64,000 bases of DNA, from contig NZ_LT670844.1 in assembly GCF_900141755.1 (NCBI RefSeq), positions 4,340,001 to 4,404,000 of the forward strand, given 5' to 3'. This DNA comes from Bradyrhizobium lablabi (GTDB taxonomy: Bacteria > Pseudomonadota > Alphaproteobacteria > Rhizobiales > Xanthobacteraceae). The notes below the pieces were generated by a model. That model did not search any database. It was not told where the DNA came from and saw nothing but the letters and a program-made list of their open reading frames with translations. The position numbers were made by a program, and so were the translations under genes. This document shows, in pieces, positions 1 to 64,000 of the stretch (position 1 is its first letter; each line of letters starts with the position of its first letter).

Positions 1-1
1 C

Positions 2-334
2 ATGCGGGCGCTGATCGTGGAGCCGGAAATCCTGTTCCTCGACGAACCGTTTTCGGCGCTGGATTATGAAATGACGCTGTTCATGCGCGAGCAGCTGCAG
101 CGGATTTTCGTCGAGACCGCAACGACCACGGTGCTGGTGTCGCACGATCTGGAAGAGGCGGTTTATCTGTCGGATCGCATCCTGCTGTTGTCGCGCCATC
201 CGGCGCGCGCGGTCGAATTCGTGCATTACGATGCGCCGCGTCCGCGCACCCCGAAAACGATGTCGGAGGCCGATTTTATCACTATCAAGGCGCATTGCCT
301 CGAGGTGTTTCAGCGCGAAGTTCGGAAAGGCTGA
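2..334 (+). CDS. ABC transporter ATP-binding protein, C-terminal part (runs off the left edge)
   Basis: This is the last 110 residues of an ABC importer ATPase of the nitrate/sulfonate/taurine type; the N-terminus with Walker A lies outside the window. The Walker B segment ILFLDEPFSALD is near the start of the visible part, followed by the D-loop and the switch histidine in LVSHDLEEAV. The reading frame is open to the left edge, so the first Met is probably internal. The stop codon is 7 bases before the permease at 342, so the two are almost certainly co-transcribed. The substrate cannot be read from the ATPase; the downstream amidase hints at an amide or nitrogen compound, which is inference only. 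Confidence 0.9.
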   Translation: MRALIVEPEILFLDEPFSALDYEMTLFMREQLQRIFVETATTTVLVSHDLEEAVYLSDRILLLSRHPARAVEFVHYDAPRPRTPKTMSEADFITIKAHCLEVFQREVRKG

Positions 335-341
335 GGCAACG

Positions 342-1097
342 ATGAAACGCTTTCAGATCTTGCTTCCTTTCGTCGGCGTCGCGGTGCTGCTGGTGGTCTG
401 GTCGGTGACGGTGTGGGCGCGGGTGGTCGATCCGGTGCTGCTGCCGTCGCCGGCGTCAACCTTCCGCGCGATGTGGATCGGGATGACCAGCGGCAAGCTC
501 GGCGCGGATTTTTTCAAAACCGTAGAGCGCACGATCTATTCCACCGCGATCGCGGCGGTGATTGCAATTCCGCTCGGCATCCTCCTGGGCTCGTCGGAAA
601 AGCTCTATCGCTCGGTCGAATTCCTGATCGACTTTTTCCGCTCGACCCCGGCGTCAGCGATGTTTCCTCTGTTCCTGGTGCTGTTCGGCGTCGGCGACCG
701 CACCAAGATCTCGGTCGCGGCCTTTGGTGCAGCGCTCGTGATCCTGTTCAACGTCGCCTATGGCGTGATGAATGCGCGCAAGACGCGCATTCTGGCTGCA
801 AAGGTGATGGGCGCTTCGCGCCTGCGGGTGCTCTGGGACGTGATGCTGCTGGAATCGCTGCCGCAGACCTTTGTGGGATTGCGCAACGGCGTGTCGCTGG
901 CGCTGGTGATTGTCGTGGTCGCCGAGATGTTCATCGGTTCGACCGATGGGCTTGGCCAGCGCGTATTCGAGGCGCAGCAATTGTTTGACATGCCCGACAT
1001 GTATGCTGCGATTTTCGCCGCCGGCGCGCTGGGCTACGGCCTCAACCTCCTGTTCCTCACGATCGAACGCCGCTTCGTGCACTGGGCGGGCAGATAA
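342..1097 (+). CDS. ABC transporter permease (SsuC/TauC-like)
   Basis: This 251-residue inner-membrane protein has about six hydrophobic segments and is the channel subunit of an importer of the nitrate/sulfonate/taurine class. The first segment follows Met-1 directly (FQILLPFVGVAVLLVVW). The ATPase-contact loop is visible as AAKVMGASRLRVLWDVML about two thirds along. The ATG at 342 was preferred over an in-frame start at 231 because the earlier one overlaps the upstream ATPase by about 100 bases and adds a basic stretch that does not fit the family. It follows the ATPase and precedes an amidase by 12 bases, so the three look like one operon. The binding protein of this system is not in the window. 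Confidence 0.9.
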   Translation: MKRFQILLPFVGVAVLLVVWSVTVWARVVDPVLLPSPASTFRAMWIGMTSGKLGADFFKTVERTIYSTAIAAVIAIPLGILLGSSEKLYRSVEFLIDFFRSTPASAMFPLFLVLFGVGDRTKISVAAFGAALVILFNVAYGVMNARKTRILAAKVMGASRLRVLWDVMLLESLPQTFVGLRNGVSLALVIVVVAEMFIGSTDGLGQRVFEAQQLFDMPDMYAAIFAAGALGYGLNLLFLTIERRFVHWAGR

Positions 1098-1109
1098 CGG
1101 AAATCCGAC

Positions 1110-2519
1110 ATGACTGACAATCTGAGCCGCAAGACGGCTGTCGAACTGGCGTCGCTGATCGCGACCAAGGCGGTGAGCCCGGTCGAGGTGCTCGACGCCC
1201 ATCTCGCCACCATCGCCCGCGTCAATCCAAAACTCAACGCCATCGTCACGCTGGTGGAAGATGCCGCGCGTGAACGGGCCAAAGGCGCGGAAGCCGCGGT
1301 CATGCGCGGGGACAAGCTCGGCGCACTGCACGGCCTGCCTGTTGTCATCAAGGACATCACGCCGACAAAAGGCATCCGCACCACCTATGGTTCGCCGCTG
1401 TTCAAGGACAATGTACCGACCGAGGATGCGGAGGTGGTGCGGCGCCTCAAAGCCGCCGGCGCGATCGTGCTCGGCAAGACCAACACGCCGGAATTCGCCG
1501 CCGGTGCCAATACGTTCAACGATGTGTTCGGTGTCACGCGCAACCCCTGGAATCCGGCGTTGAGCCCGGCGGGCTCCTCCGGGGGATCGGCGGTCGCGGT
1601 GGCGACCGGGATGGCGCCGTTGGCGCAGGGCACGGATTTCGGCTGCTCGATCCGGATGCCGGCCTCGTTCTGCGGCATCGTCGGCATCAGGCCTACGCCG
1701 GGATTGACGCCGAACTGGCCGATGCCGCTGGCCTGGGACCCCGGTCAAGTCCACGGACCCTTGGCGCGCACCGCCGAAGATGCCGCGCTGATGCTGGATT
1801 CGATTACGGGTTTTAGCCGCATCTCGCCGATCTCGGTGGCGCCGCCATGGGCCAGCGCGCGCGCCATCGTCGCAGACGCCAAGGACGCAAAGGGCCTGCG
1901 GGTCGCTTACGTCTCCGATATAGCCGGTATCGGCGTCGAGCCGGAAATTGATGAGATCTGCCGCGCGACTGCGATGTCGCTGCGCGATGCTGGTGCTACC
2001 GTAGAAGAGATCGCGTTCGACATTTCCGATGGCAAGGGGCCCTATCAGGCGTGGCGCGGGCTCTGGATGGTCGGGCAGCAATTCTTAAATCTCGACCGGC
2101 TCGAAGAGTTCGGCGTCAATCTCAAAGGTAACGTCAAGGCGGGGCTGAAGGTGACGCCAACGGATTTCGGTGCCTCTGAACAAAAGCGCGCGCAGCTATT
2201 TCAACGCTTTGCAAAATTCTTCGAACAATACGATCTCTTGGTCACGCCGCAATCGCCCGTAAAACAGTTCCCGGTCGAGATGAATTTCCCGACCCTGATC
2301 AACGGCAAGAAACTGGAAAATTACACCGACTGGATCGCCGGCTCGTTCCTGATCACGCTGATGAGCCTGCCCGGCGGCAGCGTGCCCGCGGGCAAGACCA
2401 GCGACGGATTGCCGGTGGGAATCCAGATCATCGGCCCGCGTTTCGAGGAGCCGTTGATTTTGTCGGTCATGAAGATCGTGCAGCAGAGCCACCCTGTCGG
2501 GTGGCCGCCTCACGCCTGA
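1110..2519 (+). CDS. Amidase signature family protein
   Basis: This 469-residue enzyme belongs to the amidase signature family, which hydrolyses amide bonds with a Ser-cisSer-Lys triad. The catalytic Lys is K81 in LPVVIKDITPTKG. The Ser-rich loop is at residues 153-160 (PAGSSGGS) and the nucleophile is S180 in GTDFGCSIRMPAS. Family members usually read G-[ST]-D-x-G-G-S there; here a Cys replaces the second Gly, which may change the oxyanion pocket. The length is normal. It lies 12 bases after an ABC permease, so it probably acts on a compound that transporter imports, but the substrate is not readable. Its 3' end overlaps the convergent NmrA-like gene by 10 bases. Confidence 0.9.
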   Translation: MTDNLSRKTAVELASLIATKAVSPVEVLDAHLATIARVNPKLNAIVTLVEDAARERAKGAEAAVMRGDKLGALHGLPVVIKDITPTKGIRTTYGSPLFKDNVPTEDAEVVRRLKAAGAIVLGKTNTPEFAAGANTFNDVFGVTRNPWNPALSPAGSSGGSAVAVATGMAPLAQGTDFGCSIRMPASFCGIVGIRPTPGLTPNWPMPLAWDPGQVHGPLARTAEDAALMLDSITGFSRISPISVAPPWASARAIVADAKDAKGLRVAYVSDIAGIGVEPEIDEICRATAMSLRDAGATVEEIAFDISDGKGPYQAWRGLWMVGQQFLNLDRLEEFGVNLKGNVKAGLKVTPTDFGASEQKRAQLFQRFAKFFEQYDLLVTPQSPVKQFPVEMNFPTLINGKKLENYTDWIAGSFLITLMSLPGGSVPAGKTSDGLPVGIQIIGPRFEEPLILSVMKIVQQSHPVGWPPHA

Positions 2520-3370
2520 TTAGCGGCCACCCGCGCGGCAAAGGCTGCGAGCGAGGTCGGCGGACGCCCGAGCAGCCAACCCAGCACATTGGGATTGCCC
2601 TTGAGACCGTCGCGCGCATAGGCGCGAAACATTTTTGTCAACGTTTCGCGCTCATGGTCGTCCATGCCGGCGCTGCGGGCGCGCTGGTCCCAGGCCTCGA
2701 TAGTCTCGGCTTCGGCCCGGATGGTTTTGTTCAGCGCCCAGCCGAATGTCTCGGCGGTCTCGATCTGGTTGAGCGGCAACGTTCCGACCAGTTCGTAAGT
2801 GGCCGCCGAATGGCCGCTGGTCGTCAGCACGATCGCAGCCGCCTCGGCGACATCATCGAGATCGACGAGGCTTAGGCGGGTTTCGACCGGATAGGGCACG
2901 CGATAGACACCCTCGCGCTTCATAACGTCCCATTGCGCGAGGCTGTTTTGCATGTAGGCGGTCGGCTGCAGCATGGTGAAGTCGAGCACCGAGGCAAACA
3001 GCATCTCCTCGACTCGCAGCTTGTTCCAGTGATGTGGCATTGCTTCGATCTGCGGATGCAGCACGGAATGATAGACGAGCCGCGGGACGCGCAGGTCGGT
3101 TGCGGCGGCAATGAGTTCCTTTGCGAAGTCGATTTCGTGCGGACTGACGTTCGGGCAGATGTGATAGATCGCCTCCGTCCCTCGCACCGCGCGGGACCAC
3201 ACATGTGGATCATCCATCGCGCCCGCGATGACCTCTCTAGCGCCCATTGCCGCCAGCGAGGCGCCATGCGCGATGCTTCGCACGAACGCCCGCACCGGCG
3301 CGCCTCGCGCGACGAGCGCCTTTATGATCGCCTTGCCCGTTTTGCCGCCTGCACCCGTGATCAGGATCAT
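2510..3370 (-). CDS. NmrA-like NAD(P)-binding protein
   Basis: This 286-residue protein has a Rossmann fold and resembles NmrA/HSCARG and NAD(P)H-dependent atypical short-chain dehydrogenases. The dinucleotide-binding motif is at the N-terminus (MILITGAGGKTGKAI, glycines at 6, 8, 9 and 12). The canonical SDR Tyr-x-x-x-Lys is not obvious, as is common for NmrA-type proteins, which may sense the cofactor or reduce quinones. It lies 23 bases upstream of the 3' end of the molybdenum hydroxylase gene on the same strand, so it could be read as the last gene of that operon. The exact substrate is unknown. Confidence 0.85.
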   Translation of the reverse strand: MILITGAGGKTGKAIIKALVARGAPVRAFVRSIAHGASLAAMGAREVIAGAMDDPHVWSRAVRGTEAIYHICPNVSPHEIDFAKELIAAATDLRVPRLVYHSVLHPQIEAMPHHWNKLRVEEMLFASVLDFTMLQPTAYMQNSLAQWDVMKREGVYRVPYPVETRLSLVDLDDVAEAAAIVLTTSGHSAATYELVGTLPLNQIETAETFGWALNKTIRAEAETIEAWDQRARSAGMDDHERETLTKMFRAYARDGLKGNPNVLGWLLGRPPTSLAAFAARVAANQA

Positions 3371-3393
3371 GCGTTATGCCCCGATGGTCGCAG

Positions 3394-5736
3394 TTAGCCC
3401 TTCGCACTTCTTGTCAGCTCAAACAGCCGGCTCGGACTAAGCGGAATTTCCAGGAGTTCGACGCCGCGCGCTTTCAGGTCGAGCGCGTCCTCGATCGCCT
3501 GCGCGAACAGCGGGCCACCGGGGATCGCGCCCGCTTCACCGGCGCCCTTGATGCCCATCGGATTGAGCGGAGATTTTGTCACGGTGTGGGCGAGCTCCAT
3601 CCGGGGAACCTCCAGCGCGGTCGGCAAGAGATAGTCGGCGAGCGACGCGTTCAGCAGTTGTCCCTGATCGTCGAATGCCAGTTTCTCGTAAAACGCATTG
3701 CCGATGCCCTGCGCGACGCCGCCATGGATTTGCCCCGCGAGAATCATCGGATTGATCACGGTGCCGCAGTCGTGCACCACGACGTACTTCAAAATCTTCA
3801 GGTCAAAGGTTTGCGGGTCCATTTCGACGATCATGGCGTGGACGCCGTTCGCCGTCGCCCCCATCTTGGGCCCGAAATATTGTGTCGATTCGAGCCCCGG
3901 TTCGGTGCCCGGTTGGACCGCGCCGCGCATCGGATTGGCCCGATTGGCGAGATCGCCGAGCTTTACGAATTTTTCGGGAATTCCCACGATCGAAACCCTG
4001 CCGTTCTCGACCACGAGGTCATCTTCGGAGCATTCAAAGAGATCGCTCGCGAGCTTTAGGGCCTTCTTGCGCACCACCTTGGAGGCTTCATTGACGGCGT
4101 TGCCCGCGACCACCGCGCCGCGGCTCGCAAAAGTGCCGGCGCCCCAGTAGAACTGGTCGGTATCGCCGGTGACGACGTCGACATCGCCGACGGCGACACC
4201 GAGCTGATCGGCGGCAATCTGGGCAAACACCGTGAAATGTCCCTGACCCTGGGTGCCGATCCCGGTGGCGACAGAGACCTTGCCGTTCGATTGCACCTGA
4301 ACTTTTGCCCCTTCATAGGGGCCGATCCCGGTGCCCTCGACATAAGCGGCGACGCCGATGCCGAGATGGCGGCCTTGCAGGCGCGCCGCCGCTTGTTCGT
4401 CCCTGAACGTTTTGTACCCGATTGCATCCAGCGCGAGGTCGAGCACCGGCTCGTAATTGCCGCTGTCGTATTCGAGTACTCCAAAATCCTGATAGATGAT
4501 TCCGTTGTTGTACGGGAACGCGTCTGGCGGAATCAGATTCCGCCGCCGGATCTCTGCGGGGTCGATGTTCAGTTCATGCGCCGCAAAATCAAGCAGGCGC
4601 TCCATCACGAACACGCCGTGCTGACGTCCGGCGCCGCGATAGGGCGTGACGATCGGCAGATTGGTGAACACTTGCGTGAACGTGCTGTCGTAGTTCGGCA
4701 CCACATAGGGTCCGAGCAGGGTGCATTGGCTGTTGATAGGCACCGTCAGCCCGTAGGGATCGTAGGCGCCGCCGTCGTGCAGGAACACGTCCCTGATGCC
4801 GAGGATCCGGCCATCTTTGGAAAGCGCGATCTCCGCGTCGTGGATCTGTCCGCGCTCATGGGTGGTGGCGAAAAAATGCTCCAGCCGGTCCTCGATCCAT
4901 TTGATCGGCCGGTTCAGCTTCATCGACACCCAGGGAAGCAGCACCTCCTCGGGGTAAAACATCATAATCTTCGGCCCAAAACCGCCGCCGACGAAGGGCG
5001 CGATGACGCGAACCTGCCGCTCGTTCAGTCCAAGGATGCCGGCAAGGCCGTTGCGGACGAACACCGGCGCCTGGGTCGTATCCCAGATCGTCATCTGGTT
5101 GGCGCGCGCATCCCATTGCGCAACCACGCCCCGGGTTTCGATCGGCGATGAAATGCCGTGTTCATACCGGAAACGCCGTTTTATCAGATGATCGGCCTTG
5201 GCCGCGGCCGCGGCATAATTGCCCTTGGTCTGACGGACGTGCGCCGAAAGATTGGAGCCGAGGTCCTCGTGGACCAGCGCCGATCCTTCGCGCAGGCCTT
5301 TTTCCAGATCGACCACCGCCGGAAGCTGCTCGAGTTCGAGCTCGATGTCTTCGAGCGCATCCTCGGCGATGTAGCGGCTCTCCGCGATCACGATCGCCAA
5401 GGGCTCGCCGACATGCCGCACCTTGTCTTTTGCCAGGGGAACCTGGGTGCGCGCGTTGAAGATGGTGCCCTCGATCGGGGGAGGCGGCACCAGGATCGGC
5501 CCGGGCTGCCAATAATCGCCGAGGTCGCCGGCGGCGTAGGCCGCGACGACGCCGGGCCGCTGCAACGCCTTGGAAACATCGACCTTTAGGATTCGCGCAT
5601 GCGCGACCTGGCTGCGCAGCAAGGCGGCGTGCAGCATGCCCGGCAGCTCGAGGTCATCGATGAACAAGGCCTGGCCGGTGAGAAGCCGGCGGTCCTCATT
5701 GCGTTTGATCGGTTCGCCGAAGGTACGCGTGGACAT
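3394..5736 (-). CDS. Xanthine dehydrogenase/CODH-family molybdopterin-binding large subunit (form II CoxL-like)
   Basis: This 780-residue subunit binds the molybdopterin-cytosine-dinucleotide cofactor in a three-subunit hydroxylase. The loop that separates CODH forms reads PYRGAGR at residues 365-371. This matches the form II type (AYxGAGR) and lacks the Cys of form I (AYxCSFR), so true CO oxidation is unlikely. The catalytic base is E734 in GAGEAGA. There is no export signal, so it acts in the cytosol. It precedes the iron-sulfur gene in coordinates and is the third gene of the minus-strand order FAD, FeS, Mo. The spacing to the FeS gene is 6 bases. The substrate, likely an aromatic heterocycle, aldehyde or related carbon compound, is unresolved. 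Confidence 0.9.
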   Translation of the reverse strand: MSTRTFGEPIKRNEDRRLLTGQALFIDDLELPGMLHAALLRSQVAHARILKVDVSKALQRPGVVAAYAAGDLGDYWQPGPILVPPPPIEGTIFNARTQVPLAKDKVRHVGEPLAIVIAESRYIAEDALEDIELELEQLPAVVDLEKGLREGSALVHEDLGSNLSAHVRQTKGNYAAAAAKADHLIKRRFRYEHGISSPIETRGVVAQWDARANQMTIWDTTQAPVFVRNGLAGILGLNERQVRVIAPFVGGGFGPKIMMFYPEEVLLPWVSMKLNRPIKWIEDRLEHFFATTHERGQIHDAEIALSKDGRILGIRDVFLHDGGAYDPYGLTVPINSQCTLLGPYVVPNYDSTFTQVFTNLPIVTPYRGAGRQHGVFVMERLLDFAAHELNIDPAEIRRRNLIPPDAFPYNNGIIYQDFGVLEYDSGNYEPVLDLALDAIGYKTFRDEQAAARLQGRHLGIGVAAYVEGTGIGPYEGAKVQVQSNGKVSVATGIGTQGQGHFTVFAQIAADQLGVAVGDVDVVTGDTDQFYWGAGTFASRGAVVAGNAVNEASKVVRKKALKLASDLFECSEDDLVVENGRVSIVGIPEKFVKLGDLANRANPMRGAVQPGTEPGLESTQYFGPKMGATANGVHAMIVEMDPQTFDLKILKYVVVHDCGTVINPMILAGQIHGGVAQGIGNAFYEKLAFDDQGQLLNASLADYLLPTALEVPRMELAHTVTKSPLNPMGIKGAGEAGAIPGGPLFAQAIEDALDLKARGVELLEIPLSPSRLFELTRSAKG

Positions 5737-5742
5737 CTGGCG

Positions 5743-6225
5743 TCAGCCCCGCATCCGTTCCGCCGCCGCCATCACGGCATCGACGATGTTCTGGTATCCG
5801 GTGCAGCGGCACAGATTACCCGACAACGCTTCGCGCACTTCGTCTTCGCTGGGTGAAGCGTTTTCGTCGAGGAATGCGCTCATGGTCATCAAAATACCCG
5901 GCGTGCAGTAACCGCATTGCAGGCCGTGATGATCGTGCATCGCCTGCTGCAGCGGATGGTATCCGCCATCCTTGTTCGCAAGCCCTTCGATGGTCGAGAT
6001 GTCATGGTTGTTGGCCTGCACGGCGAGCATCAGGCAGGAGCGCACGGCTTGGCCGTCGAGCAGGATGGTACAGGCGCCGCAGACGCCGTGTTCGCAGCCG
6101 ACATGGGTGCCGGCCAGCACCAGATCGTGGCGCAGGAAGTCGCTGAGCAGCAGGCGCGACTCGACGCGGCGCTGATATTTTGTGCCGTTCACCGTGAGCG
6201 TGATGTCGTGATCGTCAGTGTCCAT
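5743..6225 (-). CDS. (2Fe-2S)-binding small subunit of molybdenum hydroxylase (CoxS-like)
   Basis: This 160-residue protein carries two [2Fe-2S] clusters that pass electrons from the molybdenum centre to FAD. The plant-ferredoxin-type cluster has C44, C49, C52 and C64. The second cluster has C104 and C107 (CGYC) with C139 and C141 (CRC). All eight ligands are present and the length is typical. It overlaps the 3' end of the FAD subunit gene by 11 bases and is followed 6 bases later by the large-subunit gene, so the three are translationally coupled in one operon. Confidence 0.93.
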   Translation of the reverse strand: MDTDDHDITLTVNGTKYQRRVESRLLLSDFLRHDLVLAGTHVGCEHGVCGACTILLDGQAVRSCLMLAVQANNHDISTIEGLANKDGGYHPLQQAMHDHHGLQCGYCTPGILMTMSAFLDENASPSEDEVREALSGNLCRCTGYQNIVDAVMAAAERMRG

Positions 6226-7090
6226 CGCGCCCCCGCTGATAGGCCGTCTGCAGCGCGCGCTCGGTCAAAACGCCGGCGATATGGCGCTGATAGTCTGCTG
6301 TCGCGTGAACGTTGCCGCCGGGATCGATCATGGCCTGCACCGATGCCGCGACATCGCGGATCGCGGCTTCGGTCGGCGTGTGGCCGATCAGGCCGCCCGC
6401 CGCCGCGCCGGCATCGACCGGCGTTTCACCCACCCCGCAAAAGGCCAGTCGCACATCGCTGCATTCACCCTTGTCGCCAAGTTTCACCATCGCAGCCACG
6501 CCGGCTATGGCAAAATCGCCGCGCCGGCGCGCGATCTCCATGAAGCACGAACCGGTCCGCGGTTTTGCCGGCGGCAACTCGATCTCGACCAGCATCTCAT
6601 CGGGCCCAAGGTCGGTCGTCAGCGCGCCGACGAAAAAGTCCGGCGCCTCGATCCATCGCTCTTGCTTTGCCGTCTGCACGCGAAACCGGGCGCGCAGCGC
6701 GAGCGCGACCGCGGGAAGTTCGGAGGCCGGATCGGCATGCGACAGATTTCCGCCGATGGTGCCGCGGTTGCGGATTTGCGGATGCGCGATATGCGGCAGC
6801 GCTTCGGCGATCAGAGGAAACGCGCGTGCAAACGCCGCATCGCGCTGCAGCGCCCGGTAGCGCGTCAGCGGTCCGATCCGCGTCGCCGCGCCGGACGAAC
6901 CAATGCCGGCGAGATCTTCGATCTCGTTGATGTCGATCAGGATCGCGGGCCGCGCGAGGCGAAAATTCATCGCCGGCATCAGGCTCTGTCCGCCCGCCAG
7001 AAATTTCGCCTCGTCGCCGTGCTCGGCTTTGAGCGCAAGCGCGTGCGCAAGCGAAGTTGCGGCGATGTATTTGAAGGGAGCAGGCTTCAT
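6215..7090 (-). CDS. FAD-binding medium subunit of molybdenum hydroxylase (CoxM-like)
   Basis: This 291-residue subunit belongs to the FAD_binding_5/CO_deh_flav_C family and is the exit point of electrons in a CoxMSL-type enzyme. The FAD-binding segments are visible as AGGQSLMPAMNFRLARP near residue 35 and TIGGNLSHADPASELP near residue 110. The ATG at 7090 was chosen because the protein then begins MKPAPFKYIAA, as in the family. An in-frame start 255 bases upstream would add a basic tail with no family match. It is the first gene of the operon and faces the ABC importer genes across a 332-base divergent gap. Confidence 0.9.
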   Translation of the reverse strand: MKPAPFKYIAATSLAHALALKAEHGDEAKFLAGGQSLMPAMNFRLARPAILIDINEIEDLAGIGSSGAATRIGPLTRYRALQRDAAFARAFPLIAEALPHIAHPQIRNRGTIGGNLSHADPASELPAVALALRARFRVQTAKQERWIEAPDFFVGALTTDLGPDEMLVEIELPPAKPRTGSCFMEIARRRGDFAIAGVAAMVKLGDKGECSDVRLAFCGVGETPVDAGAAAGGLIGHTPTEAAIRDVAASVQAMIDPGGNVHATADYQRHIAGVLTERALQTAYQRGRDGH

Positions 7091-7422
7091 GGCGCTCGCG
7101 TGCAAGAAAACAAAACGCGCCTCCCGCAAAAGCCAGCGAGACGCCGCGCGCAAAGTATGAGACGGCACCCGGCGCAAGTCAAAAAATCCCGGCGCTTTTT
7201 GGCTATCTGAAAATCCGATGGGACCATGTTTGGCACCGATGGTTGTCTTGCCCATTAATATCTCCGCATTGCGCAAACATTGAGCGCGCCAAGCGCATCG
7301 GCGTTTGCCACTATTTGCCCATGGCGCCGCAAGTGTCGAAGTCATTGAAGCCCGATGATCCGCGCGTTACGCTGCGAGCGGACGGGCGAGAATCATTCGC
7401 CGTTCGAAGCGAACCGGTACGC
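7091..7422. other. Divergent intergenic region between molybdenum hydroxylase and NMT1-type importer
   Basis: This 332-base gap should hold the promoters for both directions. It contains short AT-rich patches (around 7180-7210 and 7245-7260) but I could not assign a convincing -35/-10 pair, palindromic operator or riboswitch. No THI-box (TPP riboswitch) signature was found, although the importer resembles thiamine-precursor transporters. An ATG at 7321 is in frame with the downstream ATPase and could be an alternative start. Confidence 0.4.
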
Positions 7423-8247
7423 ATGAGCAACGACGCGGCTGCCACGGTTAAATCAGTCTCGACACCGCAACGCCTCGCGGTCGATGTTCGCAATGTCTCG
7501 CTGACGTTCGAGACATCAGACGGCAAGGTCGATGCGCTGTCGAACGTGTCCTTGCAGGTCGCCGACGGCGAATTCGTTTCCTTCATCGGTCCTTCCGGTT
7601 GCGGCAAGACCACGATGCTGCGCCTGATCGCCGATCTGCAGCAGCCGACATCAGGCACGCTTCTCGTCAACGGCATGAGCGCGGAGCAGGCGCGGCTCGG
7701 GCGGCGATATGGCTATGTGTTCCAGGCGCCGGCGTTGTTTCCGTGGCGCACGATCGAGAAGAATCTAAAGCTGCCGCTGGAGGTCATGGGTTTTTCCGAT
7801 AGCGAGCAGAAGAGCCGCGCGGCGCGCTACCTCGCGCTGGTCAACCTCACCGGCTTCGAACGAAAATTTCCCTGGCAATTGTCCGGCGGCATGCAGCAAC
7901 GGGTCTCGATTGCGCGCGCGCTGTCGTTCGATCCGGCGCTGCTCTTGATGGACGAGCCGTTCGGCGCGCTCGATGAGATCGTCCGCGATCATCTCAATGA
8001 GCAATTGCTGCAATTGTGGGACAAGACCGGCAAGACGGTCTTGTTCGTTACCCACTCGATTCCGGAAGCGGTATTCCTGTCGACCAAGATCGTGGTGATG
8101 TCGCCGCGGCCCGGCCGCATCATCGATGTCATCGATTGCGATTTTCCGCGCGACCGTACGCTAGAAATCCGCGAGACGCCGGAATTCTTGAAGATCGCGC
8201 AGCGCGTGCGCACCGGCCTTCGCGCAGGGCACTCTTATGACGAGTAG
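7423..8247 (+). CDS. ABC transporter ATP-binding protein of NMT1/THI5-type importer
   Basis: This 274-residue ATPase energises the importer encoded by the next three genes. Walker A is GPSGCGKTT, the signature is LSGGMQQRVSIARAL, Walker B is LLLMDEPFGALD and the switch His is in FVTHSIPEAV. The start at 7423 gives a normal N-terminus (MSNDAAATVKSV). Earlier in-frame starts at 7321 and 7243 would add basic low-complexity sequence. The C-terminus ends at the first copy of a 16-base triplicated repeat that also contains the start of the next gene. The family serves nitrate, sulfonate, taurine and pyrimidine transport; the sequence does not choose among them. Confidence 0.9.
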   Translation: MSNDAAATVKSVSTPQRLAVDVRNVSLTFETSDGKVDALSNVSLQVADGEFVSFIGPSGCGKTTMLRLIADLQQPTSGTLLVNGMSAEQARLGRRYGYVFQAPALFPWRTIEKNLKLPLEVMGFSDSEQKSRAARYLALVNLTGFERKFPWQLSGGMQQRVSIARALSFDPALLLMDEPFGALDEIVRDHLNEQLLQLWDKTGKTVLFVTHSIPEAVFLSTKIVVMSPRPGRIIDVIDCDFPRDRTLEIRETPEFLKIAQRVRTGLRAGHSYDE

Positions 8248-8284
8248 CGCCTATGACGAGTAGCTCGCATGACGAGTAACGCGC
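8237..8284 (+). repeat. Three tandem 16-bp repeats across the ATPase stop and permease start
   Basis: Three direct copies of a unit beginning ATGACGAGTAGC or ATGACGAGTAAC lie at 8237-8252, 8253-8268 and 8269-8284. The first contains the stop codon of the ATPase gene and the last provides the ATG of the permease gene. Because 16 is not a multiple of three, the three ATGs are in different frames and the first two are followed by early stops. The pattern looks like slipped-strand duplication of a translation start. Confidence 0.85.
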
Positions 8285-9195
8285 TCGCTCTCCCCGCGTC
8301 GGGCGCAGGCGCGCTGCGGCGCCATCCGCTGGTCGAGCGCTATGCGCCGATCGCAACCATCGTGCTGGCGCTGATCGCGATCTGGTACGTCGCCGCGGTG
8401 CTGATGAACCTTTCGCTGGTGCGCGACGGTTTTGAGCGGGAGGAGACGCCGTACACGGTGTCGGATCTGCTGGAGGGCACCATGAGCGCGGAGCGGCCGC
8501 TGCTGCCGGCGCCGCATCAGGTGATTTCGGCGTTTGTCGATTCTGTCTTTGGCTATGCGCCGACCGCGCCGCGCAGCCTCGTCTATCATTCCGCGGTGAC
8601 GCTGTCGGCAACGCTTCTTGGCTTCGTGCTGGGCGCGCTGCTCGGTATCGCGCTGGCGCTGATGATCGTCCACAGCCGGGTATTGGAGAAGAGCCTGTTG
8701 CCCTGGATCATCTGCTCGCAGATGGTGCCGATCCTGGCGCTGGCGCCGATCTTCGTCGTGGTGCTCGGCGCGATGGGATTGCAGGGCCTGCTGCCGAAGT
8801 CGATCATCTCGGCGTATCTGTGCTTCTTCCCGATCACGATCGGGATGGTGAAGGGATTCACCGCCCCCGATCCGATGCAGCTCGATCTGATGCGGACCTG
8901 GTCGGCGACCCCGCGGCAGGTGCTTTCAAAACTGCGCTGGCCGTCGGCGGTGCCTTATCTCTTTGCGAGCCTGAAGGTTGCGATTTCGATCTCGCTGATC
9001 GGCGCCATCGTCGCCGAACTGCCGACCGGCGGCGAGGCCGGCATAGGCGCCCGGCTGCTGGCCGGCTCCTATTACGGACAGACCATCCAGATCTGGTCGG
9101 CGCTGCTCGCTTCCGCCATTCTCGCCTCGGGTCTGATTGGCTTCGTCGACCTTACCGAGCGCCTAGTCGGTTTGCGCATGGGAGCGCGGCCATGA
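8269..9195 (+). CDS. ABC transporter permease 1 of NMT1/THI5-type importer
   Basis: This 308-residue integral membrane protein is one of two channel subunits of the importer. A first hydrophobic segment spans about residues 25-47, followed by an extracytoplasmic stretch (to about residue 95) and then the usual five-helix permease core. The ATPase-contact loop is visible as RTWSATPRQVLSKLRWPSAVPYL in part (residues near 205-225). Its ATG lies in the third copy of the 16-base tandem repeat. The stop overlaps the next start as ATGA, so the two permeases are translationally coupled. Confidence 0.88.
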   Translation: MTSNALALPASGAGALRRHPLVERYAPIATIVLALIAIWYVAAVLMNLSLVRDGFEREETPYTVSDLLEGTMSAERPLLPAPHQVISAFVDSVFGYAPTAPRSLVYHSAVTLSATLLGFVLGALLGIALALMIVHSRVLEKSLLPWIICSQMVPILALAPIFVVVLGAMGLQGLLPKSIISAYLCFFPITIGMVKGFTAPDPMQLDLMRTWSATPRQVLSKLRWPSAVPYLFASLKVAISISLIGAIVAELPTGGEAGIGARLLAGSYYGQTIQIWSALLASAILASGLIGFVDLTERLVGLRMGARP

Positions 9196-10316
9196 ACCCG
9201 CGCAAGCTCAAATTGGGATTCATCCTCGCCGCGGCAGGCATGCTCGCGGCGCTGGCGCTGCCGCTCTCGAGCGAGACGGCCGCGGTGTTGACGGCGCGGC
9301 CGGTGCCGCTGGCATTGACGATCGCGGCCGTGCTGTTGTTCGCAGCCTGCGCCTTGGGCGGCGGATCGCTGGCGGTCGTGCTCGGTCTTGCCGGCGTGTT
9401 GAGCGGATCAGCCACTACGCTCGCCTTGCTCGGCGACCCCGCCGTCGCGGGCTCTGCCGCGGCGGGCTTCTGGTCGATGGTGCTGGCGGTCTGGCTCGCC
9501 TCGGCGCTTTGCGTGATGCAGCTTGCAGCGAGCCGTCCGCGCGATCAGGGGCCGCGCCGGGCGCTCAACCTCGCGGTACCACTCTTGTTCGGCGCGGTGG
9601 TGTTTTATCTCTGGGAGGTCGGCGTCCGCGGTTTTGGCGTATCGCCGGTGATCATGCCGGCGCCGAGCAAGGCGGCGGCGAGATTCGCGGCATCCCTGCC
9701 GACGCTCGGTGCGGATTTCGTCCAAACCTTCGTGCGCGGCGTGTTGATCGGATATGTCATCGGCTGCGGCGCGGGGCTGCTGGTCGCGATCGTCGCGCAG
9801 CGTTTTACGTTTCTCGGCCGCGGCCTGCTGCCGCTCGGCAATTTCTTTTCGGCATTGCCGCTGGTAGGCGTGGCGCCGATCATGGTGATGTGGTTCGGCT
9901 TCGACTGGCCGTCGAAGGCCGCCGTGGTGGCGCTGGTGACGTTCTTCCCGATGCTGGTGAATACGCTCGCCGGCCTGTCGGCGTCCGGGCATATGGAGCG
10001 CGACCTGATGCGCTCCTATGGCGCCGACCATCGGCAGACCCTGACAAAGCTCTATCTGCCGGCGGCGTTGCCGTTTATCTTCAACGCATTGAAGATCAAC
10101 GCCACGCTGGCGCTGATCGGCGCGATCGTCGCCGAATTCTTCGGGACGCCGACGCAAGGCATCGGCTTTCGCATCTCGACGGAAGCCGGACGCATGGCGA
10201 TCGACATGGTGTGGGCGGAAATCGCGCTCGCCGCGCTCGCGGGAATGGCTTTTTACGGACTTGTCGCGCTCGCCGAGCGCGCGACCACTTTCTGGCATCC
10301 ATCCTATCGAACCTAG
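9192..10316 (+). CDS. ABC transporter permease 2 of NMT1/THI5-type importer, with N-terminal membrane extension
   Basis: This 374-residue membrane protein has the standard permease core in its C-terminal two thirds, with the contact loop at RSYGADHRQTLTKLYLPAAL. Before the core it has about 125 extra residues that form some four hydrophobic helices (from ILAAAGMLAALALP to WSMVLAVWLASALCVM), which simple SsuC-type permeases lack. The ATG at 9192 overlaps the previous stop (ATGA). A heterodimer of this long permease with the upstream one is likely. The extension has no recognisable enzymatic motif and its role is unknown. Confidence 0.85.
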   Translation: MNPRKLKLGFILAAAGMLAALALPLSSETAAVLTARPVPLALTIAAVLLFAACALGGGSLAVVLGLAGVLSGSATTLALLGDPAVAGSAAAGFWSMVLAVWLASALCVMQLAASRPRDQGPRRALNLAVPLLFGAVVFYLWEVGVRGFGVSPVIMPAPSKAAARFAASLPTLGADFVQTFVRGVLIGYVIGCGAGLLVAIVAQRFTFLGRGLLPLGNFFSALPLVGVAPIMVMWFGFDWPSKAAVVALVTFFPMLVNTLAGLSASGHMERDLMRSYGADHRQTLTKLYLPAALPFIFNALKINATLALIGAIVAEFFGTPTQGIGFRISTEAGRMAIDMVWAEIALAALAGMAFYGLVALAERATTFWHPSYRT

Positions 10317-10348
10317 TTCGGCGGGTTCTCAAAGCTTCGGAGTATCGA

Positions 10349-11335
10349 ATGAAGAACATAGTGGCACTGGCAGCGGGCATGACAATGGGTTTGTCGCTGG
10401 CGACGGCGCAAGCGGCAGACACGGTCACCATCCAGCTGAAATGGGTCGCGCAGGCCCAGTTCGCCGGTTACTTCGTGGCCAAGGAAAAGGGTTTTTATAA
10501 AGACGCGGGCCTCGACGTCACCATCAAGCCGGGCGGCCCGGACGTCGCTCCTCCGCAGGTGATCGCCGGCGGCGGCGCCGATGTCGTCGTCGACTGGATG
10601 CCGTCGGCATTGGCGTCGCGCGAGAAGGGCGTGCCGCTGGTCAATATCTCCCAGACCTTCAAGAAGTCGGGGCTGGAGCTGACCTGCCGCGCCGATACCG
10701 GCATCAAGAAGCCGACCGACTTCAAGGGCAAGACCATCGGCATCTGGTATGGCGGCAACGAGTATCCGTTCCTGTCCTGGATGTCGAAGCTCGGCTACAA
10801 GACCGACGGTTCTGCGGGCGGCATCAAGATCATCAAGCAGGGCTTTAACGTCGACCCGATCCTGCAGAAGCAGGCCGATTGCGTTTCAACCATGACCTAC
10901 AACGAATACTGGCAGGTCATCGACGGCGGCTACAAGCCGAGCCAGCTCGTCGTCTTCAAATATGAGGACGAGGGCGTCGCCACGCTGGAGGACGGTCTCT
11001 GGGTATTGGAGAAGAACCTGAAGGACCCGGCGTTCGTCGCCAAGATGGCGAAATTCGTCAAGGCCTCGATGAAGGGCTGGGACTACGCCAAGAGCCATCC
11101 GGATGAAGCCGTGAAGATCATCCTCGCCGGCGACTCCACCGGCGCGAAGACCGAAAAAGACCAGAAGCGGATGATGGGCGAAATCGCAAAACTGCTCGGG
11201 CCAGCCGACGGCAAGCTCGACGTCAAGGATTACGACCGCACGGTTGCGACCTTGATGTCGGGCGGCTCCGATCCCGTGATCACCAAGAAGCCGGAAGGCG
11301 CTTACACCTTCGCGGTCTACGAGGCGATGAAGTAA
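10349..11335 (+). CDS. ABC transporter substrate-binding protein, NMT1/THI5 family
   Basis: This 328-residue periplasmic protein captures the substrate for the importer at 7423-10316. A cleavable signal peptide ends at ATAQAAD (about residue 23). The mature start VTIQLKWVAQAQFAGYFVAKEKGFY is the hallmark of NMT1/THI5-like proteins related to ThiY and RibY, here quoted from residue 25 on in part. That family binds formylaminopyrimidine, riboflavin and other small nitrogen compounds. Two Cys residues (in LTCRADTG and KQADCVST) might form a disulfide. No thi or rib biosynthesis gene is nearby, so the ligand is open; neighbouring molybdenum hydroxylases suggest a heterocycle, which is inference. 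Confidence 0.88.
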   Translation: MKNIVALAAGMTMGLSLATAQAADTVTIQLKWVAQAQFAGYFVAKEKGFYKDAGLDVTIKPGGPDVAPPQVIAGGGADVVVDWMPSALASREKGVPLVNISQTFKKSGLELTCRADTGIKKPTDFKGKTIGIWYGGNEYPFLSWMSKLGYKTDGSAGGIKIIKQGFNVDPILQKQADCVSTMTYNEYWQVIDGGYKPSQLVVFKYEDEGVATLEDGLWVLEKNLKDPAFVAKMAKFVKASMKGWDYAKSHPDEAVKIILAGDSTGAKTEKDQKRMMGEIAKLLGPADGKLDVKDYDRTVATLMSGGSDPVITKKPEGAYTFAVYEAMK

Positions 11336-11398
11336 TCGCGCCGGCGTGCAGATTAAGGAGCGGGCGGCCGGTCGTATTCGGCCGCCCTTTGATTGAGT

Positions 11399-11620
11399 AT
11401 GCATCCCGACAACAGGAACCGAACTTATTACGTCGTCGTCAGCCGCAGCAGTGATGGGGCCGATCCCTTCTGCTGGGAGATAAGGCGCCGGCGCCAGGCG
11501 ATGGGCGTCAAGATTTCCGGCTCCGGCTACCGTTCGTACCGGGCCGCCCAGCAAGCCGGCAGCGAAGCGCTGGATAAATTGCTGGACGAACTTTCGAGAG
11601 AGAATGGGGCTAGCCCCTAG
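11399..11620 (+). CDS. Small conserved hypothetical protein
   Basis: This 73-residue protein (75 with a TTG two codons upstream) is short, basic and soluble, with a conserved-looking middle (YYVVVSRS, then WEIRRRRQAMGVKISG and GYRSYRAAQQAG). Small proteins of this shape are common in Bradyrhizobium genomes, to my recollection, but no function is known. It lies about 60 bases after the importer gene and just before a dispersed repeat. The codon use is like that of its neighbours, which supports it as real. Confidence 0.6.
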   Translation: MHPDNRNRTYYVVVSRSSDGADPFCWEIRRRRQAMGVKISGSGYRSYRAAQQAGSEALDKLLDELSRENGASP

Positions 11621-11642
11621 AGGCGTTCGCGCGAACTCTAAT

Positions 11643-11792
11643 CACCTCGCCCCGCTTGCGGGGAGAGGTCGGATTGCGAAGCAATCCGGGTGAGGGGGAG
11701 CCTCCGCATCTATCGTGCTTCAGCGTTCGCGGCGAAAGCCGCTCACCCCGCCCTCTCCCCGCGAAGAGCGGGGCGAGGGAGAAGGGCGGCGA
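11643..11792. repeat. Dispersed intergenic palindromic repeat, composite copy 1
   Basis: Two hairpin arms built on the core ccccgcttgcggggagagg and gcaatccgggtgaggggg flank about 50 bases of spacer; the far arm reads ccctctccccgcgaagagcg. A second composite copy at 60658-60808 shares the same spacer (ctccgcat...tgtgcttcagc, then ttcgcggcga). Related but different copies lie at 21787-21934 and 39563-39611. It sits between convergent genes and could also stop transcription. Confidence 0.8.
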
Positions 11793-11813
11793 GCCCGCTA
11801 GCGACGACCCGCC

Positions 11814-13118
11814 TCACACATGCACCGCGGTGCGGACGCGGCCGGCGTCGCCGAAGACGCGCAAATAGCGCTCCACTTCGGACGCGCTGCCGGTGGCCTT
11901 TTCCGGATTGTCCGAGAGTTTCACCGCCGGCCGGCCGTCGACCGATGTCACTTTGCACACGATCGAGATCGGATCGAGATCGACCGAACCGTCCGGCGCG
12001 CAGCCGACGAAATCGTTGGTCAGGTTGGTGCCCCAGCCAAAGCTGATCCGCACCCGCCCGGCGAAATGCCGAAACGTCTCCTCGATCGATCCGACGTCCA
12101 TGCCGTCGGAGAACACCAGGAGTTTTTCCTTGGGATCGCGGCCCTTCTGCTTCCACCATTTTATGATTTCTTCGCCGGCCGAGATCGGCGGCGCGCTGTC
12201 GGGGCGAAAGCCGGTCCAGTCCGCTACCCATTCCGGCGCGTCGCGCAGGAACGATTTGGTGCCGAAGGCGTCGGGCAGCGCGATCAGAAGATTGCCGCCA
12301 TAGGTATGACGCCATTGATCGAGGATACGATACGGCGCCCAGCGCAATTCGGTGTCGTCGTTGGCGAGCGCGGCCGCCACCATCGGCAATTCATGCGCGT
12401 TGGTCCCGATCGCTTCCAGATCATTGTCCATCGCCAGCAACACATTAGAGGTGCCGGTGAAGGAGGGGCCGAGGCCTTCCTTGACGGCCTCAACGCACCA
12501 GCGTTGCCACAAAAATCCGTGGCGGCGGCGGGTTCCGAAATCCGAAAGCCTCAAGCCTTCCAATTTGCGCAGCCGCTCGACCTTGCTCCACAGCTTTGCC
12601 TTGGCGCGGGCATAGAGCACGTCGAGGACAAAGCGCCCTTGGCCTTTCATCACCTGGCGCGAGCGCAATTCGTTGAGAATGGCGAGTGCCGGAATCTCCC
12701 ACATCGTGGTGTGGGTCCATGGCCCATGAAAATGCAGTTCGTACTGGCCGTCGACCTTGTGCAGCTCATATTCGGGCAGGCGGAAGTTGCTAAGCCAGTT
12801 GATGAAGTCAGGCGAGAACATCTGGGTCTTGCCGTAGAAGGTATTGCCGGCGAGCCAGATCAGCTCCTTCTTGGAAAAGCGAATGGTGCGGGCGTGATCG
12901 AGCTGGGCGCGCAGTTCGCCCTCGTCGATGATTTCGGCAAGCCGCACATGCCGCGAGCGGTTGATCACCGAAAAGGTCACCTGCTGATTCGGATAAAATT
13001 CCCGAATCATTTGCTGCATCAACAGCTTGTAAAAATCGGTATCGAGCAGGCTGCGCACGATCGGGTCGAGCCGCCAGCCGTGATTGTAGGTACGCGATGC
13101 GATATCTGTGACTGCCAT
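11814..13118 (-). CDS. pncB: Nicotinate phosphoribosyltransferase
   Basis: This 434-residue enzyme joins nicotinate to PRPP to give nicotinate mononucleotide, the first step of the Preiss-Handler NAD salvage route, in the cytosol. The N-terminal [12 protein letters not shown] matches the family's conserved substrate-loop region, and the length equals that of rhizobial PncB. The ATG at 13118 ([12 protein letters not shown]) was chosen; 18 extra residues from an upstream start do not fit. It is placed 60 bases after the 3' end of a nicotinate-dehydrogenase-like operon on the same strand, so salvage and breakdown of the same vitamin may be linked here. pncA lies at 59996. Confidence 0.93.
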
Positions 13119-13178
13119 ACTGAAACTGTATCGCGCCGGAAGCCATGCAACCAGTGGGTTTTGGCCGGGCATGGCAGG

Positions 13179-16100
13179 TCAGCGCGTAACCCCTTGTCGG
13201 GCTTGGCGAATGGCGCCCGCTACCCCGGTCCAGGCCGGCTTGTCGGGGGCGAATTGCTGCCGCAGATACGCCACCAGTTCGGCGATCTGGGCGTCGGTCA
13301 TGCTGTCCTTGAAGGCCGGCATGTAGCCGAGATCGCTCGAGGCTGGAACGGCGATGCCGTGCAGGATCACCTGGATCAGATTGTCGGGAACAGCGCTGTG
13401 CAGATTGCTGTTCAGTGCCAACGACGGCCGGCTGCCGAACAGCGGCGCGCCGCCCACCGCATGGCAAACCGCGCAGGCGCCTTCATAAAGGCGCACGCCG
13501 ATCGGCGAGGCCGAGACTGCCCGGGTGCCGGTTGAGGTTTCAAGTTTCGCGGCGAGGGCGTCCTGTGCCGCCCTGTAGATCGCGTTCTCGTTGAACGAGG
13601 CGAGATAGACCGCCATGGCGCGGATGTCCTGATCGGGTAACGCCGCAAGCTCCTTCACCACCGGTGCCATCGGGCCCGCGGCGACGCCGTGAAAGCGGGA
13701 TTCTCCCTTGCGCAGATAGGCAAACAGTTCGTCCTCGCTCCAGGGGATCGGCGCGTGCGACAGCGAGGTCAGCGGCGGCGCTTCCCAGCCTTCCGCGAAA
13801 CCGCCTGCGAGATAGGCCTTTGCCGTCTCAGCCCCGAGCGCATTGCGCGGCGAATGGCAGGCGCCGCAATGGCCAAGGCCTTCGACCAGATAGGCGCCGC
13901 GATTCCATGTCTCCGACTTCGTCGCGTCGGGTTCGAACACGGTTGCTTGGTGGAACAGCGCATTCCATCCCGCCATTAGCGGACGCAGATTGAACGGAAA
14001 CGCCAATGTGTTCTTTGGAGTTACGGCGCGCACTGGCGACTGCGCCATCACAAAAGCATAGAGCGCCTGCAGGTCGGCATCGATGGCCTTGGCGAAATGC
14101 GGATATGGAAATGCCGGATAGAGATGCCTCCCGTCGCGGTGAATGCCTTCGCGCATCGCGCGCTCAAAGGCGGGATAGGACCATGCGCCGATGCCGGTTT
14201 CGACGTCGGGGGTGATGTTGGTTGAGTAGATCGTGCCGAACGGCGTTTCGATGGCGCGGCCGCCGGCATTGATCGCGCCGTTCGCGTCGGTGTGACAGAC
14301 CGCGCAGTCGCCGAGCGCGGCCAATTGCCGGCCGCGCGCGATGGTCGCTTGCGAATAGGTCGACGCTTCAGGCCGCGCGATCGGCGCGATCGCTCGCCAA
14401 GGCAGCACGGCGGTTCCGATGCCAACCACCGCAGCACATAAAGCCGCAACGGTTGCGAGTACGCCACGACGCTTTGCAAATGGATTTTGCCATTTGTCGC
14501 TCGAAGCCGCCAGCGTCGGGGCCGCCAACGATGTTACGCTGGGCGCCGCCTGCTGTTCGCCGTGCAATCCCCGGAGAATGCGTTCCGGCGTGAACGGCAA
14601 TTCGCGAAACCGCACGCCGGTGGCATCATAGATGGCGTTGGCAATGGCCGCTGCACTCGGGACGGAGGCGGATTCGCCGACGCCGAGCGGCGGCTGATCC
14701 TGGCGCGGCAGCATCAAGACGTCGATTTTTGGCAATTCAGGAAATTTGATGATGGGGTAGGCGCCCCATTCGCGGCTCGTCACGAAGCTGCGGTCGAATG
14801 AGACTTCCTCCATCAGCGCGCGGCTCGTCGACTGGATGACGTTGCCATGGATCTGGTGGCGGACGCCGTCCGGATTGATCATCAGCCCGGAATCCTGACC
14901 CGCGACCACGCGCGTCACGCTGACATCGCCGGTCGCCTTGTTGACGGCGACGTCGGCGATCCAGGCCGACCACGCCGCGCCATAACCCGGAAACTTGCTG
15001 TGCACATAGAGCGCGTAGGCAAAGCCGCGCCCACGCACGATGTCGCCTTCGGCTTTGGGTTCTTGCCGGTGCGGACGTGGAGTCCAGCCGGCGCGCTCGG
15101 CCACCGCGTTGACGAGATCGACCGCGCGAGGGTCCTTCAAGTAACGCAGGCGATATTCGATCGGATCGACGCTGGCCTCAGCGGCGAGTTCGTCGATATA
15201 GGATTCATGCGCAAACGTGTTCGGCAATGCCGAGACGCCGCGCAGCCAGGCCGCGCGGACGATAGGCGGCATGTCGTGCACGACTACACGCATGGTGTCG
15301 TAATCGTAAGGCGGGATCGCGGTGCGGTCGCCCATCTCGAATACGTCCGCGATCGGCGCGATCGTGCCGGTCAGCAGCAATGCCAAAGTCGGCGCGCCGT
15401 TGGATGGATAGCGTGTGGCAAAATCGTAGCCCGCGACGCTGCCGTCCTCATTCAACCCGCCCTTGACGTCCATCAGTTGCGCGGCGCCCTTTGGCTCCCA
15501 GGCGTGCTCCTGTTCGCGCGTCAATTGCACGCGGACGGGCCGGCCGGCCGCGCGCGATAGAAGCACCGCGTCGGCTGAAACGTCGTCGGCGCAGTTCCGG
15601 CCGTAGCAGCCGGCGGCCTCCATCCGGATCAAATCGATGTCGGTCTCCGGGCGCGCCAGCAGCAGCGCGAGATCGGCGCGCAGGAGGTGGGGATTTTGCG
15701 TGCCGGACCACACCTTGATGTGCCCGTCCTGATAGTCGGCGACAGCGCAGGACGGACCGATCGAACCGTGCATCTGGTAAGGCCAGATGTAGGTCCGTTG
15801 CATCGGCTTTGCGGCGGCGGCAATGGCAGCATCGACGTCGCCCTTGTCGATCAGGGTCCGCGGCGTTGAGGGATTGGCGCGCAGCGCGGTGGCGACGTCC
15901 TTGAGATCGGGCAAATTCGGCGTCGGCTTCCATGTGACCCGAAGCTGTGCCGCCGCCTTGATCGCGTTTTCCTCGCGCTCGGCGATGACGCCGACGAAAT
16001 CGCCGATCGTGACGACGGCGACCAGTCCCGGAATATCGCGCACCGAGGTTTCGTCGACCGCGATCAGGCTGGTGCCGACAAAAGCGCCGGCATCGACGCC

Positions 16101-16736
16101 GGCATAGGGCGGACGCACGACGCGGCCATGCAGCATGCCGGGCACGCGGACGTCGTGGACATAGACCAGTTCACCGGTCGCTTTTGCCGGCAGATCGACG
16201 CGCGGCTGCGATTGCCCAACGATGGTGTAGGCATTCACCGGCTTCACCGGCACATCTTCGGCAAGCTCGAGCCGGATGGTCTCGCCGGCAATCAATTCGC
16301 CGTAGCTGACGCTGCGGTTGTCGCGCCCGCGGATCAGGCCGTCCTCGATTGTGAGGTCTTCAACGGGAAGCTCAAGCCGCTCCGCGGCGCGCGCGATCAA
16401 AAAACGCCGCGCCTGGGCCGCGGCGTTGCGCAGGGGAACCGCCGTGATCTGGATCGTTTCGCTCGCAATCGTCGCGCCCTGATTGGGTACGCGCGAAGTA
16501 TCGCCGAGCACGACGACGACGCGCGCAAAGGAGACGTCGAGTTCTTCGGCGACGATCTGTCCGAGCGCAGTGCGGATTCCGGTGCCGAGGTCGACATGCC
16601 CGTTGAAGGCGGTGACCGACCCATCAGCCGTGATCTTGACAAAAGTTTCGAACGTGCCGTCCGACCCGGCCGGGCGCACCACCGACAGTGCGCCGGCGAG
16701 AATCGTGCGATTGTCCGGAGAGCCTGGCGCGGCCAT
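13179..16736 (-). CDS. nicB: Nicotinate-dehydrogenase-like molybdenum hydroxylase large subunit fused to a triheme cytochrome c domain
   Basis: This 1185-residue protein joins a molybdopterin-binding domain (about 1-740, catalytic E688 in GVGESAS) to a C-terminal part with three c-type heme motifs: CAVCH at 811, CGACH at 957 and CAVCH at 1088. A hydrophobic segment near residue 770-790 precedes the hemes and may anchor them at or across the membrane. Pseudomonas NicB, which hydroxylates nicotinate to 6-hydroxynicotinate and sends electrons to cytochrome c, has the same architecture and nearly the same length. The partner FeS gene is immediately upstream with a TGATG overlap, and there is no FAD subunit, as in NicAB. 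Divergence from a 6-hydroxynicotinate reductase homologue supports the call. Related aldehyde or isoquinoline oxidoreductases cannot be excluded. Confidence 0.75.
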   Translation of the reverse strand: MAAPGSPDNRTILAGALSVVRPAGSDGTFETFVKITADGSVTAFNGHVDLGTGIRTALGQIVAEELDVSFARVVVVLGDTSRVPNQGATIASETIQITAVPLRNAAAQARRFLIARAAERLELPVEDLTIEDGLIRGRDNRSVSYGELIAGETIRLELAEDVPVKPVNAYTIVGQSQPRVDLPAKATGELVYVHDVRVPGMLHGRVVRPPYAGVDAGAFVGTSLIAVDETSVRDIPGLVAVVTIGDFVGVIAEREENAIKAAAQLRVTWKPTPNLPDLKDVATALRANPSTPRTLIDKGDVDAAIAAAAKPMQRTYIWPYQMHGSIGPSCAVADYQDGHIKVWSGTQNPHLLRADLALLLARPETDIDLIRMEAAGCYGRNCADDVSADAVLLSRAAGRPVRVQLTREQEHAWEPKGAAQLMDVKGGLNEDGSVAGYDFATRYPSNGAPTLALLLTGTIAPIADVFEMGDRTAIPPYDYDTMRVVVHDMPPIVRAAWLRGVSALPNTFAHESYIDELAAEASVDPIEYRLRYLKDPRAVDLVNAVAERAGWTPRPHRQEPKAEGDIVRGRGFAYALYVHSKFPGYGAAWSAWIADVAVNKATGDVSVTRVVAGQDSGLMINPDGVRHQIHGNVIQSTSRALMEEVSFDRSFVTSREWGAYPIIKFPELPKIDVLMLPRQDQPPLGVGESASVPSAAAIANAIYDATGVRFRELPFTPERILRGLHGEQQAAPSVTSLAAPTLAASSDKWQNPFAKRRGVLATVAALCAAVVGIGTAVLPWRAIAPIARPEASTYSQATIARGRQLAALGDCAVCHTDANGAINAGGRAIETPFGTIYSTNITPDVETGIGAWSYPAFERAMREGIHRDGRHLYPAFPYPHFAKAIDADLQALYAFVMAQSPVRAVTPKNTLAFPFNLRPLMAGWNALFHQATVFEPDATKSETWNRGAYLVEGLGHCGACHSPRNALGAETAKAYLAGGFAEGWEAPPLTSLSHAPIPWSEDELFAYLRKGESRFHGVAAGPMAPVVKELAALPDQDIRAMAVYLASFNENAIYRAAQDALAAKLETSTGTRAVSASPIGVRLYEGACAVCHAVGGAPLFGSRPSLALNSNLHSAVPDNLIQVILHGIAVPASSDLGYMPAFKDSMTDAQIAELVAYLRQQFAPDKPAWTGVAGAIRQARQGVTR

Positions 16737-17218
16737 CAATCTTGCGCCTCGGCGAGGTGGCCTGCCGCCCGCATCGCGGCGCGCATGATTTCGATATGCG
16801 CGCCACATCGGCACAAATGGTAGTGCAGCGCTTCTTCAATCTCCGCCTTGGATGGCTTCGGGTTGCGCAGCAGCAGCGCCTTGGTGCTGATGATCATGCC
16901 GTTGAGGCAATAACCGCATTGCGCGGCCTGTTCCTTGATAAAGGCGTCCTGCACCGGGTCGGGATGTTCGCGCGAGCCCAGGCCCTCCAGCGTTACGATC
17001 TCGCGCCCGACGCAGCCATCGATCGGGATCACGCAGGCGCGCGCCGCGACGCCGTCGATCAGCACGGCGCAAGCGCCGCATTCCCCTAGCCCGCAACCGT
17101 ATTTCGGCCCGTTCAATTCGAGATCGTTGCGTAGCACGTAAAGCAGCGCGGTATCAGGGTCGGCGCTGACATCATGAATCCGGCCGTTAACCGTCAGGCG
17201 GATCGTGGTCTGCGTCAT
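16736..17218 (-). CDS. nicA: Nicotinate-dehydrogenase-like (2Fe-2S) subunit
   Basis: This 160-residue protein carries two [2Fe-2S] clusters: C42, C47, C50 and C62 for the first, and C101, C104, C136 and C138 for the second. It would relay electrons from the molybdenum site to the heme domain of the partner. The ATG at 17218 has GGGA eight bases upstream; an ATG two codons earlier (17224) is also possible. Its stop overlaps the nicB start by one base. The promoter region upstream holds a perfect 16-base palindrome exactly between a -35-like and a -10-like hexamer, so the operon is probably repressed in the absence of an inducer. Confidence 0.78.
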   Translation of the reverse strand: MTQTTIRLTVNGRIHDVSADPDTALLYVLRNDLELNGPKYGCGLGECGACAVLIDGVAARACVIPIDGCVGREIVTLEGLGSREHPDPVQDAFIKEQAAQCGYCLNGMIISTKALLLRNPKPSKAEIEEALHYHLCRCGAHIEIMRAAMRAAGHLAEAQD

Positions 17219-17275
17219 GCTCATGGTCCCGGACGGACGTTTAAGTCGCAAACATCGCGGTTCAAACCCGCTGCA

Positions 17276-17303
17276 AAGATACCGTTTGTATACAAACGTG
17301 CAA
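17276..17303 (-). promoter_or_regulatory. Predicted nicAB promoter
   Basis: On the minus strand, TTGCAC (17303-17298) and TATCTT (17281-17276) are separated by 16 bases. The spacer is almost entirely the palindrome at 17283-17298. The predicted transcript start near 17269 is about 50 bases before the nicA ATG. Confidence 0.55.
17283..17298. promoter_or_regulatory. Operator palindrome A (nicAB side)
   Basis: CGTTTGTATACAAACG is a perfect 16-base palindrome with 7-base arms around AT. It fills the spacer of the predicted nicAB promoter, where a bound dimer would block RNA polymerase. Similar sites occur at 17434-17450 and 53841-53858. The form fits a GntR or MarR family dimer; the MarR-type gene at 25432 is the nearest candidate. 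Confidence 0.7.
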
Positions 17304-17405
17304 GCCGCCGCTTCCGCGCTGCAACGCCTTGCCCGGTTTGTGAACAGACATCGTGGGCAATTTGCGCTTTTATTCGGCAGCGGCGTTTTTCGCTCCCAAC
17401 GACGC

Positions 17406-17434
17406 TTGACAGGTTTTCACAACGCGCGCAACAT
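17406..17434 (+). promoter_or_regulatory. Predicted promoter of the 6-hydroxynicotinate reductase operon
   Basis: A perfect TTGACA (17406-17411) is followed after 17 bases by CAACAT (17429-17434), a weak -10. The operator-like palindrome at 17434-17450 begins at the end of the -10 and covers the expected start site, a normal repressor position. The leader to the ATG at 17561 would be about 120 bases. Confidence 0.5.
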
Positions 17435-17450
17435 CGTTTGTATACGAACA
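17434..17450. promoter_or_regulatory. Operator palindrome B (hnr side)
   Basis: TCGTTTGTATACGAACA is an imperfect inverted repeat around AT, with six of eight arm positions paired. It shares the GTTTGTATAC core of palindrome A and the GTATACGAA string found near 53861, and lies where it would cover the start site of the rightward promoter. Confidence 0.6.
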
Positions 17451-17560
17451 AAAAGCCCGGACGGCGGCAGACGGGATATTGAACGCGCCGCCACCCGAAA
17501 TTCGTTGATCATGCGTCGTTACTAATCCGACAGTTTGACGCTGGCTTTGAGAGCTTGTTC

Positions 17561-19021
17561 ATGCTGACCGAACCGACGAGCGCTGCCGCCGACGACAAGA
17601 TCCGCTGCGATGCCTGCCCTGTCATGTGCTACATCAAGCCGGGGGCAGCGGGCGCCTGCGATCGCTACGCCAATCACAATGGCGAATTGGTGCGCGTCGA
17701 TCCCCATATCGTGCTGGAGCGAACGGTGTCCCATGGCGGACGGCTGGTGCCGTTCCAGGCCACCGGTGATTGGGACGGCAAGATCGTCCACGAGCCCAGC
17801 GTCTTTGTCACGGCGATCGGCGCCGGCACCACCTATCCCGATTACAAGCCGGCGCCTTTCATCGTCTCCTCCGAGATCGACGGCGTCGACATGGTCACCG
17901 TGGTGACCGAAGGCATCTTCAGCTATTGCGGCGTCAAGGTGAAGATCGACACCGACCGTTATCTCGGCCCCGAGACCGCGACGGTCCGCGCGCAAGGCGA
18001 GGCGATCGGCCACGTCACGACCAGCGAATACGGCTCGCAGATGCTCTCGCTCGGCGGCGTGCATCATCTGACCGGCGGCTCGAAGAAAGAAGGCCGCGTT
18101 ACCTGCGACGCGTTAATGGATCTCAGCAATTGCAAGCCCGTCGAGCTCACGATCGACGGCGGCGCCACGGTGGTGGTGCAGGCCGGCTATCCGCCGATCG
18201 TCAACGGCGTCGCGGAAGAGCGCATGCGCGTCGGCTGCGGCTCGGCGACCATCGGCATGTTTGCAAAACAATGGCACGGCAAGGTCGATGAGGTCGTGGT
18301 GGTGGACGACCACATCACCGGCGTTCTCAGTGAACATCAGGCCGGCAAGCTCCTGGATATTCCCGACACCGGGATCAAGATGAAGGGGCGGCGTTCGACG
18401 CCGGGCCGGTATTTCCAGGTCGCCGAACCCGGCACGGGGTGGGGCGGCACCAAAATTTCCGATCCGCTCTCGGTGCTGGGTCCGTTCGATGCGAAGAAGG
18501 CGCGGCCCGGCATGACCATGCTGATGGTCTCCACGACCGGTGAGCATGCGGCTTATTACGAACTCGACGAGGCGCTGAGGCCTGTCGAGAAAGAGATGCC
18601 GGCCGACCTGAAATTCTCGGTCGAGCGGATCCAGGAGAATTGCGAACCGGCGCTGTGCACCGTGTTGTTCATGGGTGGCGCCGGTGGATCGCTGCGCGCC
18701 GGCGTCACCGACAATCCGGTGCGTCTGACGCGATCGGTGAAGGAGGCGCTGACGCGGGTGACCAGCGGCGGCGCGCCGGTCTATGTCTGGCCGGGCGGCG
18801 GCATCACCTTCATGGTCGATGTCACGCGATTGCCGGCCGGCGCCTTCGGCTATGTTCCGACGCCGGCGCTGGTGGCGCCGATCGAGTTCACGCTGAAACT
18901 GTCGGACTATGCGGCACTCGGCGGCCATATGGATCACGTGCGTCCGCTGGCGTCGCTGAAGGACAGCGCCGAATTCCGTCAGACGCTTTCCCCGCCATCA
19001 GCGGCGGGAGCGCGCGCATGA
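17561..19021 (+). CDS. hnr: 6-hydroxynicotinate reductase family protein
   Basis: This 486-residue protein matches the family of Eubacterium barkeri 6-hydroxynicotinate reductase, which uses reduced ferredoxin to turn 6-hydroxynicotinate into 1,4,5,6-tetrahydro-6-oxonicotinate. The N-terminus has a Cys cluster C16-x2-C19-x3-C23-x9-C33 (KIRCDACPVMCYIKPG) suited to an iron-sulfur centre. The rest is Gly-rich with no membrane segments, so it is cytosolic. The ATG at 17561 was chosen over a TTG two codons earlier. The stop overlaps the UPF0280 start (ATGA). It is divergent from a nicotinate-hydroxylase-like operon, and an enamidase homologue, the next step of the E. barkeri route, is at 52559. 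Family assignment is from remembered sequence features, not a search. Confidence 0.75.
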   Translation: MLTEPTSAAADDKIRCDACPVMCYIKPGAAGACDRYANHNGELVRVDPHIVLERTVSHGGRLVPFQATGDWDGKIVHEPSVFVTAIGAGTTYPDYKPAPFIVSSEIDGVDMVTVVTEGIFSYCGVKVKIDTDRYLGPETATVRAQGEAIGHVTTSEYGSQMLSLGGVHHLTGGSKKEGRVTCDALMDLSNCKPVELTIDGGATVVVQAGYPPIVNGVAEERMRVGCGSATIGMFAKQWHGKVDEVVVVDDHITGVLSEHQAGKLLDIPDTGIKMKGRRSTPGRYFQVAEPGTGWGGTKISDPLSVLGPFDAKKARPGMTMLMVSTTGEHAAYYELDEALRPVEKEMPADLKFSVERIQENCEPALCTVLFMGGAGGSLRAGVTDNPVRLTRSVKEALTRVTSGGAPVYVWPGGGITFMVDVTRLPAGAFGYVPTPALVAPIEFTLKLSDYAALGGHMDHVRPLASLKDSAEFRQTLSPPSAAGARA

Positions 19022-19929
19022 CGCGAACGCCGCAGATCGGGCTTTTGCCGGACGGCAGGCGGCTTCATCTGCAGGACGGTCCGATCGACCTGATCGTGGA
19101 GGCACGCGGCAGCGAGAGGGATTTGCGCAAGGCGTATGAGGCGGCCGCGCGGCGTTTTACCGGCTTGCTCGATGAACTCTGCAGTGAGTTGCCAATGTTG
19201 CGCCAGGCAGCCGATCCCAGGCGAAACCTGCTGCAAGGCGGCGTCGCGCGCCGCATGCATGATGCGGTGGCGCCTTATGCCGCCGATTGTTTTATCACGC
19301 CGATGGCCGCTGTCGCGGGCGCCGTGGCCGAAGAGATTCTCGGCGCGATGCTGGAAGAGGCACAGCTGACGCGCGCTTATGTCAACAATGGCGGCGACAT
19401 CGCGCTGCATCTCGCGGAGGGCGAGCATTTTGTGGTGGGCCTTGCGGAGCGGCCGGACGCATCCGGCTTGATGCGGACCATGATCATTGATGCCGGTGAT
19501 CCCTCGCGCGGCGTTGCCACCAGCGGCCGTCACGGCCGCAGTTTTTCGCTCGGCGTTGCCGACGCCGTCACCGTGTTGGCCCGAACTGCCTCGCAAGCTG
19601 ACGCGGCTGCGACCATCATTGCCAATACCGTCGATCTGCCCGGACATGCCGCCATCATCCGCTGTCCGGCAAACGACCTGCAGCCCGACAGCGACCTTGG
19701 CGCGCGGCTGGTCACACATAGCGTCGGCGAATTGTCAGCAGGCGAAATCGAGGATGCGCTTGAATCCGGTGCCGCCTGCGCGCGAAAGCTGCTCGCGGCG
19801 GGATTGATCGACGGTGCTGCCTTGCGGCTACAGGGCGAGATGGTCATCGTGGGGACGAAAGCGATGGAGATGCCGGGATTGCGCGCGCAGCTTCGCAAGC
19901 GTCCAATCGAAAGCGCGATGCATGCGTGA
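19018..19929 (+). CDS. UPF0280 family protein (ApbE-related)
   Basis: This 303-residue soluble protein belongs to UPF0280, a family structurally related to the flavin transferase ApbE. Recognisable blocks are NLLQGGVARRMHDAVAPYA near residue 72 and AYVNNGGDIALHLAEGE near residue 120, in line with an ApbE-like Gly-Gly-Asp motif. The function of the family is not established. The start codon overlaps the hnr stop by four bases, so the two proteins are probably made together. One inference is that it handles a flavin or another cofactor for the reductase; no direct sequence proof exists. Confidence 0.75.
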   Translation: MTRTPQIGLLPDGRRLHLQDGPIDLIVEARGSERDLRKAYEAAARRFTGLLDELCSELPMLRQAADPRRNLLQGGVARRMHDAVAPYAADCFITPMAAVAGAVAEEILGAMLEEAQLTRAYVNNGGDIALHLAEGEHFVVGLAERPDASGLMRTMIIDAGDPSRGVATSGRHGRSFSLGVADAVTVLARTASQADAAATIIANTVDLPGHAAIIRCPANDLQPDSDLGARLVTHSVGELSAGEIEDALESGAACARKLLAAGLIDGAALRLQGEMVIVGTKAMEMPGLRAQLRKRPIESAMHA

Positions 19930-19962
19930 GATCATTTACATCAGAGAACGAGGCGGACAACC

Positions 19963-20547
19963 ATGAGCGCGGTCATTCGCAAGATCGTCACCGTCGTCGA
20001 GGAAACGCGGCTGGAGATGGGGAAGACGGTTAACCCGCCAACGCGCCGCGCCGCGGCCATTGCCGTGATCGAAAACCCGTTTGCCGGCAAATATGTCGAA
20101 GACCTCTCGCCTTTGATCGCGATCGGCGAGGAACTCGGCGAGTTGCTCTCGAAAAAGGCGGTCGCGGCGCTCGGGATCGACGGCGCCAAGGCGCAAAGCT
20201 ACGGCAAGGCCGCCGCGGTCGGCGAAAACGGCGAGCTCGAACATGCGGCCGCGATCTTGCATCCCAAAATGGGCGCTCCGGTGCGGAAGGTATTGGGCAA
20301 GGGCGCGGCGCTGATTCCGTCGTCGAAAAAGCGCAGCGGGCCGGGCACGACATTGGACATTCCGCTCGGTCACAAGGATGCGGCGTTCGTGCGCAGCCAT
20401 TTCGACGGCATGGAAGTGCAGATCAACGACGCGCCCCGCGCCAACGAGATCATGGTGGCGGTCGCGGTCACCGACAGCGGCCGGCCGTTGCCGCGGGTCG
20501 GCGGCTTGACGGTTGCGGAAGTCAAAGGCGAGGACGGTCTACGGTAA
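19963..20547 (+). CDS. Amino acid synthesis family protein (PF06684, formerly DUF1185)
   Basis: This 194-residue protein fits PF06684, whose crystal structures show a variant of the chorismate-mutase fold; the role in amino acid metabolism was proposed from context only. Visible features are ENPFAGKYVEDLSPLI near residue 38, a Gly-Lys-Gly stretch (RKVLGKGAALIPSSKK) near residue 108 and DAPRANEIMVAVAVTDSGRP near the end. It lies 33 bases after the UPF0280 gene and 26 bases before an ABC binding protein, so it is in the hnr operon. Whether it acts on a ring-opening product or is a structural partner is unknown. Confidence 0.75.
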   Translation: MSAVIRKIVTVVEETRLEMGKTVNPPTRRAAAIAVIENPFAGKYVEDLSPLIAIGEELGELLSKKAVAALGIDGAKAQSYGKAAAVGENGELEHAAAILHPKMGAPVRKVLGKGAALIPSSKKRSGPGTTLDIPLGHKDAAFVRSHFDGMEVQINDAPRANEIMVAVAVTDSGRPLPRVGGLTVAEVKGEDGLR

Positions 20548-20573
20548 TTTTCTTTTGGACACGGAGGTAAGGG

Positions 20574-21779
20574 ATGCAAATTAGCAGATACTTCTTCGGC
20601 GCGGCATTGGCGATCATCGTTGCCGGCATGGCGAATACCGCCATGGCGCAGAGCGAAATCAAGATCGGCGAAATCAACAGCTACTCGCTGTTGCCGGCTT
20701 TTACTGAACCCTATCGCAAGGGCTGGCAGCTCGCGGTCGAGGAAATCAATGCGGCCGGCGGCATCAACGGCAAGAAGCTTGTCGTCATCTCCAAGGATGA
20801 CGGCGGCAAGCCCGCCGACGCGCAGACCGCCGCCAACGAGCTGGTGTCGAGCGAGAATGTAGCGATGCTGACCGGCACGTTTCTGTCCAATATCGGCTTG
20901 GCGGTGAGCGATTTTGCGAACCAGAAAAAGGTTTTCTTCCTGGCGGCCGAACCTTTGACCGACGCCATCACCTGGGCCAAGGGCAATCGCTACACTTTCC
21001 GCCTGCGCCCCTCGAACTACATGCAGGCGGCGATGCTGGCGGAGGCGGCGGCAAAATTGCCGGCAAAACGCTGGGCGACGATCGCGCCGAATTATGAATA
21101 CGGCCAGTCGGCGGTCGCGGTGTTCAAGAAGCTGATGTCGGAGAAGCGGCCCGACATCCAGTGGGTCGATGAGCAGTGGCCGCCATTCGGCAAGATCGAC
21201 GCCGGCCCGGTGGTGCAGGCGCTCGCCGCCGCCAATCCCGAAGCGATCCTTAACGTCACCTTCGGCGCCGACCTCGTCAAGTTCGTGCGTGAAGGCAACA
21301 CCCGCGGCCTGTTCAAGGATCGCACCGTGGTCTCGTTCCTGACCGGCGAACCGGAATATCTCGATCCCCTGAAGGATGAGACGCCGGAGGGCTGGATCGT
21401 CACCGGTTATCCCTGGTACTCGATCAAGACGCCGGAGCACGATGCCTTCCTCAAGGCGTATCAGGCCAAGTACAATGACTATCCGCGGCTCGGTTCGATC
21501 GTCGGTTACCAGACCATCAAGTCGGCCGCCGCGATCCTCGCCAAGGCCAACTCCACCGACCCCGAAAAGCTGATCGCGGCGACCGAAGGCTTGTCGGTGC
21601 CGTCGCCGTTCGGCGAGATCACCTTCCGCAAGATCGATCATCAGTCGACCTTGGGCGCCTTCGTCGGCAAGACTGCGGTGAAGGACGGCAAGGGCATCAT
21701 GGTGGATACCGCCTATCGCAAGGGTTCGGACTATCTGCCTGGTGATGCGGAAGTGGAGAAGCTGCGTCCGAAGGAGTGA
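20574..21779 (+). CDS. ABC transporter substrate-binding protein, branched-chain amino acid type
   Basis: This 401-residue periplasmic protein has a signal peptide ending at ANTAMAQSE (about residue 25) and the two-lobed Peripla_BP_6 fold typical of LivJ-type proteins (IKIGEINSYSLLPAF, then AVEEINAAGGINGKKL). A strong ribosome binding site (GGAGG) precedes the ATG. It is the binding component for the permease and ATPases at 22019-25394. The position in the hnr operon suggests the ligand is nicotinate, a hydroxylated pyridine or a related ring-opening product, not an amino acid. The gap to the permease gene is 240 bases of dispersed repeats. Confidence 0.88.
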   Translation: MQISRYFFGAALAIIVAGMANTAMAQSEIKIGEINSYSLLPAFTEPYRKGWQLAVEEINAAGGINGKKLVVISKDDGGKPADAQTAANELVSSENVAMLTGTFLSNIGLAVSDFANQKKVFFLAAEPLTDAITWAKGNRYTFRLRPSNYMQAAMLAEAAAKLPAKRWATIAPNYEYGQSAVAVFKKLMSEKRPDIQWVDEQWPPFGKIDAGPVVQALAAANPEAILNVTFGADLVKFVREGNTRGLFKDRTVVSFLTGEPEYLDPLKDETPEGWIVTGYPWYSIKTPEHDAFLKAYQAKYNDYPRLGSIVGYQTIKSAAAILAKANSTDPEKLIAATEGLSVPSPFGEITFRKIDHQSTLGAFVGKTAVKDGKGIMVDTAYRKGSDYLPGDAEVEKLRPKE

Positions 21780-21786
21780 GTCGATC

Positions 21787-21934
21787 TTCTCCCTCGCCCC
21801 GCTCTTGCGGGGAGAGGGTCGGGGTGAGGGGCCCTATCCGCAGATTCGGACACGCGGATAGTCCCCCTCACCCGGAGACTTCGCTATCGCTTCGTCTCCG
21901 ACCTCTCCCCGCAAGCGGGGAGAGGTGAAGGGGA
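21787..21934. repeat. Dispersed intergenic palindromic repeat, copy 2
   Basis: Arms ccccgctcttgcggggagagg and ctctccccgcaagcggggag (each a hairpin) bracket a spacer that differs from copies 1 and 4 and has its own small inverted repeat (ctatccgc/gcggatag). It interrupts the ABC operon between the binding-protein and permease genes and could lower downstream expression or stabilise the upstream mRNA end. Confidence 0.8.
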
Positions 21935-21938
21935 AGAC

Positions 21939-21982
21939 CTCATCCTGAGGAGCGGCCACTTGGCCGCGTCTCGAAGGATGAA
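21939..21982. repeat. Second dispersed repeat type (cctcatcctgagg ... cgaaggatga)
   Basis: This 44-base element has outer arms tcatcctgag and tctcgaaggatga and an inner ggccacttggcc hairpin. I recall the same pattern as a frequent intergenic repeat in Bradyrhizobium and Rhodopseudomonas genomes. It lies directly behind dispersed repeat copy 2. Confidence 0.65.
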
Positions 21983-22018
21983 GCAACTGCACTGAAACGC
22001 GCGCTAGCACGGATACAA

Positions 22019-23905
22019 ATGGCCTTTTACATCGTTCAGTTCCTGACCGGTCTTGCCAGCGCAGCGTCGCTGTTTCTGGTGGCCTCTGGGCTGTCGATCA
22101 TCTTCGGCGTCACGCGCATCGTCAATTTCGCCCATGGCGCGTTCTACATGCTCGGCGCCTACGTGGCGTTCACGCTGACCGAACGTTTTTCCGGCGCGAT
22201 CGGATTTTGGGGCGGCATCGTCGCCGCCGCGCTGGTGGTCGCGGCCGTCGGCGTGCTGGTCGAGATGGTGCTGCTGCGGCGGATTTATCACGCGCCCGAA
22301 TTGTTCCAGCTATTGGCGACTTTCGGCCTCACCTTGATGGTCGAGGACCTGGTGGTGCTGATCTGGGGGCCGAGCGACCTGCTCGGCCGCCGCGCCCCCG
22401 GGTTCAAGGGGGCGGTTGATTTCTTCGGCCAGAACATCCCGAGCTATGATCTGTTCCTGATCGTGCTCGGCCCGGTCGTTCTCGGCGTGCTCTGGCTGAT
22501 GTTCCAGCGGACGCGCTGGGGCGTGCTGGTGCGCGCCGCGACGCAGGACCGCGACATGGTGGCGGCGCTCGGCGTCAATCAAAAATGGCTGTTCACCAGC
22601 GTGTTCGCGCTCGGGGTCTTTCTCGCTGCTCTCGGTGGCGCGCTGCAGATACCGCGCGATGCGGTCAATCACGCGATGGATTTGCGGATCATCGTCGACG
22701 TCTTCGTGGTGGTGGTGATCGGCGGTCTCGGCAGCATCATCGGCGCCTTTGTCGCAGCCGTGCTGGTGTCGGAACTCAACGCCTTCGGCATTCTGATCTT
22801 TCCGAAGATTTCCATCATTCTCGTATTCCTTGTGATGGCCGCGGTTTTGATCGTGCGGCCCTGGGGATTGTTCGGCAAGCAGGAGGCTGCAGCGCGCCGC
22901 ACGCCGGGGCTCACTGTAAATCCCTGGCGTCCGCTGACGTCGAACGAACGGCTGGCGTCGATCGTCGCGCTGGCGCTGGCGGCGGCGCTGCCGCTGGTCG
23001 GCGGCAATTACGCGCTCACGGTCGGCTCGGAAATCGCGATCTTTGTCATTTTTGCCGCCAGCCTGCATTTCCTGATGTCGGTTGGCGGGCTCGCTTCGTT
23101 CGGCCATGCCGCCTATTTCGGGCTCGGCGCCTATGGCGTCGCGTTACTGGCAAAACTCGCCGGGCTGCCGATGATCGCTTGCCTGCTGCTCGGCCCGTTG
23201 CTCGGATGTCTCGGCGCCGCGGTATTCGGATTCTTCGCCGTGCAACTGTCTGGCGTTTACTTCGCCATGCTGACATTGGCCTTCGCCCAGATCGTATGGT
23301 CGATCGCGTTCCAGTGGGTCGAAGTGACCGGCGGCGATAACGGCATATTGGGAGTTTGGCCCGAGAAATGGGCGTCGAGCCCGTCGCATTTTTACTGGCT
23401 GTCGATCCTCGTCGCCGCGCTTGCGGTCGCAGCGCTCCGCATCCTGGTATTTTCGCCGTTCGGCTTCGCGCTGCGCGCGACGCGGGATTCGCCCTTGCGC
23501 GGTGAAGCCGTCGGCATCGACGGCAAGCGCATCCAGTGGACGGCTTTTGTCATCGCGGGCACTGTCGCCAGTATCGCCGGCGCGCTGTTTGCGTATCTCA
23601 AGGGCAGCGTGTTTCCGGACAGCCTCGGCATCTCGCTCTCGGTCGATGCGCTGGTGATGGTGCTGCTCGGCGGCGTCGAGACCGTCTCCGGCGCAGTCGT
23701 CGGCGCCATCGTCTACAAGGCCCTCAACATCTGGCTGGTGAGCCAGACCGATCTGTCAAAGCTCGTGCTCGGCGCTGTCATTGTCCTGATCGTGGTCGCC
23801 TTCCCCAAAGGCATCGTCGGGATGCTGGAGACGATCCGCAATCGCCGCCGCTCGTTGTCGCCAAAGTCCGCCCTTCTCAATTCCCGGATCGAGACCGCCG
23901 AATGA
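22019..23905 (+). CDS. Fused LivH-LivM branched-chain-type ABC transporter permease
   Basis: This 628-residue membrane protein joins two permeases that are often separate. The LivH half (about 1-290) has the typical start FGVTRIVNFAHGAFYMLGAY; the LivM half (about 310-610) has MSVGGLASFGHAAYFGLGAYG and RATRDSPLRGEAVGIDGKR. The linker near residue 285-310 is hydrophilic (KQEAAARRTPGLTVNP). One chain would supply the whole channel. The stop overlaps the ATPase start by four bases (ATGA). It follows the binding-protein gene after a repeat-filled gap and should serve the same transport system. Confidence 0.92.
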   Translation: MAFYIVQFLTGLASAASLFLVASGLSIIFGVTRIVNFAHGAFYMLGAYVAFTLTERFSGAIGFWGGIVAAALVVAAVGVLVEMVLLRRIYHAPELFQLLATFGLTLMVEDLVVLIWGPSDLLGRRAPGFKGAVDFFGQNIPSYDLFLIVLGPVVLGVLWLMFQRTRWGVLVRAATQDRDMVAALGVNQKWLFTSVFALGVFLAALGGALQIPRDAVNHAMDLRIIVDVFVVVVIGGLGSIIGAFVAAVLVSELNAFGILIFPKISIILVFLVMAAVLIVRPWGLFGKQEAAARRTPGLTVNPWRPLTSNERLASIVALALAAALPLVGGNYALTVGSEIAIFVIFAASLHFLMSVGGLASFGHAAYFGLGAYGVALLAKLAGLPMIACLLLGPLLGCLGAAVFGFFAVQLSGVYFAMLTLAFAQIVWSIAFQWVEVTGGDNGILGVWPEKWASSPSHFYWLSILVAALAVAALRILVFSPFGFALRATRDSPLRGEAVGIDGKRIQWTAFVIAGTVASIAGALFAYLKGSVFPDSLGISLSVDALVMVLLGGVETVSGAVVGAIVYKALNIWLVSQTDLSKLVLGAVIVLIVVAFPKGIVGMLETIRNRRRSLSPKSALLNSRIETAE

Positions 23906-24693
23906 GCACCGCGCCGACGCTATTGTCCGTCGAAAGCCTGAGCAAATCCTATGGCGGCGTCCATGCGGTGCGCGGCGTGTCGTTTGCGCTTCGAGCCGGC
24001 GAAATCCTGGCGCTGATCGGGCCCAATGGCGCGGGGAAAAGCACCTGCTTCGACATGCTCAACGGCCAGAATGTCCCCGACAGCGGCCGGATCCATCTGC
24101 TCGGCCAGGACACCACGGCCAAGAAGCCACGCGCGGTCTGGCGGCTCGGCGTCGGCCGCACCTTCCAGATCACCGCGACATTTCCGACCATGACAGTGCG
24201 CGAGAACGTCCAGGTCGCGTTGGTGTCGTATCACCGGCAGTTATTCAATCTTTGGTCTTCGACGCCGCGGTTTGCGCCGGAGGAGGCCATGCGCCTGTTG
24301 GAACTGGTTGGCATGGGCGGCTATGCCGAACGTCCCTGCGGCGAACTCGCCTATGGCGATCTGAAGCGGCTGGAGCTTGCGATCGCGCTCGCCAACCAGC
24401 CCAAACTGTTGCTGATGGATGAGCCGACCGCCGGCATGGCGCCGCGCGAGCGCATCGAGCTGATGCGGCTGACGGCCGGCATTGCGCGGGAAAAATCGAT
24501 CGGTGTGCTCTTCACCGAGCACGACATGGATGTCGTGTTCGAACACGCCGACCGCATTCTCGTGCTCAATCGCGGCACCTTGATCGCGGAAGGCTCGCCC
24601 GAGGAAGTCCGCCGCAACCCGCAAGTCCGCGCCATCTATCTCGGCGAGGGCCTGGTCTACGACGCCCGCCATCGCGAGGGAGCGAGCGCATGA
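23902..24693 (+). CDS. ABC transporter ATP-binding protein, LivG type
   Basis: This 263-residue ATPase has Walker A GPNGAGKST, Walker B LLLMDEPTAGMAP and the switch His in LFTEHDMDVVF. The signature motif is unusual: CGELAYGDLKRLELAIAL, where LSYG or LSGG is more common, but this form is frequent in LivG proteins. The ATG overlaps the permease stop and its own stop overlaps the livF-type start, so all three are translationally coupled. It is one half of the ATPase heterodimer. Confidence 0.92.
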   Translation: MSTAPTLLSVESLSKSYGGVHAVRGVSFALRAGEILALIGPNGAGKSTCFDMLNGQNVPDSGRIHLLGQDTTAKKPRAVWRLGVGRTFQITATFPTMTVRENVQVALVSYHRQLFNLWSSTPRFAPEEAMRLLELVGMGGYAERPCGELAYGDLKRLELAIALANQPKLLLMDEPTAGMAPRERIELMRLTAGIAREKSIGVLFTEHDMDVVFEHADRILVLNRGTLIAEGSPEEVRRNPQVRAIYLGEGLVYDARHREGASA

Positions 24694-25394
24694 AGCTAGC
24701 GGTCGAGGGACTCAATAGTCATTATGGCCCGGCGCACATCCTGTTCGACATCGCGCTCGAGGTCGGCGACGGCGAGGTGGTGGCGCTGCTCGGGCGCAAT
24801 GGCGCCGGCAAGTCCACGACCTTCCGCTCGATCGTCGGTCTGGTCGCGCAGCGCACCGGCCGCATCGTGTTCGAGGGCAAGGATGTCTCGAGCCAGCCGA
24901 CGCATGCGATCGTCAGCCGCGGGCTCGGTTATGTGCCGGAAGAGCGGCGCATTTTTACGGACCTGACGGTTGAGGAAAACCTCGAAGTCGGCCGCCAACC
25001 AATGAGGCCGAACGCACCGCACTGGACTCGGGAAAAATTATTCGCGCTGTTCCCGAATCTCGGCGAGATGCGCGGTCGTCCGGGCGGGCGTATGAGCGGC
25101 GGCGAACAGCAAATGCTGACCATCGCGCGGACCTTGATGGGCAACCCGTCGCTGGTGCTGCTCGACGAGCCCTCGGAAGGATTGTCGCCGAAGATCGTGG
25201 AGCAGATGGTCGACGCCATCCTGACCATGAAGAAGGAAGGCGTCAGCATCGTCGTGTCAGAACAAAACCTGCATTTCGCGCGGCTGATTTCCGACCGCGC
25301 CTACATCATCGAGCGCGGCCGCATCTGCTTTTCCGGCACCATGGCCGAGCTCGACGCGCGTCCGGACGTGCGAGACGCGCATCTGGCGCTGTGA
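24690..25394 (+). CDS. ABC transporter ATP-binding protein, LivF type
   Basis: This 234-residue ATPase has Walker A GRNGAGKST, signature MSGGEQQMLTIARTL, Walker B LVLLDEPSEGLSP and the switch residue in VVSEQNLHFARL, the Glu-Gln form typical of LivF. It pairs with the LivG-type protein. It completes a five-component importer (binding protein, fused permease, two ATPases) in the hnr operon. Confidence 0.92.
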   Translation: MKLAVEGLNSHYGPAHILFDIALEVGDGEVVALLGRNGAGKSTTFRSIVGLVAQRTGRIVFEGKDVSSQPTHAIVSRGLGYVPEERRIFTDLTVEENLEVGRQPMRPNAPHWTREKLFALFPNLGEMRGRPGGRMSGGEQQMLTIARTLMGNPSLVLLDEPSEGLSPKIVEQMVDAILTMKKEGVSIVVSEQNLHFARLISDRAYIIERGRICFSGTMAELDARPDVRDAHLAL

Positions 25395-25431
25395 TCGCAG
25401 GCGACGGGGCAAAACAGGGGCGGGAACGTAA

Positions 25432-25887
25432 ATGACCAGGAGTGTTTCGGCCAAACGGAGCTTAAAACCTGCGCGGCCCGGCTACATTCTCGACGAGCAG
25501 ATCGGCTTCATCCTGCGCCAGGTGTGGCAGCGCCACGCCGCGATCTTTGCGAAGGAAATCGGAATCAATCTAACGCCGACGCAATGGGCGGCGGTTTCAA
25601 AACTCGCCGAGACCGGGCCGTGCTCGCAGAATCAGCTCGGACGGCTGACATCGATGGATGTCGCGACCATCAAGGGCGTGATCGATCGGCTCACCGCGCG
25701 TGGCCTGACCGAGACCAGCGCCGATCCCGAAGACGGCCGGCGCCTCTTGGTCAGCCTGACGCGCGCGGGCCAGCAGGTCGCCGAAAAGGCGGCGCCGAAC
25801 GCGCTCGCGATCACGCGAGAAACGCTGGCGCCGCTCGACGCCAGGGAGCGCGAGACATTGATCGCACTGCTCAGCAAGCTGCGGTAA
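25432..25887 (+). CDS. MarR family transcriptional regulator
   Basis: This 151-residue DNA-binding protein has the winged helix of the MarR family: a dimerisation helix near residue 20-40 (IGFILRQVWQRHAAIF), the recognition region LGRLTSMDVATIKGVIDRLTARGL and the wing with TSADPEDGRRLLVSLT. It lies 37 bases after the transporter operon in the same direction. In Pseudomonas, nicotinate genes are controlled by a MarR-type repressor (NicR), so this gene is the natural candidate for the factor that binds the palindromes at 17283, 17434 and 53841. Binding is inferred from context only. Confidence 0.88.
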   Translation: MTRSVSAKRSLKPARPGYILDEQIGFILRQVWQRHAAIFAKEIGINLTPTQWAAVSKLAETGPCSQNQLGRLTSMDVATIKGVIDRLTARGLTETSADPEDGRRLLVSLTRAGQQVAEKAAPNALAITRETLAPLDARERETLIALLSKLR

Positions 25888-26072
25888 GGTAATAAGGTTA
25901 ACGCCTTCGCGACAGTTTTACGTTGAGTTCCATCGCGCCGCTGCTTTTCCTTCGGATGTTGCCGAAGTGAGACAGTTGCCGCGAGCCCCTGGTGATAGGC
26001 TGCATCCAGTTCTAGCCGCACGGATCGTGCGATCTCATGACTCTTGCCGTTGGGTTCGCGGGGGATCACGGA

Positions 26073-28271
26073 ATGAACCAACGCTTGGGGCCGCTGAGTT
26101 GCTTCGTCGCCTTGGCCGCGCTCGCCTCGTTTTCGAGTGATGCGTTAGCGCTTGCCCGCCCCAAGCAGGTTGAGCATGCCAAGAAGGCAGATGCGACGAG
26201 CAAGGCGGAACATCACCGCGGTGCCGGGCCCAAGAAAGACAAGCATGCCGAGCATGGGGCGCGGCGCAAATCGGAATCGTCTGCCAAATCATCTCCCGAG
26301 AAGGCGGAGGCGCCCCCGCTCACCGGTGACCTTGCCGCGGTAAAGAACGCGATCGATCTGGTGCGCAAGGCCAAGACTGCCGACGCGACGGCCGCGGAGA
26401 AAGCCATCGGCGATCCGGCCGCCCAAAAACTCGTCGAATGGTTCATCCTGCGACATCCGGACGGTGCCGCGAATTTCAACCGTTATGCGACCTTCCTTGC
26501 CGATAATCCGGGGTGGCCGAGCATGGGCCAGATGCGCCGGCGCGCGGAAGCGTGCCTGTGGCAGGAGCGCAGCGATGCCGCGACGGTTCATGGCTTTACC
26601 GGCGATCAGCCGGCGAGCGCCAAGGGCCGCTTCGCGCTGGCGCGGGTGCTTCTCGCAGAAGGCGACCGCGACGGCGCCGTACGCCTGGTTCGCGACACCT
26701 GGCGTTCGGAGGAATTAGCCGAACGTATCGAGGGGGAGGCGTTCGACACTTTCCGCGACCTTTTGAGCCGCGACGACCATCGTGCCCGCATGGACAAGCG
26801 CATCGGCGCCAAGGATTTTTCGACCGCCATGCGCGCCGCGCGCCGGGTCGGCGATGACGGTGTGTCGATCGTGAAGGCTTGTGCTGCGGTCATGACCAAC
26901 GCTGACAAGGCGAAAGACCTGCTCAACGCCGTCGAACCCGCGGCGCGGCAGGACCTGGGCTACATGCTCTGCCGGATTCATTGGATGGTTCGCCAGGGAC
27001 AGATTGCCGACGCAACGGGTCTAATGCTGGCGGTCCCCGCCGATACCATGCCGCAGCAGGACACGGACGAATGGTGGCGCGAGCGGCGGACGCTCGCGCG
27101 CAAGCTGCTCGACATGGGAAATTTCCCCGACGCTTATCAGGTGGTGCGCAATGCCGCGCTGCCGGTGGATCCGTATTACCGGGCGGATTTCCATTTCATG
27201 CCCGGCTGGATCGCGTTGCGCTATCTCAATGATCCCGCAACCGCGCGCGGGCATTTCGCCCATATTGACGATGGCGCGACCAATCCGATCGTGATCGCAA
27301 GAGCGCATTATTGGCGAGGCCGTGTCGCCGAGGCGGAAGGCAAGAACGAGGAGATGCGCGCCGAATATGAAGCCGCTGCCCGCCATGGCACGGCCTATTA
27401 CGGACAGCTTGCGCGCGCCAAGCTCGGCTTCGAGAAGACCGAGCTGAGAATCCCGCCGCAACCCGATCCGGAGAGCGGTTCGCCAGTTTCGGACGAACGC
27501 GCGCGCGCCGCTGACATGCTCTATACGCTCGGCGAACGCGACGTCATCAGGAGTTTTGCCGCCGACCTCGCCGATCAGAGTGATGACATCGCTTTGCTGG
27601 CCGCGATCGGAGAACTCACTGCGCAAAGGGGCGATGCACGGGCCATGCTGGAGCTCGGCAAGGCGGCACTGGCCCGCGGTCTGGCGCTGGACCCCTATGC
27701 TTTCCCGACGATCGGGATCCCGCAGCATACTCAGATCGCCCCCGCAATTGATCGCAGCGTCATCTATTCAGTCGTTCGCACCGAAAGTGCGTTCGACCAG
27801 CGCGACAAGTCGTCGGCAAACGCGGTCGGTCTGATGCAGGTAACGCCGGAAGCAGGCCGCGATACCGCCAAGAGGTTCGGCGTCGAGTACGATTGGGATC
27901 GGATGGTCTCCGATCCCGTCTACAACACGCAGATGGGCGCCGCCGAGCTCAGCGCGCTGTTCAAGGAATATGCCGGCTCCCAGATCATGACCTTCGCCGG
28001 CTACAATGCCGGCCGGGGCCGCGTTCGGGAATGGGTGAAGCAGTTCGGCGATCCCCGCGATCCCAACGTGGATGCGGTCGACTGGGTCGAACGCATTCCG
28101 TTCTCCGAAACGCGAAACTACGTCCAGCGCGTGATGGAAAATCTCGGGGTCTATCGTGTTCGCTTTGAGCCTGGCGCGCCGGTGATGTCGAAGATCGATC
28201 AGCATGAGGAGTCCAGGCAGGAGGCGAACTCGGCGCCGCTACCCCCGAACCAAGGCTCCGGTTCCGAATAA
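26073..28271 (+). CDS. slt: Soluble lytic murein transglycosylase
   Basis: This 732-residue periplasmic enzyme cleaves peptidoglycan with formation of anhydromuramic ends. A signal peptide (SCFVALAALASFSSDALALA) is followed by a Lys/His-rich low-complexity stretch (about 28-85), a long helical superhelix domain, and the SLT domain with catalytic E571 in RTESAF and the companion motifs AVGLMQVTPEAG and FAGYNAGRGRV. Length and order match family 1A (Slt70-like). The ATG at 26073 directly before the signal peptide was chosen over one 36 bases earlier. It stands alone, 185 bases after the MarR gene. Confidence 0.92.
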   Translation: MNQRLGPLSCFVALAALASFSSDALALARPKQVEHAKKADATSKAEHHRGAGPKKDKHAEHGARRKSESSAKSSPEKAEAPPLTGDLAAVKNAIDLVRKAKTADATAAEKAIGDPAAQKLVEWFILRHPDGAANFNRYATFLADNPGWPSMGQMRRRAEACLWQERSDAATVHGFTGDQPASAKGRFALARVLLAEGDRDGAVRLVRDTWRSEELAERIEGEAFDTFRDLLSRDDHRARMDKRIGAKDFSTAMRAARRVGDDGVSIVKACAAVMTNADKAKDLLNAVEPAARQDLGYMLCRIHWMVRQGQIADATGLMLAVPADTMPQQDTDEWWRERRTLARKLLDMGNFPDAYQVVRNAALPVDPYYRADFHFMPGWIALRYLNDPATARGHFAHIDDGATNPIVIARAHYWRGRVAEAEGKNEEMRAEYEAAARHGTAYYGQLARAKLGFEKTELRIPPQPDPESGSPVSDERARAADMLYTLGERDVIRSFAADLADQSDDIALLAAIGELTAQRGDARAMLELGKAALARGLALDPYAFPTIGIPQHTQIAPAIDRSVIYSVVRTESAFDQRDKSSANAVGLMQVTPEAGRDTAKRFGVEYDWDRMVSDPVYNTQMGAAELSALFKEYAGSQIMTFAGYNAGRGRVREWVKQFGDPRDPNVDAVDWVERIPFSETRNYVQRVMENLGVYRVRFEPGAPVMSKIDQHEESRQEANSAPLPPNQGSGSE

Positions 28272-28447
28272 CTAGACGTTCGGCCGGATCGCGTTGATTA
28301 AGCGTTGAAGTCTCAGTGGAGATCAACGCAACGGCGAAGCATAGGTTTGGGACCTCGGCACGCCTTGATAGCTGTCAAGGATTGCCGCGATAGCGCGGCA
28401 CAAGTTACGGGGCACCTTAAGTGTCTTGCCATCGAGGAAGTCGCACC

Positions 28448-28829
28448 GTGCCCAGAGTGACCTATTTTCAGGACATGGCGGTCGAAGCCTCCGCTGGCCA
28501 GACATTGCTTGATGTGTCCATCCGCAACAGGATGCCGCACCACCATCAATGCGGCGGACAAGCGCGCTGCACGACTTGCCGCGTCCAAATCCTGGACGGG
28601 ATTTCGGAGGTCTCCGGACGCACCTCCCGCGAGCGGCCGGCGTCACCGCGATTACAACATCGATCGAGCCGATCATGAAAAGGTTCGGCATGCGCTGTTG
28701 CTGACGCTCGCGGAATTCCTGGGCGATGACTTCACGCCTGAAGTTTTCCGCGCTTGGGAAACGATATATGGCAAAATGGCTGAGACAATGATCGAGGCGG
28801 CCAGGGAACGTTCTGCGATCTCGAAGTGA
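28448..28829 (+). pseudogene. Remnant of a ferredoxin-adenylate cyclase-globin gene
   Basis: A GTG at 28448 opens about 58 codons of a [2Fe-2S] ferredoxin domain (VTYFQDMAVEASAGQTLLDV, then HQCGGQARCTTC). At about 28628-28640 the frame changes, and the next frame encodes the end of a globin (DYNIDRADHEKVRHALLLTL, then AEFLGDDFTPEV and AWETIYGKM) to the stop at 28829. I recall an intact rhizobial protein with ferredoxin, class III cyclase and globin domains in this order. Here the middle, about a kilobase including the whole cyclase domain, is gone and the join is out of frame, so no working protein is expected. Confidence 0.7.
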
Positions 28830-28895
28830 AAGAGCCTCCATTTCGTGTGGCCGGCCCAAGGCCGACCCAGGAATCTCGAAACTTGCGGTCTTGCT

Positions 28896-29672
28896 CTACT
28901 GCGGTTCGTCGGTCGCGGGCTTTTGGCTGCTGTCCTCGGCCAGGCACCGGATGATGTAGGCCGTCAAATCTCTGGGCAGGATCTTCGCGACATCGGCCTT
29001 GTTGCGGCATTCGAGCCGCTCGTTGAGCCTGGCCCGGCGTTTTCGCTCGGTCGGCGGGCCTTGTTTGATCGTCCGTACGGTCATCGGCGACCCGTCCGAT
29101 TCGAACTGCAATTCGTATTTCTTGCCGTCCTTGTCGGTTGCACTGCAGGAAATGCTGGAAACCCGCGCGGCGGCGAAGCTTCCGATCTGCTTGCACGTTC
29201 CCGCCGATAATTCGGCCGATGGCACCGGCAGGCCATCGACTTTCGGCCGGTCCTTGGAGTTCAACAGCATGTGGTCGACGGACAGTTCGTACAGATCGTC
29301 TTGTTCCCTCCGGGCATTTTCACCCGAGAACGAGATGATGTGGCTGTTGTCAGTGGGGTCGTCGAGCGCGATCGTGAAGTTTGCGCGGCCTTGCTGGCTA
29401 TGGAAGTAGGCAACCGCTCGGCACGCGAAATCGCGTCCCGCGACTTTGAGGGTGCTGCACTTTCCGGTCATGTACGCGAACATGTCGATGTCCGGTTCCT
29501 GGGATTTGGTCTCGTTCGAGACGAGAATGACGGGCGGCGCGGACGTCTCCAATTGCCGCAAAATGCGGCCACCATGGTGCGGCGCGGCAACGGAGGGCGT
29601 TGCAAGCAAGATTATGGCAACGGCGAAAGTTTGCCGGCAAAGGTGCATGATAAGGCTCGGTTGATCAGACAT
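28896..29672 (-). CDS. Hypothetical secreted protein
   Basis: This 258-residue protein has an N-terminal signal sequence (CRQTFAVAIILLATPSVAAP) after about 10 residues, so it is probably periplasmic. An ATG 24 bases further in would also give a normal signal peptide. The mature part has five or more Cys (GKCSTLKV, RDFACRAV, GTCKQIG, SISCSATD, LECRNK, IRCLAED), which could form disulfides, and a basic cluster ERKRRARLNERL. No domain was recognised. It is separated by 29 bases from the coxE-like gene on the same strand. Confidence 0.7.
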   Translation of the reverse strand: MSDQPSLIMHLCRQTFAVAIILLATPSVAAPHHGGRILRQLETSAPPVILVSNETKSQEPDIDMFAYMTGKCSTLKVAGRDFACRAVAYFHSQQGRANFTIALDDPTDNSHIISFSGENARREQDDLYELSVDHMLLNSKDRPKVDGLPVPSAELSAGTCKQIGSFAAARVSSISCSATDKDGKKYELQFESDGSPMTVRTIKQGPPTERKRRARLNERLECRNKADVAKILPRDLTAYIIRCLAEDSSQKPATDEPQ

Positions 29673-29701
29673 CGGATTGCGCCGTGTACCATCAATCGGC
29701 A

Positions 29702-31081
29702 TTATTGGTAAGCCGCTACGATGTCCGAGACCGCGCGCTCGAGCTGTTTTGCGGTTGCACACTGGCGCACCACGCTGCAGAAGGCCGAGTAGCGCGGCAT
29801 CTCCGAATCACCCCAGCCCCAGGCCATCCGCCCTTCGGGATTGAGCCAGACCAGCCGCTTCGATCGCTCCGAAATGCGGCGCAGGATGTCGGCGCGCGGA
29901 TCGAGGTTGTTGGTGCGGGCGTCGCCGAGCACGATCACCGTCGTCTTCGGCGTCACGGCGCGAATAAAACCCTTCTCGAAATCCGCGAGCGAGCCGCCGT
30001 AATCGGACGAGCCGAATCCGACCTTCGACATGATCTCGCGCATGGCTTCTTCCGGCGATTTGGCATCGAGGATATCGCTGACCTCGATCAGATGGCCGGA
30101 GAAAGCAAACGAGCGTACCTCATCCACCACCTCATGCAGGCTATGGATCAACAACAGGAAGAAGTCGGACACCTGTGCCACCGATCCAGAGACATCGCAC
30201 AGCGCCACGATCTGCGGCCGGTCACGGTGACGGCGTTTCCAGGAGGTGAGGAAGGGAACCCCGCCCCAGGCGGCGTTACGCCGCAACGTCCGCCGGATGT
30301 CGAGATGCCCGCGTCGCTGGCGCTTGCGCGGCTTGCTGTAGCGTCCGCGCAGCCGCCGCGCGATGGCGCGGATCAAGGCTTTCATCTGCTCGACCTGCCG
30401 GCGTTCGAGGCGGGCGAGCGGCGCATTGCGCAGGATTTCATGGCGCAAATTTTCGCTTTCCTCGCGCCCGTAGAGCAAGAGCGCCTGATTGACCATGTCG
30501 CGCACGTTCTCGCGCAACGCGTCCGTTGCCGCCGCGAGCCGTTCGGCATCCGCGGGATTTGTCGCCGTCAGCGCGTCGAGGTCGTCGCGCAGCCGGGCAA
30601 TGCCGAGCGCCTCGAGGATCCTGCTCGAGAAGATTCCACGCTGGGTGAAATAACGGATATCGGAAAGCGAGGCGGCATTCGCTGCATTGGCCAAGGCCGC
30701 GGCGATCGCGTTGCGGTCCCGCGACATCAGCATCTGCGCAAGCTCGCCGAGTTCAGGCGACGGCGCGCCAGGGCCGCCCGGATCGGTTGCACCGGGGCTC
30801 GAATTCGCTTGCGAGCTTTCTTGGCCGTGTTCGGCGGCATCTTCCGGCGCGGTATCCGGCTTCAGCTCCGGCTGGCTGAAGAACAGATCGAAACATTGCC
30901 CGAGCGCCTGCTTCTCGTCCTCACTCTTGGCGAGCGTCAGCAGCAGCGTGTCGCGTAAAATGCCTCGGTCGGCAAATCCGACGTCGGCCACCGCTTTCAT
31001 GGCATCGATGCTTTCCGCGGGCGAAACCCGCACCCCGGCGCCGCGCGCCGCCCGGAAGAAGCGATGCAGTTCCTGGCGCAT
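29702..31081 (-). CDS. coxE: VWA domain protein, CoxE-like
   Basis: This 459-residue cytosolic protein ends in a von Willebrand factor A domain with the metal-ion motif DVSGS in ALCDVSGSVAQV (about residue 290) and a later GDARTNN (about residue 395). The first 120 residues are helical, followed by an acidic and Ser/Pro-rich linker. CoxE works with the MoxR-type ATPase CoxD in maturing the molybdenum-copper site of CODH and related enzymes. Its ATG overlaps the coxD stop by one base. Here the pair is 22 kb from the nearest CoxL-like gene. Confidence 0.85.
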   Translation of the reverse strand: MRQELHRFFRAARGAGVRVSPAESIDAMKAVADVGFADRGILRDTLLLTLAKSEDEKQALGQCFDLFFSQPELKPDTAPEDAAEHGQESSQANSSPGATDPGGPGAPSPELGELAQMLMSRDRNAIAAALANAANAASLSDIRYFTQRGIFSSRILEALGIARLRDDLDALTATNPADAERLAAATDALRENVRDMVNQALLLYGREESENLRHEILRNAPLARLERRQVEQMKALIRAIARRLRGRYSKPRKRQRRGHLDIRRTLRRNAAWGGVPFLTSWKRRHRDRPQIVALCDVSGSVAQVSDFFLLLIHSLHEVVDEVRSFAFSGHLIEVSDILDAKSPEEAMREIMSKVGFGSSDYGGSLADFEKGFIRAVTPKTTVIVLGDARTNNLDPRADILRRISERSKRLVWLNPEGRMAWGWGDSEMPRYSAFCSVVRQCATAKQLERAVSDIVAAYQ

Positions 31082-32028
31082 CAGCCGAACACACCCTGCC
31101 GCCCGGCTTTGGCGACAAAACTCGTGACCTGCGGCATCGTGGTCTCGATATCGGCCTCATATTTCAGGAGCACGTTGAGCGTGTCCTTGACGGTCTCATG
31201 ATCGAGTTCCGACGACTGCAGGAGAACGAGCACGCGTGCCCAGTCGATGGTCTCGCTGACCGAGGGCAACTTCTTCAAATCGAGCGCGCGGACCTGGTTG
31301 ATGAAGCCGACGATCTGCTTGCGTAAGCTTTGCGAAATGCCGGGAACGCGGCTTTCAACGATGCGCTCCTCGAGCTTCTGCTCGGGGAATCCGATATGCA
31401 GATGCAGGCACCGTCGCTTGAGCGCGTCGGAAAGATCGCGCTCGCCGTTGGAGGTCAATATCACGGTGGGCTTCACCACCGCCACGACGGTTCCGAGCTC
31501 GGGGATGCTGACCTGGTAATCCGACAGGATTTCCAATAGCAGCGATTCGAATTCGGCGTCAGACTTGTCGATCTCGTCGACCAGCAGCACGCAGCCCTGC
31601 GGCTGTTCCAGCGCCTGCAGCAGTGGGCGCGGCTCGACGAATTCCTTGGAGAAAAATACGTCGCCGAAATCGTGCAGCCTGTCGAGCGCCGCGGATAATG
31701 TTTCGGCGCCGCCGAGCACTTCGCCGAGCTTGTCCTTCAGGATCTGGGTGTAGAGCAATTGTTTGGCATACTTCCACTCATACAGCGCCTTGGCCTCGTC
31801 GAGTCCCTCATAGCATTGCATGCGGATCATCTTGAGCCCGCGCCAGGCCGCCAGCGCCTTTGCCAGTTCGGTCTTGCCGACGCCGGCCGGACCTTCCACC
31901 AGGATCGGTTTCTCGATCCGCTCGGCGAGATATACCGCGGTCGCGATCTGCTGGCTCGCGATATAGCCGGCGGACGCGAGGCCCGCTGTGACGGTCTCGA
32001 TCGAGGCCGTGGGAAGGGTGTTGTCCAT
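31081..32028 (-). CDS. coxD: MoxR-family AAA+ ATPase, CoxD-like
   Basis: This 315-residue ATPase has Walker A GPAGVGKT at 46-53, Walker B LLVDEID at 148-154 and the sensor region [17 protein letters not shown]. MoxR-type ATPases act with VWA proteins as chaperones for metal-cofactor insertion; CoxD does this for CODH. The ATG at 32028 (MDNTLPTAS) was chosen, with a second ATG six codons upstream also possible. The stop overlaps the coxE-like start. It could serve any of the four molybdenum hydroxylases in the window. Confidence 0.87.
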
Positions 32029-32211
32029 CGCTGTTTCACGCTCCATGTGACACCGCTTTTAGAGCACAGAGACGCCGGTCGCGAGGGTATTTTGGGCTGT
32101 GGGCGTCGCCCGCCACGCGCGCCCGGGGTGGATCATTCTATCCCCGTTTTGGCGTTTTCGACCGCGGTCTCGATCTGGCGAAACGGCCGGGAAGCGTGTA
32201 GAGCCATTGAT

Positions 32212-32847
32212 ATGACCACAAAAAACGTAAATCTTGTCAGCCATCCCCTGGTTCAGCACAAACTCTCGCTGATGCGGGAGAAGGATCGCTCGATCAAGGG
32301 TTTTCGGGAGCTTCTCAACGAAATCGGGATGCTGCTCTGCTATGAGGTCACCCGCGACCTGCCGCTGGAGATGGTCGACATCGAGACGCCGCTTCAGCCG
32401 ATGAAGGCGCCCCAGATCGCAGGTAAGAAGCTTACGTTCGCGCCGATATTGCGCGCCGGCGTCGGCTTTCTCGACGGCATGCTCGCGCTCGTTCCGTCGG
32501 CGCGTGTCGCGCATATCGGCCTTTATCGCGACCCCGAGACGTTGCAAGCGGTCGAGTATTACTTCAAGGCCCCGCATGATCTGTCGGATCGCACGGTGGT
32601 CATGATGGATCCCATGCTTGCGACGGGAAATTCGGCATGCGCCGCGGCCTCCCTTCTCAAGGCGCGCGGCGCCCGCGATATCAGGTTCGTCTGCCTGCTT
32701 GCCGCGCCTGAAGGCATTGCGCACTTCCAGAAGGAACATTCCGACGTTCCGATCTGGACGGCCGCCGTCGACGAAAGGCTGAATGATCACGGTTATATCT
32801 TGCCCGGCCTCGGCGATGCCGGAGACAGAATGTTCGGCACCAAGTGA
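32212..32847 (+). CDS. upp: Uracil phosphoribosyltransferase
   Basis: This 211-residue cytosolic enzyme makes UMP from uracil and PRPP. The PRPP loop is [15 protein letters not shown] (family usually DPMLATGGSA; Asn replaces the second Gly). The uracil-binding C-terminus is seen as [22 protein letters not shown]. Length is typical. The ATG at 32212 follows a region of 184 bases divergent from the coxD-like gene. Confidence 0.95.
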
Positions 32848-32967
32848 AATGAAAACGGCTTGATGGCGGCGGCAGGCTAGCGCACAATCCACCCAATCCT
32901 TGCGGATCGCCAAGATTGCCGTCGGGTCAATCGGGGTGAGCAGCAAAATAACAGGCGAGCGAATGTC

Positions 32968-33984
32968 GTGAGTAGTAGTCCTCTGCACGTAGGCTGCATC
33001 GGGATGGGATGGTGGTCCGATGTTCTGGCCGACGCCATCCAGCGCTCGGGCAAGCTTGAGATTCTGAGCTGCTACACCCGCTCCGAGGAAAAGCGCAAAA
33101 CCTTCGCCGCAAAATACCGCTGCCGCACGGCTGTGAGCTATGAGGCGATGCTCGCCGATCCCGAGATCGAGGCGATCATCAACACCACCCCGAACGATGT
33201 GCACCTGGCGACCACCAGCGCCGCGGCGGCGGCGGGTAAACACGTCTTTCTCGACAAGCCGATCGCCAACACCGTCTCGGACGGCCGCGCCATCACCGAG
33301 GCCTGTCGCAAGGCCGGCGTGGTCCTGGCGCTGGGCTATCAGCGGCGCCGCGAAAACCATTTTCGCTGGATCAGGCAGCAGATCGACAACGGTCTGTTCG
33401 GCAAGCTCGTCAACGCCGAGGCCAATATCAGCCGCGACCGCTTCGGCAAGATCGATCTCACTTCGTGGCGCTACCAGGCCGCCGGAATGCCCGGCGGCGT
33501 GATGCTGCAGATCGGCATCCACTATATCGACGTCCTGGAATATCTGATCGGGCCGGTCCGCGCGGTGCGCGGGCAATTGGCGCAACTGGTGCTGCCCGGC
33601 GACAATCCGGATGTCGCGAGCCTTATGCTGGAGCACGACAACGGCGCGCTCTCCACCTTGAACGCGAGCTACGCCTCGGCATCCGAATATTACCTGATGA
33701 ACATCTACGGCCGGGACGCCACCGCCTATTACGATTTGCATAATGGGCTCCGCCTCCTCAAGCGCGGCGAAACCACGCCGGTGGCGATACCGTGCGCAAA
33801 GAACGACACGCTGGTCGAGGAACTGGAGGAGTTCGCTGCCGCAGCGCGCGGGCAGGGCGAGCACGAAGTCGGCGGCGACTACGCGACGCGATCGCTCGCG
33901 GTGGTGCGCGCCGGCATTTTGTCGGCACGCGAGGGACGCCGGGTCGAGGTCGCCGAGACATTGGACAGCGACCGGAACTTGTGA
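32968..33984 (+). CDS. Gfo/Idh/MocA family oxidoreductase
   Basis: This 338-residue NAD(P)-dependent dehydrogenase has the Rossmann motif at the N-terminus (VGCIGMGWWSDVL) and the conserved Lys-Pro pair in VFLDKPIANT (usual EKP changed to DKP). The C-terminal half is the family's substrate domain. It starts with GTG at 32968; the nearby ATG at 32963 is closed by an immediate stop. Members act on sugars, inositols and biliverdin-like substrates. It is followed 29 bases later by a Bug-type binding protein, so the pair may handle an imported organic acid or sugar acid. Confidence 0.88.
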   Translation: MSSSPLHVGCIGMGWWSDVLADAIQRSGKLEILSCYTRSEEKRKTFAAKYRCRTAVSYEAMLADPEIEAIINTTPNDVHLATTSAAAAAGKHVFLDKPIANTVSDGRAITEACRKAGVVLALGYQRRRENHFRWIRQQIDNGLFGKLVNAEANISRDRFGKIDLTSWRYQAAGMPGGVMLQIGIHYIDVLEYLIGPVRAVRGQLAQLVLPGDNPDVASLMLEHDNGALSTLNASYASASEYYLMNIYGRDATAYYDLHNGLRLLKRGETTPVAIPCAKNDTLVEELEEFAAAARGQGEHEVGGDYATRSLAVVRAGILSAREGRRVEVAETLDSDRNL

Positions 33985-34013
33985 ACCCGCAAGTGCACGG
34001 ACAGGGGCGCGTC

Positions 34014-34991
34014 ATGAAACCGAATGTCTGGGGTTCTATCGTCCTCGCGTTTGTGTTGGTCGCCGGCGCCGTGCCGGCCCGTGCGCAGGACTATCCGTCG
34101 CGGCCGATCACCGTGATCGTGCCGTTCCCGGCGGGAGGCGCGAGCGATGTGGTGGCGCGCATCGTCACCAACCAGATGTCGAAGAACCTCGGGCAATCCA
34201 TCATTATCGAGAATATCGGTGGCGCCGGCGGCACCATCGGCAGCGCGCGGGTCGCGGCCGCCGCGCCTGACGGCTACACCCTGCTGGCGGCGGCGATGGG
34301 CTCGCATGTGGCGGCGCCAGTGCTGACGCCGAATCTCAAATACGATCCGGTCTCGGATTTCGCGCCGATCGGCCTCACCGCGCATTCGCCGGCCGTCGTG
34401 ATCGCGCGCAAGGATTTTCCGGCCAAGGACCTGAAGGAGTTCGTGGCCGTGCTCCGGCAACAGGGTAGCGCGGTGAAAGAGGCCCATGGCGGCATCGGCG
34501 CGTCCTCGCACATGGCGTGTCTTCTGTTCACTGCCGAGATCGGCGCCAAGCCGACGCTCGTTGCCTATCGCGGCTCCGGTCCGGCGTTGAACGATCTGAT
34601 GGGCGGCCATGTCGACTTCCTGTGCGAGCAGTCGGTCAGCGTGGCGGAGCAGGTTCTGGCGGGCTCGGTCAAGGCCTACGCCGTCTCCGCCACCGAGCGC
34701 CTCGCCAACCTGCCGGATGTGCCGACCGCAAAAGAAGCAGGCGTCAACTATCAAATGAGCGTCTGGTCCGGGCTGTTCGCGCCCAAGGGCGTTCCGCCCG
34801 AGGTAATCGCGAGGCTTGCCGACGCCCTCGACAAGGCACTCGATGAGCCGACGGTGCGCGAAAGACTGACCCAGCTCGGTGGCTCGGTACCGGCCAAGGC
34901 GGAGCGCAACCCGGCCGCGTTCGACCGTTTCGTCCGCTCCGAAATCGCGCGCTGGGCGCCGATTCTCGCGGCGAGCCGGGCGGAGCAATAG
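34014..34991 (+). CDS. Tripartite tricarboxylate transporter receptor (Bug/TctC family)
   Basis: This 325-residue periplasmic protein has a signal peptide ending at VPARAQD (about residue 25) and the typical start YPSRPITVIVPFPAGGASD. Bug proteins bind carboxylates and related metabolites, including nicotinate or nicotinamide in some bacteria, with TctAB as the membrane part. No TctAB genes are in the window, which is common for orphan Bug proteins. It belongs with the upstream oxidoreductase gene. Confidence 0.9.
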   Translation: MKPNVWGSIVLAFVLVAGAVPARAQDYPSRPITVIVPFPAGGASDVVARIVTNQMSKNLGQSIIIENIGGAGGTIGSARVAAAAPDGYTLLAAAMGSHVAAPVLTPNLKYDPVSDFAPIGLTAHSPAVVIARKDFPAKDLKEFVAVLRQQGSAVKEAHGGIGASSHMACLLFTAEIGAKPTLVAYRGSGPALNDLMGGHVDFLCEQSVSVAEQVLAGSVKAYAVSATERLANLPDVPTAKEAGVNYQMSVWSGLFAPKGVPPEVIARLADALDKALDEPTVRERLTQLGGSVPAKAERNPAAFDRFVRSEIARWAPILAASRAEQ

Positions 34992-35037
34992 CGCGACTGA
35001 AGGCACTGGCAACGCCGCATCTAAATGATTCCGGCTC

Positions 35038-35070
35038 AAAAAAGGGGCCGGCAGCAAACCCGCCGGCCCC
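35038..35070 (-). terminator. Intrinsic terminator of the phosphoesterase gene
   Basis: On the minus strand, GGGGCCGGC (35070-35062) pairs perfectly with GCCGGCCCC (35052-35044) around a 9-base loop, followed at once by six T (35043-35038). It lies 34 bases after the stop of the gene ending at 35104. The plus-strand side lacks a T tract, so it mainly serves the minus strand. Confidence 0.85.
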
Positions 35071-35103
35071 AATCTCGCTTGGCTTATTCACTTCGAGCGA
35101 CTA

Positions 35104-37008
35104 TCAATTCCGGTCGCCGCCCCGATCGTGATCATGCCCGTGATCGTGATCGCCGAAATCGAACAGATCGAACAGGTCTCCGATCGCCGGCATGTTGACG
35201 GGAACATAGGGATTCTCATCGTCGGCGTGCGGATTAGGCAGATTATCGCGGCTGCGCTCGGTGAGCTTGCCGAGATGCCAGTTCCGTTCGACGAATTTCA
35301 CAAAGGACGAATGTTCATTGTAGACGTGGCTGATGTGGCCGCCGCGCGAGAACGGCGAAACGGCGATCATCGGAATCCGCGGCCCGGTGCCGAAGAAGTC
35401 GACCGGCTGGATGAAGCCGGAGTCGTAATATCCGCCACCCTCGTCCACCGTGACGAAGATCGCCGTGCTTTCCCATAGCTCCTTGTTGCTCTGGGCGAGC
35501 TCGATGATGTTCTTGGCGAACGCCTCGAACAGATCGAATTTTGACGATGCCGGATGGCCGTCCATCGCGCCGTCCGGTTTGACGTAGGACACCGCCGGCA
35601 ACGTGCCGTTCTTGAGATCGGTGAATAAATCGGTCACGTCACGCATATGGTCGGCGCGCATCGCCGGATAGTTCAGTTTATATTCAAACGGATTGCAGAT
35701 GTCGCAATAGATCCCGTCGAGCGGCGCGCCGGTGCCGGAAACGTTGTAGCTGCCGCCATAATACTTCCACGGGATGTTCTTCGCACTCAAGAGATCGCCG
35801 ATGCTGGTCATGGTGACGGTCGGAACGGAACCGGCTCCGCTTGGCGTGCCTTGCGGCGTCCAGGCCGGGCCGACGTTCACCGCGGGGTAAAAGTGACCCG
35901 CGTCGCATTTGGGCTGCACGGTGTAAGGCAACTTGCCGAGATAATCCAGGATCGGCTTGACGCCCGGCTGCGTCGGATCGGAGCAATTGAACCACGTTTT
36001 GCGCGCGGTGTATTGGTTGAGCGTATTGGGCAGCGGATCGGGATTGTAGATGGTGTTAGTCGGCGGCGTCGCCGCATTGCCGTGGCCGTCGCCGAAGAAT
36101 ACCTGATCGGCGTAGCCGAGCGGCATGCTGTCAGCCCAGGTCCCGCCCATCACAGGCTGATGATAATTGTCGCTCATGGTGTAATTGTCGGCGAGGAATT
36201 TCAAAAAGGGCACATCGCCTTTCTGCATATTGAAAAACGCCATGGTCTGCCCGGTGTCGTGCGGCGTGCCGCCGGGCGGCGTCGCAAACGTCGTGGTGAT
36301 GGCCGATTGCAGATCATGGAGGCAACCCGTCGGATTGCGTCGCGTGACGTGTTCGCTGTCGATCGCGCAATCCACCTGCTGGTACATCTGGAAGAACTGG
36401 TGGATGGTGTCGCCGGTATAGGCGTCATAGGGCATGGTCGGGCCGGTCATCTGGAATGGCCCGGGCGGCAGCGTGTTGACATTGGTGATGCGGGTATCCG
36501 GGCCAAAAGCGTTTGGCAGACCCGTGCCGCCGGTTCCAAACAGGAATTGTTCGGAAGCTGGCAGTCCGGGATCGCCGCCAGGTATCTGGAGAATTGGAGC
36601 GCCCGTCGCATTTTTCACGCCGCCGAGGTCGGGCGCGGGCAGCACCGTATATAGTGACTTATTGGCCGATCCGGCGCTGATGAAAAACTTTCCGCCATTC
36701 GGCGCAGATGTGATCTGGAACTGGTGCGCCCGGTCGAAATTTTCGTTGGGCGAACCGTCCGCCTTGATGATGTGTTCCGACAGCAGGTTCCGGACCCGCT
36801 CATCGTCCGACTTCGGCACATAAGTGGCGAACAGGTGATCGAAGCTGCGGTTTTCACCGACGATGATGATGACATGCTTGATCGGCGACGCGGTGTCCAT
36901 GTGATCACGATCGGGTCCGTCCTCCGCACGAACGCCTTGCGAAAGCGCAAGGGCCGCAAGCGAAACGCCGAGCAGGCCAAACCTGCGCGTCAGCGCTATT
37001 TTTTTCAT
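35104..37008 (-). CDS. Secreted phosphoesterase family protein (phospholipase C/acid phosphatase-like)
   Basis: This 634-residue protein belongs to the phosphoesterase family PF04185. It has a signal peptide (LGVSLAALALSQGVRAED) and the catalytic-site motif ENRSFDHLF near residue 53, then a metal-site region FVTVDEGGGYYDSGF and SPFSRGGHISHVYNEHSSF near the C-terminus. The last 20 residues are rich in Asp and His (DHDHGHDHDRGG), possibly a metal-binding tail. A strong Shine-Dalgarno AGGAGA precedes the ATG at 37008, which decides this start. The substrate, phosphodiester or phosphomonoester, is not clear. Confidence 0.88.
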   Translation of the reverse strand: MKKIALTRRFGLLGVSLAALALSQGVRAEDGPDRDHMDTASPIKHVIIIVGENRSFDHLFATYVPKSDDERVRNLLSEHIIKADGSPNENFDRAHQFQITSAPNGGKFFISAGSANKSLYTVLPAPDLGGVKNATGAPILQIPGGDPGLPASEQFLFGTGGTGLPNAFGPDTRITNVNTLPPGPFQMTGPTMPYDAYTGDTIHQFFQMYQQVDCAIDSEHVTRRNPTGCLHDLQSAITTTFATPPGGTPHDTGQTMAFFNMQKGDVPFLKFLADNYTMSDNYHQPVMGGTWADSMPLGYADQVFFGDGHGNAATPPTNTIYNPDPLPNTLNQYTARKTWFNCSDPTQPGVKPILDYLGKLPYTVQPKCDAGHFYPAVNVGPAWTPQGTPSGAGSVPTVTMTSIGDLLSAKNIPWKYYGGSYNVSGTGAPLDGIYCDICNPFEYKLNYPAMRADHMRDVTDLFTDLKNGTLPAVSYVKPDGAMDGHPASSKFDLFEAFAKNIIELAQSNKELWESTAIFVTVDEGGGYYDSGFIQPVDFFGTGPRIPMIAVSPFSRGGHISHVYNEHSSFVKFVERNWHLGKLTERSRDNLPNPHADDENPYVPVNMPAIGDLFDLFDFGDHDHGHDHDRGGDRN

Positions 37009-37332
37009 AGCTTTCTCCTGTTGGATTTTTGGAAATCGAAGCAACAGGCGCGTTGTTATTCCGCGACCATGACGCGCATTTTCCGGTTGCATGACAGATC
37101 GAACGCATTCGCAAGACAGCGGCGTTCCCGCGTGACAAACATGTGGAAAGATTTTTCTGGGAGCCGGGGAATATTCGCCCGTTTGTCATGAAGCCGAACA
37201 AGCCGGTTCCGCGCGCGTTTGCGAGCTATCAAGATCGCGCAAATCGAGGAAGGAGCCTGTTTCGGCGCGGGGCCCGATTGAAGGACGCGAGATCGTCGCG
37301 TAAATTGTTGCGCGACGAAATCGGAGCCGGCC
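37009..37332. other. Divergent intergenic region, no gene seen
   Basis: This 324-base region separates the phosphoesterase gene from the cupin gene and should contain both promoters. I found no convincing reading frame, palindrome or riboswitch. Only the ribosome binding sites at its two ends are clear. Confidence 0.4.
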
Positions 37333-37686
37333 ATGAGCGATGCGATTGATTTGTCAGAGAAGTTGTCGAAATTTTCCGACCACTGGTCGCCGCGAACCGT
37401 CGCGCAGTTCAACGATTGCGATGTCATGGTCGTGAAAGTCCAAGGCGAATTCGTCTGGCACAAGCACGATGACACCGATGACTTTTTTCTGGTTCTCAAC
37501 GGCGTGCTGGATATTCAGCTTCGAGATCGAACGGTCACGCTTTCGCCGGGGCAAATGTACATCGTGCCAAAAGGCGTCGAGCATCGTCCCGTCGCCAAGG
37601 ACGAGGTGCATTTGTTGCTGATTGAGCCGACCGGGACGCCCAACACGGGCGATCCCGCAACCGCCGCCCCGCGCAAGACGGCCTGA
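37333..37686 (+). CDS. Cupin domain protein
   Basis: This 117-residue protein is a single small beta-barrel of the cupin superfamily. Motif 1 is GEFVWHKHDDTDDFFLVLNG with His 43 and His 45; the usual Glu is replaced by Asp. Motif 2 is PKGVEHRP with His 84. These could hold one metal ion. Possible roles are isomerase, dioxygenase or sensor; none can be chosen. It is 4 bases before the epimerase gene, so they are co-transcribed. Confidence 0.87.
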   Translation: MSDAIDLSEKLSKFSDHWSPRTVAQFNDCDVMVVKVQGEFVWHKHDDTDDFFLVLNGVLDIQLRDRTVTLSPGQMYIVPKGVEHRPVAKDEVHLLLIEPTGTPNTGDPATAAPRKTA

Positions 37687-37690
37687 ACGC

Positions 37691-38563
37691 ATGACCGAAC
37701 AACGCCATACGCTTCGAAGCGAGGCGATCACCGCAACCATCGCGGCGCATGGCGCGGAATTATGTTCCCTGCAGAACGCGCAAGGGCTTGAACTGTTGTG
37801 GCAGGCCGGCGCGGCATGGCCGCGTCATGCACCGCTGCTGTTCCCTATCGTCGGCCGGCTCAAGAACGACCAGCTGCAACATCGGGGTAAGGTCTATCCG
37901 ATGACCCAGCATGGTTTCGCGCGCGATCTTCGCTTCGACTGGGCGGAGCGCGGGCCAACATCCTGCACGCTCACGCTGACCGATGATGCGGCGACCCGCT
38001 CGCGCTATCCTTTTCCGTTTCGGCTGGCGGTCACTTACTCGGTGAACAAGGCCGAGCTGCAGGTGGTGCTCGAGATCACCAATACCGGCGACGAAATGCT
38101 GCCGGCCTCGATGGGCGCCCATCCGGCGTTCAACTGGCCGCTGCTGCCGGGATTGGCGAAAGAGGCTTACGAGCTCACGTTTTCCAGCAACGAGCGGTCA
38201 CCCATTCGGCGGTTGAAAGACGGTCTCCTGAAGGCGGAACCGGAGCCAACTCCCGTTCGAGGCAAAATCCTCTCCCTTTCAGAAAAGCTGTTCGCCGAGG
38301 ACGCGGTCATCCTGGATCGACCCGCGAGCCATTCGGTTCGCTACGCGGCTGCGCGCGGCCCCTCGATCGAGATTCATTGGGAAGGATTTCGTGAGCTCGG
38401 AATCTGGTCGAAGCCCGCGGGAGCAGCTTTTCTGTGCATCGAGCCATGGCATGGGCTTGCGAGTCCTTTGACGTTCGATGGCGAGTTTGCCGACAAGCCC
38501 GGCGTGATGCATATCTCCCCTGCCGCAAAACGATCTCTCAATTATCGAATCCGTATCGGCTAA
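37691..38563 (+). CDS. Aldose 1-epimerase family protein
   Basis: This 290-residue cytosolic protein resembles the galactose mutarotase/YeaD-like superfamily. Recognisable parts are FPIVGRLKNDQ near residue 53, HGFARDLRF, the conserved GAHPAFNWPL near residue 140 and the late CIEPWHGLASP. It lacks the classic GalM C-terminus, so hexose-6-phosphate or another sugar may be the substrate. It follows the cupin gene by 4 bases. Confidence 0.88.
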   Translation: MTEQRHTLRSEAITATIAAHGAELCSLQNAQGLELLWQAGAAWPRHAPLLFPIVGRLKNDQLQHRGKVYPMTQHGFARDLRFDWAERGPTSCTLTLTDDAATRSRYPFPFRLAVTYSVNKAELQVVLEITNTGDEMLPASMGAHPAFNWPLLPGLAKEAYELTFSSNERSPIRRLKDGLLKAEPEPTPVRGKILSLSEKLFAEDAVILDRPASHSVRYAAARGPSIEIHWEGFRELGIWSKPAGAAFLCIEPWHGLASPLTFDGEFADKPGVMHISPAAKRSLNYRIRIG

Positions 38564-38678
38564 GGCCGCCTGCCGGGCATTTCACCTTCTGCGCAAATGC
38601 GGAAGGCCTGCCCTCAACTTGAACCGCCCGTGGCCTCCGGTTACGCTCGCCCCCAACAAAATCCCCGGGGGAAACCAA

Positions 38679-39557
38679 ATGAAGCAGCTCAGGATCGGCG
38701 ACATCACCATCGACGCGGTGATCGAACGCGAGGGCCCATGGCGTCGGCCGCAGGATTTCTTCCCGGCCTATTACGACGAGGCGACCTTCAAGCGCCATCT
38801 GCCCTCGATGGAGCCGGAGGTGTTCGACACGGCGCTCGGCATGATGGTGATCACCTACCAGACGTTTGTGGTACGGACGCCACGCTACACCATTCTGGTC
38901 GACACCTGCACCGGCGAGGACAAGGGTCATCCGCCGCCGTTCGATTTTCCCGGCAAGGAACGCTGGCGCAACGAGCTGTTCGCGCTCGGCATCGGCTACG
39001 ACAAGATCGACTACGTGTTCTGCACCCATCTCCATATCGACCATACCGGCTGGAACACGTCGCTGCGCGATGGCCGCTGGGTGCCGACCTTCCCGAATGC
39101 AAAGTATATCTTTCACAAGAAGGAATATGCGGTCTGGGAAGCCGAGCACGCCAAGGGCAACGATCCGCCCGGCACGGTATTCCGCGACAATTGCCTGCCG
39201 ATCGTAGAAGCCGGCCAGGCGCTGCTGGTCGATGACGATTACGCGCTCGACGACACCATCACGCTGACGCCGACGCCGGGGCACTCGCCCTGCCATTGCT
39301 GCGTCAATATCTTCTCCCGTGGCCGGCGCGCGGTGGTCACCGGCGACATGATGCACCACATCATCCAGTGCCGCGAGCCGGATTGGTCGCCGCGGGTCGA
39401 CTGGGATGGCAAGCAGGCGGCAGTGTCACGCCGGAAGTTCTTATCCTCCGTCGCCGACACCGATACGCTGATTCTGCCGATTCATTTTCCGACGCCGACC
39501 GCGGGTCTGGTCATCGCGGACGGCGATCGTTTCAACTACCGCTTCAGGCGCGATTGA
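38679..39557 (+). CDS. MBL-fold metallo-hydrolase (quorum-quenching-lactonase-like)
   Basis: This 292-residue protein has the metal motif THLHIDHTGW (H117, H119, D121, H122) and later TPTPGHSPCHCC and VTGDMMHH for the remaining ligands. The subgroup includes lactonases and alkylsulfatase-like enzymes. The ATG at 38679 with a nearby gggg stretch was chosen over one 60 bases earlier that would extend a Pro-rich tail. It has no signal peptide, so it is cytosolic. A dispersed repeat follows. Confidence 0.9.
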   Translation: MKQLRIGDITIDAVIEREGPWRRPQDFFPAYYDEATFKRHLPSMEPEVFDTALGMMVITYQTFVVRTPRYTILVDTCTGEDKGHPPPFDFPGKERWRNELFALGIGYDKIDYVFCTHLHIDHTGWNTSLRDGRWVPTFPNAKYIFHKKEYAVWEAEHAKGNDPPGTVFRDNCLPIVEAGQALLVDDDYALDDTITLTPTPGHSPCHCCVNIFSRGRRAVVTGDMMHHIIQCREPDWSPRVDWDGKQAAVSRRKFLSSVADTDTLILPIHFPTPTAGLVIADGDRFNYRFRRD

Positions 39558-39562
39558 GCGCT

Positions 39563-39611
39563 CTTCTCCCTCTCCCCGCTGTTCGCGGCGAGAGGGTTGG
39601 GGTGAGGGGCC
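39563..39611. repeat. Dispersed intergenic palindromic repeat, single-arm copy 3
   Basis: This short copy carries only one arm (ctctccccgctgttcgcggcgagagg) followed by gttggggtgaggggcc, as in copies 2 and 4. It lies between convergent genes and forms a stable hairpin. Confidence 0.7.
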
Positions 39612-39613
39612 GC

Positions 39614-39859
39614 TTACGCGCCCTTTTCGCACTTCGTCATGAAGCTGGTCTTGGCGGCGCCGGCCAGTGGCTTGCCATCCGAACCGACGGCCTTGGTCGC
39701 GCAGGTATCGGTCATGCACTTCTTCATGAAGGAGGTCTTCGCCGCGCCGGCGAGAGGCTTGCCGTCCTTGCCGACGGCTTTGCTTTCACAGGTTTCCTGC
39801 GCGGCGGCGGAGCCGATCGCAAACGCGGTGAGGATTGCAACCAAGAAAATCCGTTTCAT
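39614..39859 (-). CDS. psiF: PsiF repeat protein
   Basis: This 81-residue protein has a signal peptide (IFLVAILTAFAIGSAAAQ) and two PsiF repeats: CESKAVGKDGKPLAGAAK and CATKAVGSDGKPLAGAAK, each ending in a FM-K-C motif. PsiF is induced by phosphate starvation in E. coli, but its function is unknown. The four conserved Cys suggest periplasmic disulfides. It lies alone between convergent and divergent neighbours. Confidence 0.9.
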   Translation of the reverse strand: MKRIFLVAILTAFAIGSAAAQETCESKAVGKDGKPLAGAAKTSFMKKCMTDTCATKAVGSDGKPLAGAAKTSFMTKCEKGA

Positions 39860-39989
39860 TGTGGGTCTCTCCCTAAGCTTTGGACAGCGCCCGGATTGGA
39901 CCTTGGAATCCCGGCGCGATCAAGCTCCCAAACCGGACTTAGCCGATAAAATGCCCGCTTCATGGGCTCGCACTCGGCGAGTATGGCGT

Positions 39990-40952
39990 TCAAGTACCCC
40001 GCTCCAGCATCGCCCTAAAATCGGCGCGGGCGCGTTGCGCCTCGGCCTTCGCGGTTTGCGAGGCTTCGCCGAGCCCGAAATAGCCGTGGATCAGGCCGGC
40101 GCCCGGATGGTACTTGGTCGCGACGCCGGCGGCGGCCATCGCGTCGGCATAGGCCTTGCCCTCGTCGCGCAGGGGATCGAACCACGCCGTGCAGACGACC
40201 GCGGGCGCCAGCCCGGCGAGATTTTTCGCGCGCAATGGCGAGACGCGCCAGTCGGTGCCGTGCGCGGCGTCCTCAAGATAATGGCCGGCGAACCATTCCA
40301 TCACCGCGCGCGAGAGGAAGTAGCCCTCGGCGTTCTCGTGGCGCGAGGGAAAGCGCGCGTTCTCGCTCTTGTCCGCATAATTTCCGGCGACATCGGTGAC
40401 GGGATAGACCAGGAGCTGCGCGGCGAGGGGTATGCCGGCGTCGCGACAGGCGATCGCGACTGTAGCCGCCAGATTGCCGCCGGCGCTGTCGCCGGCGACG
40501 CCAACGCGCGATGTGTCGCCGCCGAATTCGGCGATGCGGGAGATCACGTCGCGCATCGCGGCGAAAGCGTCCTCGAAGGCGCCTGGAAAGCGCGTCTCCG
40601 GCGGACGCCGGTAGTCGACCGAGATGACGACGGAACCGGTCTCGATCGCCAGCAGGCGCGCCTGCCGGTCATGGGTTTCGAGATCGCCGGCGACCCAGCC
40701 GCCGCCATGGAAAAACACCACCGTCGGCGATGGTTCGCGGGCGACGCGGTAGAGGCGCGCGGCAAGCGGTCCGGCTGCGCCCTTCACCTTGATATCCTCC
40801 ACGCTCGCGACAGGCGGCGGCGGAATGGCGGCGCGGGCCGCGGCGAGCGCGCGCAGCGCATCGCGCGCGCTCTGCGGCGTCATCGTCAAGGGATCGCGCA
40901 GCGGCAAAAGCGGAATGATCTGGGCGACGACGGGATCGAGCGGAATGGTCAT
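39990..40952 (-). CDS. Alpha/beta hydrolase, hormone-sensitive-lipase (HSL) esterase family
   Basis: This 320-residue esterase has the oxyanion motif HGGG at 82-85, the nucleophile S156 in GDSAGG and a late His in GLIHGYFG; the acid is expected near WFDPLRDEG. These mark family IV. The ATG at 40952 (MTIPLDP) was chosen over two earlier ones. It may be exported with neither signal nor membrane segment seen, so it is cytosolic. It lies 82 bases after the hydratase gene on the same strand and near a Baeyer-Villiger-type monooxygenase, whose ester product it could cleave; that link is inference. Confidence 0.9.
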   Translation of the reverse strand: MTIPLDPVVAQIIPLLPLRDPLTMTPQSARDALRALAAARAAIPPPPVASVEDIKVKGAAGPLAARLYRVAREPSPTVVFFHGGGWVAGDLETHDRQARLLAIETGSVVISVDYRRPPETRFPGAFEDAFAAMRDVISRIAEFGGDTSRVGVAGDSAGGNLAATVAIACRDAGIPLAAQLLVYPVTDVAGNYADKSENARFPSRHENAEGYFLSRAVMEWFAGHYLEDAAHGTDWRVSPLRAKNLAGLAPAVVCTAWFDPLRDEGKAYADAMAAAGVATKYHPGAGLIHGYFGLGEASQTAKAEAQRARADFRAMLERGT

Positions 40953-41034
40953 GCGGTCTCCCAGCCCTGGAATTCGCGCCAGCATAGAGTCGGCGTGCGG
41001 AGGCGGCAATTATCCCGTCCCCCGGTTGGCATTT

Positions 41035-41823
41035 TCATCTTCTTACACTCACCTCGACAGCGCCGATTTCCGCCAGCTCGAAACGATACGCCGCGTCTTC
41101 CTCCGGAAATACGGTCTTCATGACGCTTCCGGTCATCACGACCTGGCCCGCTTTCAGCGTCTCGCCCCGCGAGGCCAGCTGCGTTGCAAGCCAGGCAACC
41201 GAATTGAAGGGATGCCCGAGGATGTCGCGTCCGTGCCCTTCGCCGATCGCAATTCGGTCTTTCGCTGCACGGCCGAGGACGTCCTTCAGGTCAGGCCACT
41301 TGGTCGCGAATTCGGACAGCACGATGCCGCCGTTCCAGGAATTGTCGGCAACAAGCGAACGAACATCGAGGTTTGAATAGTCCGCGTTTCGGTCATCCAC
41401 GATTTCGATCGCCGCGCAAACCCCATCGATGTGAGGCTGGATCGCCTCGCCGGTATACGGCGTGCCCGTCACCGGGACATCCGATTTGACACGGACGGCA
41501 ATTTCAAATTCCAGACCGAGCCGCCCGAAATCCGCAATCCGCACGGCCGCGCCCGATCGATGCACCCGATTTGCCAGCACGACACCGGCGATAGGATGGT
41601 CGATCCCGCAAAACACCTGCATGGTCGCCGACGTGAGCCCGACCTTATAGCCGATAGTATCGCCGTGTCGGCCACGGAGAAGCGCGACGTATTTCTCCTG
41701 GATATCGTAGGCATCGGAGATCGTACCGGGTCCGTCTGGCGGCACCAGCGTCTTGAACCGCACATTGTCCCTGTGTTCGGCGAGCAGCTTTTCGGCTGCG
41801 CGCCGGGCCGCGATTTCCTCCAT
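41035..41823 (-). CDS. 2-keto-4-pentenoate hydratase-like protein (FAH family)
   Basis: This 262-residue protein resembles hydratases and decarboxylases of the aromatic meta-cleavage pathway (MhpD/XylJ-like). The region GYKVGLTSATMQ and the metal-binding block EFEIAVRVKSDVP, followed by PHIDGVCAAIEIVDDR, are characteristic. A Shine-Dalgarno (GGGAGAAG) 4 bases before the ATG at 41823 decides the start; an ATG seven codons upstream is less likely. No ring-cleavage dioxygenase is nearby, so its pathway is unclear. Confidence 0.88.
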   Translation of the reverse strand: MEEIAARRAAEKLLAEHRDNVRFKTLVPPDGPGTISDAYDIQEKYVALLRGRHGDTIGYKVGLTSATMQVFCGIDHPIAGVVLANRVHRSGAAVRIADFGRLGLEFEIAVRVKSDVPVTGTPYTGEAIQPHIDGVCAAIEIVDDRNADYSNLDVRSLVADNSWNGGIVLSEFATKWPDLKDVLGRAAKDRIAIGEGHGRDILGHPFNSVAWLATQLASRGETLKAGQVVMTGSVMKTVFPEEDAAYRFELAEIGAVEVSVRR

Positions 41824-42036
41824 GGGTCTTCTCCCTTTTTTCAAATCATAACGCGCCGTGAGCCTGGGTCAAACGACGGCGCCGCCGCGCGGATCCTTCG
41901 CGGCAGCAAGAAATAGGCATCTGTCCGCAAATTCGTGTTTATTCCGCTCCGGCCAACGAAAAATTCTGATTGAGCGCCACCGGCTTTTCACCGACTCTTT
42001 CGTCGCGCGAGCACCGGATTGTCAGTGGAGGCCAAT

Positions 42037-42927
42037 ATGAAAGCTTTGAATGCCATCATCACCCTTGCGATTTTTCTGATCGGGGCGGGCACCGCGGCGG
42101 CGCAAAACGCACCGCCGGTTTCGACGAAAAAGGTCGACGGCACCGACAACGTCTATGTCTTCCGCTATGGCGGCCATCAGTCGATGTTCATCGTGACATC
42201 GCAGGGCGTCATCGCCACGGATCCGATTTCGTATTTGCGCCCGGCAAAGCCCTATATCGACGCCATCAAGGCCGTCACCGACAAGCCGATCAAATACGTC
42301 ATCTACAGCCATCATCACTATGATCACATCGCCGGTGGCCAGCCGTTCAAGGATCTCGGCGCGACCTTCATCGCGCATCGGCGCGCAAAAGAACGCCTGC
42401 TCGAATTGAAGAAGCAGAACGCGCTTATCGCCGACATCGTGATGCCCGATCAGGTGGTCGACGACAAGAAGACAATAAAACTCGGCGACACCACGCTCGA
42501 ACTGATCTATGTCGGCCGCAACCATTCGGACAATTCCCTGGTGATGCGGCTGCCGAAGGAAAAACTGGTGTTCGTCGTCGACTTCGCGCCGATCGAGACG
42601 ATCCAGTTCCGCAATATCCCGGACAATGCCTCGCCGCTGGAATATATCGCCTCGCTGAAAAAGCTTGCCGCGCTCGATTGGGACCGGCTGATCCCCGGCC
42701 ATCCCTATGCCGGCGGACGCTACGGCACCAAAAAGGATGTCGAGGACGACATCGCCTACATGGAGGATCTGTCGGCGGAAGTGAAAAAGGCCGCAGACGC
42801 GGGAAAATGCTTCGACACCGCGATGAAGGAGGTCAAGCTGCCGAAATACGAGAAATGGGCGAACTATGAAACCGGCCTGTCCGCCAATGTCGAGCGCTTC
42901 TGCTATTGGTGGGGACGGGGGTATTGA
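42037..42927 (+). CDS. Periplasmic MBL-fold metallo-hydrolase
   Basis: This 296-residue protein has a signal peptide ending at GTAAAQN (about residue 24) and a zinc site SHHHYDH (H92, H94, D96, H97). The later ligands are seen in YVGRNHSDNS and IPGHPYAGG. A good Shine-Dalgarno (GGAGG) precedes the ATG at 42037; an earlier ATG is less likely. Related exported proteins include beta-lactamase-like and PQQ-linked QedH/SoxH-type hydrolases. The substrate is unknown. Confidence 0.9.
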   Translation: MKALNAIITLAIFLIGAGTAAAQNAPPVSTKKVDGTDNVYVFRYGGHQSMFIVTSQGVIATDPISYLRPAKPYIDAIKAVTDKPIKYVIYSHHHYDHIAGGQPFKDLGATFIAHRRAKERLLELKKQNALIADIVMPDQVVDDKKTIKLGDTTLELIYVGRNHSDNSLVMRLPKEKLVFVVDFAPIETIQFRNIPDNASPLEYIASLKKLAALDWDRLIPGHPYAGGRYGTKKDVEDDIAYMEDLSAEVKKAADAGKCFDTAMKEVKLPKYEKWANYETGLSANVERFCYWWGRGY

Positions 42928-43080
42928 TCGGCGCGCAGCCAGTCGCATGGGGATGGGGTACGCGGCATCTGCGAAGATCGGGCATGCACTGGCCGGGTAC
43001 CGTTGCCGCGGATATCACAATGGACTTCTCGGCCAATCCGGCTACCCTCGCAGGGTGATCGAGGAAAAACGGCAGCAATC

Positions 43081-44829
43081 ATGATTGCCGACACCACTGC
43101 ACGACGGGAGCGCCCTACTGAAACGGCAACGGTCTTGGACGCCGTTGTCGTCGGCGCCGGCTTTGCCGGCATGTACATGCTGCATCGCCTGCGTGGGCTT
43201 GGCCTTTCGGCGCGGGTTTTTGAGGCCGGCGGTGGCGTCGGCGGCACCTGGTATTGGAACCGTTATCCGGGGGCGCGTTGCGACGTCGAGAGCATGCAGT
43301 ATTCGTTCTCGTTCTCGGAGGAGTTAGACCAGGAGTGGAACTGGTCCGAGAAGTACGCGCCGCAGCCTGAAATCCTCTCCTATGCCAACCATGTTGCCGA
43401 TCGCTTCGATCTGCGCCGGGATATCGTGTTTGATACGCGAGTTATTGCGTCCACCTTCGACGAAGCCGCCAAAGGTTGGCTGATCGAGACTGATCGCGGC
43501 GACAGGGTTTTTGCAAAATTCTGTATCTTGGCCGTCGGCTGCTTGTCGGCGCCGAACCGTCCGAACTTCAGGGGCCTCGAAGATTTTCGCGGGAAAATCT
43601 ATCACACCGGTGAATGGCCGCATCAGGGCGTCGACTTCCGCGGGCTGCGTGTTGGCGTCATCGGCACCGGCTCCTCGGCGATCCAGTCGATCCCGATTAT
43701 CGCGCGGCAAGCCGCGACGCTTACGGTTTTTCAGCGTACGGCGACCTGGTCCGTGCCGGCCTGGAACGAGAAGCTGACGCCGGAATATCTGCAGTCGGCC
43801 AAGGCCGATTATCCGGCGCTCCGGGCCAAGGCGCGTGCACGCCCGACCGGCTTCTATTTTCCGTTCAACACGCAGCCGGCGCTGGAAGCGGCCCCGGACG
43901 ACCGCGAGCAGCAGTATGAGGAAGCCTGGGCCCGCGGCGGCTTGCCGTTTCTCGGCTCCTACGGGGATCTTCTGTTCGAGAAAGCCGCCAATGACACCAT
44001 CGCCGACTTCGCCCGCCGCAAAATCCGCGGCATCGTGAAGGATCCGGCCACGGCCGATCTGCTCTGTCCGGACAACGTCTTCGGCTGCAAGCGCCTCTGC
44101 GTCGATACCGGCTATTTCGAGACCTACAATTTGCCGCACGTAAAGCTGGTCGACGTATCCAGGATGCCGATCGAACGCTTCACCGCCGACGGCATCGAGG
44201 TCGATGGTGTCGAATACAGACTGGATGCCGTGGTCAGCGCGACCGGCTTTGCCGCAATGACCGGGTCGTTCGACAAGATCAGGATCACGGGCCGCGACGG
44301 CCTGACGCTTTCCGAGAAATGGCGCGCCGGGCCTCGTGCCTATCTCGGGATCGCATCGGCGGGCTTTCCCAATTTGTTCATGATCACCGGTCCTGGCAGC
44401 CCATCGGTGCTGGCAAGCATGATCCAGGCGATCGAGCAGCACGTCGATTGGCTGGCGGACTGCATGGGCCACATGCGGGATATCGGTGCGACGTCGATCG
44501 AACCGCTCGCGGAAGATGAGGATGCCTGGGTCGAGCACGTCAACGAGGTATCGAAGGTCTCGCTGCGATCGACTTGCAGCTCCTGGTATGTCGGCGCCAA
44601 CATACCCGGCCGGCCGCGCGTCTTCATGCCGTATATCGGTGGCTTCCCGATCTATGTGCAGAAATGCAACGAGGTCATGACCGGCGGCTTCAGTGGCTTT
44701 GTCCTGGAGGGTGCGCCGGTCGGCAACGCAGCACCCGAGGTGCGCTATACCGAACGGTGGCGTGTCCCTCTCGATATCGATGTCATCTCACCGGCGGCTG
44801 TCGCCGCCCGGCGTGTGCCGGTGGTCTGA
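43081..44829 (+). CDS. Flavin-containing monooxygenase, Baeyer-Villiger type
   Basis: This 582-residue flavoprotein has the FAD site GAGFAG at 25-30, the NADPH site GTGSSA at 195-200 and, between them, the Baeyer-Villiger fingerprint FRGKIYHTGEWP at 169-180. The length fits cyclohexanone/phenylacetone-type monooxygenases, which insert oxygen next to a ketone to give an ester or lactone. The ATG at 43081 was chosen; an earlier in-frame start adds a basic tail. A nearby HSL esterase could hydrolyse the product. It converges on the molybdenum gene ending at 44937. Confidence 0.92.
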   Translation: MIADTTARRERPTETATVLDAVVVGAGFAGMYMLHRLRGLGLSARVFEAGGGVGGTWYWNRYPGARCDVESMQYSFSFSEELDQEWNWSEKYAPQPEILSYANHVADRFDLRRDIVFDTRVIASTFDEAAKGWLIETDRGDRVFAKFCILAVGCLSAPNRPNFRGLEDFRGKIYHTGEWPHQGVDFRGLRVGVIGTGSSAIQSIPIIARQAATLTVFQRTATWSVPAWNEKLTPEYLQSAKADYPALRAKARARPTGFYFPFNTQPALEAAPDDREQQYEEAWARGGLPFLGSYGDLLFEKAANDTIADFARRKIRGIVKDPATADLLCPDNVFGCKRLCVDTGYFETYNLPHVKLVDVSRMPIERFTADGIEVDGVEYRLDAVVSATGFAAMTGSFDKIRITGRDGLTLSEKWRAGPRAYLGIASAGFPNLFMITGPGSPSVLASMIQAIEQHVDWLADCMGHMRDIGATSIEPLAEDEDAWVEHVNEVSKVSLRSTCSSWYVGANIPGRPRVFMPYIGGFPIYVQKCNEVMTGGFSGFVLEGAPVGNAAPEVRYTERWRVPLDIDVISPAAVAARRVPVV

Positions 44830-44852
44830 CCTCAAGGCGCGCAACCATAAAA

Positions 44853-44910
44853 GCGCGCGAGCCCGAAATCCATGACCGCGATCGCCGTCATGGATTCCAG
44901 GCCCGCGCGC
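44853..44910. terminator. Long imperfect hairpin between convergent genes
   Basis: Inner arms AATCCATGAC (44867-44876) and GTCATGGATT (44887-44896) pair perfectly around 10 bases; outer arms GCGCGCG (44853-44859) and CGCGCGC (44904-44910) also pair. It lies between the stops at 44829 and 44937, so it may end transcription from both sides, although the T tracts are poor. Confidence 0.5.
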
Positions 44911-44936
44911 GTCCCCCCTCGTCTAACGTTCCCCGT

Positions 44937-47255
44937 CTACGTCTCGAGCTGCTTGCCGATCGGCAGCGTCCGAATGCGTTTCCCGGTCGCTGCGAAGATC
45001 GCGTTGATCAATGCGGGCGCGAATGGAGGCACGCCCGGCTCACCGACGCCGCTCGGCGGCACGTCCGGATTGGCCGGCACGATGTGGACGTTGGTGACCA
45101 GCGGAGCCTCGTCCATCCGGATCACGGGGAAGTCGTCGAAATTCCCCTGCTGTACCTTGCCGTCCTTGAAGGTGATCTCGCCATATTTGGCGAGAGAGAG
45201 CCCCATGATCGCGGCGCCCTCGATCTGCGACTGGATCCGCTCCGGATTGACGAACGTTCCGCAATCGATCGCGGTGTCCACTTGGGGAACGGTGAGCTTG
45301 CCCTTATCGTCGACCGCTACCTCGACGATGGTCGCGATATAACTGACAAAGCTGCGATGCACGGCAATGCCGAGCCCGTGTCCTTTGGGCACAGTCCGTT
45401 TCCAATTACCCTTGTCCGCGACGTACTCCACCACATGGCGGAGACGCGCGGTATCGATCGGATAGCTGTCGTAGGGCTCGCCATAGTTCCACAGGTCTTT
45501 GACCGAATCGAGCTTGACGATCCGCGGCGAGCCGATCAGCTCCAACAGCATATCCTTCTGATCGCGCTTGGTGGCTTGGGCGATCTCGCCCACCATCGAC
45601 TGCACCGCAAAGGCATGCGGGATATTCGACACCGAGCGGAACCAGCCGATGCGGGTATGCGCGGCGGCTTCCGGATTCTCGCATTGGATGTTGGCAATCT
45701 CGAACGGCATGTCGACAAGCCCCATGCCCATTTCGAAAGGCGCCTCATGCGCCGCACCGGCGGCGAATGTCGAGGCGATGCTGGGGGCGACGCTGCGGTG
45801 TCGCCAGGCCACCACCTTGCCGCTCTTGTCGAGGCCGGCTTCGATGCGCTCCGCCGAGACGGTGTGCAGGAAACCGTGGCGAACGTCATCCTCCCGCGTC
45901 CATTGCACTTTCACCGGCGCGCCCAGCGCCTTTGAAAGCAATGCCGCCTCGAGCGCATAGTCGCATTTCGATTTGCGCCCGAACCCGCCGCCGAGCAGCG
46001 TGACGTTGACGGTCACGTTGTCCTCGGGGATACCGAGGGTCTTGGCGACGTCTTCCCGCGTTCCGCCGGCACTTTGCACCGGCGCCCAGATCTCGGCCTT
46101 GCCGTCCTTGACGTCGGCAACCGCAACCGGCGGTTCCATGCTGACATGGGCGAGATGCGGCAAATAATATTCGCCGACAATCACCTTGTCGGCGGCTTTC
46201 AGGGCGGCGTCCACGTCGCCCTCCTTGCGCACGACCAGGCCCGGCTTGCGCGCGGCCTCCTCGAGTTGGGTCCGATAAGCGGCCGATTCATATTTGGCGT
46301 TGGCGCCGTCGTCCCAGACGATCTTCAGTGCGTCACGCCCCTTGATGGCCGCGCCGGTGTTGCGCGCGATCACCGCCACGCCGCCAAGTGGCTGGAATTT
46401 CGATGGCCACGGCCAACCCTGCACTTCCATCACCTTCTCGACGCCCGAGACCTTCATCGCATCGGCTGAATCGAATGATTTCAACTTGCCGCCGGTCACC
46501 GGCGGCCGCGCGATCACGGCATATTTCATCCCGGGAAGCCGGACATCGCCGCCATATTGCGCGGCACCGACGGTAATATCGCGAAGGTCGACAATGCTCA
46601 CCTGGCCCTTGCCGAGATAACGGAAGTCCTTCGGATCTTTCAGCTTCAGGCCATCAGCACTCGGCACCGGTTCCTTCGCCGCATCGGCCGCCAGGTCGCC
46701 GAACCCAATCCGGCGGCTGCTTGCGGAATGAACCACCTCGTGATTGACCGCCTTGACCTCGGCGACCGGCACGCCCCAGCGTTTGGCGGCGGCGGCTTCG
46801 AGCATGGCACGCGCCGACGCGCCGATCTGGCGCATCGGGATCAAATAGTGCCGCGTGCTGCGCGATCCGTCGGTATCCTGGTTGCCGTATTTGACCTCGT
46901 TGCCAGGCGCCTGCTCCACTTTTACGCGCGACCAATCGGCTTCCATTTCCTCGGCGACGATCAGCGGCAGGCTGGTCCGAACGCCGGTTCCCATCTCGGC
47001 ACGATGCGCCACGATCGTCACCGTGCCGTCGTTCGCGATGGCGACGAAGACGCGTGGGTCGACCACGGTGCCGTGCGGCATCTTTGCCGCGCCGGTCTGG
47101 TACGCTGCAAAAGCCTGGCGTGACATCAAAGGCGCTGCCAGCACCAGCCCTCCGGCGATGCCGAGACCCCTGAGAACGCTGCGCCGCGAGATTTTTTCGA
47201 CTTTGATGTTGCGCTCAAAGCCGCGAAGCTTTTCGGAATTTGTGATGATATTCAT
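44937..47255 (-). CDS. Exported molybdenum hydroxylase large subunit, isoquinoline 1-oxidoreductase beta type
   Basis: This 772-residue protein has a twin-arginine signal ([16 protein letters not shown] at 24-25), so it is folded with its cofactor and exported. The molybdopterin domains are typical of IorB-type proteins: [15 protein letters not shown] near residue 425 and the catalytic Glu in [10 protein letters not shown] near the C-terminus. The ATG at 47255 follows the FeS stop by 2 bases. The FeS partner has no signal of its own and probably travels with this subunit. No FAD subunit and no adjacent cytochrome are present. The substrate is an N-heterocycle or aldehyde by family; not resolved. 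Confidence 0.9.
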
Positions 47256-47257
47256 GA

Positions 47258-47710
47258 TCAGACCCCCGTCGAAGCGAGATTGACCGCGTTTTCGATGCGT
47301 TGGTAAGCGCCGCAGCGGCAGATATTGCCCGCCATCGTTTCGCGTATCTGATCGTGCGTGGGTTTTGGATTTTCCATCAGCAGTGCCGCGGCCTGCATGA
47401 TCTGGCCGGCCTGGCAATAGCCGCATTGCGGAACATTCATCTGGCGCCAGGCCTTCTGAACGGCGTGATCCCCGGTGGGATGCAGGCCTTCGATGGTTGT
47501 GACCTGTCGGCCGACCACATCGGAAACCGACGTGATGCAGGCGCGCACGGCCTGCTTATCCACGATCACGGTGCACGCGCCGCACAGCGCCTGGCCGCAG
47601 CCGAATTTCGTGCCCGTCAATCCGGCTTCGTCACGGAGAAACCAGAGTAACGAGAGATCCGGGTCGCCATCCCAGTTTTTTTCCTGGCCGTTAATCATCA
47701 GCTTGATCAT
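47258..47710 (-). CDS. (2Fe-2S) subunit of exported molybdenum hydroxylase, IorA-like
   Basis: This 150-residue protein has the full set of [2Fe-2S] ligands: GCGQALCGAC with a later AC in VRACITS, then CGYC and the CRC near the end (NICRCGAY). The length is that of IorA. It is the first gene of the pair and shares a transcript with the large subunit 2 bases downstream. No signal peptide is present, as expected for a partner of a twin-arginine protein. Confidence 0.92.
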   Translation of the reverse strand: MIKLMINGQEKNWDGDPDLSLLWFLRDEAGLTGTKFGCGQALCGACTVIVDKQAVRACITSVSDVVGRQVTTIEGLHPTGDHAVQKAWRQMNVPQCGYCQAGQIMQAAALLMENPKPTHDQIRETMAGNICRCGAYQRIENAVNLASTGV

Positions 47711-48329
47711 GATTTAGTCCTCGCTCTTCATAAGCTGCCAATGTTTGTTTCGGCGTGAACGAGAACATATTTCCCAACCGCTCAACGCCGTCGCTCCATG
47801 GTTTCTTGCATGGTCCTAAGGGAAACCGACCTCGCTGTGTCGGTGGCATCTCCTGTTTGCTTTTGCTTTGTTCGTTGGATCCCGCTTTGGCGAGATGGAG
47901 ATTGTCGGAAAGAGGCTACCAGAAGAAGACAGGCGGATCGCCATCACAAGGCGTTGTCTTTGCATTGTTGTCTTGCATTTGTGTCCGAATGTTTGGCCAA
48001 AGCTGGGCCTACGAACACGTTGCATTTGGTCAGCAGCCCTTACGCAGTGGCTTGCGCCGCCGGAGACATCTTGCACAAATTTCTGTCGAGCTCATTCGCA
48101 ATTTGAGTCGCATTGGCGATAACGCGGCGCACAAATTTGAATACGGCTGAGCTGTTCTGCGAAATGCGCATGGTGCGATATTTTTTTGCTTGTGATCAGA
48201 TGAAGGCGCACGGGCTGCAAGCTTTCACTGGAATCGCGATTGCCGATCCGGGTAGAAAGGCATATTGCTCGGAGCAACGAAGCTGTCTGTCGCCTTGTTT
48301 TTGGCCGAGTCTGCCGTTCAGTTTGCGCC
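47711..48329. other. Intergenic region without a convincing gene
   Basis: This 619-base gap lies between the divergent IorA-like and Rieske genes and is less GC-rich than its surroundings. Several short frames exist but none has the codon bias of this genome or a recognisable domain. It should contain the promoters of both flanking operons. No clear hairpin terminator, repeat or operator was found. Confidence 0.4.
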
Positions 48330-48980
48330 ATGTCCGAAACCGATCACAGCGCCACACCATCCGTCGAAGATACAGGCGTGGAACTCGGCATGTGCCCGTG
48401 TTCGGATCCGACGCGGCGCAAGCTGATCTTGACGGCTCTCGCCACCGGAGCTTGTTTAGCGTCGCGCAAATCTGCTTTTGGCGAGGATAAACCGGGCAGC
48501 GATGAGCGACCCCAACAGGCGGATGTTCTGGTCTTCTCGGAAGGGGAACATGCGGGCGAAGTCATCAAGCCGCAGGATCTGGAGCTCGGCGGGCCGCCGG
48601 TGCACGCCTGGCCGAAGGACTCAAAAACCTCGGTTGTCCGCGATGGCTCGCGGTTGAACGAGATCTTGGTGATAAAACTGGATCCGGCCGAGCTTGACGA
48701 CGATACGCGCTCACGCGCTCCCGACGGCATCCTTGCCTATTCGGCAATCTGTACGCATGCGGGGTGTCCCGTTACGGCCTGGGTCAAAGGGGACAGTGGC
48801 GACAAGGACGTGTTTAAATGCTTTTGCCACAATTCCGAATTTGATCCGCGGCAAAGCGCGCAAGTCGTATTTGGGCCGGCGCCCCGGCGTCTGGCGGCAC
48901 TTCCGTTGTCGGCAGCCGAAGGCTCGCTGACAGTCGTTGCAACATTTGTCGGAAAGGTAGGTGCCCCGCAAGCAGGATAG
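48330..48980 (+). CDS. Rieske (2Fe-2S) protein, probably exported
   Basis: This 216-residue protein has the Rieske ligands CTHAGC at 141-146 and CFCH at 164-167. The N-terminus has an Arg-Arg pair (DPTRRKLILTALATGACLA, residues 26-44) followed by a hydrophobic stretch, so it resembles a twin-arginine signal or an anchor. An additional Cys pair MCPCSD lies before it. It is 65 bases upstream of the PQQ dehydrogenase and on the same strand, so it may accept electrons from that enzyme, in place of the usual cytochrome c. This role is inferred. Confidence 0.85.
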   Translation: MSETDHSATPSVEDTGVELGMCPCSDPTRRKLILTALATGACLASRKSAFGEDKPGSDERPQQADVLVFSEGEHAGEVIKPQDLELGGPPVHAWPKDSKTSVVRDGSRLNEILVIKLDPAELDDDTRSRAPDGILAYSAICTHAGCPVTAWVKGDSGDKDVFKCFCHNSEFDPRQSAQVVFGPAPRRLAALPLSAAEGSLTVVATFVGKVGAPQAG

Positions 48981-49045
48981 AGGCAGCCTGCATCGATTGC
49001 TTAGACATAAAATAGTCGAACAAAAACAAAATGGAGGAAGTGTCT

Positions 49046-50776
49046 ATGACCATCAAGCAATGGCTATTGTCGAGTTTGGTCGCGTCCACTTGCCTTGTTC
49101 CGATCGCCGCCGGTGCCGGCCCGATCGAGAATTACAGCCCGGTGACCGCCGATCGGCTCAAGAATCCCGAACCTGGCAACTGGATGCTCTATCGCCGGAC
49201 CTATGACGGCCAGGGATACAGCCCGCTCGACCAGATCAACACCTCGAATGTGAAAGACCTGACGCCGGTGTGGACCTTCTCGACCGGTGTGGTTGAGGGG
49301 CATGAGGCGCCGCCGATCATCAACAATGGCGTGATGTTCGTCGCAACCCCGGCGGGGCAGGTGATCGCGCTCAACGCCAAGACCGGCGATGAGTACTGGC
49401 GCTACAAACGCCAGCTTCCCGACGACCTCTTCCAATTGCATCCGACCAACCGCGGGGTCGGACTGTGGCAGGACAAGCTGTATCTCGCCACGACAGACGA
49501 TCATGTTGTCGCGCTTGAGGCCAAAACCGGCAAAGTCCTCTGGGATACCAAAGTTCAGGACTACAAGAAGGGTCAGTACCTGACCCTGATGCCGCTGGTC
49601 ATCGACGGCAAGGTGATCGTCGGCGGTTCCGGCGGTGAACTCGGCGTGCGTGGTTACGTCGTCGCGTTCGACGCCGATAGCGGCAAGGAGCTGTGGCGGA
49701 CCTTCACCATCCCCGGCGAGGGCGAGCCGGGCCACGACACATGGAAAGGTGACGACTGGAAATCGGGCGGCGGATCTGCCTGGATGACAGGCAACTATGA
49801 TCCAGACACCAAGACAATTTATTGGGGCGTCGGCAACGCTGCACCTTGGCCGGGCGATACCCATCCCGGCGACAATCTCTACACCTCTTCGGTGCTGGGG
49901 CTCGATCCTGATAACGGCAAGATCAAAGCATTCCACCAGTACCATCAAAACGATTCCTGGGACTGGGACGAGGTCGACGCACCGATGCTGATCGACTTCC
50001 AACGGGACGGCCGCTCCTTCAAGAGCCTCGTCCATCCGGGACGCGACGCAATCTTCTGGATCCTCGAACGCAAGCCGGACCGGATCAACTATGTAGCCGG
50101 CTGGCCTTTTGTTCATACCGACGTCTGGAAGGGCATCGAGCCGGAGACTGGCAAACCCATCGTCGACCCGGCTCATAAGCCGATCATTGGCAAGCGGGTG
50201 GAATTCTGCCCGTCCCTGTGGGGCGGCAAGGATTGGCCGTCGGCGGCGTATAGCCAGAAGACCGGCCTGGTTTATGTTCCGGCCAACGAGAACTTCTGCG
50301 GCGGCTTTACCGGCGAGAAGGTACCGTTGGTTGAGGGCAAGCTTTGGCTCGGAACCAAGCCCGAAGATATCGGCCTGAAGGTTGTTCCCGGCGCCGATCA
50401 TTATGGCGAACTGCAGGCGTGGGATCCGGCGACCGGAAAGAAGGTCTGGTCGCATAACTTCCCCAAATCGCAGCTGTTTGGCTCGGTTACGGCGACCGCC
50501 GGCGATCTCGTGCTCGGTGGAGGCACCAATGACCGGATGTTCCGCGCCTTCAACGCCAAGACCGGCGAAGTGCTTTGGGAGCAAAAGACCAACTCCGGCA
50601 TCATGGGCATGCCGATTGCCTATGCAGTCGATGGGACGGAGTATATCGCCGTCCAGTCGGGCTGGGGCGTAGACGCCCAGCGCATCCAGGATGCGCTGGC
50701 GACCGGCAATAATATCGGCGTCGAGAACAACGTGCCGCAAGGCGGCGTCGTTTGGGTGTTCGCCGTCAAGAAGTAG
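49046..50776 (+). CDS. PQQ-dependent alcohol dehydrogenase (quinoprotein)
   Basis: This 576-residue periplasmic enzyme has a signal peptide (LSSLVASTCLVPIAAGAG) and the eight-bladed propeller of the methanol/ethanol dehydrogenase group. The PQQ-contact region GGSGGELGVRGYVVAFD is seen near residue 195, and the catalytic Asp is D306 in SWDWDEVD. D308, two residues later, is the position where lanthanide-dependent dehydrogenases carry an extra Asp. The vicinal Cys pair of methanol dehydrogenases is absent, and there is no heme domain. A clear GGAGG before the ATG at 49046 decides the start. Confidence 0.92.
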   Translation: MTIKQWLLSSLVASTCLVPIAAGAGPIENYSPVTADRLKNPEPGNWMLYRRTYDGQGYSPLDQINTSNVKDLTPVWTFSTGVVEGHEAPPIINNGVMFVATPAGQVIALNAKTGDEYWRYKRQLPDDLFQLHPTNRGVGLWQDKLYLATTDDHVVALEAKTGKVLWDTKVQDYKKGQYLTLMPLVIDGKVIVGGSGGELGVRGYVVAFDADSGKELWRTFTIPGEGEPGHDTWKGDDWKSGGGSAWMTGNYDPDTKTIYWGVGNAAPWPGDTHPGDNLYTSSVLGLDPDNGKIKAFHQYHQNDSWDWDEVDAPMLIDFQRDGRSFKSLVHPGRDAIFWILERKPDRINYVAGWPFVHTDVWKGIEPETGKPIVDPAHKPIIGKRVEFCPSLWGGKDWPSAAYSQKTGLVYVPANENFCGGFTGEKVPLVEGKLWLGTKPEDIGLKVVPGADHYGELQAWDPATGKKVWSHNFPKSQLFGSVTATAGDLVLGGGTNDRMFRAFNAKTGEVLWEQKTNSGIMGMPIAYAVDGTEYIAVQSGWGVDAQRIQDALATGNNIGVENNVPQGGVVWVFAVKK

Positions 50777-50853
50777 TTGCAAAAGGGATATCCGAGGCTT
50801 GGCCGCTTAGCGGCCAGGCCTCGATTTGCTTCGGCGCCACCTACGGAAGTTGG

Positions 50854-51486
50854 TCATCCGCTCGAATGATCAGACAAGGCGACCTCGGCTCGACGGCGCA
50901 GCGTTACCTCATTTCGTCGGATGAAAATGGACAGTGCAGATCCCGCCGCAATAAATAGGCCCAATGAGATCACGCTCAGCGCTCCGGAGATCTTGTGAAT
51001 TTCGGCGCCCACTGCGTAAGCACCGAAGCCGAACAGACACGCCCAGCAGATTCCGCCAGTTATATTGAAGAAGAAAAAACGAGCTGCCGGCATGTTACTG
51101 GCGCCCGCAAGCAAAGCCGCAAACATTCGTAGCACCGCAATGAAGCGCCCAAAGAATACGACGGCGCTCCCAAACCGAAGAAAAAGATATCGGCCGATCA
51201 GCAATCGATCCTCATCGAGGCGGATGTAGCGACCGTATCTGCGAAGAAAGGGCAAACCCATCCGCCGCCCGACCACGTATCCGGTACCGTCCCCGACGAT
51301 CGCACCCGCCGCGGCGGCGAGTACGACGACGACGATGTTGATCTGACCCGTGCTGGCGGCAAAGAGCGAGGCGGCAACAAGGATAGTCTCTCCAGGGAGA
51401 GGCACGCCCGCACTTTCGAGCGCAACAATACCAAAGATGATCCACGGGCCGTAGATCGGGATCAGGCTAATCAAAGCATCGGACAA
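50854..51486 (-). CDS. DedA family membrane protein
   Basis: This 210-residue protein has the DedA signature region (GVPLPGETILVAAS) and the conserved GDGTGYVVGRRMG and FFGRFIAVLR blocks, with several membrane helices. DedA proteins act in phospholipid or undecaprenyl-phosphate recycling and membrane homeostasis. The adjacent uppP gene fits that role. No ATG is available; a TTG at 51486 gives the usual start LSDALISLIPIYGPW, while a TTG at 51564 would overlap uppP by 32 bases and is less likely. Confidence 0.85.
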   Translation of the reverse strand: MSDALISLIPIYGPWIIFGIVALESAGVPLPGETILVAASLFAASTGQINIVVVVLAAAAGAIVGDGTGYVVGRRMGLPFLRRYGRYIRLDEDRLLIGRYLFLRFGSAVVFFGRFIAVLRMFAALLAGASNMPAARFFFFNITGGICWACLFGFGAYAVGAEIHKISGALSVISLGLFIAAGSALSIFIRRNEVTLRRRAEVALSDHSSG

Positions 51487-51532
51487 AGAGGCAAACTCAC
51501 CGTACCGCTTCGACAAACGGCAATCGCAGGCA

Positions 51533-52405
51533 TCACGAGAGCCACCCGGCCATAGTTCCCGCAAGGATTATCACGCCAAGGGCCAAGCGGTAGATCACGA
51601 ATGGCCAACTGGAAAATCGTTCCAGCGTCCGCATCAGCGTCCATATCGCAAGGAACGCTGAAACGGAAGCAACGGCCAAGCCGACGATAAGAACAGACCA
51701 TGCGTGGGTGTCGAGATGAATCTTGTAAAGCTCCCATACTTCCTTAAGGCCGGCCAAGGCAATAGCAGGCAATCCAAGAAGAAAGGAAAAACGTGCGGCT
51801 TCGTCTCTCTTGAAGCCGAGAGCAAGTGCGGCCGTCAAGGTCGAGCCCGAACGAGATACGCCCGGTATCAATGCGCCAACTTGCGCAAGCCCCACCAACA
51901 TAGCATCCGCGAAAGACGCCTTGTCGATGGTTCGATAATGACGGGCCCAGATTTCCGCGGCACCGAGAAGAAGTGCCATTGCGACACAAGCCCAACCGAT
52001 GACCGTGACGCTGCGAAGCGGCGAGTTGCAGGTGTTCAGCAACTTCGACGCCAACAATCCGGCGATCCCGATTGGGATCGTCGCCAACATGATCCACATG
52101 CAGAAACGCAAATCTCGGTCTGCAAATCGTCCGTGGCCGATCGCCGCGACTGAATTCAACGCCAACGCTCGCACATCGCTCCAAAAATAACTTATGACAG
52201 CGGCCAGTGCCGCGAGCTGCATCGCGGCGGAGAATGCCGAACCGGGGTCCTGCCAGCCCAAAAACGCTGGAACCAGGCGCATGTGCGCGGTCGAGGAAAT
52301 CGGCAGCAGCTCCGTGATCCCTTGCAGCACCCCGAGGGCGGCAACCTTCGCGTAGCCGAGTGCCGCAAATCCTGTGTCAACTCCACCAGTGCAAGTATCG
52401 ACCAT
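51533..52405 (-). CDS. uppP: Undecaprenyl-diphosphate phosphatase
   Basis: This 290-residue membrane enzyme removes one phosphate from undecaprenyl diphosphate to recycle the lipid carrier of cell-wall synthesis; extra copies give bacitracin resistance. Motif 1 is GVLQGITELLPISSTAHMRL and motif 2 is PGVSRSGST, with eight or so hydrophobic segments. The usual EGxTEFLPVSSTGH has changed to QGITELLPISSTAH, so this is a divergent copy, possibly a second one in the genome. The DedA gene follows on the same strand. Confidence 0.93.
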   Translation of the reverse strand: MVDTCTGGVDTGFAALGYAKVAALGVLQGITELLPISSTAHMRLVPAFLGWQDPGSAFSAAMQLAALAAVISYFWSDVRALALNSVAAIGHGRFADRDLRFCMWIMLATIPIGIAGLLASKLLNTCNSPLRSVTVIGWACVAMALLLGAAEIWARHYRTIDKASFADAMLVGLAQVGALIPGVSRSGSTLTAALALGFKRDEAARFSFLLGLPAIALAGLKEVWELYKIHLDTHAWSVLIVGLAVASVSAFLAIWTLMRTLERFSSWPFVIYRLALGVIILAGTMAGWLS

Positions 52406-52558
52406 TCGTGCCTGTCTGAAGATAAGTCGCGCGTCAGTGTGCGCCCAGTGTACACGCCTTATAACGGCGTTTTTGCGCTTCGAGATGTAATGTTCAGGTA
52501 AGAATGCGAGAGAAACCGCCCGCCGGGTTTCCTTCTATGAGGAGTGCCAATACGACGG

Positions 52559-53755
52559 TCAATGCCCGACAATGACAGGCACTTTGGTGGCCGGCGGCGT
52601 ATTGCGGCTGCGCTGGGTGCGTACGATGCCGTCGATGATGGTCATGCCGACGCCGGGGAGATCGCCGAGCTGCACGCTGTCGAGGATGTTTTTCCCGGCT
52701 GAATGCTGCGCCCTGTCCATGATGACAAAATCGGCCGCGCGCCCGACTTCGATGAGGCCGCAATCCAGCGCGCGCATACGCGCGGTGTTGCCGGTCGCAA
52801 AGCAGAACGCGATTTCGGCGGGCACCTCGCCGAGCGACGACAACAGCGACACCATGCGCAGGATTCCGAGCGGCTGCACGCCGGAGCCGGCCGGTGCATC
52901 GGTGCCGAGGATGACGCGGCTGAGGTCACCCATCTCGCGCGCGATGCGAAGCGTGTAAAGCGCCGAGCGCTCATTGCCGTTGTGAACCAGCTCGAGGCCG
53001 CGCTTGCAGCCCTCGCAGATACAGCGGATCTGACTGTCGGGTAGCGCGGTGTGGCCGCCATTGATATGGCCGATCACGTCGGTGTCGGCTTCCAGCACCA
53101 CATCCTTGTCGATCAGGCCGGAGCCCGGGATAGAGGGCCCGCCGGTGTGGATGGTGCTCTGGATGCCGTATTTGCGCGCCCATCCGACCATCTTGCGCGC
53201 GGTCGGGCCATCCTTGACTCCGCCGAGGCCGACTTCGCCGAGCAGCTTTACGCCGGCCGCGGCGAGCTCCTTGAAATCCTCCTCGACCATTTCTGTTTCG
53301 ATGACGGGCGCGCCGGCATGAACCTTTACGCCGCCCGGACGCAGCGTCCAGAACGCGCGCTGCGCAAAGATCGCCATCGCCTTCAACCCGACGACGTCGC
53401 GCGGCCGACCGGGCATGTGCACCTCGCCGGCGGAAATCATGGTGGTGACGCCGCCATGCAGAAAACTGTCGATCCAGCCGATCTGGTTTTGCCGCGGCGT
53501 CCAGTCGCCGGCGACGGGGTGCACGTGGCTGTCGATCAGGCCCGGCGCAACCGTCGTGCCGTTGGCATCGACAATGGTGGTGGCGCCCTCGGCGTTGACG
53601 TCCTTGGCCCGCCCGATGGCGGTGATCTTGCCGTTTTCGGCGACGATCGTGTCGGCATCCAGGATCGGCTTCTCCATCGCGCCCGACAGCATCAGCCCGA
53701 CATTGCGGATCACGAGTTTGGTCGGGCCGGCGGCCTGGGGTTCGTCGTGGGCCAT
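52559..53755 (-). CDS. ena: Enamidase-like metal-dependent amidohydrolase
   Basis: This 398-residue protein matches the E. barkeri enamidase, which opens 1,4,5,6-tetrahydro-6-oxonicotinate to 2-formylglutarate. Recognised blocks are HGGVTTMISAGEVHMPGRP near residue 100, GGVKVHAGAPVIE at 141 and the C-terminal SRNTPPA. Metal ligands expected for the amidohydrolase fold are present: H77 and H79, E174, H203, H230 and D286 in GTDAPAG. The ATG at 53755 follows AAGGA; an earlier start adds 25 residues that do not fit. It is divergent from a ferredoxin-NADP reductase, with operator palindromes between them. The match is from memory and should be confirmed. Confidence 0.78.
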   Translation of the reverse strand: MAHDEPQAAGPTKLVIRNVGLMLSGAMEKPILDADTIVAENGKITAIGRAKDVNAEGATTIVDANGTTVAPGLIDSHVHPVAGDWTPRQNQIGWIDSFLHGGVTTMISAGEVHMPGRPRDVVGLKAMAIFAQRAFWTLRPGGVKVHAGAPVIETEMVEEDFKELAAAGVKLLGEVGLGGVKDGPTARKMVGWARKYGIQSTIHTGGPSIPGSGLIDKDVVLEADTDVIGHINGGHTALPDSQIRCICEGCKRGLELVHNGNERSALYTLRIAREMGDLSRVILGTDAPAGSGVQPLGILRMVSLLSSLGEVPAEIAFCFATGNTARMRALDCGLIEVGRAADFVIMDRAQHSAGKNILDSVQLGDLPGVGMTIIDGIVRTQRSRNTPPATKVPVIVGH

Positions 53756-53840
53756 GGGATTTTCCTTGTGGTTCAATGCCTTCGCGGGTGCATGCCGCGC
53801 ATCTTGCGCGCGGCTTGACTGTGGGATCAAGCTGGATTAT

Positions 53841-53858
53841 TCATTTGTACACAAATGA
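53841..53858. promoter_or_regulatory. Operator palindrome C (ena/fpr)
   Basis: TCATTTGTACACAAATGA has perfect 8-base arms around AC. The half-site TCATTTGT differs by one or two bases from those at 17283 and 17434, so the same protein may bind. It lies midway between the divergent starts at 53755 and 53906. Confidence 0.7.
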
Positions 53859-53860
53859 AT

Positions 53861-53872
53861 GTATACGAATGA
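53861..53872. promoter_or_regulatory. Operator-like half-site D next to palindrome C
   Basis: GTATACGAATGA contains the GTATACGAA string also found at 17440-17448 and one good right-hand half-site (ACGAATGA). The left half is poor, so it may be an accessory site for cooperative binding beside palindrome C. Confidence 0.5.
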
Positions 53873-53905
53873 ATTGAGCCGCACCAGCATCCGGACGGTC
53901 GAAAG

Positions 53906-54679
53906 ATGAGCAACTTCAACCAGGAAAGCGTTCTCAGCGTCCATCACTGGACCGACACGCTGTTCTCCTTCACCACCACGCGCAATCCCTCGTTCCGCTT
54001 TCGCAATGGCGAGTTCACCATGATCGGGTTGAAGGTGAACGAGAAGCCGCTGCTCCGCGCCTACAGCGTCGCCAGCGCCAATTACGAGGACCGGCTGGAA
54101 TTCTTTTCGATCAAGGTGCCGGACGGTCCCTTGACCTCGCGCCTCCAGCATCTGCAGAAAGGCGATGAGATCATCGTCAGCCGCAAGGCGACGGGAACGC
54201 TGGTCATCGACAATCTGGAAGACGGCCGCAATCTCTATCTGATCGGCACCGGCACCGGGCTCGCGCCGTTTTTGAGCGTGATCAAGGACCCCGACACCTA
54301 CGAGCGCTTCGAAAAGGTGGTGCTGCTGCACGGCTGCCGCCGCGTCACTGAGCTCGCCTATGGCGAGATGGTCACTGAGAAATTGCCGAACGACGAAATG
54401 ATCGGCGAACTCGTGCGCAACCAATTGATCTATTACCCGACCGTGACCCGCGATCCCTTCCGCAATCGCGGCCGGATCACCGATTTGATCACGTCCGGCA
54501 AGCTGTTCAGCGACATCGGCCTCGCACCGCTCGAGGCCGCGCACGACCGAATCATGATCTGCGGCAGCCCGGCGCTGGTTCACGACACCCGGGCGTTGCT
54601 TTCAGGCAAAGGGTTTGTCGAGGGCAATCATGGCGAGCCGGGCCAGTTCGTGGTCGAGAAGGCTTTTGCGGAGCGCTGA
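53906..54679 (+). CDS. fpr: Ferredoxin-NADP(+) reductase
   Basis: This 257-residue FAD enzyme moves electrons between NADPH and ferredoxin or flavodoxin. The FAD site RAYSVAS is at 51-57 and the nucleotide site GTGTGLAPF at 114-122; the length and C-terminus (FVVEKAFAER) are those of bacterial Fpr. It is divergent from the enamidase gene and shares the operator region with it. Because 6-hydroxynicotinate reductase of E. barkeri is ferredoxin dependent, this enzyme could supply the reduced ferredoxin for the homologue at 17561; that is inference. Bacterial Fpr also serves oxidative-stress and iron roles. Confidence 0.92.
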   Translation: MSNFNQESVLSVHHWTDTLFSFTTTRNPSFRFRNGEFTMIGLKVNEKPLLRAYSVASANYEDRLEFFSIKVPDGPLTSRLQHLQKGDEIIVSRKATGTLVIDNLEDGRNLYLIGTGTGLAPFLSVIKDPDTYERFEKVVLLHGCRRVTELAYGEMVTEKLPNDEMIGELVRNQLIYYPTVTRDPFRNRGRITDLITSGKLFSDIGLAPLEAAHDRIMICGSPALVHDTRALLSGKGFVEGNHGEPGQFVVEKAFAER

Positions 54680-54700
54680 GGCGCGCGCGGCGTGATGCGA

Positions 54701-55318
54701 TTATCTCGCGGGGCAAGCCGCCCCGGTTTTTACCCAGGCCTCGACAAGCGCGCCGGCTTGCTGTTGCGTACCGGGAGCGGGGGAGCGGCCGAAGCCGGGT
54801 TTCCATGCCCAGCCGACCAAAGTGTCGGCGCCGATGTGATGGACAAGGTCCTCGACGTTGCGGCCGCCGTTGCGCGCGGGGTCCTTGAGCTGGGCGCAGA
54901 TCTCTGCGAGCGTCTTGCCTTCCCACGCCATTTCGCGCGGCGCCAGATGCCATTCCGGGTGGCCCGGCATGCGGCCGGGATCGAAGTTGGCATTGCCGTG
55001 ACAAATCGAACAACGCATCGTCTCGGTGCCATGCCCGTCAGGACCGCGCGTGACGGGCGGCTGGTGCAGCTGGCCCTCATCGGTCTGGCGCGGGCGATCT
55101 CCGGCGGGATGACAATTCACGCAGCGGGGACTCGTCAGCACCCTGCCGAGCTCGGTGAATATCGCCGCCGACCGCGCCTCGGTGTCGGCGATCGAGGCAA
55201 AACTGTCAGGCGACGCCAGCGTGTCCGAAGCGGTTTGCGAAGCCGCGTAACCAGTCAGCCCGCTCAAGGTCAGCGCCGCGACCGAAACGAAAATCCAAAA
55301 CCGCGTTTCTGATTTCAT
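54701..55318 (-). CDS. Diheme c-type cytochrome of molybdenum hydroxylase operon
   Basis: This 205-residue exported protein has an N-terminal hydrophobic signal ([19 protein letters not shown]) and two heme motifs, CVNCH at 66-70 and CSICH at 103-107. Both are in the first half; the second half lacks hemes. Cytochromes of this type accompany isoquinoline-1-oxidoreductase-like enzymes and accept their electrons in the periplasm. It follows the FeS subunit gene by 2 bases. Confidence 0.9.
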
Positions 55319-55320
55319 GG

Positions 55321-55836
55321 TCAGGCCAGATAACGTTTTGGATCGGTGAGAATCACGTCACGCACGGCCTCGTGGTATTTGATGTAACCGGTGCAGCGGC
55401 AAATATGCCCGTCAAGCGCCTCGGCGATGGTCTGCTCAAGCTCGGCACGCGCGACCGGCTTTCTCGCCAGACGCTCCAGCAAGACTTGGGCCACATTCAG
55501 GAATCCGGCGGTGCAATAGCCGCATTGGAACGCGAAGTGATCGATGAAGGCTTTCTGAAGCGCGGTTAATTTGCCGTTGCTGGCATGGCCTTCGACGGTC
55601 CGGATCGCCTTGCCGTCGAAACTCTTGGCCGGCACGATGCAGGTCAGACTGGTATGGCTCGTCCCGTCAGGATTATCGACGATCACCGCGCAGCTCAGGC
55701 ACTGCGCGGCGCCGCAGCCGAACTTGGTGCCGGTCATGCCAAGATGCTCGCGCAGAAAATCGTTCATCGTCAGATCGTCGCGCACGTCTGTCGGAGCAAG
55801 CGCGCGGCCGTTGATCGTGATGGCAAGCGTGGTCAC
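55321..55836 (-). CDS. (2Fe-2S) subunit of exported molybdenum hydroxylase
   Basis: This 171-residue protein has the two [2Fe-2S] sites: [10 protein letters not shown] plus the later TC, then CGYC and HICRCTGY. It starts with GTG at 55836, which overlaps the stop of the large-subunit gene (GTGA), so translation is coupled. The segment after the first cluster ([15 protein letters not shown]) is longer than in the other small subunits of the window. It has no signal of its own and should be exported with the large subunit. Confidence 0.92.
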
Positions 55837-58610
55837 GCGATCGCTCCCTTGAGCAGGGCTTGAGTGACCGGCAGCGACTGAAATCTGTGGCCGGTGGCAT
55901 CGAAGATGGCGTTGAGGATCGCCGGCACGACCGGGATCATCACGACCTCCGCCATGCCCTTCGGCGGCTCGTCCGGCGTCAGCGGCGGTAGCATTTCGAT
56001 CTCAAGATCGCGCAGCGGCAAGTCCGATCCCCGCGCCACCAGATATTGCCCGAGGTTCCATTGCCCGTTGCCGGGACCGCCTTCGTAGGGCGGCAGCGTT
56101 TCGAGCAGCGCAAAGCCAACCCCCATCGCGAAACCGCCCTGCGCTTGGCCAAGCACGACCTCCGGCACCAGCGGCTGACCGCATTCGAACACGCTGTAGG
56201 CCTTGGCGATGCGCAGCGCGCCGGTCGCGCGCTCGATCTCGACGCGAACAAGGGTGCCGCACATCGATGTGTACACGGTGCCGATCCGGTTGTTATCGGT
56301 CGGCGGAAATTTGACGCTGACGCGATTGAGAGGAGCGAATTTTCCGCCGCCTTTGCGCACGGCGAGCGCATCGATCTCGGCACGGTATTGTTCTGCGCCA
56401 AACTGGAAGCGCGCGCGCGACCAAACCCAGCGCGAAAAGCCATGGGCAATCGCGCCGGTAACGAAGTTGCGCGCGTGCGCCGTTGCCGCGAGCGCCGGCA
56501 AATCGAGCGGCATCAAGCCCGGCATGATGAGCTGCCCGTTCTTCCAGCGCGCTTTCGCCCAATCCCTGGCCCGCGGATCGGTGGACGGGATGTGCCAGAG
56601 ATCGAGCGCCGCCGGCCACAGACCGAAACGGAAAATCACGCGTGCGGCCTCGGCGGCCGAATGCGTGCCGACATGCGCGCCGATCGAGGCGCTGGTGGCC
56701 GAGCTGATCGCCGGCACCCAGCGTGGATTTTTCTCCGCCTTGTCCTGGGTTTTCTGGTCCATGGTGTAGGAGTCGCCTGACGTGACGAGCGCCAGTACAT
56801 CGTAAGTATCTATTCGTGCGACCGACACTTCGTCGGCCACGCCGCCCAGATGCATGGCTACACGGTTGGCCAGCGCGGTGCCGATGCCGTTGCCCATTTC
56901 GACGTGATCGCAATGGATCGAGATTTTGCCGTCGGCGCTGATTTCCACGCGCCCGAGCGAACAGTCCGCGCCGGTGCCGTAATCCTTGGTAACGCAGGCG
57001 ACGCCGGTACCGACCAGCATTCCGCTCGACTGCAGGCGGACTTTTTCCTCCGCGCGCTGCCGCCAGATCGGATGCATTTCGAGCTTGTCCAAAATCTCGG
57101 GCGTGCGAACCGAGACGCTGTAGGGATTTCCCGTCATGGTCCGGCCATTCGGCTTGAGCGCATTGCGCCGCCGGAATTCGATCGGATTGAGCGGCAAAGC
57201 GGAAGCCGCTTCATCGATCAATACTTCGAGCGCCGTCATGGTCTGCAGCGTGCCGTAGCCGCGCATCGATCCCGCGGTCACCCCGCGCGTATGGACCGCG
57301 ACGGTGGTGACGTCGACCTTCGGAATGTCATAGATGCCGATCGCAGCAGTAGCGCCGACGACCGCCACGCTCGATGAAAAATTCGCAAGGCCGCCGCCAT
57401 CCAGGACATGATCGGCGGCGAAGGCCTGAATCTTGCCGGTCGCGCGGTCGATCCCGATGCGCGTTCGCATCTTGAACGGGTGGCGTTTGATGCCGCCCTG
57501 AAATTGCTGATAGCGATCATGCGCAAGCCGGACCGGCCGGCCGGGAAAAAACATCGCCGCGAGTGCGACGTAGAGCACGAAAGGCGTGTGATCGCGCCCG
57601 CCGAAACCGCCGCCGAGATAGGTGAACTGCGTATTGATGCGCGCGGGCTTGAATGGAGGGCGGGCCTTGCCGAGCAGGAACGCGATCGACTCGGTGGCCT
57701 CGTAAGGCGACTGAACGCCGAGCACGAGTTCGAGTTTTTCGTCTTTCTTGTTGTACCATCCGAGGCCGCATTCCGGTTCCAGAAACATCGGGTCGACGGA
57801 CTGGGTCTCGAAGGTACGGTCGAGCACCAGCAAGGACGGATTTTTCGCATCGAGTTCGGCGCGGATCTGCTCGCCGTGGATCGCAGCCTTGCCATAGGGC
57901 GCCTGCGTTTCCTTCGCGAATGATGACCAGACCGGAAGCGCGGTGTTTTGAATGCGTCCCGGCGTGACCCAGCCGGCCTGGATCGGCGAGTAGACATCGG
58001 GAGACTCCAGCGTCGGCCCCGCCACGCGCGTGAAGCGGTAGGCGCAATAATTGGCAAGGGCGACGGGACCGGTTTCTTCGCCTGATTTCACGAAGGTCCC
58101 ATCGCGCAGCGCGAGCCGCGCCATATCGAACGCGTCGAACTGTTCGAAGATCAACAGTGCGACCGGTTGGCCCATATACAGCGGCGTCTTGCCGACCGGA
58201 CAAAACAGATCGCCGGCATAGAATTCGGGAACGCGGGCGCCGATTTTGGCTAGGTCTTCCGCCGTCACCACCACCGACGGTTTCGATGCGCCGTCTAGGC
58301 GCCCGAGATCCATGCCGAGGTAGACATGCGTGGCATCGGGGGCGCGGACGAGGATCGCATGCGACGTCGTGGATGGCCATCCCGGCAGATCGGCGGCGCG
58401 AAAATCGGAGGCGTAAAGCTTGGCGCCGGTGACCTTGGCGACGCCGTCGATACGCCCGGCGCCGTTGGCCGCGGGATTGAAGCCCTCGCGTCCCGGCAGC
58501 GTCGCGCGTGCCGGAAAGCCGGCCGGCTCCGTCGATCCCAACCGCGACAGGCTGAGCACGATGCCGCTCGCCGTGACCCACTTCACGAACTCACGTCGCG
58601 AAGGCCGCAT
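55833..58610 (-). CDS. Exported molybdenum hydroxylase large subunit (third system)
   Basis: This 925-residue protein has a twin-arginine signal right at the start (PSRREFVKWVTASG), so it acts in the periplasm. It carries the aldehyde-oxidase/xanthine-dehydrogenase molybdopterin domains: TYLGGGFGGRDHTPF near residue 340 and the catalytic Glu in PPKGMAEVVMIP near the C-terminus. It is about 150 residues longer than the IorB-type subunit at 44937, so it forms a different subgroup. The operon order Mo, FeS, cytochrome gives a complete enzyme that delivers electrons to the respiratory chain. Neighbours ena, fpr and pncA suggest an N-heterocyclic substrate, but this is not proven. Confidence 0.9.
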   Translation of the reverse strand: MRPSRREFVKWVTASGIVLSLSRLGSTEPAGFPARATLPGREGFNPAANGAGRIDGVAKVTGAKLYASDFRAADLPGWPSTTSHAILVRAPDATHVYLGMDLGRLDGASKPSVVVTAEDLAKIGARVPEFYAGDLFCPVGKTPLYMGQPVALLIFEQFDAFDMARLALRDGTFVKSGEETGPVALANYCAYRFTRVAGPTLESPDVYSPIQAGWVTPGRIQNTALPVWSSFAKETQAPYGKAAIHGEQIRAELDAKNPSLLVLDRTFETQSVDPMFLEPECGLGWYNKKDEKLELVLGVQSPYEATESIAFLLGKARPPFKPARINTQFTYLGGGFGGRDHTPFVLYVALAAMFFPGRPVRLAHDRYQQFQGGIKRHPFKMRTRIGIDRATGKIQAFAADHVLDGGGLANFSSSVAVVGATAAIGIYDIPKVDVTTVAVHTRGVTAGSMRGYGTLQTMTALEVLIDEAASALPLNPIEFRRRNALKPNGRTMTGNPYSVSVRTPEILDKLEMHPIWRQRAEEKVRLQSSGMLVGTGVACVTKDYGTGADCSLGRVEISADGKISIHCDHVEMGNGIGTALANRVAMHLGGVADEVSVARIDTYDVLALVTSGDSYTMDQKTQDKAEKNPRWVPAISSATSASIGAHVGTHSAAEAARVIFRFGLWPAALDLWHIPSTDPRARDWAKARWKNGQLIMPGLMPLDLPALAATAHARNFVTGAIAHGFSRWVWSRARFQFGAEQYRAEIDALAVRKGGGKFAPLNRVSVKFPPTDNNRIGTVYTSMCGTLVRVEIERATGALRIAKAYSVFECGQPLVPEVVLGQAQGGFAMGVGFALLETLPPYEGGPGNGQWNLGQYLVARGSDLPLRDLEIEMLPPLTPDEPPKGMAEVVMIPVVPAILNAIFDATGHRFQSLPVTQALLKGAIA

Positions 58611-58694
58611 ACTGCTACCTCTCGGTCCACGCCGTGACGGGCGCTGGACATGAAAGCCGCCGAACTGCGCGAATCAATCGCGCATGCGTTCAGA

Positions 58695-59783
58695 CTATCG
58701 CGAGTCGGCGATCGATGCGGGGCCGGGCCCCGGCGTGATCAATGTCGGCCACTGTTTTGAGCCGAACGGCACGACCGGCGGCAGGAACGTCGTCATGCCG
58801 CGCTTTCCGGTTTCCGCGGCGATCGCGACGCGTGCATCGCCGCCCATCAACTCATAGTCCATCAGATGGTAGTTGCCGAAGAACAGCGAACCGACCGAGC
58901 GATCCGCGATGATCCGCGTCAGCGATTCCAGCATGTCCGCGGGCGTCGTTGTAAAGGACACCGTTTCGATCAGCAGCAGGCGGTCATTGATGGCGTCCGG
59001 ACCGAAGAACTGGGCAAGCACGCTGAACAGGACGTTGTTCTGGCGCGCCACGTAGATCGTATTGCTGGCCCCGTAAGTCTTGTCCCAGTCGGCACCAAGC
59101 TGGGCTTTCCAGTCGGCCAGCACCGTCATCCAGTGTCCGACCTGGGTCTGCGCCGCCCATGCGACGTTCTTCGCCAGGAACGGCGCCTGCTTCTTGCCGA
59201 ATGCCTCAAGCGTCGCAAAGGGAATGACGCCCTTGGCCACGCACTCATCCATGAAGACGATGTTGTTCTGCAGGATGGTGCGGTTGTTGTCGCGCCAGGC
59301 GGGCTCCATCGGCGTGAGATCCAGTCCATCGAGTGCCGACTGCATCCGGCTGCGGTAAGCCAGCATCGCGCCGCGCCAGGATTTATCGTCCGCGTTGTCG
59401 ACGTAGGGGCCGACGACCTCGGCTAGCGCCATCGTGCTGTGACCGACCGACTTCAGCAATTGATAGACGATCGGCACCTGCGGTGCTTCCGTCGGCGCCA
59501 TTCCCGGGCGATAAAGGATCATCTTTCCGCCGGCGCCGGAAAACAGCGCAAGAATGACCGGGTGCTTGCTCAGAACATTCTTCTGGAAGATTTTTGCGGC
59601 GTCGCCGTACAGATCAAACATGCCGGTGTTGAGCGCCAGCATGTCCTTGGTCGCGGTATCGGCTGGTGTCGCGGCGGTCTTGCCTGCGATCGGTGCCATG
59701 TAGGACGGAAGGGTTTGAGCGTTGGAGGCCGCGCTGCTACCCGACAGCAATATGGCGACTGCCAAGCAACGGTAGCACTTCAC
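58695..59783 (-). CDS. Secreted protein of unknown function
   Basis: This 362-residue protein begins with GTG at 59783 and a signal peptide (CLAVAILLSGSSAASNAQ). A G-rich stretch lies just before the start. No domain was recognised. The mature part has many Trp and Met residues and helical stretches and is poor in Cys. It is 84 bases upstream of the third molybdenum hydroxylase operon on the same strand and could be part of that transcript. An accessory periplasmic role is possible but unsupported. Confidence 0.7.
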   Translation of the reverse strand: MKCYRCLAVAILLSGSSAASNAQTLPSYMAPIAGKTAATPADTATKDMLALNTGMFDLYGDAAKIFQKNVLSKHPVILALFSGAGGKMILYRPGMAPTEAPQVPIVYQLLKSVGHSTMALAEVVGPYVDNADDKSWRGAMLAYRSRMQSALDGLDLTPMEPAWRDNNRTILQNNIVFMDECVAKGVIPFATLEAFGKKQAPFLAKNVAWAAQTQVGHWMTVLADWKAQLGADWDKTYGASNTIYVARQNNVLFSVLAQFFGPDAINDRLLLIETVSFTTTPADMLESLTRIIADRSVGSLFFGNYHLMDYELMGGDARVAIAAETGKRGMTTFLPPVVPFGSKQWPTLITPGPGPASIADSR

Positions 59784-59995
59784 GTCCCCACCCCATGATT
59801 CGCACGGATTCGTATCAGGGGCGCAGTATTCCTTTATCAGCGGGATACACAAGTGGCATGTCCGCGGCTGGTTGCGAAATGATTGATGCCGCTTGTAAGA
59901 TGGTCTGGAGCTATCGTGCGGCGAGCGACCGAAACAAACGGTGACCAGCCCTCGAGTTTGAAAGCCTGGAAATCAACTCTAGACGCAGGTCAAAA

Positions 59996-60622
59996 ATGCA
60001 GATCCGGCCCAGTGATGACGATGTGCTGCTGATCATCGACGTGCAAAACGATTTCTGCCCCGGCGGCGCGCTGGCGGTGGACGACGGCGATGCCGTGGTG
60101 CCGGTGGTCAATCGCCTCGCCGAGAAATTCGATCATGTTGTGCTGACCCAGGACTGGCATCCCTCGGGCCATAGCTCCTTTGCAACGTCGCATCCGGGCT
60201 CGGCGCCCTTTGCATCCATCACCATGCCCTACGGCCAGCAAACCCTCTGGCCGGATCATTGCATCCAGGGCAGCGTGGGGGCTGCGTTTCATCCGCGATT
60301 GGCGACGACACGGGCGGAGCTCGTGATCCGCAAGGGCTTTCGGCGCGAGATCGATTCGTACTCGGCGTTCTATGAAAACGACCGGAAGACCCCGACGGGT
60401 CTCGCCGGCTATTTGCGCGAGCGCGGGTTGCGGCGGGTCTTCCTCGCGGGTCTCGCCACCGATTACTGCGTCCATTACTCCGCCGTCGATGCGCGCCGGC
60501 TCGGGTTTGATACCGTGCTGGTCGAAGCCGGCTGCAGGGCCATCGATCTTTCGGGCTCGCTCGACGCCGCCTGGGCGACGATGGCGGAAGCCGGCGTGCA
60601 GCGTGTCGGTGATCTTGGCTAG
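59996..60622 (+). CDS. pncA: Nicotinamidase
   Basis: This 208-residue enzyme hydrolyses nicotinamide to nicotinate and ammonia. The catalytic triad is D15 (IDVQNDF), K113 (IRKGF) and C158 (ATDYCV); metal ligands are D53, H55 and H59 with a further His at 88. The length and spacing are those of PncA. With PncB it completes nicotinamide salvage, and with a nicotinate hydroxylase it would let nicotinamide feed catabolism. It is divergent from the unknown secreted protein and alone on its strand. Confidence 0.95.
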   Translation: MQIRPSDDDVLLIIDVQNDFCPGGALAVDDGDAVVPVVNRLAEKFDHVVLTQDWHPSGHSSFATSHPGSAPFASITMPYGQQTLWPDHCIQGSVGAAFHPRLATTRAELVIRKGFRREIDSYSAFYENDRKTPTGLAGYLRERGLRRVFLAGLATDYCVHYSAVDARRLGFDTVLVEAGCRAIDLSGSLDAAWATMAEAGVQRVGDLG

Positions 60623-60657
60623 AGCACGACGTCTTTGAAGCGGCGCATCCGCACGTT

Positions 60658-60808
60658 CACCTCTCCCCGCTTGCGGGGAGAGGTCGGGTTCGCGCGATAG
60701 CGCGAATCCGGGTGAGGGGGGCTCTCCGCATAATTTGTGCTTCAGCATTCGCGGCGACAGCCCCTCACCCCAACCCTCTCCCCGCGAAGAGCGGGGCGAG
60801 GGAGAAGT
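60658..60808. repeat. Dispersed intergenic palindromic repeat, composite copy 4
   Basis: Same composite form as copy 1 at 11643-11792: a left hairpin (ctccccgcttgcggggag), a spacer with ctctccgcat and tgtgcttcagc, and a right arm (ctctccccgcgaagagcg). The spacer conservation with copy 1 shows that the element moves or is copied as a ~150-base unit. It lies between convergent genes pncA and amiR. Confidence 0.8.
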
Positions 60809-60812
60809 GACC

Positions 60813-61412
60813 TTACGCCGTCCGCGTCGTCCGGTTCGGCATTCCGCCGGCCGCGATGATGTCAGCGCTCAACTGCTCGATGGTGGTGCGGTGGCGCATC
60901 GCGGTCTGCCGGATCAGCGTGAAGGCGTCCGCCTCGGTGAGGCCGTGGACGCGCATGATCTGCAGCACGGCCGCAAAGACCACGCGGCGGGAACGAATGC
61001 GGTCTTCAAGTCGCTCGATATGGGCGGCGTCATCCACTCTGCGCTGCGCGGCGTCGAATGCCACTACCAGCGCCGTGTAAAGTCCGGCCGAGCGCAGCGG
61101 CTTTATCAGAAACGACGCCGGCTGCAGGTCGAGCAGCCATCTTAAGCGGCTAGGCGTCTCGGTTCCGATCAATGCGATGATCGGTGCGCCGGATTTCCAC
61201 GCCGCGGCGAGGTCCGATTTGATCGGAATCGTATCAGCGTCGATGACCACGACGTCCACAGCCTCCGCGGGAGGAGGCTCGCCCGGATCATGCTCCGAAA
61301 TCGTCATGCCAAGCCGGTTGAGCTGGCGGCGCATGATCGCGATCTCGCGCTCATCCCGCATCACCATGAGGGCGCTGCGGCCGCGGACGGAAAAAGGCGA
61401 TGGCCTGGTCAT
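60813..61412 (-). CDS. amiR: ANTAR-domain transcription antiterminator, AmiR-like
   Basis: This 199-residue protein has an N-terminal receiver-like domain without a clear phosphorylation site and a C-terminal three-helix ANTAR RNA-binding domain (ALVVAFDAAQRRVDD, then IMRVHGLTEADAFTLIRQTA). In Pseudomonas AmiR lets RNA polymerase read through a leader terminator of the amidase operon when amide is present, and AmiC holds it inactive otherwise. The gene overlaps the amiC stop by four bases. A hairpin-rich leader precedes the amidase gene at 62956. Confidence 0.88.
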   Translation of the reverse strand: MTRPSPFSVRGRSALMVMRDEREIAIMRRQLNRLGMTISEHDPGEPPPAEAVDVVVIDADTIPIKSDLAAAWKSGAPIIALIGTETPSRLRWLLDLQPASFLIKPLRSAGLYTALVVAFDAAQRRVDDAAHIERLEDRIRSRRVVFAAVLQIMRVHGLTEADAFTLIRQTAMRHRTTIEQLSADIIAAGGMPNRTTRTA

Positions 61413-62593
61413 TTCACGACACGCAGATGGTTTGACCGTTTTGCCATGACATCATTGCTCTTTTCTGTGCCTGTGCCAATCACCGTCAGATCGAGATTCG
61501 AGAGATAGGGATCGGGCCGCTCGGGCGCCTCCGCCTCCCAGAAAATCTTGAACTGGCAACCAGGCACAGACCGTGCCAGGCGCGGCGTCAGGAAGCAGTG
61601 ATTGTTGTCGGGATCGACCCACACCGGACCTTGCGGGGAATCATAGCGATGATTAGCGGCGGCGCGCCGCACCGCGCCCACTTCCGCCGAGCCGGCACGG
61701 CGGATGGCGCGCGCCAGCAGCATGACGCAGGTATAAGTCGACAGTCCATCGACGCAAGGGTCGCTGTCGGCGCCGTGGCGCGCCTTCCAGCGCGCGACAA
61801 ATGCACGGTTCTCAGTCCCCTCGATGCTCTCGAAATAAGCAGATGACGTGATGCAGCCGACCGAGGCCGCCGATCCGATCAGCTTGAGCTCGGGCTCGCA
61901 CAGGCTGCAACTCAGCATCGGGATCGAAAGCCCCGCGCGTGTTGCCGCCGCATGCAGCGCGCGCATGAAGGCGTAGCTGGATTGACCGACGAGGGTGTTG
62001 AACACCACCGGCGGCTTGCGGTCGATGACCTCCTTGACGATGTGGTCGACCGCCGTCTCGCCGAGTTCCAAAAGGCGCTCGGCGAGGATGCGGCCGCCGG
62101 CGCTGGTGACGATTTCGCGAATGACGCGGTTCATCTCCCAGGTCCAGATGTAATTGGAGCCGATGCAGAACACGTCGCCGGAGATGTGATCCAGCATATG
62201 CTTGACCAGCGGCACCACGTGCTGATTGGGCGCTGCGCCGACATAGATGACGTTGTCGCTACTCTCGAACCCCTCATAGCGCGCCGGATGCCAGAGCAGC
62301 CGCTCGGTGCGCTCGACGATCGGGATCACCTGCTTGCGCGAGGCCGACGTATAGCAGCCGACGATATGATCGACCGATTCCTCGCGGATCAAATCCGCGC
62401 AAGCTGTGTGATAGCCGGCGACAACGCCGCGGGGATCGCGCAGATGGGGCGCAAAGACAAAATCGAACTCGCTGCTATCGTTGATCTCGTCGACCGCCAT
62501 CAAGGCGCTCTTGCGCATCTCGCCGGCCATCATGGCGTAGGGTCCCGATTCGGAAAACACCAGGCCAAGCGGGATGGACGGCTTTTTCATCAT
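61409..62593 (-). CDS. amiC: AmiC-like amide-sensing protein
   Basis: This 394-residue protein has the periplasmic-binding-protein fold of AmiC and urea/amide binding proteins (LGLVFSESGPYAMMAGEMRK, then DPRGVVAGYHTACADLIREE) but no signal peptide, so it works in the cytosol as a sensor. In Pseudomonas AmiC binds amides and releases AmiR. The ATG at 62593 (or the next codon) was chosen; an earlier ATG at 62620 is possible. It forms an operon with amiR and is divergent from the amidase. Confidence 0.88.
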   Translation of the reverse strand: MMKKPSIPLGLVFSESGPYAMMAGEMRKSALMAVDEINDSSEFDFVFAPHLRDPRGVVAGYHTACADLIREESVDHIVGCYTSASRKQVIPIVERTERLLWHPARYEGFESSDNVIYVGAAPNQHVVPLVKHMLDHISGDVFCIGSNYIWTWEMNRVIREIVTSAGGRILAERLLELGETAVDHIVKEVIDRKPPVVFNTLVGQSSYAFMRALHAAATRAGLSIPMLSCSLCEPELKLIGSAASVGCITSSAYFESIEGTENRAFVARWKARHGADSDPCVDGLSTYTCVMLLARAIRRAGSAEVGAVRRAAANHRYDSPQGPVWVDPDNNHCFLTPRLARSVPGCQFKIFWEAEAPERPDPYLSNLDLTVIGTGTEKSNDVMAKRSNHLRVVK

Positions 62594-62955
62594 AAGCCCA
62601 GGAGTTGCGCAGGCCATCATCTCATCGCAAGACGGCCGCTCTGTCCACTCTGTTTCATCAAGCCATCATCGAAATGCGCTGCGCGTCATTTGGGCTAGCC
62701 GCATAAAAAAGCGGCCGGCGTCGCATTGACAAGGCTGGCGACGCTAAGACACAATCCTGCCCGTACGTGAATGCGTGCATGACGAAAGGGTTCTCGCACA
62801 GCCGATGACGCCTGAGCGACGATCTAAAAAGCTTCGTTCTGCAACGTAAACCTACGCGACCATTGATAGCAGCGGCATGGATGCCATTCGGGGCCTTTTC
62901 GGGCCACGGGTGGCTTTTTTCGTTTGTGTTCCAGACGACAAGAAGTAGGTGAAGC
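62594..62955. promoter_or_regulatory. Divergent leader region of amiCR and the amidase gene
   Basis: The 362-base gap holds several inverted repeats. GCGTCGC (62718-62724) pairs with GCGACGC (62738-62744). GGCAT and ATGCC (62874-62885) form a short hairpin. GCCA-CGGG-TGGC (62903-62914) is followed at once by six T (62915-62920), 35 bases before the amidase ATG, so it resembles a leader terminator. This is where AmiR would act. The classical twin hexaloop ANTAR target was not clearly seen. Confidence 0.5.
62903..62920 (+). terminator. Candidate leader terminator upstream of the amidase gene
   Basis: A short hairpin GCCA-CGGG-TGGC with an adjoining T6 tract lies 35 bases before the amidase ATG. 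The stem is only four base pairs, so it would be weak without help from the surrounding ggcc repeats. It fits antitermination by the AmiR-like protein. Confidence 0.45.
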
Positions 62956-64000
62956 ATGGGTGTACGCCTTCCGACGTTGGAGCAAATCGATAACCTCGGA
63001 TCCGATTTCGGTCTCGTCCTCACCGCCGATGAGGTCGTGGCCTTTCAGCAGGCCTTTAAGGGACCGCTCGCCTCCTATGGACGGCTCGACGAACTGGTCC
63101 CGCCGGCGCTGGCACCGGTCGCGCCGCGCTCGCCGGGCTACCGGCCTGCGCAAGCGGAAAATCCCTACGGCGCCTGGTACTGGAAGACGAATATCAAGAC
63201 CTCCGCCGAAGGCCTCTTGAGCGGCAAGAAGGTCGCGATCAAGGACAACATCTGCGTCGCCGGCGTCCCGATGATGAACGGCTCGGTGCTGCTCGAAGGC
63301 TATGTCCCGGAACTCGATGCCACCGTGGTAACGCGCATTCTGGAAGCCGGCGGCACCATCGCGGGCAAGGCGGCCTGCGAGGATCTGTGTTTTTCCGGCG
63401 CCAGCCACACTTGCGCGAGCGGCGTGATCCGCAATCCGCATAACCCGGCTCATAGCGCCGGCGGTTCATCGGGCGGAAGTGCGGCGCTGGTTGCGGCCGG
63501 CGAGGTGCCGATGGCGCTTGGTGGCGACCAGGGCGGCTCGATCCGCACGCCCTCGAGCTGGTGCGGCATCTATGGCTTGAAGCCGACCTGGGGACTGGTG
63601 CCGACCACAGGCTCGATGCCGATCAGCTATTCTGTCGATCATTGCGGCCCGATGGGCGCGTCCGTCGAAGACGTGGCGCGGCTGCTCACGGTGATATCAG
63701 GCCATGACGGCTGGGACACCCGAACGATCTCGGCCCGAACCGGCGACTACATGGCGGCGCTGGGCAAACCGGCGCGAGGCTTGCGCGTCGGCATTTTGCG
63801 GGAAGGGTTCGGCCATCCCGAAAGCGATCCCGCGGTCAATGAAAAGGTGCGCGCCACCATCGCGGCACTGGGCAAGGCCGGGGTCGAGGCCGAGGAGGTC
63901 TCGGTGCCCTGGCATCTCGACGGGCCGCATGTCTGGAGCGGCGTCATCCTGGAAGGCGCAGCCGAAATGATGCTGAAAGGTTACGGCGTCGGCAACAACA
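62956..64000 (+). CDS. Amidase signature enzyme, Rhodococcus-type (runs off the right edge)
   Basis: The first 348 residues of an amidase are visible. The triad is K96 (VAIKDNI), S171 (AGGSSGGSA) and S195 (DQGGSIRTPSS), which is the numbering I recall for the Rhodococcus nitrile-pathway amidase. The helical N-terminus (LPTLEQIDNLGSDFGLVL) is also of that group. Members hydrolyse aliphatic and aromatic amides to acids and ammonia. It differs from the nitrilase-like AmiE normally controlled by AmiC/AmiR, so the regulatory pair has been combined with another enzyme class. The gene continues beyond the window. Confidence 0.9.
   Translation, partial: MGVRLPTLEQIDNLGSDFGLVLTADEVVAFQQAFKGPLASYGRLDELVPPALAPVAPRSPGYRPAQAENPYGAWYWKTNIKTSAEGLLSGKKVAIKDNICVAGVPMMNGSVLLEGYVPELDATVVTRILEAGGTIAGKAACEDLCFSGASHTCASGVIRNPHNPAHSAGGSSGGSAALVAAGEVPMALGGDQGGSIRTPSSWCGIYGLKPTWGLVPTTGSMPISYSVDHCGPMGASVEDVARLLTVISGHDGWDTRTISARTGDYMAALGKPARGLRVGILREGFGHPESDPAVNEKVRATIAALGKAGVEAEEVSVPWHLDGPHVWSGVILEGAAEMMLKGYGVGNN

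Follow-up and report, generated by a model that had tools for sequence, protein, structure and literature searches.

The analyzed window, a stretch of 64,000 nucleotides from Bradyrhizobium lablabi, is best explained overall as encoding an aerobic nicotinate catabolic regulon in which the 6-hydroxynicotinate reductase (Hnr) would be fed by an electron relay, and this explanation is considered likely. Its core, a Bradyrhizobium-type aerobic nicotinate regulon in which Liv-type uptake, a NicAB-like hydroxylase, Hnr, and an enamidase would carry out the steps proposed below, is predicted from the gene content with high confidence. As for the electron supply, the Hnr of this aerobe, which lacks a 2[4Fe-4S]-type domain of its own, is probably fed externally by NADPH, a ferredoxin-NADP reductase (FNR), and ferredoxin, with a shared palindrome that would couple the FNR and enamidase genes to nicAB and hnr. 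The cluster and the route are already known from relatives, and the new element is the proposed electron supply.

To our knowledge, no low-potential electron source for a ferredoxin-type pyridone reductase has been established in an aerobe. The window and its relatives name candidate parts for the electron supply of Hnr, namely FNR, ferredoxin, and a shared operator, and the question thereby becomes testable by single deletions.

Organization of the nicotinate locus

A nicA/nicB-like gene pair was found divergent from an operon that includes hnr, a UPF0280 gene, an AA_synth gene, a Liv-type transporter, and a gene for a MarR-type regulator. The genes of this region are as follows.

11814..13172, minus strand: PncB, nicotinate phosphoribosyltransferase (NCBIfam NF003704 and TIGR01514 above cut-off)
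13179..16736, minus strand: NicB-like Mo hydroxylase subunit with a fused cytochrome c part of three hemes (domains MoCoBD_1/2 and cytochrome c)
16736..17218, minus strand: NicA-like 2Fe-2S subunit (Fer2 and Fer2_2 domains)
17561..19021, plus strand: Hnr, 6-hydroxynicotinate reductase homologue (486 aa; homology to E. barkeri)
19018..19929, plus strand: UPF0280 protein, candidate flavin transferase for Hnr (NF003322 above cut-off, a family named "hypothetical protein")
19963..20547, plus strand: AA_synth (DUF1185) protein (PF06684, 6e-75)
20574..21779, plus strand: LivJ-type substrate-binding protein (PF13458)
22019..23905, plus strand: fused LivH-LivM permease (two BPD_transp_2 stretches)
23902..24693, plus strand: LivG ATPase (open reading frame with an ATG start at 23902; conserved position)
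24690..25394, plus strand: LivF ATPase (open reading frame; conserved position)
25432..25887, plus strand: MarR-type regulator for which the palindrome is the predicted binding site (PF01047)

All genes named in the original prediction were found at the positions given for them. The operon is indeed led by hnr and includes the Liv transporter and the MarR regulator, but UPF0280 and AA_synth had been left unnamed. Additionally, the genes of the region then described (13179..25887) are real, but a third enzyme, the enamidase, had been overlooked; it lies within the window but beyond that region.

The full set of NicA, NicB, Hnr, UPF0280, AA_synth, LivJ, LivHM, LivG, LivF, and MarR was present in 19 of 20 loci, a subset of the 57 other Hnr-bearing genomes found in the family, and hence the grouping is not due to chance. 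The pncB gene, for which inspection of start codons gave a start at 13172 or 13118, lies 3' of nicB on the same strand and was the neighbor of nicB in seven of the first 20 relatives. The two genes probably form one transcription unit.

The NicAB-like hydroxylase

The hydroxylase combines a 2Fe-2S subunit with a Mo subunit whose fused cytochrome part carries three c-type hemes. In the NicB-like protein (1185 aa), CXXCH occurs three times (residues 811, 957, and 1088) and GVGE once, while a single strongly hydrophobic stretch near residue 759 separates the Mo part from the cytochrome part. The same architecture is known from NicAB of P. putida, with a 2Fe-2S subunit and a Mo subunit fused to cytochrome c. 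The originally predicted NicAB-like pair with a triheme-fused Mo subunit is borne out by these domains and motifs, and its assignment to nicotinate holds by gene association.

The NicA- and NicB-like proteins did not reach the NCBIfam equivalog cut-off, and in the PDB the cytochrome part most closely matched an aldehyde dehydrogenase cytochrome subunit. Both observations would fit an aldehyde or isoquinoline-type oxidoreductase that merely shares the fused-cytochrome architecture with nicotinate hydroxylases. However, the NicB-like protein accompanies Hnr in 19 of the 20 family loci, and its homologues on two plasmids also point to nicotinate: one (64% identical, on an Azospirillum plasmid) adjoins a 2,5-dihydroxypyridine dioxygenase gene with the usual partners, and the other (60% identical, on a Rhizobium plasmid) adjoins a similar monooxygenase/hydrolase set. 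The oxidoreductase reading is thus judged quite improbable. In the nic pathway of P. putida, 6-hydroxynicotinate is converted to 2,5-dihydroxypyridine (PMC3511419), whereas its reduction is predicted in the window; judging from the plasmid neighborhoods, NicAB looks modular between these two nicotinate routes.

Hnr and its missing ferredoxin-type domain

Over its residues 14-478, the window Hnr aligned at 41% sequence identity (E 2e-92) with the product of the hnr-position gene in the nicotinate cluster of Eubacterium barkeri, and the predicted homology to the E. barkeri enzyme was thereby confirmed on that cluster itself. The similarity extends over the whole core, with 113 invariant columns in an alignment of 26 sequences, and the C-x2-C-x3-C-x9-C motif is kept. 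Unlike E. barkeri Hnr, the window protein has no N-terminal 2x(CxxCxxCxxxC) ferredoxin-type domain. This 2[4Fe-4S]-type domain is built into all eight of the Bacillota and deltaproteobacterial Hnr proteins (8/8), and both CxxCxxCxxxC motifs are missing from every one of the 49 Pseudomonadota Hnr proteins examined, including that of the window. The E. barkeri enzyme contains one [2Fe-2S] and two [4Fe-4S] clusters as well as a covalent flavin. If both [4Fe-4S] clusters are needed for Hnr, the window variant would differ from the E. barkeri enzyme.

Enamidase, FNR, and ferredoxin

Three further genes relevant to the pathway were identified downstream in the window.

52559..53755, minus strand: enamidase, predicted to open and deaminate the ring of 1,4,5,6-tetrahydro-6-oxonicotinate (THON) (83% to the enamidase of relative L055)
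53906..54679, plus strand: FNR, an Fpr-type ferredoxin-NADP reductase through which electrons are predicted to reach Hnr (PF00970 and PF00175 both above cut-off)
59996..60622, plus strand: PncA-type nicotinamidase (NF008623 above cut-off)

The enamidase gene is located 27 kb downstream of the Hnr operon and is divergent from the FNR gene. Its membership in the enamidase family was established through the L055 protein, which matched the E. barkeri enamidase structure 2vun (2.7e-107, residues 12-395). Among 198 genomes of the family, Hnr was found in 58, a close enamidase (at least 76%) in 58, and both in 55, where about 17 would be expected if the two were independent.

The FNR contains the FAD- and NAD-binding domains, and its best NCBIfam match was ferredoxin-NADP(+) reductase (1.5e-47), where a score of 162 bits, with the cut-off at 390, assigns the family and not the sub-type. 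An FNR gene was found at most 1 kb from the enamidase gene or hnr in 24 loci of 24 sampled genomes, in addition to the window, and at 6-8 kb from hnr in L107 and L118. Five stretches that hold the enamidase far from their ends have no FNR in view (L087, L093, L100, L102, and L112); four of these (all except L087) carry Hnr, and the linkage is therefore not universal.

A ferredoxin gene was found 31-48 bp ahead of FNR and behind a palindrome in five of the 60 relative stretches, and adjoining the enamidase gene in one more (6/60 in total), while none was found in the other 54. A motif scan of open reading frames likewise found no ferredoxin gene near the FNR of the window; two similar ferredoxins are encoded elsewhere in the same genome.

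A palindrome shared by the two gene groups

Three palindromes in the window are predicted operators.

17283..17298: palindrome CGTTTGTATACAAACG, predicted MarR operator 1, conserved in relatives
17435..17450: palindrome CGTTTGTATACGAACA, predicted MarR operator 2, conserved in relatives
53842..53857: palindrome CATTTGTACACAAATG, predicted operator 3, between the enamidase and FNR genes

Across the 7.9 Mb genome, three of five palindrome sites fell in the nicA-hnr and enamidase-FNR gaps, and a reversed-pattern control gave two sites. A narrower pattern returned only the two nicA-hnr sites genome-wide, with none in the control. In the 60 stretches, 70 of 72 palindromes were upstream of nic genes, including 23 that precede FNR genes, of which 26 were in view, counts that come from mutually related loci from which the palindrome itself was derived. 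The palindrome also precedes the MarR gene in L101, L114, and L116, where this gene stands elsewhere.

Comparison with published clusters

A nicotinate cluster has been described for Azorhizobium caulinodans and Bradyrhizobiaceae, with an Hnr homologue of 42% to E. barkeri and with B. japonicum USDA110 and R. palustris HaA2 among its carriers (Shettigar, 2012; PMC3511419). Strain SG-6C, which carries that cluster, degrades nicotinate via 6-hydroxynicotinate and, after the action of a dechlorinase, handles 6-chloronicotinate by the same pathway; the soil concerned was contaminated with the insecticide imidacloprid (PMC3511419). The originally proposed rhizobial route, an aerobic hydroxylase followed by an anaerobe-type reductase, is hence supported but not new, having been in print since 2012 (PMC3511419). 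The window differs from the 2012 cluster, as far as the latter is described in the available parts of PMC3511419, in the placement of its enamidase gene, which stands 27 kb off in a pair with FNR and is joined by the shared palindrome. Neither FNR nor ferredoxin nor the absence of the ferredoxin domain came up in those parts or in a limited literature search.

The nicotinate fermentation cluster of E. barkeri (L123) resembles the window in Hnr (41%) with UPF0280 (33%) beside hnr, and in the enamidase (45%) with AA_synth (57%) beside the enamidase gene. Its hydroxylase genes are split, and no FNR match was found within 10 kb at an E limit of 1e-4. The E. barkeri nicotinate hydroxylase belongs to a distinct, heme-free type with four subunits, and the later steps are fermentative.

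Proposed pathway and alternative readings

In the proposed pathway, nicotinate would be taken up by the Liv-type transporter and, judging from the family and anatomy of NicAB, hydroxylated to 6-hydroxynicotinate, with electrons passing via the hemes to the respiratory chain. By homology to the E. barkeri cluster, Hnr would reduce 6-hydroxynicotinate to THON, which the enamidase, by its relation to 2vun, may convert to 2-formylglutarate and ammonia. Electrons for Hnr would pass from NADPH to FNR (53906-54679), then to a soluble ferredoxin, and the MarR-type palindrome would couple the FNR and enamidase genes to nicAB and hnr. The reduction had originally been called ferredoxin-linked; the FNR/ferredoxin linkage and the domain counts add genomic evidence to this link, but we still infer it.

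The FNR could also be a mere neighbor of the published cluster that serves general redox or stress defense. In that case a housekeeping donor, or NAD(P)H itself, would reduce Hnr. Fpr-type reductases have other roles, including oxidative stress defense, and the lack of a ferredoxin gene beside the window FNR, together with the five enamidase stretches (four with Hnr) where FNR is not in view, agrees with such a role. Against it stand the close linkage in 24 genomes and the window, the palindromes that precede FNR genes (23 sites, 26 genes), and the five stretches where FNR directly follows a ferredoxin gene. Moreover, FNR comes after Hnr-UPF0280 in L057, where NicAB, the enamidase, and AA_synth are out of view. 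A mere neighborhood of FNR is therefore regarded as unlikely.

The same L057 arrangement, an Hnr-UPF0280-FNR set without NicAB, would suit a role of Hnr and its partners on another pyridone or N-heterocyclic acid, to which nicotinate is secondary. The family is wide, some loci have a less related hydroxylase in place of NicAB, and a HyuA/HyuB-like pair is present where no enamidase is in view. Even so, PncB, PncA, NicAB, and the enamidase all occur within the window, PncA also adjoins several divergent loci, and SG-6C degrades nicotinate with the published cluster (PMC3511419), which leaves another substrate as the least probable of the readings considered.

UPF0280 and AA_synth

Two conserved proteins, UPF0280 and AA_synth, gain from the window and its relatives a concrete pathway context that spans Bacillota to Betaproteobacteria. 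Over this range the UPF0280 gene adjoins hnr, and in the window it overlaps the hnr stop codon. The protein is weakly ApbE-like: it scored 21.1 bits against the Pfam ApbE gathering cut-off of 25.6, while 22 of 35 aligned UPF0280 members matched ApbE at E <= 0.01 (best 7e-7). In these 35 sequences, G125, G126, D127, and D195 are invariant and T199 is nearly so; they form the GGD and D-x3-T motifs expected of ApbE flavin transferases. A profile comparison with the ApbE of the same genome was weak (25% probability). UPF0280 is not claimed to be ApbE, but it is a candidate for an ApbE-like mode of working, and the chance that it attaches the covalent flavin to Hnr is judged about even. The apparent Hnr-UPF0280 fusions P0042, P0091, and P0114 seem to result from frameshifts or from rearrangement of the copies and were therefore not used as support for flavin transfer.

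More tentatively, and at somewhat less than an even chance, the dearomatizing reductase of anaerobes may have been rewired, with its fused domain replaced in trans by an NADPH-FNR-ferredoxin relay, UPF0280 as a dedicated flavin transferase needed for Hnr activity, and a HyuA/HyuB-type pair opening the ring in lineages where the enamidase is lacking. On this reading, the regulator of the pathway would turn on the relay and the enamidase jointly.

AA_synth is encoded by one copy in the genome and has the PDB relatives 2qtp and 3byq. Its homologue adjoins the enamidase gene in E. barkeri, and our guess is that it may be a helper of the ring-opening or deamination step.

Organization of the nicotinate locus

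The window was placed at 4340001-4404000 of one 7.9 Mb contig, and the following genes were identified in it:

11814-13172, minus: PncB (nicotinate phosphoribosyltransferase)
13179-16736, minus: NicB-like Mo protein, 1185 aa, three CXXCH motifs
16736-17218, minus: NicA-like 2Fe-2S protein
17561-19021, plus: Hnr (6-hydroxynicotinate reductase homologue), divergent from nicA-nicB-pncB
19018-19929, plus: UPF0280
19963-20547, plus: AA_synth
behind AA_synth, plus: LivJ, fused LivHM, LivG, LivF, and MarR
52559-53755: enamidase, the orthologue (83% identical) of a protein in the fetched stretch L055
53906-54679: ferredoxin-NADP reductase (FNR), divergent from the enamidase gene

The genes nicA, nicB, and pncB are spaced so tightly that they could form a single transcription unit. 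The original prediction of a NicA/NicB-like pair with a three-heme NicB, divergent from an hnr operon that includes a Liv transporter and a MarR regulator, was borne out by the 2Fe-2S gene, the 1185-aa Mo protein, and this layout. Just before PncB, the region 231-11335 encodes an NMT1/SsuA-type transporter set together with an amidase (1110-2519) and, at 3394-7345, a CO-dehydrogenase-like hydroxylase set; the names of the transporter and hydroxylase sets were read by eye.

Comparison with Eubacterium barkeri and published clusters

The Hnr of E. barkeri contains one [2Fe-2S] cluster, two [4Fe-4S] clusters, and a covalent flavin, and its reaction is ferredoxin-dependent. No Pfam or NCBIfam model matched the window Hnr at E <= 0.001, and its named relatives were from Afipia and Bradyrhizobium. 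The E. barkeri nicotinate cluster (L123), retrieved via its enamidase, encodes a protein 41% identical to the window Hnr (E 2e-92), which upholds the predicted homology. A UPF0280 homologue (33%) lies directly behind hnr in E. barkeri, as in the window, and the AA_synth homologue (57%) lies directly behind the enamidase gene there. The 41% agrees with the 42% to E. barkeri Hnr given for strain SG-6C in Shettigar 2012 (PMC3511419).

PMC3511419 also presents the nicotinate cluster for A. caulinodans and for Bradyrhizobiaceae, among them B. japonicum USDA110 and R. palustris HaA2, and the route through 1,4,5,6-tetrahydro-6-oxonicotinate is described for E. barkeri and A. caulinodans in an Aspergillus paper (PMC9304392). 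Hence, the window locus is a further example of an already published cluster type, and the route is not new.

A 64% NicB relative was found on an Azospirillum plasmid beside a 2,5-dihydroxypyridine 5,6-dioxygenase, a monooxygenase, a hydrolase, an Asp/Glu racemase, an amidohydrolase, and MarR. A 60% relative on an R. ruizarguesonis plasmid has a similar neighbor set, in which no gene is annotated as 2,5-dihydroxypyridine 5,6-dioxygenase. From these neighborhoods, a single hydroxylase type (NicAB) seems to feed two downstream routes.

The enamidase of L055 matched E. barkeri enamidase (PDB 2vun) with an E-value of 2.7e-107; its window orthologue would supply the third step of the route, after NicAB and Hnr. 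Some match to this amidohydrolase occurred in 153 of 198 genomes from the window's family, and an enamidase of at least 76% identity was counted by us in 58, two of them partial. Such a close enamidase co-occurred with Hnr in 55 family genomes, about 17 being expected under independence; Hnr occurred without it in G059, G123, and G183, and the reverse in G116, G148, and G166. In G169 (stretch L087), where Hnr was absent from the genome search, a 64% homologue adjoins AA_synth and perhaps acts on another cyclic enamide.

Proposed electron supply to Hnr

Two CxxCxxCxxxC motifs precede C-x2-C-x3-C-x9-C in all eight E. barkeri-type Hnr proteins (seven from Bacillota and one from a deltaproteobacterial MAG, excluding the incomplete or broken L125 and L130), and both motifs are missing in all 49 other Hnr proteins examined, including that of the window. 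We read this as a putative replacement of a built-in ferredoxin domain by a separate FNR-ferredoxin relay. FNR was found at 50% identity or more in 26 of 60 fetched stretches, in 24 of which, from 24 different genomes, it lies within 1 kb of the enamidase gene or hnr; the distance is 6-8 kb for L107 and L118. A ferredoxin gene occurs 31-48 bp ahead of FNR in L052, L053, L056, L058, and L096, and beside the enamidase gene in L101; none was found in the remaining 54 stretches. Similar ferredoxins are encoded at two other places in the window genome (77% and 67%).

Thirteen stretches include an enamidase and no FNR; in eight, the enamidase is near the stretch end. In the other five (L087, L093, L100, L102, and L112) it is not, and FNR was absent from the fetched stretch; all of these except L087 encode Hnr, which slightly lowers our confidence in the explanation that follows. 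Overall, an aerobic nicotinate regulon, in which an outside FNR-ferredoxin supply would serve Hnr, is the best explanation and a fairly probable one. No earlier report of this electron-supply reading was found in a limited literature search, which does not establish its newness.

Directly next to the enamidase-FNR pair, the region 54701-58610 encodes a second molybdenum hydroxylase pair (55321-55836 and 55833-58610), along with a small CXXCH-containing ORF. Weak NicA/NicB-like matches were seen near enamidase-FNR in L081, L082, and L086.

A shared palindrome

Two palindromes were found in the nicA-hnr gap (17284 and 17436). Allowing up to two mismatches, the window gave six strand-matches, spread over these two palindromes and a third place, 35676 (two mismatches), which lies away from the nic genes; shuffled windows averaged 0.08 matches, and none of 100 reached six. 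A variant lies at 53842 in the enamidase-FNR gap. The pattern YRTTNGTNNACNAAYR occurred at five sites genome-wide, three of them 17284, 17436, and 53842 (reversed-pattern control, two), and the narrower RTTNGTATACNAAY only at the two nicA-hnr sites (control, zero).

Across 60 stretches (1.07 Mb), RTTNGTNNACNAAY had 72 sites. Each was credited to whichever gene head was closest, up to 500 bp away: FNR received 23 (26 visible heads), Hnr 21 (49), NicA 19 (47), enamidase four (31), MarR three (45), and PncA (nicotinamidase) none (nine), with two elsewhere. Shuffling bases in 200-base blocks gave on average 0.89 sites in total and 0.04 upstream, at most one. This count falls short of an independent test, because the pattern was derived from these very loci, which are related to one another; the genome-wide search comes nearer to independence. 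The obvious candidate to bind the palindrome is the MarR protein, and the palindrome also precedes MarR in L101, L114, and L116, where marR is located elsewhere. Additionally, at 60813-62620, a pair resembling AmiC/AmiR (a substrate-binding sensor and an ANTAR antiterminator) adjoins the nicotinamidase gene.

UPF0280

The only PDB relative of UPF0280 at E <= 1 was 2o34 (7e-10, or 2.2e-15 using an alignment). Pfam ApbE was matched by 22 of 35 UPF0280 members at E <= 0.01 (best 7e-7), the window protein falling below the Pfam cut-off, and a profile comparison with the genome's own ApbE gave 25% probability. The GGD and D-x3-T motifs are kept across UPF0280. Given the covalent flavin of the E. 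barkeri enzyme, the most economical candidate role for UPF0280 is that of a dedicated flavin transferase, with roughly even chances of being correct.

Distribution and lineages without enamidase

Hnr was present in 58 of the 198 family genomes, the window genome included, and in 32 of 398 sampled phylum genomes; ten of these 32 belong to the window's genus. Among 20-kb stretches from 20 of the 57 other family genomes with Hnr, the complete set of NicA, NicB, Hnr, UPF0280, AA_synth, LivJ/HM/G/F, and MarR occurred in all except L057, and PncB adjoins in seven. Scanning 72 stretches revealed a second AA_synth paralogue in 35; AA_synth is single-copy in the window genome.

An enamidase of at least 60% identity was found in eight of 23 Hnr genomes searched (all 22 phylum genomes outside the family, and G123) and was lacking in 15. 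Hydantoinase/oxoprolinase-type genes lie near Hnr with no enamidase in view in eight stretches, as a HyuA/HyuB-like pair in L057, L105, L107, L108, and L118 and as HyuA alone in L109, L113, and L115, all from these 15 genomes. For the other seven, no such pair was in the stretches at hand, or no 20-kb stretch was sampled. Neither such a pair nor HyuA alone was seen in stretches with enamidase. This distribution suggests a substitute ring-opening enzyme in part of the family.

In L103, L104, L106, L107, L118, and L119, probably Rhizobiaceae judging from 70-71% plasmid matches, a less related hydroxylase replaces NicAB, PncA adjoins, and the second AA_synth paralogue is the only AA_synth in view. 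Hnr clusters were also observed on 26 plasmid records (H1-H26), chiefly of Sulfitobacter and Rhizobium.
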